Source of the DNA: Anthopleura xanthogrammica
Lineage: Eukaryota; Cnidaria; Anthozoa; Actiniaria; Actiniidae
Length of the DNA stretch: 64,000 nt
Assembly: GCA_964019055.1 (NCBI GenBank)
Contig: OZ025208.1
Span: 13,894,097 to 13,958,096 of the forward strand
Direction: 5' to 3'
In this document: piece by piece, positions 1 through 64,000 of the stretch
How the letters are laid out: every line of letters begins with the position of its first letter
Position numbering within the stretch: position 1 is the first letter of the stretch
Translations under genes and position numbers: made by a program
The notes under the pieces: model-generated
What the model saw: the letters and a program-made list of their open reading frames with translations, nothing else
The model's database searches: none
Told to the model about the DNA's origin: nothing

Positions 1-235
1 CCCCGCCCATTTTTTATTGGTTGGTGGATTAGACTGCAACCTAAACAAGTATGATTATGGGAAACAAAGTATTTTTTAATGGTGGCGCGCAAACTAACTA
101 GACCGGACTCACGATTTTGGCCAAAATTTGGACATTTTAAGGAATTCGTCTAATGCTTTGTCATTACGCTAAGTAAAGCACTGTTTAGAGAAAAGCACTA
201 TTCTCTTTACATACACTTCGCATTATGAACTTGTT

Positions 236-530
236 AGAGTTGTTCCGCACAAGAACATTAGAGATGCGAATGTACAACTTTAGACCTTAGACATGTAAAT
301 TAATGCCGATAGTGTAAAATACGCGTGCAGCTTTAAATTCTTAACGCCTTCATTGCACAATTTTCTTGTTGACATTGTTCCCAACGCAATAAGTCTAAAC
401 AAGAAAAAATGTGCAATGAAGGTGCTAAGAAAGCTGCACGCGTATATTTTACACTTTGGGCATTAATTTACATGTCTAAGGTCTCAAGTCGTACATTTGC
501 ATCTCTAACGTTCTTGTGCGGAACAACTCT
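236..530. mobile_element. 295-bp foldback MITE in the last visible intron of gene 1
   Basis: Inverted arms AGAGTTGTTCCGCACAAGAA and TTCTTGTGCGGAACAACTCT, continuing inward for more than 130 bp per arm (for example GCACGCGTAT... with its complement). The homologous place in gene 2 (about 44985) lacks it, so it inserted after the duplication. Confidence 0.75.
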
Positions 531-562
531 GTTATGTCATCCCACTATTATGTTGTACTTAC

Positions 563-2295
563 CATTCATAGGAGTTGCATTCTGACAACTGTCTCTCGAA
601 AGTACGATGTCATCAACAACTACTACATACTTAATACCTGGGACTTGTTTATTGGTCTCAAATGACAGCTGAGAAGAAAATATGTTATAATATAATATGC
701 AATGTGTCAATTTAGATTCCGTTTTAGATTCCATTCTATTTTAGAGGCCAATCTCTTATTTAACGGCCAGTAATCAAATGTCCAAAAAAGGTTTTGCACT
801 AATTTAGGCCAGATTCAAAGGTCGATTTTTTCATGAGACAAACCTATTTGCCATCGTTTACAATGCGTTCGGCTCATGTGAAGTTGGACGTTTGAACTGG
901 GCCTAATACCTCTATTTTAAAGCGGCCAACCTCTATTTAGCAGTCAGTTGTCAAAGACTCAAAGAGCGATTTTGCAGTAATAAAAAATCGGCCAATTAAT
1001 TATCACCAGAGAGCGGCGGCTTGGTTATAGTGTATTTTACTGCAAGTGGTTTGTTCTCTAGTCTCTTTCTCCTTCCTCTTCCCACAAAAAAAAAATCAGT
1101 ATTAACTTCAATTTCACATTCTGTATTTGTGAACTTATAAGAGAAAGGTTCGGAAGATAGTGTTAAAGAGAAATTTAAGTTAACTCACCCAATACTTGTG
1201 TTGAGCCTTAAGTGGTATTTGCATAAAACTCCAAGCTTTTGTGAGTTTGTTACTGGACCACAATATTGTGCGTTGGCGATCAGAGAAGTTGATGGAGTAC
1301 AACAGTATTGGAGCTGAAGAGTTAATTAAGTACCAAAAACGCAGGCATTTCAAACCTTGTTGTAGATGTATCACAGGACTCTCCATCTTTGGAGTAACTT
1401 CAACGTATTCTGGATTCGTGCGAGCAAATCCGACACCTTAGAGTGTTGAAGAAGAAAGAAAAAATTACATAAGTATATCTTTATATAGACGCATCAAGAG
1501 TTCCGCGCTGCTGCTTAATGCGCATGCTCAGGGGATTAAAAAGTGGGATAATATTTGGTATAATATGCAATTTTTCGGTATATTTGATTCAGAATTCGCT
1601 TAACGGTACGCGATCTTGAATATTTAATGAAAATTGTACTTGACAAGAAAGATACAACTAAAATATAGCATATTTTACAAATTTTATCCCACTTTTTAAT
1701 CCACTGAGCATGCGCTTAGAACAGTAGCTCGGAATTCTTGATGCGTCTATAGCTTCATAGGGCCTGCTCTTTACTCATTGCTTAGAGCATCTACCGCCAT
1801 AAGCATAACCAATCTCTTTGCCAATAGCTGCGAGGAAAAGCAATTGCAGCCAATCAGACAAATATAATTGAAATATAATTGCGCATAATGCTTAATGCGT
1901 ATGCTGGTGTTTGAAAAATAGGCCAACGATGATTTAAGGTTTTGGCGAGTAAAACAAACAGTAGTCTCCTTTGCAGCCGTTCTTAGTGTCGGCCTCGATT
2001 TCGAATGCAAAGGAGACTAAACAAACAGGTAAGATCAAGTGAAGTAAATTTTGCATGCATTTTGTTTATAACTGCAAACTTGCAATCTAATTTTATTAAT
2101 TCGAATCGAGAGTACGTATATAGGATATATGAAGGCTATAAGTTTGCCCTGAATCCATCTAAAATCATTGATAATATTTTTCCTTACTTTGTTTGTCTCT
2201 TACTGTGATATCAGTTTCTTGCAAGTCTTCACTTTGCAAAACCCATCCAGCGTTGCTTTTCCAATCGCAAAAGTCACGCTCAAAGTTACAATTAC
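563..2295 (-). CDS. Gene 1 MAM domain 4 (three exons, last exons before the left edge)
   Basis: Exons 2295-2188 (108 nt), 1436-1189 (248 nt) and 668-563 (106 nt). Motifs: [26 protein letters not shown] and [14 protein letters not shown]. The exon sizes 108 and 248 equal those of MAM2, so MAM2 and MAM4 look like internal duplicates. The last exon ends in phase 1 at gtaagtac (562-555). The next exon, expected to be an FN2 domain by comparison with gene 2, would be left of the window. Confidence 0.85.
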
Positions 2296-5200
2296 CTATA
2301 TGGAAAATAATGAGTTGAGATAATGACATGCATAGACAGAAAAGAGAAAGCAAACAACAGAAAAGTATTATGACCAACAAAAATATCAGCATAATCACCA
2401 TTACGTGATGCCGGATCTGCATTTTTGACAAAACAAATCGCCTTACTTCATGATCATCAAATCATCATCAAATCATCATCAAATCATCATCAAATCATCA
2501 TCAAATCATCATCATCATCATCATTATCATCATTATCATCATCACCATCACCATCATCATCTTCATTAAATCATCATCATCATCATCATCATCATTATCA
2601 TCATTCATCACTATTGCTGTTGTTTTTGATTCCGAATATGTTGTTTCAAAACATTTTGAGAACTGGACTCATCGAGGTACAAATAACCTCCACTTTTTTT
2701 TGGATTCCATCAAACTTTACTTACTCGAACCAAAAATAGATAAATCACATTTTCCCGTAATGAGATCCACATCATCTATTGCAATATCACCCTCGCTACC
2801 ATTACCAGTTGTTGCTTCAAATAAAAACTGAAAAATAAAAAACATAGAAGGTAATCTACTCAAAATTGGCTAAAATTTTATGGATATTATCAAAACGTTT
2901 GGGGGATATCAGCCCCTTCCTGCCATTTCTGTAATAATTGACATGCAGTTTTGTTAAGCACGATTGATATTTGTTATATTTCTAAAAGTTGTTCAAACAC
3001 GCTTTTAATTGTTTTGTAATATATAGACGTGAGCAGCGCCTTCTGGAGCCTGTTGCACTGAACCCAAATAAGCACTGTACGCCAGATAAATCCTGATTCA
3101 GTTGCACGACGCTCGAATAGGAGGTTTCGACTGGATGCTATCATGCAGGTATCAAGAACTTCCCATTATTTTTATTATCTTGTTTTAGGCTATGAATTAA
3201 TACTCGCTGGATGATTTTAAGCCTTAAACAATGCAGATCGTTCCCACCTTGAAACTGCTTCCATTGCTGTATATAGTCGTCTGCCCGAACCTCCACTTAG
3301 GACCAGAATCCCCGGTCCTACTCCACACCTTGTACCTCGTTTGGTTCGTTATGACGTATACGTTCAGTGCACCCACGTGACGTCCCCACATGTGATACCA
3401 AAATTGGAGGCACGTGAAATTATCGTACTCCAGCCAATCACTGTAAAGTTGTGCTTCGTCACCTCGGTCTAGTCCTGAAACTTCGACGTAAAGATAACTA
3501 CCTGAAATTAGAATTAAAACAGACAATATTGTCATGATTATTAGTTCATTCTTAGTTGTTTTCTTTCCCCACATTCGGAACAACAAGAAGTTTTAGTATT
3601 ACAGAAAAATATATTTGACTCATGAAGAAGTGCTCAAAATATACTATATAGAGTTCTTGAACATTCTTATATAGTTTCGCTGCTCTATCGAGAATGGTCC
3701 TCTAACAGTTCCATTATAGGTAGCTCATTTGAAAACTTATGGGGTATGCAATTTTGTAAGCCATGTTGGCTGATATTCGCTTTAGGTTGTTTGTAATAAT
3801 TCCTAAGAAAATGAAACGATTCGATTACCATTGGCTGTTAGTGTGGTATGATCAATTGAAGGGCCAGTTTCTGAGGTTGGGGTTTGACCTTTCTTTATTT
3901 GCCATTTTGCTTTACTTGATTGATTTGTGTCGCTTCTTCTAAATCCACAGAATCCATACTCAAAATTACAAGGTCCTATGAAAAAAAAAAAAATTATAAA
4001 TAAGGAAATCAAGCGATGTTTAAAATATTACTTATTAGAATTTTACATGTTTAGAAAATTATTTACAAACATTGTTCACTCTTTGATGAAATAATACATA
4101 TAAACTATCCTTCATATTGTACTGAACAGATTAGAGATAAAATAATTACATTGAAGCTTTCTAGTCTATAAACATTTTGTTTAATAAAAACTCAGTTTAA
4201 CTAAACAGGTTTTGGTGTGAATGGGGTACAAGAGTTGGAAAGGTGAGAGAGTGCTTTTTCTTGATTCCTCGGTTGCCTTACGAAAATGTAGTGGAATATC
4301 ATTTCATAGTTAATTCATTTTTACCTCGAAATGTTCGGCAGTCCTTCGAAGGCTTAGGCTGGGCTGTGGTGGTTGCACAACTAACGTTGTTTAGAGGACA
4401 TCTCAGCGAGGCTGAAAAAAAAATACTGTAAAGACCCACACCCGATCATAGGTGATAGACAATGACAAACAAAATCCATCTATTCGAACAAGTTGACAAC
4501 ACAAATTAAAGCCACAAGAATACTAACAGCAGATGTGTGGCTCATCTGATCCATCTTGACAGTGCCAAACCCCATCACACGTTACAGAAAAAGACACACA
4601 AGATCCATCCAAACAAGAAAACTGGTTCTCTTTGCACGGGTTTCCTGTTAAAAGAGAAAGCAACTTGCTCACTAACAAACGCCCCGCTTTTCGTTTAAGG
4701 GTTACTTATATTAGGAAACCTTGAATTTATAGAACTCAGAAAATACAGAAAAGGCCTATGAAATAAGTTTACGATGCTTGGGCAGTAGCATCAGAGATCA
4801 GTACTAACCACAGCTTGCTTCATCTGAGCCATCTGCACATTCCTTTAATCCATTACATAAATGAGTAAGTGGTAGGCACTGTCCATCCGGGCATTCGTAT
4901 TCTGATGATCGACATGCGCAGTTACTTTCATCTGATTTATCTACGCATGCGTAGTCACCATCGCATCGTAAAGCGGATTTCACACATTCATCGTTGTGGC
5001 ATTGGAACTCATCAGCTTCGCAGGTGTGCCCTGTCAATTAATCGAAAAAAAATTATTGTACTAGCAAATAACTTTAAGGTAAAAAAAGGAAAGTTAGGGA
5101 ATACGAGCATGGTTTGATTTTTCTGTTCGATGTTGTAACTGGCATTTCCGTCCCTTTTTCTCTTCCATTTTGGATGATGCTTTTTCCCATCTATATCATG

Positions 5201-8200
5201 CTCCCGCCTGCGTTTTCGAAATGCCTACTAGGAAAGGACGTTCTTACCTGGTGTAGCATGCTTTGGTGTCAAGGAACATGTTATCGTCAAGAGACGAATG
5301 TCTGACACGGCAACACTGCTGTTGGTGTCTGCCTTTCCTCGAATCTGAATCTAAAGAATAAAGCCAAAACATTAAAGAGCAATCTAGTATCAGACAATCT
5401 TAAATACATGGGACCCTATTTCTGTATATTCATTATTACATGATTTGGAATTTAAGGGTTCGCCTTTGAAAATGTTTTTCATCTGATTGGGCCAATTTTG
5501 TTGTCGGCCATGACTGGTCCAAATTGAAGTCAAGTATTCATTCTAACATGGCGGAAATGATCACATGACATTGATTTTTATACTGATACTCGGATCCCCA
5601 GACTAGCTGCATTTTTAATAAAGTAATTATTTGAAGAATACCTCAAAAACATTTCTACTCTGTATTATATACCTGGGTAACGGGGTCGTCAGGCCATGGA
5701 ATTCTTGCTTCATTCCACTGGGATCCTTGCATACCTTTTAGATACCACAAAACCGTCTTATTAAACAGTTTATTGACAGTGACCTCCAACTGAGAAGATT
5801 CGTGGTTATTTCGATAACCAAACACAAGGCAAAGCCCTATTGACCGATAAAAAGACTGGGGCTGAACAACGGGACTTTGTAACCACGCGGTAGTGTTAGC
5901 TTCAGCTTCCAAGTGACTTCCTAAAAATCAGGATACGAATACCAGTAACATTTTCTATTAATTCTTATAAAATAACTGTTCTACATCGCACTTTCTAACA
6001 TAATGGTGTTGCGTGCTTTATGGGAGCACACTGCACGCGCGCGCACTTTCTATTTCTGCATTCGTATCCAAAATAACGGTATTCCAGTTCGTATGTAAAT
6101 GAATTAGAAAAAAAAATTGGGTGCTGTGCTTTGCGCAGTTATAAGGCAGTTGGACATTGGCAGGACAATTGCTTCTTTCAACACTTTTCTCGTGTTCTGT
6201 CAATCACCGCGTGTTATATAATTGCACACAGCAAGAACATGCGTTCTATTTCTTTATTATGTGATCATGATGGTTGAGGCAAAGGTCATTCGGTGCACTT
6301 GCTGATGCATATTTTAATAGCACTAGCAGCTAGAAGTTTAATAAACGCTTTTCATAATAGCTAGTTCTATTACCTTTGCTATTTGCAGTTTCTACAACAA
6401 CCCATCCCGTGAGTCCACCATCGCCTTTGATTGTCCACGGACATGACTCATCCTGATACAAACAACTCTGCAGAACACGAGCTTGGGATAAAAAAAAAAG
6501 AAGAATACTGTTAAAATCCTTTTATATATCCTATCACATTTTAATATCAGATGTTGTTTCATGTGTGTTCTCATGCCGATCTAAGTCAATGTCACGTAGC
6601 AGACATAGTACACCCTGCCTCTTTGCCACATGACTGTACGGTTTGTCTGTTTGTTTGTTTATCTGTTTATCTGTTTATCTGTCATCCACGAGCTGTAGAT
6701 CAAAGTATTTTTGCTCAATATACCCCTTGCATGTCACGTCAAAGCAGCCCAATTTGCAGAAGAAAAAACACAAAAGAATTTCAATCTCCTGAGAGTTGGA
6801 AACCTATTGTTTTGTCCTCCAAATTGAGCTGCAATCCGAAGTGTTGCAACAGGTCTATAAAACATCCCTACCTTTGATTTCAAGGTATCTTATGGTTTGA
6901 CTTGTGATACTGGTGTTCGATGTAGACTCCAAAACCTAGATCAGGTTCAAAGACATAATAAATTAGTTGATCGATATATGTATACTGCGTGCACTCTTTT
7001 GCAGATTTATGGACATCTGTGCCATAGGGTGGATATCGTATGTTTGTGAACCGGGATGGCAAGCTACACCATCAAGCACAATCAGGCATCACAGTCACGG
7101 CACGGCAGTGCTAAACGTGATTTTTTGGGGTCATAAGAATATGCTCTTACACGATGAGAGTAGAACCACCACTTACCTTAACGTCATATTTCCCAGGATG
7201 GTTTACGATCACAAAGCTTGTTGTATAAGTATACCACTCGCATGTGGTTGACAGTGACGTGTTAACCAAGAAGGTGTAACCCAGTAACTGAAGTCTAACT
7301 GACTTGGAACATGATGGGCAATAGATACCATGGCAACAGAGGCGATAAGACACTGGAACAGAGTAAAAAGAGTTACTAAAAACGGACTTGCGACATTCAT
7401 AGACTGCCTGGCAAATTGTCATCTACTATATGAGTCTGTCTATTCCTTTAATAATCTTTTTTTTACTTTAGTTGCTTACTTAGGATTTTCATTGTCTGTC
7501 CAACAACTATTAATGACATTTTTTTCATGGAGGGTTCAAGAAGTGTTGTATTTAGCATCTGGAGACCTAAGCATGAATAGCAAAACAGACATGAGATACT
7601 ACAAACACACTCCACTCCACTCCACTCCACTCCACTCCACTCCACTCCACTCCACTCCACTCCACTCCACTCCACTCCACTCCACTCCACTCCACTCCAC
7701 TCCACTCCACTCCACTCCACTCCACTCCACTCCACTCCACTCCACTCCACTCCACTCCACTCCACTCCACTCCACTCCACTCCACTCCACTCCACTCCAC
7801 TCCACTCCACTCCACTCCACTCCACTCCACTCCACTCCACTCCACTCCACTCCACTCCACTCCACTCCACTCCACTCCACTCCACTCCACTCCACTCCAC
7901 TCCACTCCACTCCACTCCACTCCACTCCACTCCACTCCACTCCACTCCACTCCACTCCAATGTCCTGCGATCTTTGCCTTCTCCATGGCTGCCCACCACG
8001 TACCTTCCTATAGCCATGGTAACATACGAAATACTCATGTACGACAACAGATAAACTACCTGGAAGAATCCAAAACATTTTAGGAATACTCAATGGTCTG
8101 CTGTATTTTCCCGCTGGGTTTTTCCAGCCAACACCAATCTGTCCTGGTCCTTTAGCATCTTTACCGGCTGCTTCTAACATGTACATGAGACAGGAGTCGA

Positions 8201-11200
8201 GGTCCTTTTCACGCGTTTGAAAAGGGAATCTTTAAGAGAATAAACATAATGTATCATAAGATAACGAAGCATAGAGTTCAGCAACGCCCAATAGCAGATA
8301 TCAGAGTTACGTTCCATTGCCTTTAAACAATTGTTTCAAGTCAAGACATTTAGGTTAACAGTACATTTAAATGTATAGAAACTGACCCAAATGCCACGAC
8401 TTAAAGTGGTATCAGGATATGTTTACGACCCCTATATGCGATACCTCTAATTTCGCACGGGCTTTACAATATTTTGCAATAAAAGTATACAATTTCTGAA
8501 AGCTAAATAAATGTAGTTTTCGAATATCGATTTATAATTGTCTGTTTTGGAAAATAAAAAAGGTTTTTGGGTTTAAAGAGAAATTCCACCTCACTTTATT
8601 TGACAACTTCCAGCAGGATCAGAGTTTCCGCTATATCGATCAAAGTTTGAGTTAATTTGAGTTAATTTGAGTTAGTTTGAGTTAGTTTGAGTTAGTTTGA
8701 GTTAGTTTGAGTTAGTTTGAGTTAATTTGAGTTAGTTTGAGTTCATTTGAGTTCATTTGAGTTCATTTGAGTTCATTTGAGTTCATTTGAGTTCATTTGA
8801 GTTCATTTGAGTTCATTTGAGTTCATTTGAGTTCATTTGAGTTCATTTGAGTTCATTTGAGTTCATTTGAGTTCATTTGAGTTCATTTGAGTTCATTTGA
8901 GTTCATTTGAGTTCATTTGAGTTCATTTGAGTTCATTTGAGTTCATTTGAGTTCATTTGAGTTCATTTGAGTTCATTTGAGTTCATTTGAGTTCATTTGA
9001 GTTCATTTGAGTTCATTTGAGTTCATTTGAGTTCATTTGAGTTCATTTGAGTTCATTTGAGTTCATTTGAGTTCATTTGAGTTCATTTGAGTTCATTTGA
9101 GTTCATTTGAGTTCATTTGAGTTCATTTGAGTTCATTTGAGTTCATTTGAGTTCATTTGAGCTAGTTCATTTGAGTTCATTTGAGTTCATTTGAGTTCAT
9201 TTGAGTTCATTTGAGTTCATTTGAGTTCATTTGAGTTCATTTGAGTTCATTTGAGTTCATTTGAGTTCATTTGAGTTCATTTGAGTTCATTTGAGTTCAT
9301 TTGAGTTCATTTGAGTTCATTTGAGTTCATTTGAGTTCATTTGAGTTCATTTGAGTTCATTTGAGTTCATTTGAGTTCATTTGAGTTCATTTGAGTTCAT
9401 TTGAGTTCATTTGAGTTCATTTGAGTTCATTTGAGTTCATTTGAGTTCATTTGAGTTCATTTGAGTTCATTTGAGTTCATTTGAGTTAATGTGAGTTAAT
9501 TTGAGTTCATTTGAAAACTACGTTTATTTAGCTTTCACAAAATGTATACTTTTATATAATAATATTGAAAAGGCAGCACGAAATGTTGGTCGCGCGAAAA
9601 GTAATCTCGAAAGTCTCTAGTCAGGCCCGTTAGCCACAAAAATAGCAAAGATCGTGCACTTTTGAGCACCCAAGGTTTACTGGATCTAATAATTATGAGG
9701 GCATGTGTGTCCAACAAATCTTACTTGGTCCATTGTTTATAGCTAGTAGGTCGAGGCACAAATATAAGCTGCAAAAGTTCCTGCTTCTTGTCCTTCAAGT
9801 CTTCAATGAAGGAGACGTCGAGGAAGTTCTTCAGGTCTTTAATCCACACCTTACATTGGTCGTCACACGTAGCGTGAAATGTATATCTTCCGTCACCTGG
9901 AGCCTGATGGAAAACAATTCAGAGACTGTCATTCTATCATTCACAGCTATTTCAGTAAAGGTTGGTGAAGGTTTTGTTGCATGTTGCATTTTGCATACCA
10001 AGCCCGAAACGCAGTATGGCCTTTGGGTGATGTGAATTCAAGCAACGAAAGGTCATAACACTATGGAATTTTCCCAGACTTTTTCTGCAGGTTTTTTTAG
10101 CTCCAGCATATTTTCTTCTTTGCTGACATCAGTTATTTACACATAAACATAATAAATTTCAAGTATGGTAAGCAGCATGCAGCATGGAACAAGCAACAAG
10201 CAACATGTAAAAAAATACTTCACCAACCTTTTTCTATAGAGCTTCTTTAATTCCTCAGCCTCACCATACTAACTGATTAAGTATTCTTTGGTTCAGGGGG
10301 AACGCTGTTGTGGTATATTCATTGAACTGTTTGAATTTATCTTAAAATTCATAGTGAATATAATTACCCCTTAGAAATATCGATATCGATAAATATAGTG
10401 TCCAGAAATGAATTTTCTTATTTCGTTTGTCATTTGTTTGAATAGAAAAAAAAATGTCCTTTTCTCAGAATTATAAAAATCCGTGTATATTGATGGTTTT
10501 AACCATCCTCAAGAGAGGTGCATGACAAAAACATGGCAGCCATGTTGGTGTTATTAACAATGGATGCTAAGGATAATGGCCGCGATGACGTTACGTGCAA
10601 ACGAAAAAACTTTTGTGAGACTAAGGTACGTGCATTAACGTCATTAACAAAGACAATATTATTAATTATAAAAAATAAAAAAAATTAGTCAAAAGTTTCA
10701 ATTAAGGTGGCTGCCTACTATAGAAAAATGAAGCTACAGCGGACGCTTCTACGCAATCACAATGACGCCATAAAGCAGGCAAATCTGACGCCACTATGTG
10801 CGCGCGCACGAATAACCTTCAAACTTTTATTGAATAATCATACACATTTTGAACTTCAACAGGGCAAAACTCTCGAATTTTGCACGGGACTCTCTATATT
10901 TTTTTTCGGATTTCCAAAAGAATACATTAAAAAGAAACTTTTGGCTAAGTTTGAAAAAAAAAGACATGGGTTTTACTTATAAGAAAAGCGTACATTTTTT
11001 GCACTCGTTTTAGACAAAACTTTCTAGGGCAAGACGAATAAAAAATAATTTTAACTGTGTTTCTCAATACTTTTCAAATCTTTTTACTAATATTTGTAAA
11101 ACGATGTAAAATTTAGTTTTACTGAAAAAATAACATCAAAAGTTTGATTACCGGTGAAGTTATGATTTTTTCGCTCCTTTTTCTTCAAACCGTTGTTGAT

Positions 11201-14200
11201 ATATGCTTGTATTTAATCGTGAATATCTCGAAAACGACCCCGGGATACCCCTTTTTTTCTTTCCAGATTTGAAATCAGCGTTAAATTTGAGATCATAAAG
11301 TTTTGATTCAAAAACTTTTTCATAGATTTTTTCTATAATAGGCAGCCACCTTAAGAACTGACTTTAAACTTAAGCATTTTGTACCGAGCATTTGTCAGGC
11401 AGGCTTGAAACAAAAATTTGAATTAAAGACGTTTTGGATTAATTTGCAGACGCTTTTCATTCGTTTTGCAATATAATAAATCGTAAAAAAATTCTTAAGC
11501 ATCTGACCTGAATAAAAGAAGTAAGCCGCTGAACATGATTATTCAAACCGTTATCACTGTCGTAGAATTCATAAAGTGTTCTGCTGATATCTGGAGAGTC
11601 AAGTCTCTTTGGAATTTTAGGAAATGCCAACAACATATTTCTGGAACTAATGCTACGCCAGGTTTCAGCTCTAACGCCTTGAAGATATTCAAGAGAATCT
11701 GAGAAAAAATAATTAATAAAAATTAATAAGAAAGAGAAAATTTTTCCGTGCTAATAATAATTAATAATTTTATTAACTTCTATTGCGCAAATATTAATCC
11801 TTGACGGATTTTCATTTGCGCATTACAATATTTCACAATATTGCTTCGTTCGTAATGCAGCGCGGATGAGGTGACGAAAGCGATTAGCACTGAATAATAG
11901 ACCTCTTTAACTTCGTTGTTTGTTGTGGCTATTTCAGACCATTTGATGCCACTCTTGGGAGTTGATTCTTTTATGTGTAATTATTTAAAAAAAAAGAAAA
12001 ATTCTTTTTAGAAAGAATGTCATGTGGTCTGAATTGGGCAACTTGCACACGAAGCTGAAATTGGATGAAACATTTAAAAATGCTGCTTTATCTTCAAAAT
12101 AATCCGTTGTCAAATCAGGCTATCGCGCGCTGATGGCTTCAGCAAACCATACTCCCTTTACTGATACAGCACAGTTCCCGACCAATCAATCCGGACGTAT
12201 CAAGAACCTGTACAATACGAAAAAAAATGTTTAATGTTAAATTTACCTGCAGCATTTACAATGACTTCACATAGGGTTAGTTTGGTCTGTTTCCCATGAT
12301 CCTCTACGCGAACTTTATGAGCACGTAGAGGAGGCTGACACAAGAAAACACGTGATATTTTCTTTGCACGTTGGTCAGTGGTCTGGCACGAGACTTGCAC
12401 ATTCTGGTCGTAAATCGTGACTGCTATGTTAGGCAAATAGTCATTATGGGAACAGTTCTGACGTGTGGTGACGTAAACTTTGTAGATGAATCGTAAGCCA
12501 TCGAGCTTGATCTCTAACCATGGATTGTCTTGCTGAAAATAAAACCATTCAAATTTCACTTAATCATTCATTCATTCCCACATCCATTTCACCGCTAAAT
12601 CGCACTTCCATTGTTTTCCCTTCTTCTTTTCCTTCCTTCCTTTTCTATTTTCCTTCGTTCATTAATTTTTTGACATTCAATCTCCTCCTGCATTGTTGAC
12701 TTACAGCTTAAACATAGAATTGCACAGTTTGATTTTAGATTTACTGATTTTAGAAACATCTTTCTTTAACTTAATTTTTTTAATATTCAAAGCTTTCTGA
12801 CTAATTAGTCCACAGGGTGGCCACTCGTTTGGAAAAAACAAAATTCTCTGACGTTTCCCTGACTAAACTTTTTTTCACTGGCCACACTGTACACTTATTT
12901 TACAAAAAATCAGCTTGAAAAGCCATATCATATTATTTGGTTACGTTTAGCGTTTTGGCACATGTCTTGTGATCTCCATCGATGGCGAACTTTGCAGGAA
13001 AGCTTGGTACGTGTGACGAAATTGACACGGTGCTGTTGTGTGCAAGATTCACTGAAAGAAAATAAGAAATTTCGTTTCAGATTTCATGATAGTTGCTATT
13101 CATTATTACTCAATGGAAGAAAAAAAAGACCTAAATTAATGCAGCTCGTAGGTTCACTCAGCTCAATAATAAAATTCTTTGAACATTCATGGTGGTCATG
13201 CAAACATAACACTCATTTATTTTCACATTGCCCATAATAAATTGCGGTATTGGTTCTTTAATCGAATGTTCACTATGATCTTACTTTTAAGTGTGGCGCC
13301 AATCGTATGAAAAAACTACTTCCGGGTCCAAAACGAAAAGCAGTTTTATAAAGGTTTTTCTTACTTTTTCTTCAACACAGGATTTGTTATCCAACGTTCT
13401 AATTATTTCAGGTGGAGTTTTTATCATTGAGAATATTTTTCGCTTTATTTTAGCGGTTCTTGTGAGCAGTTGGCTCCGGAAATACGTTACAACTTAACAG
13501 CTCTATACCTGTTTTTATTAAACATTTAGTGTCGATATCCATGAAATAAAGCCGTGAATAAAAACCATATCAGTGAAGTGATACGATACCACTTCACGGT
13601 AAACTGTCTAATAAAATATCGCGATATATATAGGATATTACATGGTCGCGCGGAGATCTGTTTATTATATGAAATCTTCAAGGAAAAATAATGGAGAATT
13701 TGAGACTTGCTGAGCAAAAAGTCGAAATTTCACACCACCAGTGTTGATATAAATCGTATCCCCACTGGCCACTGGTGGGAGTGGGGATATCAATTCTATC
13801 ATTTTGATGTCACTCAATATCACACTCTATTTCATATAATAAAAAATAATATATAATCGACCCTAAATGTGTAATAAAAAAATTATTACATGTTAAGAGC
13901 CTGATATCGTTAATATTCACTCGTTTTCTGTATCATATCTCTCACTCGATCGCGGACTCGCTCGTTCGCGATAGCGATATGATACGGGAAACTCGTGAAT
14001 AAAAACGATATCAGGCTCTTGACATGTGATAATCTCTATTTATTTGTAAAATACTGATTATCAGTTCATACTGAGTTAATTTTTCAATTTCAGAAAACAT
14101 TAAGCCGTTTATTGTTAAAGAATGTGTATTGACGCATAAAAGTTTACCGCTCGAAGTTTAGTTTACCGATTTTTTCAAAATTCTTTCTTTTTGTTTCTGG

Positions 14201-17200
14201 TTCGTTCTTCCTTATAAATATTTAAATATTATTAGAAGCATTTATAACATATTCTTGACTCCAAGTGAACTTAATTGGGAGAGGATTTCGTGATTTTTTT
14301 AACTTGCTCGTATCTCATCAAAAATACTCGGATATTTCTGTAGTCACGAATTAACAGTCTTCAGAATATTGTTATGCGGTTTTCCCCCTGCTTGCCTCCC
14401 CGAAAAACACAATGTATAGGGAATGTGAAAATGGCGTGTAAACTGCAAATAAGAAAAGTGTGCGCGCACTTTCTAATTAAACGGTGTGTTTAAGGGGTTT
14501 ACCCACCAGAAAGGTCGATGTATGTCGCAAACAGCTGGGTAACGCTACTGTATCCACTACAATAGGTAGTATCGTTCTTCAGTGTTATCATTTGTGAAGT
14601 ATTCTTTCCTCTGTCTATCAAAAAGAACCGGTACAGTCCTCCTCTACTTGAATGGGACGAGTAGAAGAAATCCCTAGGCTCGCATGGAAACGCCTTTCGA
14701 GGCGTGTATCCTGTTTTGACAATTCTGAGTCCTGCACTGCCTTGGCATATTAAATAGCACTGATCATGCTTGTCAAGTGGTTCTTGTTGCAAATGGAGGC
14801 CATATTGGAGTGACCGTGGACCGGGTGATGGTACGCCATGTTGATTCAGGAGTCCATGGTGAACTCCATCAGCATAAGCATAAAATATTCGGGGAGCTGC
14901 ATTGCAAAGAAAGATACCTTGGTTGATTAATTTATCTGTCTAAAGCTATTCATCCAATATAGAAATGACTCTTACTGTCGTACATTTACTCTTGTAACAA
15001 ATGTCCCACAATATATCATTTGCTTGTTCATCCGTTCATCCATCCGTCCATCTGCCGTCCGACCGTCCCCACGTCCGTCCGTCCATCCATCATTTCCGTT
15101 TTTCGTTCGTAAGTTCGTAAAACAGAAATGAAAAGCATATTTATATTCTAACCTTGTTCTTTACAAACTCCAGGATAAAAAGTAATATCATCGATAGCTG
15201 CGTCACCTTGGTAGCTTTTCCCACGAACTCCATCGGCTTCCACCTGATGACAAGTGAAAAAAAAATGGAATAGACCCTTTTGGCTTGGGTGTAATGTTTT
15301 CCCATTTCAGACCACATGTCACTTCCTAGAATATAATTTCTTTGTTAGACGGTTGTGCACGAGAAGACACATGAATATGGATCTCAAACCAAAAATCTTA
15401 TTCTTAATGAAAGAGTCAGTGCGTGTCGTAGGCATCTTAAGCAAGGTCTGTTATTGGTCAAAAAGAAAAATGGATAAAGTCCTAAATAATATAATTAAAT
15501 CAGATTAGCATAATAATACAGCTTTGTCCCTTAGGGTAAATCTAAAATCAGTATCACAACCATTATTTTTGCAACTGCAAACAAACGAAATGAGGCCTGA
15601 AATGGTAAACATTACACCTAGTCTAAAAGGGTGTGTCTTACTATTGAAAACTTGTGATTCAGCTGGTGACCATTCGCACGAAAAAGGATATGACATCGAG
15701 TAAAATCCAGCAATATACTGAGTTAAATATCCATACCTTGTATTCCCCAGTTTCCCGGATATTGATGAGTGCCTTATTCCAATAATGTCCTTGTTCTCCA
15801 CCTTTAAGCCAAAGGAGACGCAGCGAGCCATTGTTGTTGGAGTAAATGGCCAGGTGTCCCATGCCAATACCGTACATGTGATACCAAAGTGACATGCATT
15901 GGGGACCTCGCATTCGGGGACTTACGAGCCGGGCTACCTGGCCTCTAAGGCGTGGTGATGACGTCTCGATGTATAAATAGAACCCATTCCCTAGGTAGTA
16001 AAGAATGAGTGAAAAGGCTTTTTTTTAATTTCATCTGACAAGGGCGAAAAAAAGCTGACCTCACATGCCACGTCTGTGCGCATAGAGAGAAGGGTCTCTC
16101 TTGCTCCATATATCCAGTTCACGTTCCAATATTATAATATTTATAAATAATACATTACAATATGTTTTTTATACCGGAAGTGTGATCTCCTTTTGGCCCA
16201 GTAACGCTGCTTGGTGTTCGCCATCTTCTACGAGTCCAGTTGAAATTGTCTTCGCCTTTTGCGTTTGTCCAAAGACACATATTGCTTTCAAAGTTACAAT
16301 CCCCTACACGAGATCAATGATGGATACAATGAATAAGGAAATATAGCATTGAAAAGGCTTTAAAAATCAGGAAAAAAAAGAAGAAAAAAAAAAGACAACA
16401 CAAGCAAACAACAATAGCTAAACCATTAAACAAACTACAAACAAACAAACATATAGCAAACTTACCAGCAAACAGGATAAAAAAAAAAACAAGCACTGAG
16501 CAATATTAATCAAAAACCAATGACGATAATGATCATATAGCGATGGGGAATTGTATAATGTGTTCATATTTCATTGTTGACTTGAACATATCTTCTATAT
16601 ATCCTTTTGAGCTTGATAATGGTGTTAGATGAACACTGAAACGTCGTTCCACGTTTCGTGACTAGTTTTACTATAAGATGATATCAATGATCTAAAAATG
16701 CCCTATGGGAGGAACCCTGTGGTATTTTCAATCTTATTTCAAACTAAATCCTAATTTAAACAATAAAGATACATACAATCTAACTAAAAATAAGACAACT
16801 GATCGAAAATGCAAATATTCAAAAATACATTAAATAATAGTATCCTTAAAGAAATGAAAAAGATGAGCTTTAAAATCTTTCACTGATCTTGACTTTTGAA
16901 ATTTCAAAAAGTAGGGGATACTGCAGCTTTCTAAAAACTTCGCTTTTCCAAGCATCTGAATACGCATTTGCAGACTTCTATATGTTTGACATACATAAAT
17001 AAATAGGGAAAAAATACTTTGTACAGAGCTTGAAAATTATAATTAATATTCAGTTAAAAGCTCTTTACAACTAGATCAGCAATTGAACATAAATCAATAA
17101 AAATACGTTTTCTTAGAAAAATGTTACTGTCTTTTACATACTGAATTAAGGTGACTCGACCCAATATTTTTGTATGCACACCTTCCAACTTTGAACCTTA

Positions 17201-17785
17201 TATGCTAAAGAGATTGATCCCAATTTCATATCCACTAAAACACATATGTTACATATAGACTAAACTACAAAATGATATTTTTTCGAGGAGATCGGATTGC
17301 ATATCACGTCGTAATGACGGCACACCTGTTTTAACTCGGAATCGAATTTTAGCCCTCGACCGCATTTTCTAGGAATGCTTTATTCTGCCTAATCCTTGAG
17401 TGTTTGTCTTCCTTCAGACGCCGTTTCATAATTTTGGTCCTACGTATGCAAAAGCCATGTGAAGGCTTTGACAAGTACGAATTGTTAGTCAAAATACAAT
17501 TCAACTCAATTAAATGTTCAGCACGAACGATATTAGTTTACATACGATGATTCGTAAACACTGTAAAAACAGGACATTAATGTCAGAAAAGAGACCACCA
17601 GTATTATAAAAAAATTGAAAATGTAAAAAAAAGTTATTAGTAAAAGTTATTGCATGAAGATATAGGCGAAGTAGTGTTAAACAAGGAAATTAAACGGAAG
17701 GGTACTCACCCACGCTTTGAGTGTCATTGGTAACAAAACGACAACATAGGAGAACCAATCCAAGAAAAAATGTCTGTAGGATCAT
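563..17785 (-). CDS. Gene 1: multidomain MAM/PA14/LDLa ectodomain gene (3' part off the left edge)
   Basis: This is a 24-exon minus-strand model, 3,955 nt or 1,318 codons, starting at the ATG at 17785-17783. Exons in order of transcription: 17785-17710, 16303-16175, 15990-15737, 15243-15153, 14896-14507, 13051-12945, 12532-12247, 11698-11508, 9903-9725, 8229-8060, 7352-7177, 6926-6872, 6481-6374, 5920-5673, 5350-5248, 5030-4809, 4644-4528, 4411-4325, 3975-3829, 3501-3248, 2827-2725, 2295-2188, 1436-1189, 668-563. All have AG acceptors and GT donors, and all junctions keep one open frame. Domains by residue: signal 1-25, MAM1 26-183, X 184-313, F-type-lectin-like 314-444, PA14 445-624, Y 625-701, MAM2 702-854, LDLa x3 855-967, linker 968-996, MAM3 997-1164, MAM4 1165-1318. 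It is secreted or extracellular up to the edge. By analogy with gene 2 it should continue into FN2 domains and perhaps a GPCR. No stop or frameshift was seen, so it appears intact. Confidence 0.85.
1488..1747. mobile_element. 260-bp TIR MITE with TATA target duplication
   Basis: Termini GACGCATCAAGAGTTCCG and its imperfect complement CGGAATTCTTGATGCGTC, flanked by TATA at 1484-1487 and 1748-1751. Inner arms include GCATGCTCA(G)GGATTAAAAAGTGGGATA. It lies between the middle and first exons of MAM4 in gene 1. Confidence 0.75.
2445..2610. repeat. ATC/CATCAT microsatellite in gene 1 intron
   Basis: (ATCATCAAATC)n grading into (CATCAT)n. The matching gene 2 intron has a shorter ATC/ATG tract at 47264-47375, so the microsatellite predates the duplication. 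Confidence 0.85.
2725..3975 (-). CDS. Gene 1 MAM domain 3 (three exons)
   Basis: Exons 3975-3829 (147 nt), 3501-3248 (254 nt) and 2827-2725 (103 nt). Visible hallmarks: [41 protein letters not shown] and [15 protein letters not shown]. This is the most canonical MAM of the gene. The central 254-nt exon has the same length as that of MAM1, which suggests these two MAMs arose by internal duplication. Confidence 0.9.
4325..4644 (-). CDS. Gene 1 LDLa repeat 3 plus Cys-containing linker exon
   Basis: Exon 4644-4528 (117 nt) encodes LDLa 3 ([20 protein letters not shown]). Exon 4411-4325 (87 nt) encodes a linker starting SSLRCPLNNVSC and ending CRTFRG. The linker exon was found by phase: without it, joining LDLa 3 to MAM3 makes a TGA stop at the splice, while with it the frame is open. 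It has a strong tttttttcag-like acceptor and a gtaaaaatg donor. The same exon, same length, is present at 50888-50974 in gene 2. Confidence 0.8.
4809..5030 (-). CDS. Gene 1 LDL-receptor class A repeats 1 and 2
   Basis: One 222-nt exon encodes two LDLa modules. The first contains TCEADEFQC and [10 protein letters not shown], the second CRSSEYEC and [10 protein letters not shown]. Both keep six cysteines and the acidic calcium-cage motif (DKSDE, DGSDE). LDLa modules are short calcium-stabilised ligand-binding repeats and are the N-terminal hallmark of type-C LGR receptors, although here they sit far from the LRRs. Confidence 0.9.
5248..6481 (-). CDS. Gene 1 MAM domain 2 (three exons)
   Basis: Exons 6481-6374 (108 nt), 5920-5673 (248 nt) and 5350-5248 (103 nt). 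It opens with RVLQSCLYQDESCPW, has [12 protein letters not shown] in the middle and ends [16 protein letters not shown]. The pattern matches MAM, although the closing DDI is changed to SDI. Phases run 1-0-1 between domains, so the unit is a cassette that can duplicate or shuffle without frameshift. Confidence 0.78.
6872..7352 (-). CDS. Gene 1 segment Y (unrecognised, two exons)
   Basis: Exons 7352-7177 (176 nt) and 6926-6872 (55 nt). The encoded segment begins [15 protein letters not shown] and contains [14 protein letters not shown] and HPGKYDVK, ending TIRYLEIKG before MAM2. The Cys-rich start followed by beta-rich sequence suggests a small extracellular fold or an extension of the PA14 domain. 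I do not recognise a family. Both exons are matched in length in gene 2 (54562-54737 and 54148-54202). Confidence 0.65.
7607..7959. repeat. TCCAC pentanucleotide minisatellite (about 70 copies)
   Basis: An almost perfect 5-bp tandem array in the intron between the last PA14 exon and segment Y of gene 1. Long open frames across it are artefacts of the period. The homologous intron of gene 2 has a CCCTG array instead (55011-55327). Confidence 0.97.
8060..11698 (-). CDS. Gene 1 PA14 domain (three exons)
   Basis: Exons 11698-11508 (191 nt), 9903-9725 (179 nt) and 8229-8060 (170 nt). Diagnostic stretches: GVRAETWRSIS (strand 1), APGDGRYTFHATCDDQCKVW (the PA14 core, compare pGdGtYtF...DD...w), YMLEAAGKD and [15 protein letters not shown]14 is a beta-barrel carbohydrate-binding or adhesion module found in fibrocystin-like proteins, adhesins and glycosidases. 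The intron between exons two and three holds the 10-bp satellite at 8644-9514, and the preceding intron holds the TTAA-flanked element at 10706-11350. Confidence 0.8.
8644..9514. repeat. TTTGAGTTCA 10-bp satellite (about 87 copies)
   Basis: A nearly perfect decanucleotide array with variant units at the edges (GAGTTAATTT, GAGTTAGTTT) and one interruption near 9160 (GAGCTAGTTCA). It lies in the second PA14 intron of gene 1 and is absent from the gene 2 equivalent (56371-57848). Confidence 0.97.
10706..11350. mobile_element. 645-bp non-autonomous element flanked by TTAA
   Basis: Termini GGTGGCTGCCTACTATAGAA and the complement TTCTATAATAGGCAGCCACC, each next to TTAA (10702-10705 and 11351-11354). 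A TTAA target is characteristic of piggyBac-like elements, although the termini here are not the classic CCC. It has no convincing coding region. It sits in a PA14 intron of gene 1 and is absent from gene 2. Confidence 0.7.
11745..11840. mobile_element. Short LINE 3'-end-like fragment
   Basis: The stretch TTGCGCAAAT...TTTTCATTTGCGCATTACAA matches the 3' side of the LINE insertion at 55391-55470. Only the terminal part is present here. Confidence 0.5.
12247..13051 (-). CDS. Gene 1 F-type lectin / discoidin-like (F5/8-type) domain
   Basis: Exons 13051-12945 (107 nt) and 12532-12247 (286 nt). The domain opens with VNLAHNSTVS, then [27 protein letters not shown] and VYVTTRQNC, and ends [10 protein letters not shown]. 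This is the pattern of the fucolectin/F5/8-type jelly-roll fold: NLA...A.DG...C..T, then NPW..I.L, then a terminal LCEV strand. Such domains bind sugars or matrix. I could not verify the His/Arg/Arg sugar triad of true fucose-binding members, so ligand binding is inferred. Confidence 0.7.
13515..14045. mobile_element. Composite palindromic element (foldback family 1)
   Basis: Several nested hairpins: a CCACTGGCCACTGGTGG core near 13760, TTATTATATGAAAT arms, and CTCACTCGATCGCGGACTCG/CTCGCGATAGCGATATGATA arms near 13935-13995. The same modules, in the other orientation and order, occur at 45990-46575 in gene 2. No coding sequence. Confidence 0.65.
14507..14896 (-). CDS. Gene 1 domain X (unrecognised extracellular domain, one exon)
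   Basis: A single 390-nt exon encodes about 130 residues containing [19 protein letters not shown] and TTYCSGYSS. Four cysteines suggest two disulfides in an extracellular fold. I do not recognise the family. The donor is gtgggt at 14506, not the stronger-looking gtaaac 4 nt further on, because only gtgggt gives the phase needed for the F-type-lectin exon. The counterpart in gene 2 (60319-60708) has the same length and keeps the cysteines except one (CYLICQG reads FYLICQG). Confidence 0.7.
15035..15110. repeat. Degenerate CCGTCCATC/CGTCCGTC microsatellite
   Basis: A pyrimidine-rich TCCGTCC-type tract between domain X and MAM1 of gene 1. The equivalent tract in gene 2 is longer (60840-60960). 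Confidence 0.7.
15153..16303 (-). CDS. Gene 1 MAM domain 1 (three exons)
   Basis: Exons 16303-16175 (129 nt), 15990-15737 (254 nt) and 15243-15153 (91 nt). MAM hallmarks are visible: an opening CNFESNMCLWTN, a central CMSLWYHMYG and a closing [15 protein letters not shown]. This is the usual 1-0-1 phase layout of MAM domains, which are extracellular adhesion modules found in meprins and receptor phosphatases. The first exon starts in phase 1, directly compatible with the signal-peptide exon. Confidence 0.85.
16304..17709 (-). other. Gene 1 intron 1
   Basis: No exon found. It carries a sequence shared with intron 1 of gene 2 (the GGGA(C/G)CCTGTGG... segment near 16700 and 62650-62780), confirming homology of the two introns. 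Confidence 0.6.
17710..17785 (-). CDS. Gene 1 exon 1: start codon and signal peptide
   Basis: The ATG at 17785-17783 opens MILQTFFLGLVLLCCRFVTN, a short hydrophobic signal peptide, and the exon ends with gtgagtac in phase 1. That phase joins exactly to the first MAM exon at 16303. No acceptor is needed because this is the first coding exon. Cleavage is probably around residues 17-21, an inference from the hydrophobic core. The intron that follows is about 1.4 kb. Confidence 0.75.
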
Positions 17786-18089
17786 TCTGGAACTGAGGAT
17801 TATAAAACACGCTATAAGTTAGTTGCTGCTGATGATGGTGATGATGTTCATGACAGTGGTGGCTGTATGCATGGCGATGTGAGGAATATGAATATTGAGC
17901 ATAGTAGTAGTGTGTGTGTGAGTGAAAAGTGTCCCCAATTAGCGCGAAAGCGCTAAAACAAATAGACACTTAAAGAGATTTTTTGACTTAAGAAAGAAGG
18001 GGAAAGGTTATGTTACTATTAATAATAAATATCCTGCTCATTTCAATAGCGATTGTTAGGACAAAAATATTCGTTTTTTTCCCGCGCTA

Positions 18090-18540
18090 TTAAACTTCAA
18101 ACGGGTTTTTAAAATCAAAAACCGGTTTTGGAATTGGAAAAACCGGTTAATGAAATCGAAAACCGGTTTTTGAAATTGCAAAACTGTTTTTTGCAAAATC
18201 CAAAACTTGTTTTTAAAATCCAAAATCCTGGTTTTATTAATCAAAAACCGATCGAAAATCGGCTTTATTAATCAAATACCAGTTTTGAAATCCGAAGCCG
18301 GTTTACAAAATCAAAAACCGGTTTTTCCAATTCCAAAACTTGTATTTGAAATCGAAAATCGGTTTTTTAAAATTCAAAACATGTTTTTTAAATCTAAAAC
18401 CGGCTTTTTAAATGCAGAACCGTTTTTGAATTCCAAAATCGGTTTTTTTTAAATCTAAAACTGGTTTTTGGTAATCGAAAACCAGTTTTTCAAGATCCAA
18501 AACCGTTTTCTTAAATCAAAAACTGTTGAATGAAATAAGA
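18090..18540. repeat. Array of AAAACCGGTTTT-type palindromes upstream of gene 1
   Basis: About 18 degenerate copies of a roughly 24-bp unit centred on the palindrome AAACCGGTTT, separated by GAAATC/CAAAATC spacers. Perfect AACCGGTT occurs at about 18119, 18140, 18160 and 18316, and the other boxes differ by one base. The block begins about 300 bp upstream of the gene 1 start codon. AACCGGTT is the known Grainyhead/CP2 family recognition core, and a regulatory role here is inference. Confidence 0.6.
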
Positions 18541-20160
18541 AAAAGGAATACATATTAGACCAAATATTCGCCATTTATTTAGCTTTTTCTGCTCGTATAA
18601 CTATACAGAAAATATGTTCTTGTTATATCTCGTCGATGAGCTAAAAAATATCCGAAGAACATTTTCAAAGGTCAATTATCAATAAAAAAATCTTATTTTG
18701 CATTAATAAATGTGTCTTTTGTACTTGCACGTGAAGTTCATATTAAAAAAAGGATTAAAAAATAGCTTATAAGCTAAAGCTTAAGAACTCGAAATATTTT
18801 TTTTCGATGAACTGTTGTCGGCAGCCGTTCTTTTTCAATGGATCGAAAAAAGTCTTTTAGCATAACATTTGCTTAATGAAGTCCTTTCTTCTTTATATAA
18901 GTAATACTTCCTAATTATTTATCTTTGAATTGAATACGTTTTCTGATCTTTTCGAGGCTTAAATTATCGATATTTCTTTCATGTTTCTCTGTTTGTAAAA
19001 CCACAACTAAGTAGTCAAGCTGTTTCGTAACGCTGCATCACGCTGGTCACGCATTTAGCACTCTTGCTAAACTGGGGGCTCCGCTTTTAGGCAGTGCCTT
19101 AATTTATATATTAATGACTATAAATATAACTTAAAATAATATGCTCTTAATTAAAATAAATCAATCTAAACTCATTGCTTTGAAACCGAGTTTTTTTAGG
19201 GAACTAAGATAATAACTTATTTGCAACTTTTTTTTAAACCACGATTTTTAAAGTGAAATTTAATGGTGATTCCGAATATGAAAAGAACAATGGGGGGTCC
19301 CGCACTCGTTTTCGAGATAATCAGCATTTAATGGATGCCTACGCGCGAGTTTTTGAAGGAAAAATTGCGTCACCGAAAGTGATCAGAAAAAAAATTACAA
19401 CTCATAAGATAATAGTTCTTTGCAGACTATATCATGCACAAATGCCAGATAGTGAATTATTCTACAAAACGACATGGATATTTTTGAATAAAATACAAAG
19501 AAATACATCGATTTGTCATATTTCGTTCTTTCGGTGCTCTCAAAAATCTCATCAAGTCAAACAAAAATTCCTACAAAAAATCTATTTTTTCATGCGTTAA
19601 AAAAATTAACTTTTCTAAAAAAATTGATATAACGTAGATTCTTAGAAGTTCTTTCAATTAAGCTTATAAAAAGTATAGAGTCCTGTGCAAAATTGGAGGG
19701 TTTTGCGCTGTTGAAGTTCAAAACGTGTATGGTTCCTCAATAAAATTTCGTATTTTATTCAGCGGTTGTGCGCGCGCTCATCGTGGGCTCAAATCGAGCG
19801 TTCAAAAGTAGGCAGTTACCTTAAAGCGTCAAAAAAAAAAAATGCTCTAATTTGTTGCATCTGCAGGTGCCTCGAAAAATATAAATTTTACAAGACTAAT
19901 TAAAAAAGCGGAGGTATTAAATGTATTCTCAGTGAATATAAAAGAAAGAATAACAGTCAGCTGTTTAAATTGCTCAATAGAAACTTCCACAAAAGATCGC
20001 TTGGATCCAACTGTTCTTGACGTTTGTCTCTCTTTGAATTCTGCCGCCTTAGTTTGCATTATTGATATGTCAAGGTCTAACATAAATGGGCAAACAAATT
20101 TTGTTTAGTTTTCTCTTTAAAGGATGACAATGTATGTCGGCAAATAATTATGCGTGACGA
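18541..20160. other. Intergenic stretch with no supported gene
   Basis: AT-rich, with no phase-consistent exon chain. A 63-residue open segment on the minus strand (about 20063-19885) has a weak acceptor and protein-like composition (KAAEFKERQTSRTVGSKR) but no recognised family. TAGGCAGTTACCTTAA near 19811 resembles the right end of the element at 10706-11350. Confidence 0.4.
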
Positions 20161-20164
20161 TTAT

Positions 20165-20975
20165 AAAGGTGTCTTAGGGACGGACCATTTGATATTTGAT
20201 GGGGGGAGGGGGGGGGGGGGGGGTGGGCCAATCCCAAGTTTGCTCGATTTTTTTTTCCGCCCTCAAGTGTTGAACAATATTTTTTACTGTGCCAAGTGCT
20301 TGCATGATAGTATATTAATACAGACTGAGTGTCCAAGTTTTCATTGACAGTCTATATGCACAAAATACAAAGTACAGTTATCAGGCACTACTACCAACGA
20401 GTGCATAGTTACATATCTCGACTTTCCGTTTCTAAAGTTTCGATTGCAATTTAGTCAACGGAATACCAAAAATCCAGACAGATTCTGAGTTTTCGTGGGC
20501 TGGAGCAGCTTCCCCCGAAAATTTTTGAAATTCAGACTCTCGGAAATGCGATTTCTGGCGGTTTGAGAGGCATAAGACTTACTTCAAAAGTCGAATATTC
20601 GAGTGCATAGTTACATATCTCGACTGTCCGTCTTAAAGTTGCAATTGCAAGTTGGTCAACGGAATACCAAAAATCCAGACAGATGCTGAGTTTTCGTAGG
20701 CTGGAGCAACTTCTTCCGAAAATTCTTGAAATTCAGACTCCCGGAAATGCGATTTTCAGCGGTTTGAGAGGCATAAGACTTCCTTTAAAAGTCTAATATT
20801 CCATTTGGTTCAAAAGAAGTGAAATTTTGAAATCGAATATATAACCTCGCCCAATATATTTTTTTGCCGTATCTGACGTTGCACGATATTTTTTTTAAGG
20901 ATCGAGACTTTGCTGGATATTTTTTGGGGGATTTAACCCACCCCCCGATCAAATATGAAATGGTCCGTGCCTTTT
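20165..20975. mobile_element. Inverted-repeat element with a G-run and an internal 201-bp tandem duplication
   Basis: Left arm GGACGGACCATTTGATATTT and right arm AAATATGAAATGGTCCGTGCC enclose about 750 bp. A poly-G tract sits at about 20203-20222. Inside, a unit of about 201 bp starting CGAGTGCATAGTTACATATC is repeated twice (20398 and about 20600). Confidence 0.65.
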
Positions 20976-21579
20976 TGAACGAAACAATCAATAATATTTT
21001 CGAATAAATAGTTGTTAAATACATACATATTTGCACAAACGCTGATTAAGATAAATTTAGAAAATTAAAGATTTAAACTGGAGTTTTTATGGATTTTGTG
21101 AAGGCTGTTTTTCACTTGAGGTGGAATCGGAGTCGGAGCTGGAAGCATGAGTACTTGCATAAGCACAAGCCATAAAAAAGAAACGGCTTCCGATTCTGAT
21201 TTCGATCAGCGTGCTTCTAATTTTCGGTTTTGTCTGTGTTCTCTGGTTTTCACTTCCTCATAATCTGCTTCCGACTCCGCTAAAACGACTACAGCAAATC
21301 CTTGATATTACAGAAGCTCAAAATACAAGTCTTAATAAAATTTAATTTCTGTCCAAAAATTATAGCTATTATTGCTCTGGTCATTTTCAACTTTCAGTTG
21401 TTATGCTTTTAAGACAAGGAAAACAAAATTCCTTGTTTTTATTTCTAAGTAAATTATCTATTTTATTTGTATCAAGGTCTTTGCAAATTTGTTGTGTATA
21501 TGAAAAGTTTGGTTTTCAAAATTAAAACTCATTAAGTTATTTACAAATAGAACATATCATACCGACTTTGTAATCTTAC
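20976..21579. other. Intergenic, nothing recognised
   Basis: AT-rich DNA without recognisable genes or repeats. Confidence 0.4.
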
Positions 21580-21649
21580 ATTGCACGTGTGTCTTGATCT
21601 TTACACTCGGTCGGGACTAATGAAGGTTGGTTGTCGGTCTTGCAAGCCT
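21580..21649 (-). CDS. Orphan candidate exon B (Cys-containing)
   Basis: A 70-nt segment with acceptor tttttacag and donor gtaagatt. It is open in phase 1-2 and encodes EACKTDNQPSLVPTECKDQD. Its entry phase matches the exit phase of candidate exon A at 24788-24879. The family is unknown. It may belong to a separate minus-strand gene, or to an extension of gene 2 that I cannot connect. Confidence 0.35.
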
Positions 21650-21849
21650 CTGTAAAAACAACCGCGAAAAAGGTCAGTTGACGAAAACTTTATAACTTCC
21701 TGCCAAACTTAATAATAAAGTTTAAAGAATATATTAAGATTAATATATTAATATATTAATATATTGATTTTAATTTTAAAAGTCATTAAACATAACACCT
21801 GCACTTAAAACATAGCACGATCAAATTAAAAAAATGACTTATTAAAGTT

Positions 21850-22800
21850 TATTATTGGAACGGAATTCCAGACTTTTGCCCCATCATATGAAAAACTCTT
21901 CTTACCGTTCTCTGTATTAGGAAGAGGTAACTGTATTGATGTACAGCTGGAACCCCTTTAGTTATAATTTGCAAGGTTCTGCTTTTGAGTAAAGAGATCT
22001 GCAAGACAAGATGGTGCCATGTACTCTTAACTATTCTAAACATATGCTTAGCTTTTGTTTTTGGTCTTTGAATTTCGAGAGTTCCCCAACCAAGAGCTTT
22101 CGAGCTTCTTGGTGGGGAGTTTCATTACTCATATGTGTAATTAATCATGCAACTCTATTTTGTAATTTCTGCAGACGTTTAGAAAGACCTTTCACCAAGG
22201 GTGTCCCATACCTCACTATAGTAATTAAAGTGGGGTTGGACTATGGCATTATGTATGGTGTGATAGTTAACGTTTTTTCTTTCACAAAAAATGTATTTGT
22301 ATCATTAATATCAATAATTGTAAACTGTAAATATACCCTGGACATTAGATTTATTTCTTCTGAATATTGTTACTCAACCAGATACTGATTAGCTTTTAAG
22401 TTATTTTGAGTAACATTTACTTTCTTTTTTTGTATAATAAAAACTAAATTGCTTTGTGAATATTCATAACCTAAGTACTATCTGGCTAAGTAATAAATAA
22501 TTGTTGTTGTTGTATGGCGACCAGAGTTTCTCTGTCCACAAAGTCTCTTATTCTCCTGATGGTTCAGTCCTATACCAGACGTTTTTTTTTTTTGGCTATG
22601 CTATCAACATGCTTACCCCAAGACAGAAATTGATAAATTTCAGCCAATTCCTCTGAAGAATTGATTTTACGATCGCTAAGTTTCAATTCAATAACGAGTG
22701 TATTATTGCAGGTTCCAGCTTGACTGTAACGCCTGTCCAAAGATTGCTTATAAGTACATAAATAACTAGAACACCTAAACGCACAACTTTTTGAACGGTT
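21850..22800 (-). mobile_element. Decayed LINE reverse-transcriptase C-terminal fragment
   Basis: In broken minus-strand frames I can read KRLQKLQNR, TPLVKGLSKRL and near the end SFSYDGAKVWNS, which are typical of the C-terminus of CR1/L2/Rex-like reverse transcriptases. Upstream is a WGKHVDSIAKK-like segment. Multiple stops and frameshifts show it is dead. Confidence 0.6.
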
Positions 22801-23230
22801 GAAAATTGAAAATGAAAGTGTTCTATCATTTCATTCCTAAAAAAGACCTGAAATTAAATCACTCATATCAAGTTTACTTTTGCGCGTTTTTTTAATTATA
22901 AATGCCTTCCCAAATAAGCCACTTCACTACTACAGCAAATACTTGGCATTCAAGTTCTCTATAATGGGGTGCGGAAAAAGCGCCGAAAAGTTTATATAGA
23001 TCTCATGAGATGATGAGTAATTAGCCACACATTGCGTTTAGTCAAGAATACTCTTCAAGTAAGTCTGAATAAGGTCATTATGTTCACAGTAACCAAGAAA
23101 TGCTCAATTAAACTTAAAGAGTAGGAAGTATTTGCGCATTTGATCATAGTTGCATGGAACTTCCGCATTATAAATAATAAATATTATTTTATTTAAGTAT
23201 TGATGTTTGGTTCATCCTCATACTTAAAAG
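22801..23230. other. Intergenic, nothing recognised
   Basis: AT-rich, with no exon signals or repeat recognised. Confidence 0.35.
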
Positions 23231-23232
23231 TA

Positions 23233-23259
23233 TGATGATGATGATGATGATGCTGATGG

Positions 23260-23308
<49 letters not shown>

Positions 23309-23384
23309 CATGATGATGATGATGATCATGATGATGATCATGATGATCATGATCATGATGATGATCATGATGATGATGATGATC

Positions 23385-23428
<44 letters not shown>

Positions 23429-23505
23429 CATGATCATGATGATGTTGATGATGATGATGATCATCATCATCATCATCATGATCATCATGATGATAGTAAT
23501 AATAA
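23233..23505. repeat. ATG/ATC trinucleotide microsatellite
   Basis: About 270 bp of (GATGAT)n with GATC interruptions that create palindromic TGATCA steps. Open frames across it are artefacts. Confidence 0.95.
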
Positions 23506-23899
23506 TGACTCTAATTAGCAATATCTATATTCGGTAACAAAGCCCAGGCACAACCCGCTTGTTATTGTAATTCAAAACGACAGAGAAAAGAAAATAAAGA
23601 TACCATGATAATGAATTCGAAAATGTGCGATATTAAGACTACGAATAATACTAAGAAAATTGAAGTTTCGAGAAGAAAATATGAAGCTATATTTGATATG
23701 AAACCAGAAATAATTCCAGAAAATGTCACACTGACAGCTGCTGTGAATTTTAATGTACAGAACTTCCTTTCACTTAAAGGTTTAAAAAATCTTTAGAATA
23801 TATTCATACTCACTCGACCAATCAGCAATCAGTATTTCAATGCTCTATATCCCATAGAGAAACTAGGGTGTCAAGCGGTGGGGGCCTTGAAGCACAGGA

Positions 23900-24045
23900 A
23901 TAATACGGGGTTATTAAGTAGTATTCTCTAAGCTAGACATTAGTATTCCCTATAAAGAGAATACTAATAAGGCCTTTTGTTTTCTTTTTGTTTCGAGGTC
24001 TTATTAGTATTCACTATATAGGGAATACTGATGTTTAGCTTAGAA
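23900..24045. mobile_element. Short foldback element
   Basis: Arms TAGTATTCCCTATAAAGAGA...ACTAATAAGGCC and the complementary GGTCTTATTAGTATTCACTA...GGGAATACTGATG around a T-rich loop. About 145 bp, no coding. Confidence 0.65.
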
Positions 24046-24787
24046 CATACTAATTGAATAAACCTGTATATATTTTCCCTGAGCTCCAAAGCTCTTTCCA
24101 TTTGACACCTCAGTATAATTACTCTATTGGATATACAGAAAATCATTCAATGCCCCCTTACTAAAACCTTTAAGTCCTAGCTTTTTAAATCATCTCTGAA
24201 ATATCATAATATATAGCTCATGATAGCAGAGTCAATTAACGTTGTCGTCGTTAATAAAAAGCCAAAACATTAGTTGCTTTTTTTACCAACAAACTTCACT
24301 GTAGGCTATCTAAAAATTAAGGAATATATGTCCAAGTCGTACAATTTGCAAGCATAGAGTGAGTTTCTGATTGTTATAATGTCACGGTGAAATAATTTTT
24401 ATTATTCCGCTCTCAAAGCTTTAGAACGTTTATTGAATTAGCTATATACTATAACAGAAGTATATTATTTCGTAAGTAAATCTTAAGAGGCAGTAGTTTA
24501 ATATATATTTCTTTGGCACTTGTACTAACTTTGCAAGTAAACAGAAACAAACAGATACTGGTCGTCAAATGTAGCGATGTGATTTGTACGATATTTGGCC
24601 CAATTATACAAGAAACAAATTGCTTTGTGTATTTTCCCGTAAAAATCGAAATATCAAATTTTGGAGGCATTTCTGTGATTTCTTTGAATCGATTCTGGAC
24701 CACGTCTTGTCAATATTCAGCTTTTAAACGGCAACTTTTTTGCGTTTTTTGACGTATTACTAATTTAGATAAGTTTTGGTTTCTTAC
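24046..24787. other. Intergenic, unresolved
   Basis: Open frames exist on both strands at 24449-24752, but without codon-like composition I can trust. Nothing is assigned. Confidence 0.3.
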
Positions 24788-24879
24788 CGGCGTATGCACA
24801 TGGTATTGGAGTAGAATTTTTGACTGTTATGGACACACTACGGTCTTTATCATTCGCTCTAACATCTAGTCGTTTCAAA
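24788..24879 (-). CDS. Orphan candidate exon A
   Basis: A 92-nt segment with acceptor aattacag and donor gtaagaaacc. It is open in only one frame, LKRLDVRANDKDRSVSITV then KNSTPIPCAYA, entry phase 2 and exit phase 1. It joins in frame to candidate exon B at 21649. No family recognised. Confidence 0.35.
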
Positions 24880-25282
24880 CTGTAATTCGAAATAAATATA
24901 TTTTAACATTTTGTCAGACATGTCTTATGAGACAATTCTTTAACATTTTAAACATTTTATGAGATAAAACTCAAAAAGCGTGTTATTTTTTCCCCTCAAA
25001 ACTTGTACTTACAATTTTGTCTTGAAATTATATTGATACTTGTCGACAGAAACCTTAGCCGCTTACGTCTCTTCATGATACAGTTACAACTTACTATGTA
25101 AATTCTCGATTAAAATTCTTAAGTCTCGGGGGACAGCAGACCATCACATGTTCTTAATGAACAGAACATTTCATTAATTCTGATATTTCAAAACTAACAA
25201 AATATGTCGTATATTACTTAGCAAACAAATGCATACAAACAATGGTCTCGTGAGTATGACTTTATATTCTAAATCGGTTAGA
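24880..25282. other. Intergenic, nothing recognised
   Basis: AT-rich, with no supported feature. Confidence 0.35.
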
Positions 25283-25323
25283 GAATAAACACTCGTGCTT
25301 TATGGGATTTAAAGCTGCTCGCA

Positions 25324-26105
25324 ATGATAGATAGATAGATAGATAGTTTATTAGTTATACTGTTGCAGCTTAGTAGCTGAATTACGTAAAAACTTTACAT
25401 AAAATTGATCAAAGGGAATAATTAAGGAAAAATTATAATCAGAGTTACTATGTATATACATTCAATGAAATATTAGTCTTAATTACAGTTACTATAAATA
25501 AAAGTGTTCTTCAGTCTATTTGTTTTGCACTTGGGAACATCAAAATCCCGCCTACTTCTCAGATTAATGTTACATGTATTTAGCTTGGGTAGTAAGCTGT
25601 GCAACTTGTGCCTCGCATTAGAGCTAATCTCATTAAATAGCTTCGCCGTTAGGGCATCCCTACGATCGTAAAGTGTGATTAAATTACTGGCTGTAAGGGC
25701 TTCAGCGTATGTAGTGAATGGGTAAATAATTCTTAATGCACGCTTCTGCAATCTTTCTAAATCGTCCGACAAATATATATTGCGGGAGCCCATTCTGGAA
25801 CACTGGACAAGCGTATTCAGTCATGGGACGTATGCATGTAGCATAGGATGTCAAGAGTTCCTTTGTTAACACGTTTGCTCTTTTAAGTTGCTTCAAGAAG
25901 TACAGACGGCTGGACACCTTTCGAATGATTTCCGAGACATTAAAGTTCCATTTCAGATTATCTGAGATATTCAGACCAAGCAATTTGACGTTGGAAACTA
26001 CCTCAATAGGTTTCTGGGATTTAAAGATAAAAATATGGAATAAAACGGAGCTAGTAAAATTGCGGCCGACAACAATAGGCGCATTACAAGTTGATGATGC
26101 TCTGA
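25324..26105 (-). mobile_element. 5'-truncated LINE (CR1/L2-like) with (CTAT)n tail
   Basis: The minus strand encodes the RT C-terminus in two overlapping frames: KLLGLNISDNLKWNFNVSEI, KVSSRLYFLKQLKRANVL, CIRPMTEYACPVFQNGLPQY, then (after a frameshift) LERLQKRALRIIYPFT and LITLYDRRDALTAKLFNEI. The 3' end is a GATA/CTAT microsatellite at 25326-25346, as usual for CR1/L2 elements. Frameshifted, so inactive. Confidence 0.85.
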
Positions 26106-26149
26106 GCTCTAAATCCCATAAAGCACTCGCGTTTATTCCTTAACCCTTA

Positions 26150-26710
26150 GCCCAATTCATACATCGCGCTTTCATGTGCCGAACCTAATAGCCTATTTGG
26201 ATCGACACAATCACAATAGGATCGACGTTGATTCATGCGTCGCACTAAATGTGTTGAGCCAAATACTCTGAGCATGAGTAAGCGGTGAAATCAGTCAGCG
26301 GAATTACGGTAAAATTGAAACAATTCAAAGCAAAACAAACATGACGGACTACTTTTTCTCCGTGCTATTCGACATGCAAGGGCACGAAAACAAAATATCA
26401 TGCAGTCTATATATGCTGTTACTTGTTAGCAGAAGAAGACACATTGTCAGTTTCGCTGTAATGATGTTGCTCCTTTCCTTGCAAAATGGCCTAATTTTAA
26501 TGTATGCATTTGGTTCGGCACTACAGGAGCTCGACGTTTGAATCAGTGTCGAGCTTTTGCCGTGCGGCTCGACTGGCGCGGTCGAGCTCAGTACCGTGTC
26601 GAACCTAATTCTGGTGTGCCGAACCTAATTGATTCATACGTCGAGCATTTCATGTGCCAAATAGAAACTATTAGGTTCGGCACATGAAAAGCGCGACGTA
26701 TGAATTGGGC
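26150..26710. mobile_element. 561-bp MITE with CTTA target duplication
   Basis: Termini GCCCAATTCATACATCGCGC and GCGCGACGTATGAATTGGGC are inverted repeats that continue through CATGTGCCGAACCTAATAG. CTTA flanks both sides (26146-26149 and 26711-26714). A 66-codon internal ORF (26341-26541) starting MTDYFFSVLF is unrecognised. Confidence 0.8.
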
Positions 26711-27890
26711 CTTACATATCTGGCTAAAGTTTCATGCAATATGAAACTAAGAATTCACTACGTAGAAACAAGCTTACTTATGGTTATTGCCAAATTAATG
26801 AGAATTTTTTTAAATTCTAAAGTCTTACAAATAAATATTTGAATTTCCGAATTCATAAGGACGCTCGATATACGAAGTAAGAGGAATCTCAAGCTTTGTT
26901 CAAACTTAAGTATAGCGTATATAGTTCATCCTAAATAATTGTCGTGATGCGAAACCTTATTTCAAATATTGCCCTTAGTTAGTTTGTGACTTTTCTGAAG
27001 CCCTTAACGAGTATTATTATTTATTCAAAATATTTCCTCGTTTCTGATTGGCCCACAGTCCCCGGTTAATTTTTCATAACAAGCATTGACTGACCAAATC
27101 TGGAAATAAACGTCATTCGTCCAATTTTTTTTTATTATTGGACGATTGACGTCATTCGTCCAATAACTAAAAGATTATTGGACGATTGACGTCATCAAAG
27201 CCACCAAACAAAGATGGCTTCCCAAAAGGGAAAAGCAAAAAGATGAAGATTGGCATATGTTCTGTTCTCTGATAAAACACGACTAAGGCTGTTGAACACT
27301 CAAAAAGACGCAAAAATTTATGTCCCCCCCCCCCCCCCCCAAAAAATCTTTATATGCGGATGCTTAAAATAGCCCAGCCGGCTATTCACATGGCGCGTGC
27401 GGTATTAAGAAGTTTCCCTCTGTTTTGTATGCTCTCTTGTTTGATTATATTTTAAAGATATTTTTTATCTTTATTACATTTTAAAAATGTTTATTTCGTT
27501 TAAAAAAGCCGTTTTGTTCAAGCAATTTTTACTATTTTTTTATGATTTATAATTTAGCATTGCACGGACAAAACAAAAGAAAATACGTTATAAACACAGG
27601 AAACAGAAGATAACGGACTCAAGTTCTTTTATCACGTGACACTTCACAGTTTAGTTTCCCAAGTCCCGGTTCCATCCCAGACCTCCTCCATCATGATACG
27701 CACGGCTGCCGCGGTCAAAGTGTTCGACTCTTTTTGGCATTTTGTAGAAATTTCTTTAATCTTTTTGAAAACAAGAAAATATATAATCAGTTTAATGTAT
27801 TTTAAATTTTAATGGTATTCGATATTTTTAGTTGTTATCTTAGTTTATATTTAGGCCTTTTTTAGTTTATATTTAGGGCCGGACTTCGCT
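26711..27890. other. Downstream flank of gene 2
   Basis: Contains a cluster of ATTGGACGATTGACGTCAT repeats and complements (27115-27195), a poly-C tract (27326-27341) and probably the gene 2 3' UTR. No other gene seen. Confidence 0.4.
27470..27475 (-). promoter_or_regulatory. Possible poly(A) signal of gene 2
   Basis: The minus strand reads AATAAA about 415 nt after the candidate stop at 27891. This is AT-rich DNA, so chance occurrence is likely. Confidence 0.25.
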
Positions 27891-28031
27891 TTAAGGTGAT
27901 AAATTGGAGCGAGTTTGAACTTTTCGGAATTTTGGTATTGTGAGCGTCAGCTTCAAAGGGGATTTAGTTGTGATGACCTTATCGCTCTCAGCGGGATAAA
28001 CAGCCTGATCAGTTTTGCAAACTGCCAAGGT
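27891..28031 (-). CDS. Gene 2 candidate terminal exon with stop codon
   Basis: This 141-nt segment has a pyrimidine-rich acceptor (gttctttcggag) and reads in the phase left by the last kinase exon: [19 protein letters not shown] ... RSNLSP, then TAA at 27893-27891. It would complete the kinase C-lobe with an unusual short tail. Motif support is weak. Alternatively the true last exon lies further left. Confidence 0.4.
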   Translation of the reverse strand, partial: TLAVCKTDQAVYPAESDKVITTKSPLKLTLTIPKFRKVQTRSNLSP

Positions 28032-31000
28032 CTCCGAAAGAACGCAGTATAATTTAAACGTTGGTTTTGCAAAGGAAAACTACTGACACAGACTAAGTAT
28101 AATATACTAGCAATATTTGATCGAGTAAGCGCGTCCAGACAATAGGTTGGATTTAGCATAGAATATATATTACTCCCATTGCCTCACTAGGGGACATTAT
28201 TTTTCATGTGCGCAACAAAAGGCTGATGCGTATAGATGTCAACCAATCGAATGCGATGGCGTGCGCATCGAAAGAAACGTGTTGGCACTGTCACCTAGAT
28301 GTAGCTAGCAGCAGTTTTACTAGGTGCGTCCATTTTTGACATAGTTAATATATATACATTATAAATTACATTTTACCTGATTATCTGGATCACCATCAAA
28401 GGAATGAGCCCATAGCTGCTCCAAAATTGACCCGTATTGTCTGATATCAGTATTTGGGCTATCGTATTTTCTGTCGCTTGTTTTCTTGGGTACATTAACA
28501 AATGTTGCCTGACCAAATCCTCCCAAAACTGCCTGGATTGAAGGAACCTAGAAAATAACATGCTCTTTCTTGGATTGAAAAATGATTACTCAGAAGCATG
28601 CACAAGATTTCAAACGTGAGCCCATTACTAGAAGCGTTCATCAATTTCTTTCTAGATTTTTAGGACGGGTTTTAAAATAGAACCACTATATTTTGCAGCA
28701 GTGCGGAGCGATCCCACGCAAACTTGACGGGAAACAACCTCCAAAATAACCAGGTGTATTTAATGACAAGTGCAAAATATTTATCTCTTGACAGTTTCTT
28801 ACCATGGCGGACTCTTTAATCAATATATTTTTAGTTGTCACGTGGTTATGCCTCACGTCACACTGCTCAAGGTACGAGAGTGCATTTATGACGTCTGTTG
28901 CAATGGCCGATAGCACATGAGTAATGCTTTCACCGAGATATTCATCGAGAGTGGTGCAGGATACCAAGTCGTAGCAAATCAAACTGTAATGTTTTAACAA
29001 AGAGACGCGTGTCACACCAATTGATTTTGCCCATTTCCCTAACCCAACCCATTGCCTAATAAACCATCACCGCCAACATCATCATCATCATCATCATCAT
29101 CAACCTTAAAGCTTATAGAGGAAGCCAATGGATTCTCCAACCTTAATTTCTCGTTCGTCAGACTAAGTAGGAAAGACCCATGCAGTGACAGATCACGTGA
29201 TCACTATGCCAGATCAGTTGGATCTCGCGTATGCGCTTTGAGTTTGTAAATGTTGGTAGTGCGGTTGCAGGTAATGATTGACTGAAAGACGTAAATTTGT
29301 ACAAAAATACTAGAATAGAATAGCAATAAGGCAAAAATACAAAGAGATATAACTGAAAAGGCATCATAATTAAAAGTTTTACAAACTCACAAGCCATGCC
29401 CCTGGAGGGACTCGAGTTTTGTGACGTCGATCAGGACTTGAGCTTCTTGAACTTAAAATAATTGTACATTTATAAAAATAGAAGAAGGAAAAAAAACATC
29501 ATCTGGTGAACTACTCGCAAGCTTGCTTCAAGTACCAGGTGATCTGACTAGGCGTGCAAAGCATGATTTCCTGATCTGAAAAAGAATCAATCCCATCATC
29601 CACCGTACGCTCAATTCACTTGAGTTTCATGGCGGCCATCTTGAAAATAGACTAATTATGAGCGACTTTCTCGCCAATAAGTCTTTTCTTATTGAAAACG
29701 AGACACCATAAATAAAAGATAAAAGGATTTTCTTAAGGTTCAAAGCATCCTGCCAAGGACAAAAGAGCAGCGTAAGGTGTGGAAATTTTAGTTAAATCCT
29801 GCCAAGGAATCGAGAAAGCTTTTCGGCAGCTTCTTCGAGATCGTTTCAACGGTAATTCTTTAATAAAAAACCATGAATATTAACCTAACCGATGAAAATA
29901 TATTCTTAGTCTCATCTAGAAAACATATTCTTTGAAGCAGAAACATTTTTAGCCTTAAATAATCGGCTACATGACACTTTTCCTAGCATTATTGTACTTG
30001 TATGCTATTTGGTTTTGTTTTGATTTCCTCTGTTTATCCATGATTGAGCTCGAAAAGACGTATGGATTGATTCTTTTTCGGATATCACGATTCGCAATCT
30101 GATTGGCTAATCGCTTTTCCTCAGATCACCTGGTACAAATGATATTCCTGCAGCTGACTAATCTCGATTTCTAAGCCTGATACGAAAGGCCGCTTTAGCC
30201 AATCGACAGCACCTATTTTTATTTTGAACATAGTTAATAGAGGGGACCATGTTTTGAATCATTGGTTGGCGTAAAGACCTATCTTACCTTGTGAATACCA
30301 AAGAGGTTTCATAATATTTGGATGTCCACCATACTTTCTTAGTCTGTCTATGACGCATATTTCACGATTCCATTCAGCTTTCTCACTATTACAGAAATGT
30401 TTGAATAAGAACATCGATTCTTCGTTTTCTTCTTTGAAACTTCGATAAAAGTTCTACAAACGAAATAACCAATATTTCAATAATCTTAGGAAGCTGCAGT
30501 TTGACCAACTAAGTGCATACATATTCTGGTCTAGCTTGGATACAAATAATTAAAAATAACCATGAAGATTAAAATAGTTATACACCGAAGCTAGACCAGA
30601 ATGCATAATGATGTCGTTTTGGGGAAAATTCAAATTTGAATACTTACAACTGACTGCGAGAATTCTCCTTCAAAAAAGTTTGCCTTGACAAGGTTTATTT
30701 TGGGCTTTCTAGCTGATCCTTTATGTGTGTCTGGATTGGGTGGTTGCAAAACACCTGCCACAGTTGTGGCAATGGAAGAATCGGCGATAGTTGCTGATGG
30801 ATTGTTAGTCATCGGGATATGGCTAGCTAAACCTGCTAGACCTGAATCAATCAGAAAGCAAGAATACAAATTTTATCACTTGAACATTGCTTTTAATTTT
30901 AAACAAAAAAAAGTTGTTTTTTTTTGATAAAAGAAGCTACAAAATCTCTCCTCAAATTAAAGACCATAAATTGAATTTTTGTGGGTTTTTGTTTGCTTGT

Positions 31001-34000
31001 TTGTTTTGCTATTTTCCGGTTTGTTGGTTGTTTGGATTTTTGTCAGTCTTTTGCTCGGTTGGTTGGTTGGATGGTTTTAAAAGTAGCTGATTGTTTTCTT
31101 GTTTGCTTGTTTTGCTGTTTGGGGTTAATTTGATGGTTGGCTGTTTGGTGGATGGATGACAGTCCAATACCTACTTACATTGCGATACGGCATGTGTAAC
31201 ACGGGTCTTGACCAAATATATACGAGATTCCTTGTTGCCACTAGAAGCGTGATTCGAAAACGTGTATAGAATAGGATTAATCGATGAATTCACGGGTAAA
31301 ACAAACACTGCAATCCACACATAAGCAAGTTTTTCTGGGTCTGGGAATTTCCCAAGCAGTGACAACACTCCGATGATAATAATTGGCATCCAGCAACAGA
31401 AGTCAGTCAAGATGATGAACGCCATTTTTCGTGCCATCGCCGACTCGGTTTTCATTTGAGTTGACCGAACAGAGCGGCCGGCGCTTCTGACTTTCCAGAA
31501 CATCATGATATATGCAACTAGTATGAAACTAAATGCAATGAAGTTCAAACCAATGAAGATAGCTACCGAGTATTCCCAGCCGGGAAATCGCTCGTGAGAG
31601 AGTAGCAGAGGAAGACATACGGCTGATCTTCCATAAAAGCCCACTTGCAAGTCGTGATCATAAAAGTAGTCACTGTACAACGTAGGGAATAATGCTGTCA
31701 TAAAACCAAAGATCCATATCAAAGAGACCACAAACACAGCATGTTTCATTTTCAGTTTTATGAATTTGAAGGCAAATACAATAGTTGTATATCTGTCTGC
31801 GGTTATCGTTGTTAGTATAAGGACGGAAACTTCACTGGAGATAACAGAAAGTGCTCCTGCAAGCTGACATACCGGACTGGATCTCCATTGAAAATCTTGC
31901 TTGAAGTATACGCCTCTCCACTCAAGATCCTTGATGGCTATCATGAGTAAATACACTCCCATCATAAGATCAGATACCGCAAGGTTTGTAAGTAAAAAGG
32001 AGTGGACTCGGTTTTTCTCCTTCACGATTAGTCTCCAGATAATAACACCGATGTTTCCCACAAAGGCAAGAATCCCAAGAATCCAGATGCAGACTTGGAG
32101 CGTTTTGTTTTTCATCAGATCGTCACAGCTCGAGAAGGCCGACAAAGGTGATTCGCACTTTAAACCTTTTATGGAGTTGAGAGCGTAGCAACAAAACATG
32201 AAGCTATCTAGTTTGCTGTTGATAGACATAATATGTATAAAACAAATTTAGTGAAGAGAACGTTTTCATCTATAACACATCACTTGGTGTTGCCATATAT
32301 TACATCATGTTATATACAAAGACCACACGTACACTTGCTAATGGAAAACATCAGCCAACGTAACTACCAGCCAGAAGTATTTAAACAACAAAAACTAAAT
32401 TTAAAAGTATTTGAAATTTTCGTTGCCAGTTAGCATTATATATAGAATCATAAGCAAAACTAATTTTTCCTCAAAGTGTGAACATGTAGGTCAGCATAAT
32501 GACTTATCTTAAAAATTAAAATTAAAACGTTCTTAGCAATTTTTTAGCAATCATATGAATGCACCCTTTCCAGGATACATTTTGGTCAATGTTTACCCCT
32601 AAATATTTAATGAACTCAGTTGCCGAATATCTAATTCCTCCTCACCTTTACGTCTAGCTCCAGCTCCAGCACCACCTCCACCTCCAGCTCCACCTCCACC
32701 TCCACCTCCACCTCCACCTCCACCTCCACCTCCACCTCCACCTCCACCTCCAGCACAAGCTCCACAGCCACAGCCACCTCCAGCACCAGCTCCAGCACCA
32801 CCTCCACCTCCACCTCCACCTCCACCTCCACCTCCAGCACCACCTCCAACTCCACCTCCACCTCCACCTCCAGCACAAGCTCCACAGCCACAGCCACCTC
32901 CAGCTCCAGCTCCACCTCCACCTCCACCTCCACATCCACATCCACCTCCACAGCCACCTCTACATCCACCTCCATCTCCAGCTCCAGATCCACAAACACA
33001 TTTACAACATTCAAGTATAAGATTGGCTTACAGTAGTCGTAGGTTCTGTAGGTGACTGAACGTCTTCTCATCTATACTGCGTATGTTGTTTTTATCGAGA
33101 TATCTAAAAAATATTATATTTAATCCGGTGGAAATTAAGCTTGTGCTCATATTATTTCGAGTTCCCAAAAGGGATCCCATACCTCAATGATAAGGTTGTT
33201 GACCATGAGAATATATGTACACTTATTTTATATATTAATTTCAGCTACAGGAAGAGGGACGGATGGGAATAGTTTTCCATATTTTCGAATACTTACAATT
33301 CTTCAAGAAATTTCAAATTCCTGAAAGTATTTTTTGACACTTTCTTCAACCTGTTGTTATTCAAATACCTAAAACACAAATTATCAGACTTATAACCCAA
33401 CGATGAATTTTCGCGCGCTGTCATTGGTTCAAATGGGTCACGTGTAGGACGGGTATCAGGCGATATCCCCCGTCCGAAGTGATATTCGTCCAGCAGAAGG
33501 TAAAAACGTTAAAAAATTAAAGAAAAAACACGGAAAACAACGAAACTCGGTTTTTACAAACAAGTGAGAGTAAAATACAAAGACTGGTTGAGAAAACTAC
33601 GCCAGGAAACACGAAAAAATCAACAAAATATGCTGTAAATGTTTTCAATGGTAAGCATCCATGTTTCGTGAATGAAGTTTTTGGTTTCTTTTCGAAAATT
33701 GTTTTTATAAACTACTAAAAACCAACAAAGAATTCGACAACTAATGTCAAACAATAGAATAATTCAATGTCAAACAGCTTTCATTTACCAAAATATTTGT
33801 TTTTATATCCAGCTTGGAGACGAGAGAGAATTATTTTTTGAAAACTCTGGAGATGACGAGTCGATGCAGTTTACTGAATTCATTTCAGTGAAGTCGTTGG
33901 GTTATAAAATAAATAAACCCCCTCTGGCTCACTGGAATATCGGCTGATAATGTCCTTGGATGAGAAATGGTCCTCAAATTATCACATTTGCCCTCGAAGC

Positions 34001-37000
34001 TTCGCTTCTCGGCCAAATGTTCTTTTTTCGGACCATTTCTCATCCTCGGACATTATCAGCCGATATCCCAGCCGCCAGGAGGGGTTTATTTACTAAATAA
34101 AATAACGTATATTATCATCTGAGGCCAAAATTCCTATGTTAAAATGGAGGTTATGATGTCACATAGACTCAAAGATTAGACTCCAACGCAATGACTCCTA
34201 GCCTTAAGAAATATGATACAGCAATAGTACTTACAGAACTTTGAGATTTTTTAAGCTGTCGAAAACTCCATCAGGTAAGGCTTCAATTACGTTGTTTTGC
34301 AGATATCTAAAACAGATTTAGAAAGGCCATCGCTTTTGAGAACTGAAATTTGACGGTTTTTTTTTTGTTTGTTAAAAAGGCAATATTTTTATTGTAAACA
34401 ATCGTAACAAAAACTTACAGGTGTGTTAGATTCTCGAGCAATTGAAATGCTTCTTTTTCGATATGATGGATTTGATTGGATAGGAGGCTCCTGTTAACAA
34501 CAAATGTAAAGTTTATTCGAGTTATACATGGTTTAATTCGTTTATCTGATGTTAATTATTGTTTCTCTTCTCTTTCTCTTGCCAGCGCAGTAATTTCAGA
34601 GCATATGGGCAAAATATGCAACACTTTTATTAATAGCGACCATTGCAAAGCCTAATGTTACAATTCTATATAATAGGAGAATGGTACCTGTGTTAATTAA
34701 GAAAGTGCAGCTCGTTTAGCTAAATCAAATTGATTGCATACTTACAAGACTTGTAGATTATGGAGGTCATCCAAAGACTTGTCCTTTACAGTGCTTAAAA
34801 GATTATTACCTAAATCACTTTAGAGAAAGAACATTTTTGATTGCAGTTAGTAATGAAATGCCGCCCTAAAGACCAGGCTGTCTAGCGGGTGACATAACGG
34901 GCCTAATTTGAACTGAACTACTGAAAGGGACGCAATCATTGGCTTTGTTCCCCTGACCAAAGTTGCAACCAAGAAGACCCTATATCGATATAGATGTCTG
35001 TGCTCAAGTACGTTTGAAAATTTTTCTTGTTCAAACAGGGTCTTTGTGACTTCTTCGCTGACTTTTTGGATTTCTCAAAAAACAAAAACAGTTAACAAAC
35101 AACTAATAGACAAAAAAATCTTCACAATTTGGTTGGGTTGCTAGAGTTACGCAGAGTAATTTTAATCTCAAATAACGAAAAAAGCTTACAGTTTCTCTAG
35201 CCTTGACAATCCTGTAAATACGTTTGGTTGAAGCTTCTTGATGAAATTGAAATCCAATCGTCTAAAAGAAAAAAGAAAAATACCAAAACAAACATGACAA
35301 AAGAAAAAAAGGAGGAAAGGAAAAAAAGGAAAGGAAAATAAAAGAAAGGGAACAACTCTTGGCTTGAAAGGCTTGAAAATTAGTCTTATATAATACTTAC
35401 AATGTGGTCATATTTTTGAGCCCAGTAAAGGAATAAGGAGTAACACTCAATATACGGTTATGACTGAGATCCCTGTGAAAGAAGTGTGAGCGACAGATTC
35501 CTATCAATTTGGGCTAAAACAAACTAAAAATGAACGTCAATATCAATGGTGGCCTTTTTCAACATTCAGAGAAAATAAAAGTTCTTCGCAAGTTGTTTTG
35601 CTTTTCCACGCCACCTATTTAACCAGTCGATCAAATTCTTGTCTATTCTCCCCGACTCAACTCACTCATGATAACTTTTTTACCCATTCTCTCGCCCCCT
35701 TACTCCCTTCCTACCACTACCATCTAACCTCAACGATGAAACATTTACGTACTCATTGCTTCTTAACTCTCTCTTACCCAGTCCCTCACTCGTCATACCT
35801 TCCTCTTCGCATTCAATGAACCTAAATCCGTCCACTCCGATTGAATTAAGAATGAATTCTTAGCAGCAAATTAAATTAATGATAAGTCACATCAAGATCC
35901 ACTTACATGTATTGAAGATCGGATGAAATGCTGTATGCTATCCGTGACAGGCGGTTCCATGAGATCATCCTTTGAATTGGAAATTAGAAATATATAAGAT
36001 GGAAATTTTAGGTTTGTACGGTCTACCAACGATGAATTGTGTTTGAAAGCGCTTTTTCCCTTAAATCCTTTCTATGCAATATGGTTGCTCTCGTGATCAG
36101 AGAATTCATTTTCGAAAAAAAACTGCTAATTACTTAAAGAATAAGCAGCTTTCTACACTGAGTAAGAAGATATCGTTTTCCCCTTCAAAACTTTTGGAAT
36201 GCAATTTAATACCAACACTGTATTCAAGGTGTTGTTAATGAATAACTTAATCAAAATCCTAGAAAAATACAATAGCACGAGTCAGCGGATTTGGCGTAAT
36301 AGACCAGACCAAATCAAGACCACTGATTATTCACTATTGAAACCTGAATTTGTTTAGAATTTTTATTCTCAAAAATTAGGTTTGAAAGGGACAAATAGCA
36401 TCGGCGACTATTCTTGAGGTACATGTGATGTCACAGCCGTCATATGTTGGTTGATCTTTGTTAAAGTATTTGGCTTTGTATATATTTTTTTATTTCAACC
36501 AACCTGACAGCCGACCACGCCTTTTTTATTTAATTCTCTGGGAAAGAGATGCATACCACCGATAGCTGTGATTCAACTAAAGGCGCGGTTTACACGACTG
36601 ATATTTTGATCGTGGCATTTTTTGGGGCGATTTGAACGACGTCTGATAAATGCTACAAGTTTTCAAGCACGATATGTATCCGGAGTTAACGTGAAGTTTC
36701 AGCAGAAATCGTCGCTCATGTCGCCACAAAAGGCCATAAAATGTTGCCTGTGGAAATAGGCCTTAAGGTCTCATTCGAATGTAACGTTCTTACATGGCAA
36801 TTGTCTTGGCTGGAATTTGCTTAGGAACTGCTGTCAGTCCCTTGCAGTGGATTTTAACTGGTGGAGGGTTTCCAATCAGAGGTGAGCAGGTACAACCGGA
36901 GGGACAGTCTAAGCAATAAATAAAAGATCATTAAGATATACAGATATTTCAAAAAAAAAGACTGAAGGGGAGATGAAAATGCATATTGATATTGGGGCAA

Positions 37001-40000
37001 TATAAGTCAATAAATATTATTATTATTAAATAAATATTAATAAATATTATTATTAACGGCTAATTGCCTTCGGTGATTGACGATTGTACGACCGAAAGGA
37101 ATTGTGGCACAATAAGAATTTCGTGATATTCATATACAAACAATGCCTGAACCATTCAGTGAAGATTTTAGATGATGAGTACTGAGTGTGAATTGTTCAT
37201 CTTGTGAATTTCCAATTGAAGATAACTCATTTAACCTGGTTATTTTATCTTACCAATCGCCTATCACCAATTGCCAATCGTCGTGTGCCCCTTCAACCTT
37301 CTTTTAAAATAATAGCTATCAAATGCCAGAATAGACCTTTTTAGTTTGGGTGTAACGTCTTCCCATTTCAAATAATGAGTTATTTGTTTGAGAATAACAT
37401 TCTTTGTTTGAGTTGTATCCAAATTCATGTATCTTCTCATGTTAAGCAAGAACATTATACTGTAAAAAATGACACGTGTTCTGGTATGGGAAAAAAATTA
37501 AGACCAAGCTAAAAAGGTATATGATTATATAATTTAATCACAAGAATAAAACGCAAATCCGAAGTAATGCGTTATTTTCTACTTACTTTCAATAAAGTTG
37601 CATTCTTCTTTTTCCTTTTCTGCGAATAATTGCAAACATAAAATATAAAGTAGGTAGTTAAAACTACAAACTTTGTATACTATCAATTTGAAATAATACT
37701 GTAAATTTTGTACTTCATCAGGGCCACAAGTTTATAAGTGTTTCACTTTTAAGTGTTACCCTCGCGAAATAGAGACTTCACATCACATCACATCTTACTA
37801 CTGTTGTTGTTGACGTCGTTGCTACTGCTACTACTACTGTTTCTACTATTGTTGTTGTTGTTGCTACTGTGTTGCGGCAGTCTTTGTTGTTGCGCATGCG
37901 TTGCTGCTGTTTATGTGGTTGCTGTTGCTGCTGGCGGTTGATGTTGTTACTGTTGTTGATGATGTTGTTGTTGCTGCTGTTGATTTTTTTTTTTTTTTTG
38001 GCATCATAGTTAGCAATAAGTATTAAAGCAGTATATGACTGGAAGGAATGTCAAGTGCATGGTTAGGTACTGTACGACGTGTATAATATCTTACAATCGC
38101 AAATTGCAAAAAGTGTATAGAATAATAACATGTGGCTACTTACTGTAAGAAGTGTAGGAGATCTTAAAGCCAGACAAAAAACTGTGTTCATTGTCGGACT
38201 TAAAGGCTATAAGAAGAGAATTAGAAGTTGATTCCAGTAGAAGAGGAAAAGAATCTCCACAATATTTTCCCAGGACTTTTGAGTTGGAGGAGGGACCGTC
38301 GTACACAACAACGTAATCATCTTCACAGCTTTGGCTATCTTGTACTTCAAAGAACACAAACTTCAAACGAATAACGTATCCAGTTGGCCGGGTTATCCAC
38401 CACGTACAATAGATGTCACTTGGATATGGATCAGGGAAGTAAGGGGATGAGAATGTTACTGATTGGATTGTCAAATTTACATGGCAACCTACAGAAAACA
38501 GAAAACGAAATGATAATTAATCAAGAAATAGAAAAAGCGCGCTCTTGCTACGTGCTCTCATCAAGCATGTGCTCCCAATCAAAAACCGAGATTTATAACA
38601 GTGATTTTTATTACGTATTTTAGTCACAAATGAAACTTTACGAAGATTCATGTAAGTGTGTTCAAAAAGATACTGTATACGAATTACCTCTTTTCTCCTC
38701 TGTACTAAAAGATGAACAATATCCAGGTTTTACAAAATATCCCGCCAGTCCTATAGACCCCTGACCAGGATTTAACGTGGCACTGACTCGGATCTGAAAT
38801 ATAAAAAGAAACATGCCATGGCATGAAGTCGTTCAATATACAAGTCTAAAAGGATTTGAAAATAAATTGTATCGATACCCTGAAACAACCCCTGGGTTGA
38901 TCAAAGTCAGGGCATGGCTAACTAACAGATTGAAATTGAATTTAGCATGTTAGCTTTCGTGGAGGAGAAAAACCAACCTCGAATAAAGAAAGAGACCTAA
39001 CAAGGTTCACTCACATGTAATGCAGAATTTGGGAACCGAACAGGAGACCCCAGAAGCGAGAGGTGTAGGTACCACCGCTGAGCCACCCTTTATTTCCGGG
39101 GAATCCCGAATTACCGGAAATCGATACAATAAGGTTAAGGATTAGCTTTCTTTACCTTAAAGTTTTGTAAAACACTCAACGACACAGCTCCATATCTCCA
39201 AAAAGGTTTGCGTTCTTTGAATGATGCAACCCATACAAGTTCTTCCTTAGTAGTATTAGCATCAAGATCATTTAGATCAGATCGATAGATCTTGAGGGAT
39301 GCACCTGATTGGCCAATCAGCATGTACCGGAAGTAGAAACATAAACTAAAGGAGTAATCAACCAAGGAGCTGTTGAAAACGTTGCTTATTAAGTCGCTTG
39401 TAATTAGATTGGTTGAGTTTTGTACAATATTATATCCTTTACCTAAGATCAAGTAAATAAATAAGTACAAGATTATCTGAGTGTGTTTTAACAAAAAACA
39501 AAAAGCCAATAACAACAACAACAACAACAACAACAAAACAAGAAAGAAAAAAATATAGAAAAAATGCTCCTACAAATAATTACCACCAACATCAAGACAA
39601 GAAGGCGGGTAATTCAGTTGGTCTCCATTGTTGAATCTTGACCAATCCACGATATCACCCCTTTCTATACCACAACCCACTGCGCGTTGAGCTATGTCCG
39701 ACCGACCCATGGCTACAGTCCATACGTTCATTCCACTAATTTTTCCCACGAAGCCATCTGCTCCAACGCGAAAACGACCACCACCTGTATGCAGAATTGG
39801 ACAAATTTTAAAATCTGCTTCAACTCCATATCAGCCTTTTGGGGGCATGAGTCGGGAAAGAAACGGATCCCATTTAGCAAGTGCGAGCATAACCTACCAG
39901 GTATCTTTAGGTTTTTATGCCATTCGTTGAAATGTCTCACGAACATTCCATCTTTGTACAACTGAAAGACTCCTCCCTTGGAGGTCCACACGAGACAAAG

Positions 40001-43000
40001 ATGGTGCCATCTGCCATCGTTGGCTGATTCACGACTTCTACTTGAAATATGAGTAAATAAGTTGGAAGATTACTTTAAGACTAGTAATGACTTGATTCAG
40101 CCTTACGATAGCCGCAATATAAAACAAAACAATAATTTGGCATGTGACCTTTCATACTCATACGAGGCATATATGATCGACTCTGCATGTTCTTGTAATA
40201 AATTATATTCAGGTGCCTTTCACCTTTCCCTACAAGGCTTGTTATAATGTATTTGCAAAGTTGATTAAAGGTAACAAGATAAAAAGTTGTTGTTGCTGAT
40301 AATGTACCATTGTAAATATAACAGGGCGCAGATAAACGAGATTGAACTAAAAAGCATTTCAAGGTAGGTGCCTTTAGTGCTGCTATTCACTTCAGCTCTA
40401 AACAGTTGGAGGTCATGATCAGGTACCGTGAGCTTTAGGTTGGGGGAGGGGGGGGGGGGGGGGTTTGGGGGAAGTGATGAAAACCTGAAATTTGGGATAA
40501 CTCTGGGAGTGAGGAATATATCCAATCAAATTAGCTCACGTTTTGCCACCAGAAACCAAAGCACCTCCTTAGAGGTGGGAGGCGAGCGTTTTATCATTAC
40601 AAAAGCCAAATGGGCCCATCAATATGAACTTACTGTTCTTTGTCCATCAGCTTTATTAATATTTTCTTGTAATTGATCAACCCGAATCCAGTGAATTTAT
40701 TGCCATAGTATCTGAAGGGAGTTCCTTTATTTACTGTATCGTTCGTCTTCATCCAAACACAGGCTGTGAATGACTCAAGGTCTGGTATGTTGAAAATGTC
40801 CAAACCTTTAGTCGCTCCTTTAAAGGACATTTCGAAAAGTCCGGTTTGAATATCTATAAAACACAGAATATTTTTTTTAAATGTTACATTATAAATGGAC
40901 AATTTAATCGGGACTTATACCATCTTTGAAAAACAATTAAAAGGATTTTGTTTTTGAGATTGCACCAATTTGCAACACCCTTAAAATCCCATACCCTTCC
41001 CACAATCAACCCATTGAGAAATCATTAGTAGAGGTCAGACACTAAGAGCGGTCACTTCCAGTGTTTCTTCACGTCCTCAGTGGTTCTTTAATGTCTTTCC
41101 GATGCAGGGTAAGGTAGTGTGAAAATATGGGACCGCCATTTTACCGGTAGTCATCTGAGCGTTTATGACAATTAATTGTTTATAAAATTTGTGTATGATT
41201 TATCTAGTAAATTTCCGGCGCATTATCCGACAGCCATTTCTCATGGACTTTGAAAATATACTAATGTTACAAAGAAACAAAGAAACAAAGAAACAAAGAA
41301 ACAAAGAAACAAAGAAACAAAGAAACAAAGAAAACTTACCATATCCCTTACAGACGCCCAACTTTTTGTCTTTATCATAGTTTTCGGATAAAGAACACCA
41401 GTATTTATCAAAACCAGATATTGTACTTTGAAAATATACTAATGTAACAAATAACAAGACTTACACATATTAGAGCCGGTAACGTTATCCTGCTTAGTGA
41501 GGACATCATTAGAAGGCAACCGTGGAGACCATGGGACGTTGGGAAAATTAAGAATAGGGGTCCATTGTAGAGTTGTTTTCTCTTTCCTATAACTAGATCT
41601 GCAGTAAGCAGGATATTCTAGGAATTGAAAAAAAGATTAAAATTTTTATTCTTATGGTCACGTCAGGGCATGCACGGCTAACTCACAGATTGAACCCTGA
41701 AACAAACTCTGGGCTGATCAAAGTCAGGGCATGGCTAACTCACAGACTGAACCCTGAAGCACCAAACCTCTGGACGGCTAACTTTTGAATTGGAACTTAG
41801 TGTCTTGGGTTTTGTGGAGGGAGGAAAACAAAGAAACAAAGAAACAAAGAAACAAAGAAACAAAGAAACAAAGAAACAAAGAAACAAAGAAACAAAGAAA
41901 CAAAGAAACAAAGAAACAAAGAAACAAAGAAACAAAGAAACAAAGAAACAAAGAAACAAAGAAACAAAGAAACAAAGAAACAAAGAAACAAAGAAACAAA
42001 GAAACAAAGAAACAAAGAAAACTTACCATATCCCTTACAGACGCCCAACTTTTTGTCCTTATCATAGTTTTCGGATAAAGAACACCAGTATTTATCAAAA
42101 CCAGATATTGTACAACTGTAATACTTTCGTGATTCAAAGACAAAAGGAAAAACACAGCATCCCATTATTTTAGTTTTTTGCTGACATAAGCCACATTGTT
42201 CTATAAACACAAGCAGATTGAAAAATGTTAAGTAGTTGTAGTAGCAGCAGCAGGAGCAATAGTAGTAATAGAGTAGCAGGAGCAGCGCTAACAGTAGAGC
42301 TAGTAGTTGCAAAAACAGCAGTAGTATAGCAGTAGTAGCAGTAGTAGTATAGAAGTAGTAGCATCTGCATCAGTCCGGGCAACAGTAGTCAAAAACCATG
42401 AATTCACTCACCAAGGCTTCTAGTATTACAAAATCCCCATCCATTTGTATAGACATCTACATTACGCGTTGTCCCACACCAAGGCTTACTCTCCGTCGTC
42501 AAGCACTGACTGTAATTCAGTTTATTATATATGAAAGGAAAGACGCACATTTTCCCAGTGTGTGTCATAATTCTACATGTCCTGTTGGTAGGGGCAACGG
42601 GAGCTGCACATAATAAACAAAAGAATTGAAAAGGATAAAAAGTATGAGCTTTGATAAAAGTAGAGTTTTGCGTAGTTTTGAGTTTTGCGTCGAGGATATT
42701 TCTGTAAACCACTGATTGTGATGTTGGTATCCTCAATAAAGACGATTTATTATTTATTATTTATTATTTATAACCCACTCTGGGGAAAACGAAATTTTTA
42801 AAAGGCCCTGACAAACGGGCACAAAATTTGACCCATCATTTTGACAACAAATTTTGTCGGGATCAATGCTGTGACGAGCTGGGACGGTTTGTAATGGTCC
42901 GTTAACTATATTGGATCAAGAGTTTGGCTAAATGTTGGCTAAATATCTATCATCTGTGCCGGGACCGTTTGTCAACAAATTAAATGTTGGGTCAAATCTT

Positions 43001-46000
43001 GGGCCGTTTGTCAAGGCCATTATGGTACATGAAAAAAAAGGACAATGATCGATTCGCCTATTTAATATTTTCCGTAAATGGTTATACTTTGCTTTTGGGG
43101 GTAAACGGTTTAAAGACGGTCAGAAGTGTTAGTGCAGCCATAGTATTTTCTTTCTTTGCTTTTCAAGTTTAATCCTTTGTCCCTAGAGTATTTCAGTAGT
43201 TTCTGTGTCTATTCATTCTACCTTAGCTTAGTTTTTCCCTCGGGTTTACTTATGCAAATTCTGTTAGTTTTATCAAGTTTCCTTCGAGTTTATTTTCACT
43301 TTTATTGCGAAAGCGTTTCTGCGAACAAGTTAGTCAAGAAAGTTAGTTGAACTCTGCGTATTCTGCGTATTTGCGATATTGTCTTAGAGCGGGACAGTTG
43401 GTATTGCGATTTATATTTTTGTTGCTCTATTCACTCTGTAATTTATATTCTTTTTGTTAGTTTTACGTTTAAGAAGATTAAACGTTTGTGAATCAGATAT
43501 TCGTTATATTTGCTTTTGTCCATACAATACTGACTACTAGTTCTTTTTCCCAACTCAGAACTTCAGAGAAGCCTAAAACCGTGCATCACGAAAAAGTGCT
43601 TAAAATTCACTCTAAACTTCACTTTAACATTATTTATTTTTGTTTCTGGTCATTCTTATGTATATTTTAATATTATACTACAACATCTTCAGATCAATCT
43701 TCAGGATAATATGTTTTATTTCTCTGTTGGTTACTCCCCAAAACCGACATGTATTATGGGGAATGTGAAAATGGCAAATTGGCATAATCAAATACTTCTT
43801 TAGTTTTGTTATTTGATCCAGTCAAGAGCCTCTTTTACCCCTAGTGATTGATCCTATATATGTTCTCTCTAGATTGTTGAAATACGTTTTTAAATAGCTT
43901 TCTTACCTTCAAGAGCGGTGTTACCTATTGGATACAACAACACAAAATATTAAAAAATAGCAGCATAAACATCTCGATTATAACACAAACGCGATGTGGT
44001 ATAGATGGGATAATGGAAGGAAGGAAGAAGGGAGGGAGGGATGGATGGATGTAGAGAGGGAGGGAGGGAGGGAGGGAGGGAGGGAGGGAGGGAGGGAGGG
44101 AGGGATGGATGGATGGATGAATGGATGAATGGTTGGATGGATGGATTGAGTTATAACAATTGGTGAATAACTGAAATCTACATCAATGTGCTGTTTACCA
44201 GGAACTTACCACCGACACAGAACCCTTTCTTTCTATCACGATCGTAGTTATCAGTTAAACTGCACCATGGTTTGAAAACACCGACCCCGATACAATACGA
44301 GTAGCACTTGTCTTTGTAAACGAACGGAAATACACAACAATCTCCTGATGTTGTACGCTTCTTACAGTTTTCTGTGCAAAGAAGAAACCATCAAGTTAAA
44401 AAGTTAAATTAAAAGAGGAAGAATGAGGTATGATTTGATGATTTGAAAGTTGTGATAACACGAAAAGGAATCTTATGCATTAGCTATCAGCGTAAAATAA
44501 TAATTCGGGCATACAGTTGAAGAATAAAAGTTAAAACGAGAAGCCATTTACTCATGTTTTCTTATATACTGATATTTCGGTTGCATTTGACAACCATCAT
44601 TAGAGATATTTATTTGTTTTACTTATTTTATTGGGATACGAAAGTGGATTGGACTGCATCCTAAGCAAGTATTTTTACAATATTAATTTTGCAATCACCA
44701 GTGACGGCTGAGGGCGTGGCTCTACCCTTTAATTTGCCAAAAAGTGCGGTCGGTCTGTATGTCTATCCGTCCGGAAACCAACGGATTTTGAGGGGGCCAG
44801 GCCCCCGCTTCCGCCACCCCTGATCATGGATTAACGAAATATGAAATACTCGTAGCGCTCAAACTAATTAGACCACACTCACGAACTCATGATTTTGACC
44901 ACATTTTGGTCATATTTGGCATTACACTAACCACTTTTTAAAAACAAAGCACCAGTAAAGCTATTCTCTTTACATACACTCCACATTCTGACGTCCTTAT
45001 TATGTCATCTCCTTTGCCATGTGTACCTGTACACTATTATGTTGTACTTACCATTCATAGAAGTTGCATTCTGACAACTGTCTCTCGAAAGTACGATGTC
45101 ATCAACAACTACTACAAGCTTAACACCTGGGGCTTGTTTACTGGTCTCAAATGACAGCTGAGAAGAAAATATGTTATAATATAATAGGCAATGTGTCAAT
45201 TTAGATTCCTTTTTAGATTCAATTGTATTTTAGAGGCCAACCTCGTATTTTATGGCCAGTAGTCAAAGTTCCAAAAAAGGTTTTGCACTAATTAAGGCCA
45301 GATTCAAAGTTCGATCTTCACAAAAACTAAACCTATTGTCATCAAAGAAAACCGCCTTATCATCCATTATTTCCAATGCATTCGGCTCATGTGAAATTGG
45401 ACGTTTGAACTGGGCCTAATACCTCTATTAAGCGGCCAACCTCTATTTAGCGGCCAGTTGTCAAAGTCTCAAAGAGCGATTTTGCAGTAATAAAAAATCG
45501 GCCAATTAATTATCACCAGAGAGCGGCGGCTTGGTTATACTGGATTTTACTGCAAGTGATTTGTTCTCTTGTCTCCTTCTCCTTCCTCTTCCCACAAAAA
45601 ATCAGTATTAATTTCAATTTTACAATCTGTATTTGTGAACTTGTAAGAAAAAGGTTCGGAAGATAATGTTAAAGAGAAATTAAAGTTAACTCACCCAATA
45701 CTTGTTTTGAGTCTTAAGTGGTATTTGCATAAAAATCCAAGCTTTTGTGGGTTTGTTACGGTACCACAATAATGTGCGTTGGCGATCAGAGAAGTTGATG
45801 GAGTACAACAGTAATGAAGTTGAAGAGTTGATTAAGTACCAAAAACGCAGGCACTTAAAACCTTTTTGTGGATGTATCACAGGACTTTCCATCTTTGGAG
45901 TAACTTCAACGTATTCTGGATTCGTGAGAGCAAATCCGCCACCTTAGAGTGTTGAAGAAGAAAGGGAAAGTTACCTAAGTATATCTTTTTATTATATGAA

Positions 46001-49000
46001 ATAGAGTGTGATATTGAGTGACATCAAAATGATAAAATTGATATCCCCACTCCCACCAGTGGCCAGTGGGGATACGATTTATATCAACACTGGTGGTGTC
46101 AAATTTCGACTTTTTGCTCAGCAAGTCTCAAATTCTCCATTATTTTTCCTTGAAGATTTCATATAATAAACAGAACATTACATGGCCGCTTGGAGATACG
46201 AATTTATCTTCTCGTGCTGATATTATCTCTCACGAGTGAGCGCAGCGAACGAGTGAGAGATCATATCAACACTCGAAGATAAAATTCGTATCTCCGCCCG
46301 ACCATGTAATATCCTCTATTTATTACACATTAAGGGTCGATATCCGTGAAATAAATTAAAGCCGTGAATAAAAACCATATCGGCAGTGAAGTGATACGAT
46401 ATCACTTCACGGCAAACTGTCCAATAGAATCTCGCGATATATAATAATGTATAATCAACCCTAAATGTGTAATAAACAAATTATTACATGTTAAGAGCTG
46501 ATATCATTTTTATCCACGAGCTTCCCGTATCATATCGCTCACTCGAGCGATACCAGGCTCTTAACGTGATAATCTCTATATATAGCTTCATAATGTCTGC
46601 TCTTTACTCATTGCTTACAGCATCTACCACCATAATCATAATCAAGAGACACGGCTTTGTGCATCTCTTTGCCAATATGTGGGAGGAAAAACAATGGTAG
46701 GCAATCAGACACACATAATTGAGTCAGCGCATAATCCTTAATGCTTACATGCTGGTGTTTGAAAACGAGGCCAACAGTGAGTACTTTGCCCTATTTCCAT
46801 TAGTGCTTCGTTTACAACGCACTTACAAGCTAGAGGTACACAAGTACGGATTAAGGTTTTGGCGAGTAAAACAAACAGGTAAGACCAAGTGAAGTAAATT
46901 TTGCAAACGTTTTGCTTATAACTGCAAACTTGCAACCTAATTTGTTGATTCGAATTGAGAGTATATAGGATATATCAAGGCACATAACATTTTTCCTTAC
47001 TTTGCTTGTCTCTTGCTGTGACATTAGTTCCTTGCAAGTCTTCACTTTGCAAAACCCATCCGGCGTTGCTTTTCCAATCGCAAAAGTCATTACGCTCAAA
47101 GTTACAATTACCTATATGGAAAATAAAGAGTTGAGATAATGACATGCATAAACGGTTTAAGAGGCAGCAAGATAACAGAGAAGTATTATGACCAACAAAA
47201 TTATCACATAATCAACACCATTACGCAATGCTGGATCTGCATTTTTGACAAAACAAATTGCCTTACTTCATCATGATCATCATCATCATGATCATCATGA
47301 TCATGATCATCATCATCATGATCATCATCATCATGATCATCATCATGATCATCATCATGATCATCATGATCATCATTTTTTTTAATGTTTTTTTTCCGGG
47401 AAAATGTTTGAGAACTGGACTCATCGAGGTACAAAAAACTTCCCTATGTTACACAATGGTTTTGGATTCCATCAAACTTTACTTACTCGAGCCAAAAATA
47501 GATAAATCACAGTTTCCCGTAATGAGATCCACGTCATCTATTGCAATATCTCCCTCGCTACCATTACCAGTTGTTGCTATAAATACAAACTTAAAAATAC
47601 AAAACATAGAACGTAATCTAGTTGAAAATTTATGGTTACTAACCAGCAGTCATGCAAGGACCACGGAGCACGCTTAAACGTGTGGTTGGGTGGGTGTGGT
47701 TGGGGAAGAATTATTAGAAAAGACTGACTAGTATTTATAAAATAATTTAGATATAACACGCGCTCTGATTGGTCAAAACACCGTTTTAGATGAGAGTATT
47801 TAAAATGCTCACGTCATTCTCTTTCATCGGCGATTTTTTTTACCTTTGTTCACGAACATCGTTTACACAAAAAATGGAAGATCATGGCCATCTCGGGCCA
47901 CAGGAATGAGCAAAGCCTGAGCCATTATAATTTTCGTCCCTCTTCTATTCAACTGCAGCAGTGCAGTGATGTCCTTCGCAAAGAACCCTTGAAGGCAACG
48001 AAAGTGAACTACACCTGATGGCCAACCAGCAGAACGAATTGAGAGTTAATCTAACTTTTTCCATTTAGCTTGATTACCATTTTTGGACATAAAAGCAGTT
48101 TTTGTGCGGAAAATTCGACTTCAAAATCACAAAAATTTCGTTTGAACTCTTCGCACACGGCTATTCTTATAAGGTTCGTGAGTGGTCCGTTTTGAATCTT
48201 GACAATGTAGGGAGAATTTGTAATTACATCTCGAAAATAAAGCGATGTTTTTGGAGCACAGTCGTCATGTTTATTGAATTATTATTCTATAAAAGCAATA
48301 TAAGACAGTTTTGCGTGTTATATACTCTGATCTAAACACTTGGGATGTTGGGAGAACACAGAAGACTACTGAAACTTCAAAATTTAGAGGATATTAGGAA
48401 AACGTTGGGAGATATCAGTCCCTTCCTGCCATTGCTGTATACAGTCTTTTGAAAAAAACGTTGTCGCTTACCGGCTCCGCGACTACGCGACTTGACCGAA
48501 ATGGAGTATGGGTAGAAATCGCTAAAGCGCTTAATTATTCGCTCTGAAGTAGTTGTTTTTGGTTACTAATAAAATAGTATAAGCAGCAACTCATTTAGGC
48601 TTCGTAAAGCCAGCTTCTGATAATCTTAAGCATTAAACAATGCAGATCGTTCCCACCTTGAAACTGCTTCCATTGCTGTATATGGTCGTCTGCCCGAACC
48701 TCCATTTTGAACCAGAATCACCGATTCTACTCCACACCTTGTATCTCGTTTGGTTGGTCATGACGTATACGTTCAGCGCACCCACTTGACGTCCCCACAT
48801 GTGATACCAAAATTGGATGCAAGTGACATTCTCGTACTCCAGCCAATCACTGTAAAGTTGTGCTGCGTCACCTCGGTCAAGTCCTGAAACTTCGAGGTAA
48901 AGATAACTACCTGAAATTAAAAATAAAACAGACAATAAACTATTATTGGATGAGGTTGAGCATGATATTGAGTGTTTATCTTTGTTGTAGTAATCGTACG

Positions 49001-52000
49001 ACTCTCCACATGATGTCTGTAGGAATTCTACAGCAACAACCAATGAGGATGCAGCATTTTATGCTACGTCATTTATTTACAGAGAGTGCCATGAATGAAT
49101 GAAATTTGATATCTTGAACTCACTTTTACTCTTGAACACGATCGCGATTCATATTTTTGACCGGTATCATGCCAAAACATAAGTATAACTATAAAGGGCG
49201 CTGTGAAAATGTCTTGGCCTTCGAGCGAAGCGCTGGACGGGAAGAAGATATTTCAGAATTTCTTTCCGAAGATTTGGCTGCCGGACAATCGCTGGCAGCG
49301 AAAAATAGAGGGAAGGCTCTTGACGAGCGCACGATGCGCCTTTATGAAACGAGGCTGATGCATCTGGAGGAATTTGCATCCAGTCAAGGAGACAATGCCG
49401 TACTTTTTAGAGAAGGAAAACGTCCCTTCTTGGCTGTTACAATTATGACATTTCTACGTAAGTTTATCATAGATGTTTATAGATTGTTAAAAACTTTTAT
49501 AACTATTTCTTTGACCACACTACCATCAGTGACATATGAATGCCAATTGTTCTTTCAAAATGCTGAAAGCACCGTAAAATTAAGTTTAAAAGAAACTGTG
49601 GTCAACATAGATTCCATTCCTTGAAATAATTTGTGTTAGACCAAATAGTTTCTAGTGTGAAGTGAGCCCGACAAACATACGAGAAATCGTATCTATTTTG
49701 AAGGGTTAGAGATTTTAATCATAAGTTGGCCGGACGTGGTTTATTGTCACAGATTTCTCACAAGTTTGTGTAATTTTCTCTTTGATAATTACTCTCTATT
49801 ATTAAAAAACTTCGTTTTCATGATCGTGAATATTCAAATACAAGGTATCTAAGGTATTTCAAACTGATCTAAAGCGAAATTGGGCTTTGAGCGAGGGCGT
49901 GTCCATATTGTGAGTTGACGCGAAACATGGCTTTTTTGAACTCATTCCGTGGATTCTAGGGTGTGTCCATAGCGCTAACGCAAAATGTGGTCTTGAACAC
50001 ACATAGTATATAGCTAATATTAATTATCAGTTCATTCTGAGTTATTTTCCCACATTCAGAATATCAAGAAGTTAGCTTGTATTACAGAAAAATGCATTGA
50101 TTCATGTACTAGAGCTAAAAATTTACTTTATAGACTTCTTCAACATTTTTGTTTTTAATTTCTGGCTGTTTCTTATACATCTGTAAATATCACTGATAAA
50201 ATGCATTTGCAAGTCATCTTCTGGTCAGTCTTCAGCATTATATGTGCAGTTTTTACCCTGGTTACTTCCCAAACGCAATGAATTATGGGCAATATGAAAG
50301 TAGAGAATAGCAAACCATAGTTCATAGGATTAGAAGAATGATAAGAAGAAGACTTAGACTAAATAAGATCAAAAAGAAAGTAGTTTCGCCGCTATACCGA
50401 GAATGGTCTTCTAGCAGTAGCTAATTTGTTACTCAGTTAAGAGGTATGAAGATTTGTAAGCCATGTTGGTTGGTTTTCTCTTTAGGTTGTTTGTGGTCAT
50501 TCCTAAGGAAATCAAACAATTCGCTTACCATTGGCTGTTAGTGTGGTATGATCAATTGAAGGACCAGTTTCTGAGGTTGGGGTTGGACCTTTCTTTATTT
50601 GCCATTTTGCTTTACTTGATTGATTTGTCCCGTCTGTTGTCAATCCACAGAATCCATACTCAAAATTACAAGGTCCTATGAAAAAAACAACTATTAAAAA
50701 GGAAATCGTTCGATGTTAATATTACTTATTATAATTTCGAGTGTCAGCTGTAGCAACGAAAAAAGGAGAAAAGAAGGAGGCGTTGTGAGAATCCAAGAGT
50801 TGGAAAGGCTAGAGAGCGCGTATTCTCGATCCCCGGTTGCGTGACAAAAATGAAAAGGATTTTCATCTCAGTTACATTTGTTTTTACCTCGAAATGTTCG
50901 GCACTCCTTTGAAGTCTGAGGCTGGGCTGTGGTGGTTGCACAATTAACGATATTTAGAGGACATCTCAGGGAGGCTGAAAAAATAATATTGTAAAATGTG
51001 TCGCCTCTGTGTAATGACAGCAAATACTATACTATCCTTGAAAATGCGAATCTTTCGAGAATTTTTCCCACTCCACTCCACTCATTGCGTAAGACACATC
51101 AGCCATGTTAGTCAAAGCAAAATCCACGAGAAAACTAACCTTACAGCAGATCTGTTGCTCATCTGATCCATCTGGCCTGTCACACACCCCATATCGCACG
51201 TGACAGACCATATCACACAAGATCTATCCAAATAAGACAACACAAAGCTACAAGAATACTTACAGCAGATGTCTGGTTCATCTGATCCGTCATGACAGTC
51301 CCACACCCCATCACATGTGACTGAAAGAGACACACAAGATCCATCCAAACAAGAAAACTGGTTCTCTTTGCACGGGTTTCCTGTTACAAGAGAAAACAAC
51401 TTGCTCACTAACAAACGCCCTGCTTTTCGTTTAAGGATGACTTATATAAAGTAATCTGGAATTTTTAGAACTCAGAAAAGACAGAAAAGGCCTATATGAA
51501 ATAAGTGTACGATGCTTGGCCAGTAGCATCAGAGATCATTTCTACTAACCACAGCTTGCTTCATCTGAGCCATCTGCACATTCCTTTAATCCATTACATA
51601 AATGATTAATTGGTAGGCACTTTCCATCCGGGCATTCGTATTCCGATGATCGACATGCGCAGTTACTTTCATCTGATTTATCTACGCATGCGTAGTCACC
51701 ATCGCATCGTAAAGCAGATTTCACACATTCACCGTTGTGGCATTGGAACTCATCAGCTTCGCAGGTGTGCCCTGTCAATTAATTTTAAAGAAATTATTTT
51801 GTATAGAACCCTTTCACGTGACGTCAAAGCAGATCAATTTAGAGGGGGAAAAACAAAACAATTGCAATCTCCTGAGAATTGAAAACCTATTGTTTTGTCC
51901 TCTAAATTGAGCTCTTCTCCGAAGTGCTGCAAGGGGTCTATTGCGCAAATACCCGTGAGAGAGAAAACGTAAAAATCATAGTTTGATCCTTCTTCTTGAT

Positions 52001-55000
52001 GTCGTTACTGCCATTTCTGCCACTTTTTACTTCCTTTTTGGATGATGCTTTTTTCATGTATATTCTGCGCCCGACTGCGTTTTCGAAATGCCTACTAGGA
52101 AAGGACGTTCTCACCTGGTGTAGCATGCTTTGGTGTCAAGGAACATGTTATTGTTGAGAGACGAATGTCTGACACGGCAACACTGCTGTTGGTATCTGCC
52201 TTTCCTCGAATCTGAATCTAAAGAATAAAGCCTAAACATTAAAAGCAAACTAGTATCAGACAATATTAACTAAATGAAAGGGACCTTACTCTGTATATTC
52301 ATAATTAGTATAAATACAAAGGTGATTATACAAAATCGCGCGCTCTGATTGGTTTTCTATCTCGGATTATCAGCCGATAATCACCTTTTCGGACAAAATG
52401 GCTGTCAGCGTGACTGTCGCGCTTTTAAAAAATAAAATATTTTCACTTCCAATGTTGTTTCCTTCTTTCTTTTTTGAAATAATCACCTTTTTATTTATGC
52501 TAAAACAATTATTCACCTCAGGCTCAGTGATTATCGATGAATATTTACCTCGCAGCTCGAAGACTCGCCGCTCGGTAAATATTCATCGATAATCACTTCG
52601 CCTTCGGCGAATAACTGCTAAGTATTTGAAAAAAAAGGTTCGCCTTTTAAAAATCGTTTCATCTCTTTAGACCATCTAGCGGGACACGTGACCGGTCCAA
52701 AGTCAAGTTTCCATTCTAAAATGGCGGAAAAGATCACTCGACATTGACTTTTGTATAGATACTGGGATCCCCATACTTCCTGCGTTTTTAATAAAGTAAT
52801 TATTTGAAGAATCGAACCCTGAATTCCGCCAGGAGCAAGTAATTTTTTCCCAGAAAAATAACTTGTGACAAACAAATATTTACAACTTTAATTAATTCCA
52901 TGCACACAAAAAAAACCGTGATAATATATACGTATACCTTAATAAAAATTTCTTCTATGTGTTATATACCTGACTAACTGAAACTTCAGGCCATGGGATT
53001 CTTGCTTCATTCCACTGGGTTCCTTGCATACCTTTCAGATACCACAAAACCGTCTTGTTATACAGATTATTGACAGTGACCTCCAACTGGGAAGATTCGT
53101 GGTTATTTTGATAACGAAATACAAGGCAAAGCCCTATTGACCGATAAAGAGACTGGGGCTGAACAGTGGGACTTTGTAACCACGCAGTAGTGTTAGGTTC
53201 AGCCTCTAAGTGACGCCCTATGAATGAGACGGATAAGAATATTAGCAGCCTTTTCTATTTATTCTTATAAAATAACTGTTTTACATCGCACTTTCTAACG
53301 TGCTGGTGCTTCATGGGAGCACACTGCACGCTCGCGCACTTTCTATTTCTGCATTCTATATATTTCTATTTGAAATTAAAAACTTTGCGTACTGTGCTTT
53401 GCTTTGTTATCAGGCATTTGGAGATTGTAAGTTCTCGCGTACTTTATAATTGCACACAGCACAAATATGCGCTTTCTATTTCTTTATTATGACAATGACC
53501 CTTTAGGCAAAGGTCAGACGGCATATTCGTAGATAAATATTCTAATAGCAATAGCAGCTAGCAGTTTGATAAAGGTTTATCATAAAATTTTAAGCTAGAA
53601 CTCTTACCTTTGTTATTTGCAATTTGTACAATAACCCATCCCATGCGTCCACCATCGCCTTTGATTGTCCATGGACATGACTGATCTTGGTAGAAACAAC
53701 TCTGCAGAACACGAGCTTGGGATAAAAGAAAAAAAAATATTATAAGAATGAAATAATCAATCACATTTTTGTATCTGTTGTTTCATGTGTGTTCTCATAA
53801 ATCTCAGTCAATGTCACGTAACATACATAGTACACTCTGCCTCTTTGCCGCATGACTGTACGGGTCGTCTGCACTTGCACCTAACTATCGTCCTTTTATT
53901 CCTCAATATTTGTCACGCGACACATATCTTGGCACACCTTATCTCTTTGTCGCGTGCCATCCACGAGCTTTGGATCAAAGTATTTTTGCTCAATATACCC
54001 CTTACATGTCACGTCAAAGCAGCCCAATTTGCATGCAGGACAAAATAAAAAAAATAAAATTCCTTATAATCGGAAACATATATTGTTTTGTCCTCCAAAT
54101 TGAGCTGCAATCCGAAGTGTTGCAACAGGTCTATAAAAAATCCCTACCTTTGATTTCAAGGTCTCTAATGGTTTGACTTGTGATACTGGTGTTCGATGTA
54201 GACTCCAAAACCTAGACGAGGTTTAAAGAAATGATAAATTAGATGATCAAGATATATATTGCGTGTACTCTTTGGCAGATTTATGGACGTTAACTTTGTA
54301 CCATAGGGTGGATTTGGTATGTTTTTAAAAGGGGATGGCATACTGCACCATCAAGCGTGGTAAACGTAATTTACGACACATTCTGAACCAATCACAACAG
54401 GTGAAACTAGCAGTTTCTTATCAATTGCTTATCAAATCCACCAACTGGCACAATCACGCATCACGGTCACGGTCGCGGTCGCGGTCGCGGTCGCGGTCAC
54501 GGGTGATTTTTTGCGTCATAAGAATATGCTTTTACACGATGAGAGTAGAACCACCACTTACCTTAACGTCATATTTCCCAGGATGGTTTACGATCACAAA
54601 GCTTGTTGTATAAGTATACCACTCGCATGTGGTTGACAGTGACGTGTTAACCAAGAAGGTGTAACCCAGTAACTGAAGTCTAACTGACTTGAAACATGAT
54701 GGGCAATAGATACCATGGCAACAGAGGCGATAAGACACTGGAACAGAGTAAAAAGAGTTACTAAAAACGGACTTGCGACATTCATAGACTGCCTGGCAAA
54801 TTGTCATATACTTTATGAGTCTGTCTATTCCTTTAATAATCTTTTTTTTACTTTAGTTGCTTACTTAGGATTTTCATTGTCTGTCCAACTATTAATGAAC
54901 TTTCTTTCATGGATGGCTCAAGAAGTGTGGTATTTAGCATCTGGAGACCTATGAATGAAATAAAAAACAGACATTAGATACTTCACCTACATTACATGAG

Positions 55001-58000
55001 CACTGCACTCCACTGCCCTGCCCTGCCCTGCCCTGCCCTGCCCTGCCCTGCCCTGCCCTGCCCTGCCCTGCCCTGCCCTGCCCTGCCCTGCCCTGCCCTG
55101 CCCTGCCCTGCCCTGCCCTGCCCTGCCCTGCCCTGCCCTGCCCTGCCCTGCCCTGCCCTGCCCTGCCCTGCCCTGCCCTGCCCTGCCCTGCCCTGCCCTG
55201 CCCTGCCCTGCCCTGCCCTGCCCTGCCCTGCCCTGCCCTGCCCTGCCCTGCCCTGCCCTGCCCTGCCCTGCCCTGCCCTGCCCTGCCCTGCCCTGCCCTG
55301 CCCTGCCCTGCCCTGCCCTGCCCTGCCATCGTTGCCCAACTCCATGGCTACTAACCGCACTTTCTCATAGCCATGATAACGTACAAAATTAATTAATTAA
55401 CTAATTAATTTTATTAATTTATATTGCGCAAATCTCAATCCTTGGCGAATTTTCATTTGCGCATTACAATATTTACAATATAAAATCAGTATATAAGATA
55501 TAATACAATATAAATGTAAAAGATGATTATCTATGAAATTTATTATACTACCACCATGCTCACGACCACGCGCCGGCACCATCCCAAATCGCACCGCAGA
55601 CCCGGCGATTCTCCAAGTCTGCAATGCGACCCGAAGCGGCGACAGCGCGCGCAGTCATGAACATAGCGGCAGTATACACAAAATAAATATATTGTCTAAA
55701 AATGTTAAAATGAAAACAAAAATAAATAAGTAAAATAAAAAAAATAAAATAAAAAAAAAATACAAAAATATTTCAAAAATAAATAAATAAATAAAATAAA
55801 ATAAAAATAAATAAAAATGTCTTGAGAGACCTCTTAAAAATATCGGTGGAAGCGCTATAACGTATTGATTTTGGTAAAGTGTTCCATAGCATAGGGGCAG
55901 CACATGTAAATGATCTATCACCTAATGTTGAATATGATCTAAATTTAGGTGTACTAAGTAACATATTGTCGTTAGATCTTAAACTATAACTGGAACAATG
56001 TTTAATTGAAAGCATGTTCTGAATGTAAATTGGCGCCTGGCCATGAATAGCTTTATATGTAATTAAAAGAATTGAATTGAATGCGAAACTTTATGGGAAG
56101 CCAATGTAATGTACACAATAATGGAGTAATATGTCAAAACTTAGATTCGTTAAAAACTAAACGTGCCGCGGATACGTATGTAAGACAACAAATAAAGTAC
56201 CTGGAAGAATCCAAAACATTTTAGTAATACTCAATGGTCTGCTGTATTTTCCAGCTGGGTATTTCCAGCCAACACCAACGTACCCTGGTCCGTAACCATC
56301 TTTACCGGCCGTTTCTAACATGTACATGCGACAGGAGTCGAGGTCCTTTTCACGCGTTTGAAAAGAGTATCTTGGAGAGATTAAACATAATGTATTATAA
56401 GATAACGAAGCATAGAGTTCAGCAACACCAAATAGAAAATATTAGAGTTACACTCCGTTGCCTTCAAACAATTGTTTCAAGTCGAGGCATTTGCATGGGC
56501 CAACAGTGCAGTAAGTGTTAAGAAACCGACCCAAATGCCACGACTCAAAGCAATTGTTTGAAGGCAATGGACTGTAACTCTCATATCTGCTATAACTGAC
56601 TGAGGATCTATCTGGTTAGCGGGATCACGTGAACTAAAGAAGTCATCTTCTTCATTCCCGCTTAGGACTAACGTCAGTTAAGTACACCATTTTTATCGCA
56701 TGGTGTTCAAGTTGTTTCATACATTGACTGACGCAACTCAAACTAGTTTACATGTATGCCAGCCAGTGTGTCGTCAGAATTTTAAGCGGCAATAATACAA
56801 GAAGACTTGTAAAAGATACAAAACAGACGCCAAAAACTTAGGACTCGCGCTGCATTGCCACAAATATCGGACAGTTTGAGCCCGCGTGCGTGAAAAGCAG
56901 TTACACCAATAAGAATAGCATAGAAATCAAAATGGCTTCCCGACCAAGGAGCAATACTGCAGTTTTCGTATGAATATGAAAAACGTATGGCACGGACCGC
57001 GCCTTGCCGTGACCGTGTCAGTGCCGTGCCTTGTATGAAAACAATCGTCATTCGGTGCCGTGTCCGCGCCGCGCCGTAGCCGTGCCATGTGCCGTGACTT
57101 CACACTCATACGAAATTTGCTCTAATTTGGAAGTACCGTATACTTTACTGAATAATGTTAGCTCTGCCGACATAATCTTTGACGAAAAATCAAGAAAAGG
57201 ACGTAAACGAAAGTCTATGGGAATATTCGAGGCTTTTTTACCCACAGGATACCTCAAGTTAGTGTCGAATGTATAGCAGCATGAACTTTTCTCCGGGGTC
57301 ATACATGGACTGTATAGCGGCTGCCAGAGGCGCCTTCTCATGCTTTCAGTTTGACCCCGTTGAGCTGCGCCACTGCTGTACTTGCAGTGGTGATTAGCGA
57401 TGACAAGTTTTCTTTTTTTTTTTCTAGAGCAATAAATATTTAAAGCTCACAAACCTTGGGAACAGTACTTCAGAAGTTGTTTTTGATCCCTAAACTTAGC
57501 TTATCTAGTACAAAATACGATTCGAGGAGGAGTAACGAAGAACATTTGCTAGTTTTTTTTCATATCTTCTAAAGTTCACCTATTACCATATGGTATGAAA
57601 ATATGGTGCTTAATGAGCATGCGCAAATGCCATTGTGCCCGATAATACTGGCAAAGAACAACGTGTCATTCTCTTGAGAATAAGATTCTTTGTTTGAGTT
57701 GTATCAATGTTCATGTGTCTTCTCGTGTGCAACTGTTAAACAAAGAAATTATACTCTAGGGAACGACAAATGTGAGAATGGGAAAATATTACACCCAAGA
57801 TAAAGAGGTTTAGGATCTTCTCTTGTCGTGTAATTCAACAAATCTTACTTGTCCCATTTATATTCAGTATATCGAGGCACAAATATGAGCTGCAAAAGTT
57901 CTTGCTTCTTGCGTTCCAAGTTTTCGAAAAAGGAGACGTCGAGGAAGTTCTTCAGGTCTTTCATCCACACCTTACATTGGTTGTCACACATGGCGTAAAA

Positions 58001-61000
58001 TGTGAATATTCCGTTTCTTGGAGCCTGTTAGAAAACAATTCAGAGACTGTCATTTTATTCATTTCTTCAACAGTTTAGCCAGACTAAATTAATTGACCTT
58101 TCTACCAATACAGTGGCCATCTTGAATTCTATTGTTTAAGTAAGACATTATGGGAGGCTGATGGGGCAATTATTTGGAAAATTATAGTGTGTATAGCTGT
58201 CAGAGTGCCTTTTTATATAATAGTAAAAAAATACTTGAAACTCTGACCTGAATAAAAGAAGTAAGCCGCTGACCATGTTGATTCAAACCGACATCTTCGT
58301 CAAAGAATCTATCATGTGTTGTGCTGATATCTGGAGAGTTAAATCTCTTGGGGCTTTTAAGAAATGTCTCCAACTCATTTCGGTAACTAATGCTAAGCCA
58401 GGTTTCAGCTCTAACGCCTTGAAGATATTCGAGAGAATCTGAATAAAAATGAATCGTAAAAATTGATAAGAGAACATTTTTTCTCGTGCTTCCTTCATAA
58501 TGGGTCGTCTCTTTTTTTATAGGGTGGGATGGGTTAGGTTCTATTGTGATCTCACCGGCCATTGGGCGAATTGTTTAAATAAAATCAAAATCAAAATCAA
58601 TAATACAGCGCAGAGGAAGTTACAAATGCGCGAAAGAAGAGTAAGGAGAAGCACCAAAATTTCTACAGTGAGCTGTCCATGGTACAAATAAGTTTTTCTA
58701 TTCTTGAATAATTGAATGAAACATGGAAAAAGGCTACTTTATAGAAAGAAAACCTCCGTTGTAGCTTTCAATGTCGTTTCTTAAAAACTTCTTTGCAAAT
58801 CAGGCTCCGCTCATGCAGATGACTTTAGCAAACCGTACACTCGGTTCACTAATATATACAGCAAGTTCTCGATCGACTAATCATAGTGGTCGTACTATCT
58901 AGGCTCTATTATGATAAAAGCCCAAACCTGTGCAGTACTAGCTAATGGAAAAGAAAGACAGGGTACAAGAGAAAGAATTAAGGTTAAATTTACCTACGGC
59001 GTTTACAATGACTTCACATAGCGATAGTTGGGTTTGTTTCCCATGATCCTCTAAGCGAACTTTATGAGCACGTAGAGGAGGCTGACACAAGAAAACACGT
59101 GACATTTTCTTTGCACGTTGGTCAGTGGTTTGACACGAGACTTTCAAATTCTGATCGTAAATTGTGACTGTTATTTTAGGCAAATAGTCACCATGGGAAC
59201 AATTCTGACGTGTGGTGACGTAAACTTTGTAGGTGAAGCGTGTGCCATCGAGCTTGATCTCTAACCAGGGATTGTCTTGCTGAAAATGGAACCATTCAAA
59301 TTTCATGTGCACTTAATCTTCAATAATTCATTCATTCATTCAACCATGCATTAACCATTCCATTTCACCCCTCAATCGCTTTTTCTATGTTTTCCTTCTT
59401 CTTTTCCTTCCTTCCTTTTTTAATTCCCTTCTTTCCTTGTTTTTTTTTTTTTGACACCCAATCTCCCCCTGCATTGTTGACTTACAGCTTAAACATAGAA
59501 TGGACAGTTTCCACATACTTAGTTTAGAAACATGTTTCTTTAACCTTTTTTTCATATTCAAAGCTTTCTGACAAATTAGTCCACAGTCGGCGTTCGCACT
59601 CATCTGGAAAAACAAAACTTTCTGACTTTTCCCTGACAAAAAAATGTTTTCATTGACCACATTGTACACGAAAAATCAGCTTAGAAAGCCTTATTTATTT
59701 GTTACCTTTAACGTTTTGGCACATGTCTTGTGATCTCCATCAATGGCTAATGTTGCAGGAAAGCCTGGAACGTGTGAGGATATTGATACAGTGCTGTTGT
59801 GTGCAATATTCACTGAAAGAAAAATAACGAATTTTGTTTCAGATTTCATAATTGTTGGTAATCATGTTCACACAATAGAATTTCAGACCCTAATTAATAA
59901 ATTTTCTACATTCAGAACATCAAGACGTTCATTGTTACAGAACTGTATTGTCGTATGAAAGTGCTCAAACTTTACTCTATAGACTTCTTCAAAATACATT
60001 CTTTTTGTTTCTGGTTGTTTCTTATACATCTTTAAATATCAGAAGATGCATTTACAACATCTTAAAGTGACTCGTGATTTTTTAACTCGCTCATATCTCA
60101 TCAAAAACACTCGGATATTTTCGAATTTATCACATGTAGTCACAAAATACACTCCCATTTAAGTTGGAGTCACATTAACAGTCTTTAGCATAATATGCGT
60201 GTTTTTCCTTAGCTGGTTTCCACCAAAAACCCACAATGCAGAATGTGAAAATAGCGTGTAAACCGCAAATAAGAATAGTGTGCGCTCACTTTCTTAACTG
60301 TTTAAGGGGTTTACCCACCAGAAAGGTCGATGTATGTCGCAAACAGCTGGGTAACGCTACTGTATCCACTACAATACGTAGTATCGTTCTTCAGTGTTAT
60401 CATTTGTGGAGTATTCTTTCCTCTGTCTATTAAAAAGAACCGGTACAGTCCTCTTCTACTTGAATGTGACGAGTAGAAGAAATCCCTAGGCTCGCATGGA
60501 AACGCCTTTCGAGGCGTGTATCCTGTTTTGACAATTCTGAGTCCTGCGGTGCCTTGGCATATTAAATAGAATTGATCATGCTTGTTAAGTGGTTCTTGTT
60601 GCAAATGGAGGCCATATTGGAGTGACCGTGGACCGGGTGATGGTAGGCCTTGTTGATTCAGGAGTCCATGGTGAACTACATCAGCATAAGCATGTAATAT
60701 TGGGGGAGCTGCATTGCAAAGAAAGATACCTTGGTTGATCAATTTATCTGTCTAAAACTATTCATTACCCAATATAGAAATGAATCTTACTGTCGTACAT
60801 TTACTCTTGTAAAAAATGTCCCACAACATATTGCTTGTTCATCCGTTCATCCATCCGTCCGTCTGTCGTCCGACCGTCCCTCCGTCCGTCCGTCCGTCCC
60901 ACCATCCCTCCGTGCGTCCGTTCGCTCGTTCGTTAGTTCGTTCGTTCTTTGGTTCGTTTATTTATTCTACCATTGAATAAATCTAGCTCAACCGGAAGCC

Positions 61001-62188
61001 AAAACTAAACGTCTAGACATCAAATAAGAGACAACCTTTTTTGTGACTAATAATGTTTTTGTTTTGTTATTATTATTTGTTATGAATTTTTTTTTGTCAC
61101 GTAAAAATGAAATGAAAAGCATGTTTATTTTCTAACCTTGTTCTTTACAAACTCCAGGATAAAAAGTAATATCATCGATAGCTGCGTCACCTTGGTCGCC
61201 TTTCCCACAAACTCCATCGATTTCCACCTGATGAAAAATGAAACAAAATGAAATAGACCCATTTGGCTTGGGTTTAATGTTTTCCCATTTCAGACCACAT
61301 GTCATTTCCTAGAGTATCATTTCTTTGTTTGACGGTTGTGCACGAGAAGACTCATGAATGGTCAAAATAACAATGGATAAAGTCCTAAACAATGGAATTA
61401 AATCAAATTAGCATAATAATACAGCTTTGTACCTTAGGGCAAATCAAAAATCAGTATCACAACCATTATTTAGTAACTGCAAAGGAACGACATGAGGCCT
61501 GAAATGGTAAACATTACACCTAGTCTAAAAGCTGGTGACCATTCGCACGAGACAGGAAATGACGTCGAGTAAAACCCAGCAATATAGTTAAATATCCATA
61601 CCTTGTATTCCCCAGTTTCCCGGATACTGATGAGTGCCTTATGCCAATAATGTCCTTGTTCTCCGCCTTTAAGCCAAAGGAGACGCAGCGAGCCTTTGTT
61701 GTTGGAGTAAATGGCCAGGTGTCCTATGTCAACACCGCGCATGTTATACCAAAGTGTCATGCATTGAGGACCTCGCATCCGGGGACTTACGAGCCGGGCT
61801 ACCTGGCTGATGCGGCGTGGTGATGACGTCTCGATGTATAAATAGAATCCATTGCCTAGATAGTGAAGAAAGAGAGATGAGGCTTTTCTAATTTCATCTG
61901 GCTAGGGCGAAAAATTTTGACGAAAACGTTTTTCAAAGTTTTCAAACATTGACCTCCGTGTCATGTCTGTGCGCATAGAGAGGAGGATCTTTTTCGCTCC
62001 TTCTCACGTTCCAATATTAATATATCTATCAATAATATATTACAATATGTTTTTAATACCGGTAGTGTGATCTCCTTTTGGTCCAGTAACGGGGCTTAGT
62101 GTTCGCATTCTTTTACGAGTCCAGTCGAAATTGTCTTCGCCTTTTGCGTTTGTCCAAAGACACGTATTGCTTTCAAAGTTACAATCAC
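27891..62188 (-). CDS. Gene 2: giant chimeric receptor, adhesion ectodomain + LRR + 7TM + pseudokinase (5' exon off the right edge)
   Basis: This is a 51-exon minus-strand model with about 2,850 codons in the window. Order: MAM1, X, F-type-lectin-like, PA14, Y, MAM2, LDLa x3, linker, MAM3, MAM4, FN2 x3, linker, pentraxin-like, MAM-like, CUB, LRRNT, LRR x8, 7TM, cytoplasmic tail, pseudokinase, stop. Every junction is phase-consistent: phase 1 dominates up to the CUB, phase 2 runs through the LRRs, then 1-0-1-2-0-0. No stop codon interrupts the chain. I did not find a signal-peptide-like ATG exon or a convincing 3' end between the MAM part and the LRR part, so I read it as one transcription unit. 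Comparison with gene 1 places the missing signal-peptide exon roughly 0.5-1 kb beyond 64000. The 7TM core is of the LGR type (relaxin receptor/GRL101-like). The exact 3' end is the least certain part. Confidence 0.75.
28377..30453 (-). CDS. Gene 2 intracellular pseudokinase domain (four exons)
   Basis: Exons 30453-30288 (166 nt), 29451-29391 (61 nt), 28983-28803 (181 nt) and 28547-28377 (171 nt), phases 0-1-2-0-0. Kinase landmarks in order: SMFLFKHF (candidate beta-3 Lys), [20 protein letters not shown] (alpha-C with Glu, then the HPN turn), [18 protein letters not shown] (hinge), [17 protein letters not shown] then HVTTKNILI (catalytic loop), [10 protein letters not shown] (DFG region) and [20 protein letters not shown] (sP...D...yG..L.qLw). 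The HRD Asp is His and the DFG Asp is Gly, so catalysis is unlikely. The catalytic-loop Asn (TKN) is kept. The activation segment is short. It resembles tyrosine-kinase-like folds, but I could not assign a family. Confidence 0.8.
30648..30841 (-). CDS. Gene 2 cytoplasmic tail exon
   Basis: A 194-nt exon, phase 1-0, with a ctgattcag acceptor and a gtaagtattc donor. It encodes a Ser/Thr/Pro-rich stretch ([30 protein letters not shown]) and then [17 protein letters not shown], which probably forms the start of the kinase N-lobe. Without splicing, the 7TM exon would stop 4 codons after VTHAVS, so retention of intron 31178-30842 would give a kinase-less receptor. Confidence 0.8.
31179..32215 (-). 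CDS. Gene 2 hinge and seven-transmembrane domain (LGR-type, rhodopsin class)
   Basis: A single 1,037-nt exon. The hinge [20 protein letters not shown] and FSSCDDLM matches the Cys-rich linker of LGR receptors. TM1 has [10 protein letters not shown]2 [11 protein letters not shown]3 ends ADRYTTIVF (DRY intact), TM6 has CCWMPIIII (CWxP) and TM7 has NSSINPILY (NPxxY). The conserved TM3-top Cys is in SPVCQLAG. The key activation motifs are intact, so G-protein coupling is plausible. Closest recognisable relatives are relaxin receptors and mollusc GRL101, named from motif pattern rather than a search. The exon does not end in a stop: it splices in phase 1 at gtaagtag to a cytoplasmic tail. Confidence 0.93.
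32515..32640 (-). mobile_element. Tiny LINE reverse-transcriptase fragment in a gene 2 intron
   Basis: The minus strand reads [20 protein letters not shown] followed by AKKLLRTF and a stop, matching the conserved K.LGV.ID....W..HI segment of non-LTR reverse transcriptases. It is not an LRR: it lies between the last LRR exon and the 7TM exon, which already join in phase. Confidence 0.6.
32645..32995. repeat. CCACCT/CAGCTC hexanucleotide array
   Basis: About 350 bp of (CTCCAC)n with CAGCTC and CAGCAC variants, giving a GGTGGA-rich sense transcript in the intron between LRR8 and the 7TM exon. Long open frames on the minus strand (EVEVEV or RWRWRW) are period artefacts. Confidence 0.93.
33032..35969 (-). 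CDS. Gene 2 eight leucine-rich repeats, one per exon
   Basis: Exons 35969-35907 (63 nt) and then seven 72-nt exons: 35472-35401, 35261-35190, 34817-34746, 34490-34419, 34306-34235, 33368-33297 and 33103-33032. All are phase 2-2. Examples of repeats: [36 protein letters not shown] and [18 protein letters not shown]. One 24-residue LRR per 72-nt exon is the known gene structure of LGR receptors. The last repeat joins directly in frame to the hinge of the 7TM exon. Confidence 0.92.
33400..34095. mobile_element. Foldback element within the LRR introns
   Basis: Clear arms at 33917-33974 (ATATCGGCTGATAATGTCC...) and 34037-34087 (GGACATTATCAGCCGATATC) around a smaller CGAAGCTTCGCTTC hairpin. The left boundary is uncertain. 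An internal ORF at 33744-33947 is unrecognised. No effect on exons. Confidence 0.55.
36794..37619 (-). CDS. Gene 2 33-nt microexon and LRR N-terminal cap
   Basis: Microexon 37619-37587 (33 nt) encodes [11 protein letters not shown] and supplies a cysteine just before the cap. Exon 36908-36794 (115 nt) encodes [16 protein letters not shown] and [16 protein letters not shown], a classical LRRNT cap (CP..C.C...C). The two join in phase 1, and the cap ends in phase 2, the phase kept by all LRR exons. Confidence 0.85.
37323..37505. mobile_element. Small MITE (AATAGACC...GGGAAAA family)
   Basis: Starts AATAGACCTTTTTAGTTTGG, has TTCCCATTTCA near the left and GTATGGGAAAAAAATTAAGA...AGCTAAAAAGGTAT at the right. 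Related copies are at about 15270-15490, 57665-57815 and 61253-61385. Confidence 0.55.
37795..37998. repeat. TTG/CTG/CTA trinucleotide tract
   Basis: An imperfect (TTG)n/(CTA)n tract ending in poly-T, in the intron between CUB and LRRNT. No coding support. Confidence 0.85.
38144..38488 (-). CDS. Gene 2 CUB domain
   Basis: A 345-nt single exon, phase 1-1. It reads [20 protein letters not shown], then [39 protein letters not shown] and [10 protein letters not shown]. All CUB landmarks are seen, including the four cysteines and the acidic calcium-site residues of the DDY..VYDG segment. CUB domains mediate extracellular protein binding. Confidence 0.92.
38688..39442 (-). CDS. Gene 2 MAM-like domain 5 (lacks the usual first exon)
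   Basis: Exons 39442-39156 (287 nt) and 38793-38688 (106 nt). The central part, [20 protein letters not shown], and FWRYGAVSL resemble MAM. The last exon ends [17 protein letters not shown], where the canonical IAIDDI is replaced. The expected CNFE...C.W opening exon is missing, so this is a truncated or diverged MAM or related jelly-roll. A tRNA-derived SINE (38879-39119) sits in its intron. Confidence 0.65.
38879..39119 (-). mobile_element. tRNA-derived SINE with 8-bp target duplication
   Basis: The minus strand has a tRNA-like head: TGGCTCAGCGGTGG (A box) and CTGTTCGGTTCCC (B box) about 45 nt apart. The body ends near CAGGGGTTGTTTCAGGG. ATCGATAC flanks it at 38871-38878 and 39120-39127. 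Body sequence related to this occurs again at 41645-41825. It lies in the MAM5 intron. Confidence 0.75.
39584..40853 (-). CDS. Gene 2 pentraxin / laminin-G-like domain (three exons)
   Basis: Exons 40853-40634 (220 nt), 40040-39898 (143 nt) and 39784-39584 (201 nt). Motifs: [11 protein letters not shown] (the pentraxin T.C.W. strand), [17 protein letters not shown] (WHH.C..W), VRVGA-like [18 protein letters not shown] and GDIVDWSRF. This is a concanavalin-like sandwich typical of pentraxins and calcium-dependent extracellular recognition. About 188 residues, close to the family's usual 200. Confidence 0.82.
41266..41334. repeat. AAAGAAAC octanucleotide array, short copy
   Basis: About 8 units of 8 bp adjoining the pseudo-exon, derived from the longer array at 41826-42018. 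Confidence 0.9.
41337..41425 (-). pseudogene. Duplicated 3' half of FN2-C exon (pseudo-exon)
   Basis: About 89 bp nearly identical to 42024-42112 (one mismatch seen), including the donor gtaag and the adjacent AAAGAAAC array. It lacks the 5' half and any acceptor. The segment is flanked by a direct repeat, ACTTTGAAAATATACTAATG, at about 41248 and 41424. Confidence 0.8.
41465..41617 (-). CDS. Gene 2 linker exon before the pentraxin domain
   Basis: A 153-nt phase 1-1 exon starting [16 protein letters not shown] and ending VTGSNMC. It carries two cysteines and prolines and has no recognisable fold. It joins in frame on both sides (acceptor ttcctag, donor gtaagtct). Confidence 0.7.
41645..41825. 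repeat. SINE-body-derived tandem fragments
   Basis: Three partial copies of CAGGGCATGGCTAACTCACAG...GAACCCTGAA, related to the body of the SINE at 38879-39119. Confidence 0.6.
41826..42018. repeat. AAAGAAAC octanucleotide array, long copy
   Basis: About 24 nearly perfect units ending 8 bp from the donor of the FN2-C exon. The sense transcript carries GTTTCTTT repeats just after the splice donor. Confidence 0.95.
42027..42200 (-). CDS. Gene 2 fibronectin type II domain C
   Basis: A 174-nt phase 1-1 exon: [24 protein letters not shown], then [16 protein letters not shown] and GVCKGYG. The donor lies right beside a long AAAGAAAC array (41826-42018), and the 3' half of this exon plus part of the array is copied at 41337-41425. 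Confidence 0.88.
42230..42375. repeat. GTAGTAGCA-type trinucleotide tract
   Basis: Imperfect AGTAGC/AGCAGT repeats in the FN2-B to FN2-C intron, with no coding support. Confidence 0.8.
42412..42603 (-). CDS. Gene 2 fibronectin type II domain B
   Basis: A 192-nt phase 1-1 exon beginning [20 protein letters not shown], then [22 protein letters not shown] and NGWGFC. All FN2 landmarks are present. An acceptor ttatgtgcag and a donor gtgagtg bound it. Confidence 0.88.
43907..43924 (-). CDS. Gene 2 candidate 18-nt microexon between FN2 A and FN2 B
   Basis: GTAACACCGCTCTTGAAG is bounded by ccaatag on the acceptor side and gtaagaaa on the donor side. It is phase 1-1 and adds GNTALE to the linker. 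Skipping it also preserves the frame, so it could be alternative. Evidence is limited to splice sites and phase. Confidence 0.45.
44020..44140. repeat. GGGA/GGAT tetranucleotide tract
   Basis: (GGGA)n followed by (GGAT)n in the FN2-A to microexon intron. Confidence 0.9.
44210..44371 (-). CDS. Gene 2 fibronectin type II domain A
   Basis: A 162-nt phase 1-1 exon. It reads [20 protein letters not shown], then [19 protein letters not shown]. The CCVFPF...C...WCS...D.D...GFC pattern is diagnostic of FN2, a collagen- or sugar-binding module in fibronectin, mannose receptors and gelatinases. Confidence 0.88.
45052..47111 (-). CDS. Gene 2 MAM domain 4
   Basis: Exons 47111-47001 (111 nt), 45942-45695 (248 nt) and 45157-45052 (106 nt). 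The first exon has one codon more than in gene 1 (FERNDFCDW against FERDFCDW). It ends [14 protein letters not shown] in phase 1 and joins in frame to the first FN2 exon at 44371. That junction is the bridge between the duplicated ectodomain and the GPCR half. Confidence 0.85.
45990..46575. mobile_element. Composite palindromic element (foldback family 1, second copy)
   Basis: Shares TTATTATATGAAAT, CCACTGGCCACTGGTGG-like and CTCACTCGAGCG modules with 13515-14045. It occupies the same intron position where gene 1 has the unrelated MITE 1488-1747. Confidence 0.65.
47487..50675 (-). CDS. Gene 2 MAM domain 3
   Basis: Exons 50675-50529 (147 nt), 48910-48657 (254 nt) and 47589-47487 (103 nt). Motifs: [20 protein letters not shown] and [15 protein letters not shown]. 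Introns here are longer than in gene 1 because of two insertions, one at about 47640-48390 and one at about 48930-50040; the second carries a plus-strand ORF. Confidence 0.88.
47640..48390. mobile_element. Insertion of about 750 bp in gene 2 intron, origin unresolved
   Basis: Comparison of introns shows extra sequence here in gene 2 between conserved blocks (gene 1 equivalent near 2875). It begins near ACACGCGCTCTGATTGGTCA, a motif also seen in the foldback element at 52320. Termini were not resolved. Confidence 0.4.
49157..49624 (+). CDS. Plus-strand ORF in a gene 2-specific insertion (possible recombinase-like N-terminus)
   Basis: The ORF opens [16 protein letters not shown] and contains a charged helical segment, [20 protein letters not shown], then [15 protein letters not shown] before a good donor (gtaagttt at about 49457). 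After that donor the translation loses protein character, so only the first 100 residues are likely coding. The helical part resembles the core-binding (SAM-like) N-terminus of tyrosine recombinases of Crypton/DIRS-like origin, a weak impression. The surrounding 1.1 kb (48930-50040) is absent from gene 1. Confidence 0.35.
   Translation: MTGIMPKHKYNYKGRCENVLAFERSAGREEDISEFLSEDLAAGQSLAAKNRGKALDERTMRLYETRLMHLEEFASSQGDNAVLFREGKRPFLAVTIMTFLRKFIIDVYRLLKTFITISLTTLPSVTYECQLFFQNAESTVKLSLKETVVNIDSIP
50888..51771 (-). CDS. Gene 2 LDLa repeats 1-3 and linker
   Basis: Exons 51771-51550 (222 nt, two LDLa), 51380-51264 (117 nt, LDLa 3 with DGSDEPDIC) and 50974-50888 (87 nt, linker [12 protein letters not shown]...CRTFRG). 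LDLa Cys and SDE motifs are intact. A decayed extra copy of the LDLa 3 exon lies between the last two (51139-51240) and is not part of the model because it is frameshifted. Confidence 0.85.
51139..51240 (-). pseudogene. Decayed duplicate of the LDLa 3 exon
   Basis: Readable remnants [13 protein letters not shown] and, after a frameshift, a [13 protein letters not shown] end, next to a gttag donor. Gene 1 has no equivalent. It is frameshifted and lacks the N-terminal Cys, so it is excluded from the gene model. Confidence 0.6.
52115..53715 (-). CDS. Gene 2 MAM domain 2
   Basis: Exons 53715-53608 (108 nt), 53217-52970 (248 nt) and 52217-52115 (103 nt), all equal to gene 1. It opens [15 protein letters not shown]. 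Phases run 1-1, 1-0 and 0-1. A foldback element (52318-52622) sits in the second intron. Confidence 0.78.
52318..52622. mobile_element. Foldback element in gene 2 MAM2 intron
   Basis: Two hairpins: AGGTGATTAT...ATAATCACCTTTT (52318-52398) and GTGATTATCGATGAATATTTACC with its complement (52526-52600) around CTCGAAGACTCGCCGCTCGG. Absent from gene 1. Confidence 0.65.
54148..54737 (-). CDS. Gene 2 segment Y
   Basis: Exons 54737-54562 (176 nt) and 54202-54148 (55 nt). The sequence is almost identical to gene 1 over the first exon ([25 protein letters not shown]). The intron on its upstream side carries the CCCTG array. Family unknown. Confidence 0.65.
54460..54505. repeat. CGGTCG hexanucleotide tract
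   Basis: (GCGGTC)n, short, GC-rich, in the intron between the two Y exons. The gene 1 equivalent (about 7090-7105) has only CACAGTCACGGCACGGC. Confidence 0.8.
55011..55327. repeat. CCCTG pentanucleotide minisatellite (about 62 copies)
   Basis: A near-perfect 5-bp array at the position homologous to the TCCAC array of gene 1, preceded by the transitional CACTGCACTCCACTG. The sense (minus) strand reads (CAGGG)n, with GGG runs 2 nt apart. Confidence 0.97.
55391..56016 (-). mobile_element. 5'-truncated LINE 3' end in gene 2 intron
   Basis: The minus strand encodes the common RT C-terminus: [39 protein letters not shown] and [14 protein letters not shown], then A/T-rich 3' sequence. The 3' portion matches 11745-11840. 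Not present in the gene 1 intron, so inserted after duplication. Confidence 0.8.
56017..56195. other. Flank of LINE insertion, unresolved
   Basis: A segment with GGAAGCCAATGTAATGTACA, which could be part of the same insertion. Nothing coding. Confidence 0.3.
56201..58438 (-). CDS. Gene 2 PA14 domain
   Basis: Exons 58438-58248 (191 nt), 58024-57849 (176 nt) and 56370-56201 (170 nt). The middle exon is one codon shorter than in gene 1. The core reads [17 protein letters not shown], where gene 1 has GDGRYTFHATCDDQCKVW, and the third exon keeps [15 protein letters not shown] one-codon indel and conservative changes fit a protein under selection. An LRKLQN-type LINE fragment is not here, but a LINE 3' end lies in the next intron (55391-56016). 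Confidence 0.78.
58994..59812 (-). CDS. Gene 2 F-type lectin / discoidin-like domain
   Basis: Exons 59812-59706 (107 nt) and 59279-58994 (286 nt), the same lengths as in gene 1. Motifs: [30 protein letters not shown] and [10 protein letters not shown]. It is a predicted extracellular sugar- or matrix-binding beta-sandwich, with ligand unknown. Confidence 0.7.
60319..60708 (-). CDS. Gene 2 domain X
   Basis: A single 390-nt exon, the counterpart of 14507-14896 and very similar to it. It keeps [12 protein letters not shown] and TTYCSGYSS, but the first cysteine of CYLICQG is Phe here. The frame requires donor gtgggt, as in gene 1. The function is unknown. Conservation between the two genes argues that it is coding. 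Confidence 0.7.
60840..60960. repeat. CCGTCCGTC/CGTTCGTT microsatellite in gene 2
   Basis: A TCCGTCCG-type tract grading into CGTTCGTT between X and MAM1, longer than the gene 1 equivalent at 15035-15110. Confidence 0.85.
61137..62188 (-). CDS. Gene 2 MAM domain 1
   Basis: Exons 62188-62060, 61855-61602 and 61227-61137 are 129, 254 and 91 nt, each identical in length to the gene 1 counterpart. Motifs: [12 protein letters not shown] and [15 protein letters not shown]. The first exon begins in phase 1 after an AG at 62190-62189, so an upstream signal-peptide exon like that of gene 1 is required and is not in the window. Confidence 0.85.
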
Positions 62189-64000
62189 CTACACAAGATC
62201 AATGATGAATACAATGGATAAGAAAAAATACAGCATTGAAAAGCCGTTAAGGTAATTCCGTAGTTTTGCATTGCGCACGCGCTACGGTGCACGATTTTAG
62301 CCAACGCGAGCTCGCGCACATTGGCTATTACTACGATTTCAAGATGGCGGCAGGCTAATGTAAACGGTTCGTTAAAAATGCACAAGATACAGAAAACATC
62401 CAAAATCAATCAGGAATACATCAAACGAAGATTATCAGGCATTGTTATCAAAGTTTTGTATGAATTTAGAAAGAGATCACAGCCTTTTTCGATTTTTTTG
62501 TGTGTGTAAAATCTCTCCCTAGTTCCCTCTCGGTCACTACATTTCGAGGACAAAATTCGTACTTTAGCGAGCTGTAGCGCGAAAACGAACACGGTGACCT
62601 ATCTTTTTTATTGCAGTGAATCAATAAGGAATAGGTTTACCTTTTGGGACCCCTGTGGTGCTTTACAATCTCATGTCAAACTAAATCCTAATTAAACAAT
62701 AAAAATACATTCAATCTAGTCGAGAAAAAAAATACCCTATGGGACCCCTGTGGTGCTTTACAATCTCATGTCAAACTAAATCCTAATTTTAATTCAGTAA
62801 ATATACAAATATGTTACTTTACTACTACTTCAATAGAATCACGCCTAAATATTATCCTAAATATTAACATAAAGTGGTTGTAAAATAACATATTTTTATA
62901 TCTATCCTCCAGTGAGAAAACGCAGTTGTGTCGACTATACGGCCAGCCAAAGCTTTCAGCAAAGAAAGTTCATGTTGCGAAGGAGGTCAACACGGGAAAG
63001 ACCTTTCAGCAGATTGCTATAGAAAATCGAATAGCTCGTGCGACGGCTGAGGTTTATACCATCGGCTGCCTTGCCTATGGACGATATGTTAATCACGACT
63101 ACATCGGGGAACTATTTCTATAATCCAACAAAACCAAGTAAAAATAAATAAAGATATAAATATATAATACTCGAGTCGAGCCGAGTCCACGTTTCCATGA
63201 TGCCACACGTCATGACTTAAACAGCTACAATTCGTAGAAACCAATGGCATTTCGCCTTTAATCTCTTCCCATACACACTGGCGCAAGTTATCCAACAATT
63301 TTACAGCAAAAGAAATGCTCAGAAAACAACAAATGGAGCCATTATTTGAAACTATATATATGAACTTAGAGTCAGGATCAGTTTTTTACCAATGGCGACT
63401 TACAAGTGTGGAGGCGTGAGAATGTTGCGAACAGATTCCGACGGTTCCCCACATACGATTGGACAGAATATTTCACAGACAATAGCTCCGATGTAGCCTG
63501 CGGAAATGATATGATCCTTCGGGATTTTTTCGGGTTTTTTTCGTGTAAATTTCGATGAATACGTTTTTCAGCCAATCAGAGAGCGTAAAATTAATTATTT
63601 AAGCCAATTATAGCCATCCTCACTGCACATGCGTTGCCGTTGAGTGCTATCGTTCTTAACAGGATCGTTACTTAAACAATAAAAATACATTCAATCTAGT
63701 CAAAAATAACACAACTGAAACTGAAAATATTCAAAAACATTAAAAATACGTATCCCTAAAAAAATGAAGAAAAAAAAGCTTTAAAAATGTTCACTGATCT
63801 TGACTTTTGAAATTTCAAAACGTAGCGGATACTGCAGCTTTCTAAAAACTTCGCTTTCCCAAGCATCTGATTACGCATTTGCAGACTTCTATATGTTTGC
63901 ATGACATACATAGATAAATAATAAATGAATAAAATTAATTTGTATAGAGCTTGAAAATTATAATAAATATTTAAAAGCTCTTTACAACTACATCAGTAAT
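62189..64000 (-). other. Gene 2 intron 1 (partial) with inserted and duplicated segments
   Basis: Contains TTAAGGTAATTCCGTAG... near 62247 (start of an unresolved insertion), two copies of GGGACCCCTGTGGTGCTTTA (near 62647 and 62740), and a segment 62720-63680 flanked by TAAACAATAAAAATACATTC on both sides. After 63680 it resumes homology with gene 1 intron 1 (16750-17075). The signal-peptide exon is expected beyond the edge. Confidence 0.6.
62926..63123 (+). pseudogene. RecQ/Werner-like helix-turn-helix exon fragment
   Basis: After a plausible acceptor (atcctccag, about 62914) the plus strand encodes CRLYGQPKLSAKKVHVAKEV, NTGKTFQQIAIENRIARATA then EVYTIGCLAYGRYVNHDYI and a stop. The pattern ...tGkt..qIA...ri...Tve.yi..a...G resembles the HTH domain near the C-terminus of RecQ/WRN helicases. 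It stands alone in an inserted segment of gene 2 intron 1, antisense to gene 2, so it is probably a captured fragment. Confidence 0.45.

What the first reader, a model, noticed from the sequence alone, without database searches (positions are those of the whole stretch)
28377..31178. GPCR with a C-terminal pseudokinase: HRD Asp replaced by His and DFG Asp by Gly
The 7TM exon does not end in a stop but splices in phase to a tail and four exons with kinase order (beta-3 Lys, alpha-C Glu, HPN, hinge, catalytic-loop Asn, GFG, D..yG..L). Both catalytic aspartates are lost while the GPCR motifs DRY, CWxP and NPxxY are intact, suggesting a scaffold or nucleotide-sensing module attached to a working receptor. 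From memory, 7TM-kinase fusions have been reported in some unicellular eukaryotes. An animal LGR-type one would be notable.
Basis: partly seen in the sequence, partly recalled or inferred. Interest (0 to 1): 0.92.

Follow-up and report, generated by a model that had tools for sequence, protein, structure and literature searches.

The report
Coral-anemone hormone receptor with pseudokinase tail
A gene in a genome that is likely a sea anemone's is predicted to encode a hormone-receptor-like membrane protein with a kinase-like tail that lacks both catalytic aspartates and would likely serve as a docking platform rather than an enzyme, and coral and octocoral gene models carry the same pairing.

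The parts
31179..32215 (-). 7TM exon (class A, GRL101/relaxin-receptor type); ADRY, CWMP, NPILY
30648..30841 (-). Linker exon E2, phase 1 to phase 0, up to the first kinase strand
   Evidence: found in 6 tandem paralogues, L027 and L029
30288..30453 (-). Kinase exon E3: beta-3 Lys, alpha-C Glu, HPN, conserved beta-4 Trp
29391..29451 (-).
   Evidence: Actinia P0126; assembled; in L021-L027
28803..28983 (-). Kinase exon E5: hinge, alpha-E, HNH in place of HRD, catalytic-loop Asn
28377..28547 (-). Kinase exon E6: GFG in place of DFG, alpha-F D..YG
27644..27760 (-). Last exon E7: C-lobe end, C-terminal ETKL (class I PDZ-ligand type), stop TGA
   Evidence: T-x-L end at 11 of 11 loci with an unbroken 7TM exon where this exon was found
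33032..35471 (-). Leucine-rich-repeat exons (seven repeat pieces found by similarity), the last joined in phase to the 7TM exon
   Evidence: tblastn with coral relatives; junction sites
38136..38516 (-). CUB domain exon
   Evidence: Pfam CUB E 1.4e-29; CUB precedes LRR and 7TM in Oculina P0122
39135..40069 (-). Weak MAM and pentraxin/laminin-G-like exons, below Pfam cut-offs
   Evidence: similarity to Desmophyllum P0121
41797..44390 (-). Three fibronectin type II modules, probably ectodomain of the same gene (linkage not shown)
45686..62198 (-). MAM, LDLa and F5/8-type-C-like exons upstream, probably ectodomain of the same gene (linkage not shown)

Best explanation
The locus is predicted to encode a GRL101/relaxin-receptor-type 7TM receptor whose tail, likely cytosolic, is a kinase-like domain without either catalytic aspartate, and the tail likely works as a non-catalytic docking module. 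Shown by sequence: the in-frame exon chain, the 7TM signature motifs, the His and Gly substitutions, tandem duplication, and purifying selection on the kinase exons of older copies. Predicted: splicing, and a bilobal kinase fold (modelled on relatives). Inferred mechanism: a ligand bound by the large LRR/CUB ectodomain shifts the 7TM bundle, which would still couple to G proteins; the same movement exposes or reorients the tethered pseudokinase, which binds a partner kinase or substrate by a kinase-kinase-type interface and holds it at the receptor, while the conserved C-terminal T-x-L/V motif anchors the complex to a PDZ scaffold.
Against: No RNA, protein or assay data. The window tail is below Pfam's curated cut-offs (24.7 of 31.7; 22.7 of 23.1 bits); of six relatives, four pass the PF07714 cut-off, Nematostella and Paramuricea do not, and none passes PF00069's. 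The window's own spliced protein was not folded; structural evidence comes from relatives whose tails are 32% and 22% identical to it. Whole-model pTM is 0.43-0.44, so the placement of tail relative to 7TM is unknown. Stylophora P0036 ends after the 7TM with no tail, and P0014 (363 aa, not fetched) is too short for one; conversely Desmophyllum P0121 and Pocillopora P0124 have the tail but most or all of the 7TM missing, probably through annotation gaps. For near copies dN/dS cannot be told from 1 (window-L023 0.60, 0.19-3.15; window-L026 0.80; L021-L022 0.64). No partner is known.
Confidence: 0.63

Rival explanations
1. The tail is a nucleotide sensor: it binds ATP without catalysing transfer, and receptor output follows occupancy of the pocket.
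For: beta-3 Lys in 16 of 18 rows with a residue there, alpha-C Glu in 18 of 19, catalytic-loop Asn in the window, Actinia and the Oculina group.
Against: No GxGxxG loop is evident by eye in the window tail; DFG Asp is lost in 21 of 21; the Acropora and Nematostella rows lost the catalytic-loop Asn and Paramuricea P0064 the Lys and Glu, so the pocket is not a family-wide constraint.
Confidence: 0.14
2. The tail is still an active kinase by unusual chemistry, or some paralogues are active.
For: HRD Asp survives in Desmophyllum P0096, Stylophora P0109 and anemone L033/L034; DFG Asp survives in L032.
Against: No row of 21 and no locus of 14 has both aspartates.
Confidence: 0.09
3. The tail is a decaying relic of an old fusion without a present function.
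For: It diverges faster than the 7TM part (dN 0.239 vs 0.141 for window-L027); near copies give inconclusive dN/dS; L029 is a broken copy.
Against: Zero stops in the aligned exons of nine copies, dN/dS upper bounds of 0.30-0.67 in six older pairs, kept splice sites, conserved C-terminal motif, presence in hexacoral and octocoral gene models.
Confidence: 0.08
4. 7TM and tail are separate products: the 7TM exon ends in its own stop and the downstream exons are another gene, or two isoforms exist and only the short one matters.
For: Read-through gives a stop two codons past the donor, as in L023-L026; Actinia's tail is annotated as a separate 188-aa model; Stylophora P0036 lacks the tail.
Against: The read-through end is not conserved over the wider family (from 2 to over 60 codons); the Actinia model starts in the middle of the N-lobe; 13 of 15 NCBI-sourced models join them; exon phases fit.
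Confidence: 0.06

Closest known systems
GRL101 / type C LGRs (relaxin receptors RXFP1/2; Lymnaea GRL101)
   Different: The passages I saw on GRL101 and cnidarian LGRs describe no kinase domain in them; here a pseudokinase follows the 7TM.
GPCR-TKL/K of acanthoecid choanoflagellates, GPCR-TKLs of oomycetes and amoebozoans, GPCR-TKs of choanoflagellates and sponges (PMC12716839, PMC5784254, PMC6033456)
   Same: 7TM followed by a C-terminal kinase domain, often in gene families.
   Different: Here the 7TM is an LGR, at least one catalytic aspartate is lost in every member seen, and the hosts are anthozoans; [quoted passage not shown] No direct sequence comparison was made.
Pseudokinase domains such as JAK JH2 (HER3 recalled)
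   Same: Kinase fold with degenerate HRD/DFG; Nematostella has HGN, as do the first-domain rows of 7t6f (JAK1, name recalled) and TYK2.
   Different: Attached to a 7TM receptor; no second kinase domain in the chain; the profile does not single out JAK (best single-domain score shown is ITK's).

Membership tests
GRL101/type C LGR receptor | Class A 7TM domain with signature motifs | tested here: met
   7tm_1 E 6.2e-34; DRY, CWxP, NPxxY read
GRL101/type C LGR receptor | LRR ectodomain joined to the 7TM exon | tested here: met
   LRR pieces at 33032-35471 by tblastn, donor and acceptor of the last junction; Pfam LRR_8 in relative P0122; splicing itself is predicted
GRL101/type C LGR receptor | Multiple LDLa repeats in the same protein | tested here: inconclusive
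   LDLa found at 51.1-51.8 kb on the same strand; splicing to this gene not shown
Protein kinase fold superfamily | Recognised by kinase profiles | tested here: met
   Pkinase and PK_Tyr_Ser-Thr in 10 of 10 tails at E<=0.01; window tail itself below both curated cut-offs, Actinia P0126 above one
Protein kinase fold superfamily | Bilobal kinase fold | tested here: met
   Predicted for relatives P0001 and P0008; the window protein itself was not folded
Pseudokinase | Loss of at least one of beta-3 Lys, HRD Asp, DFG Asp | tested here: met
   HRD Asp to His, DFG Asp to Gly
Pseudokinase | No phosphotransfer activity | not testable with these tools
   needs purified protein
GPCR-TKL/K (choanoflagellate, oomycete, amoebozoan) | 7TM of those clusters plus TKL-type kinase | not tested
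   their sequences were not fetched; passages of PMC12716839 seen
JAK family | JH2 pseudokinase followed by JH1 kinase in one chain | tested here: not met
   one kinase-like domain only, ending in E7

The most novel reading that the evidence does not exclude
Anthozoans possess an ancient, expanding class of GPCRs that signal through a built-in pseudokinase: ligand-driven 7TM movement allosterically switches a partner kinase docked on the tail, giving an animal receptor that joins the GPCR and kinase worlds in one chain.
Probability: 0.3. Interest if true: 0.92.

Novelty: new variant of a known kind. Interest (0 to 1): 0.78.

Why it matters
PMC5784254 (passages) calls GPCRs with accessory catalytic domains rare or even nonexistent in metazoans and found GPCR-TKLs only in oomycetes and amoebozoans; PMC12716839 (abstract and passages) adds choanoflagellates and sponges, not other metazoan lineages, and says that to the authors' knowledge none has been functionally characterised. 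Here is an animal lineage in which a hormone-receptor-type GPCR carries a kinase-fold module that cannot work by the normal chemistry, yet is present in hexacoral and octocoral gene models and under purifying selection in older copies. Nematostella has a member (P0008) and is a workable laboratory animal, so what a kinase fold does on a GPCR once catalysis is gone becomes testable. In the main text of a review of Nematostella LGRs (PMC9545775) no word begins with kinase.

Tried and rejected
The first homology query, alignment A2 and the searches built on them still hold that wrong stretch between beta-4 and beta-5; and later steps on the window tail use the corrected one, and repeat the Pfam scan and the Actinia comparison with it.

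Rejected: a special link to JAK JH2. 7t6f and TYK2 top the profile table because two domains add up; the single-domain score shown for ITK is higher (32.1 against 24.9 and 23.0 bits). The two structural models rank TK and TKL kinases within about one Z unit, so I do not assign a kinase group.

Not achieved: a whole-genome count of GRL101-type 7TM exons with and without tails; the tool did not complete. So I can say that 14 loci have 7TM plus tail exons, not what share of such receptors that is. The 14 were found from the tail side. In L032-L034 the end of the last exon was not found. L029 (broken 7TM, only E2 and E7 of the tail detected) was left out of the 14. P0128 and P0129 (fragments) were not aligned; P0004, P0125 and P0127 were dropped from the C-terminus count as incomplete. 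L022, L024, L025, L026 and L034 were left out of the tree as near-duplicates, as were P0004, P0021 and P0125; several forks are open, and the tree itself warns that Nematostella-L033 and Paramuricea-P0096/P0109 may be long-branch joins. Synonymous sites are near saturation in the L028 pairs. Distribution outside Anthozoa was not tested. In one search the window line was started one base off; one search gives the correct read-through.

Full report
What is there. On the minus strand, the 7TM exon runs from 32215 to 31179 and is a clear class A receptor (7tm_1 E 6.2e-34) with ADRY, CWMP and NPILY. Its donor is gtaagt; unspliced, the frame ends two codons on. Joined to 30841-30648, 30453-30288, 29451-29391, 28983-28803, 28547-28377 and 27760-27644, the frame stays open to a single TGA, giving 642 residues from the last LRR codon. 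Upstream lie LRR exons, the last in phase with the 7TM exon, and a CUB exon. MAM, LDLa, fibronectin type II and discoidin-like exons continue to about 62 kb; that they belong to this gene is likely but not shown.

How the exon model was fixed. Actinia tenebrosa P0126, an automatic model of 188 aa, matches the window tail from beta-4 to the end (63% with my first exon model; 131 of 188, 70%, with the corrected one). The same seven exons are found in six tandem relatives and in L027, five of them in L028, with GT/AG at matching places in the tandem relatives (the E2 acceptor of L021 and L022 is a few bases off, and the 7TM donor of L027 was not placed).

What it lacks. In 21 aligned rows, DFG Asp is absent in 21 and HRD Asp in 19; the two with HRD Asp (P0096, P0109) have NFD for DFG. 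Beta-3 Lys is kept in 16 of 18 rows with a residue there, alpha-C Glu in 18 of 19. In this genome, read, HRD Asp is His at nine loci (window, L021-L028), Asn, Glu and Phe at L030, L031 and L032, and kept at L033 and L034; DFG Asp is Gly at twelve, Asn at L031 and kept at L032. None of 14 has both.

It is a family. The tail query found a head-to-tail array on one contig, seven copies 46-58 kb apart with the window copy at the high-coordinate end of the hits, plus seven other loci with a 7TM exon and tail exons on one strand, and the broken L029. The ectodomain module at 1-17.5 kb of the window lies upstream of the neighbouring copy (L026). Among the 120 listed of 363 relatives, 15 come from NCBI records and 13 of them carry the tail, in Oculina, Porites, Acropora, Orbicella, Nematostella, Paramuricea, Desmophyllum and Stylophora; Stylophora P0036 does not, and P0014 was not fetched but is too short. 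One search added five tailed models (P0121 and P0124 with most or all of the 7TM missing), tail fragments. In the tail tree of 26 rows the window copy groups with L021, L023 and Actinia (96/88) and with L027 (100/98); L033 groups with Nematostella (97/95), a join the program flags as possibly false; several forks are open. Paramuricea is an octocoral, so the fusion probably predates the hexacoral-octocoral split (inference).

Selection. Aligned exons show no stop in nine copies. Nei-Gojobori dN/dS of the kinase exons with codon bootstrap: window-L021 0.37 (0.24-0.57), window-L022 0.41 (0.27-0.67), window-L027 0.27 (0.18-0.40), L021-L027 0.20 (0.12-0.30), window-L028 0.23 (0.12-0.39), L027-L028 0.18 (0.10-0.31); window-L023 (0.60, 0.19-3.15) and window-L026 (0.80, 0.24 upward) are uninformative, as are the other near pairs. 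dS is near saturation in the L028 pairs. In the older pairs the 7TM exon is more constrained and the linker exon E2 less (0.46-0.57).

The end of the tail. Of 18 tails with a natural end, 16 finish in T-x-L or T-x-V; P0001 and P0002 do not. So do 11 of 11 loci with an unbroken 7TM exon where the last exon was found; the broken L029 ends DTRM. That this is a PDZ ligand is from general knowledge of PDZ motifs, untested here.

Mechanism. Steps shown: receptor type, in-frame exon chain, loss of catalytic residues, constraint in older copies. Steps inferred: splicing, cytosolic position of the tail (from 7TM topology), G-protein coupling (from motifs), docking of a partner, PDZ anchoring. Docking is preferred over nucleotide sensing because Paramuricea P0064 lost Lys, Glu and both Asp yet keeps the alpha-F Gly, the beta-4 Trp and the C-terminal motif.

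Known work. PMC12716839 (abstract, outline and passages) reports GPCR-TKL/Ks in acanthoecid choanoflagellates, earlier fusions in oomycetes and amoebozoans, GPCR-TKs in choanoflagellates and sponges but not other metazoan lineages, and none functionally characterised to the authors' knowledge. PMC5784254 (passages) calls such bigrams rare or even nonexistent in metazoans. PMC6033456 (passages) discusses models, including one with an inactive catalytic domain. Passages of the LGR papers PMC9545775, PMC4079206, PMC8286064 and PMC7357564 do not describe the tail; term look-ups in PMC6267866, PMC8662651 and PMC9897584 gave nothing on it. Ten searches listed no title or abstract opening on an anthozoan GPCR with a kinase or pseudokinase tail; three listings were capped (15 of 30, 12 of 16, 12 of 18), and only open-licence PMC papers are held. 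Databases already tag some of these models with a kinase domain, so the raw annotation exists.

Noticed in passing
window 1-17500 and 45000-62200, minus strand: Two copies of a MAM/LDLa-rich ectodomain module; the first lies upstream of the neighbouring tandem copy (L026).
   Followed up: partly
L029 (G000:C19:7360500-7370000): A relative whose 7TM exon is frame-broken and in which no E3-E6 tail exons were detected, though E2 and the last exon remain; looks like a decayed copy.
   Followed up: partly
L032, L033 and L034: L033 and L034 keep HRD Asp (HGD) but have GGFD for DFG; L032 keeps DFG Asp but has HNF; the two aspartates were lost in different combinations.
   Followed up: partly
window 25479-26139, minus strand: Open frames that resemble the end of a reverse-transcriptase-type retroelement protein (by eye, no search).
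   Followed up: no
window 7600-8010 and 54990-55340: Long short-unit tandem repeats inside the array, one in each ectodomain module (seen by eye in the reading-frame lists).
   Followed up: no
window vs L023-L026: The 7TM exon differs more (dS 0.13-0.15) than the kinase exons (dS 0.02-0.03) between the window copy and its neighbours, suggesting gene conversion or exon exchange in the array.
   Followed up: no
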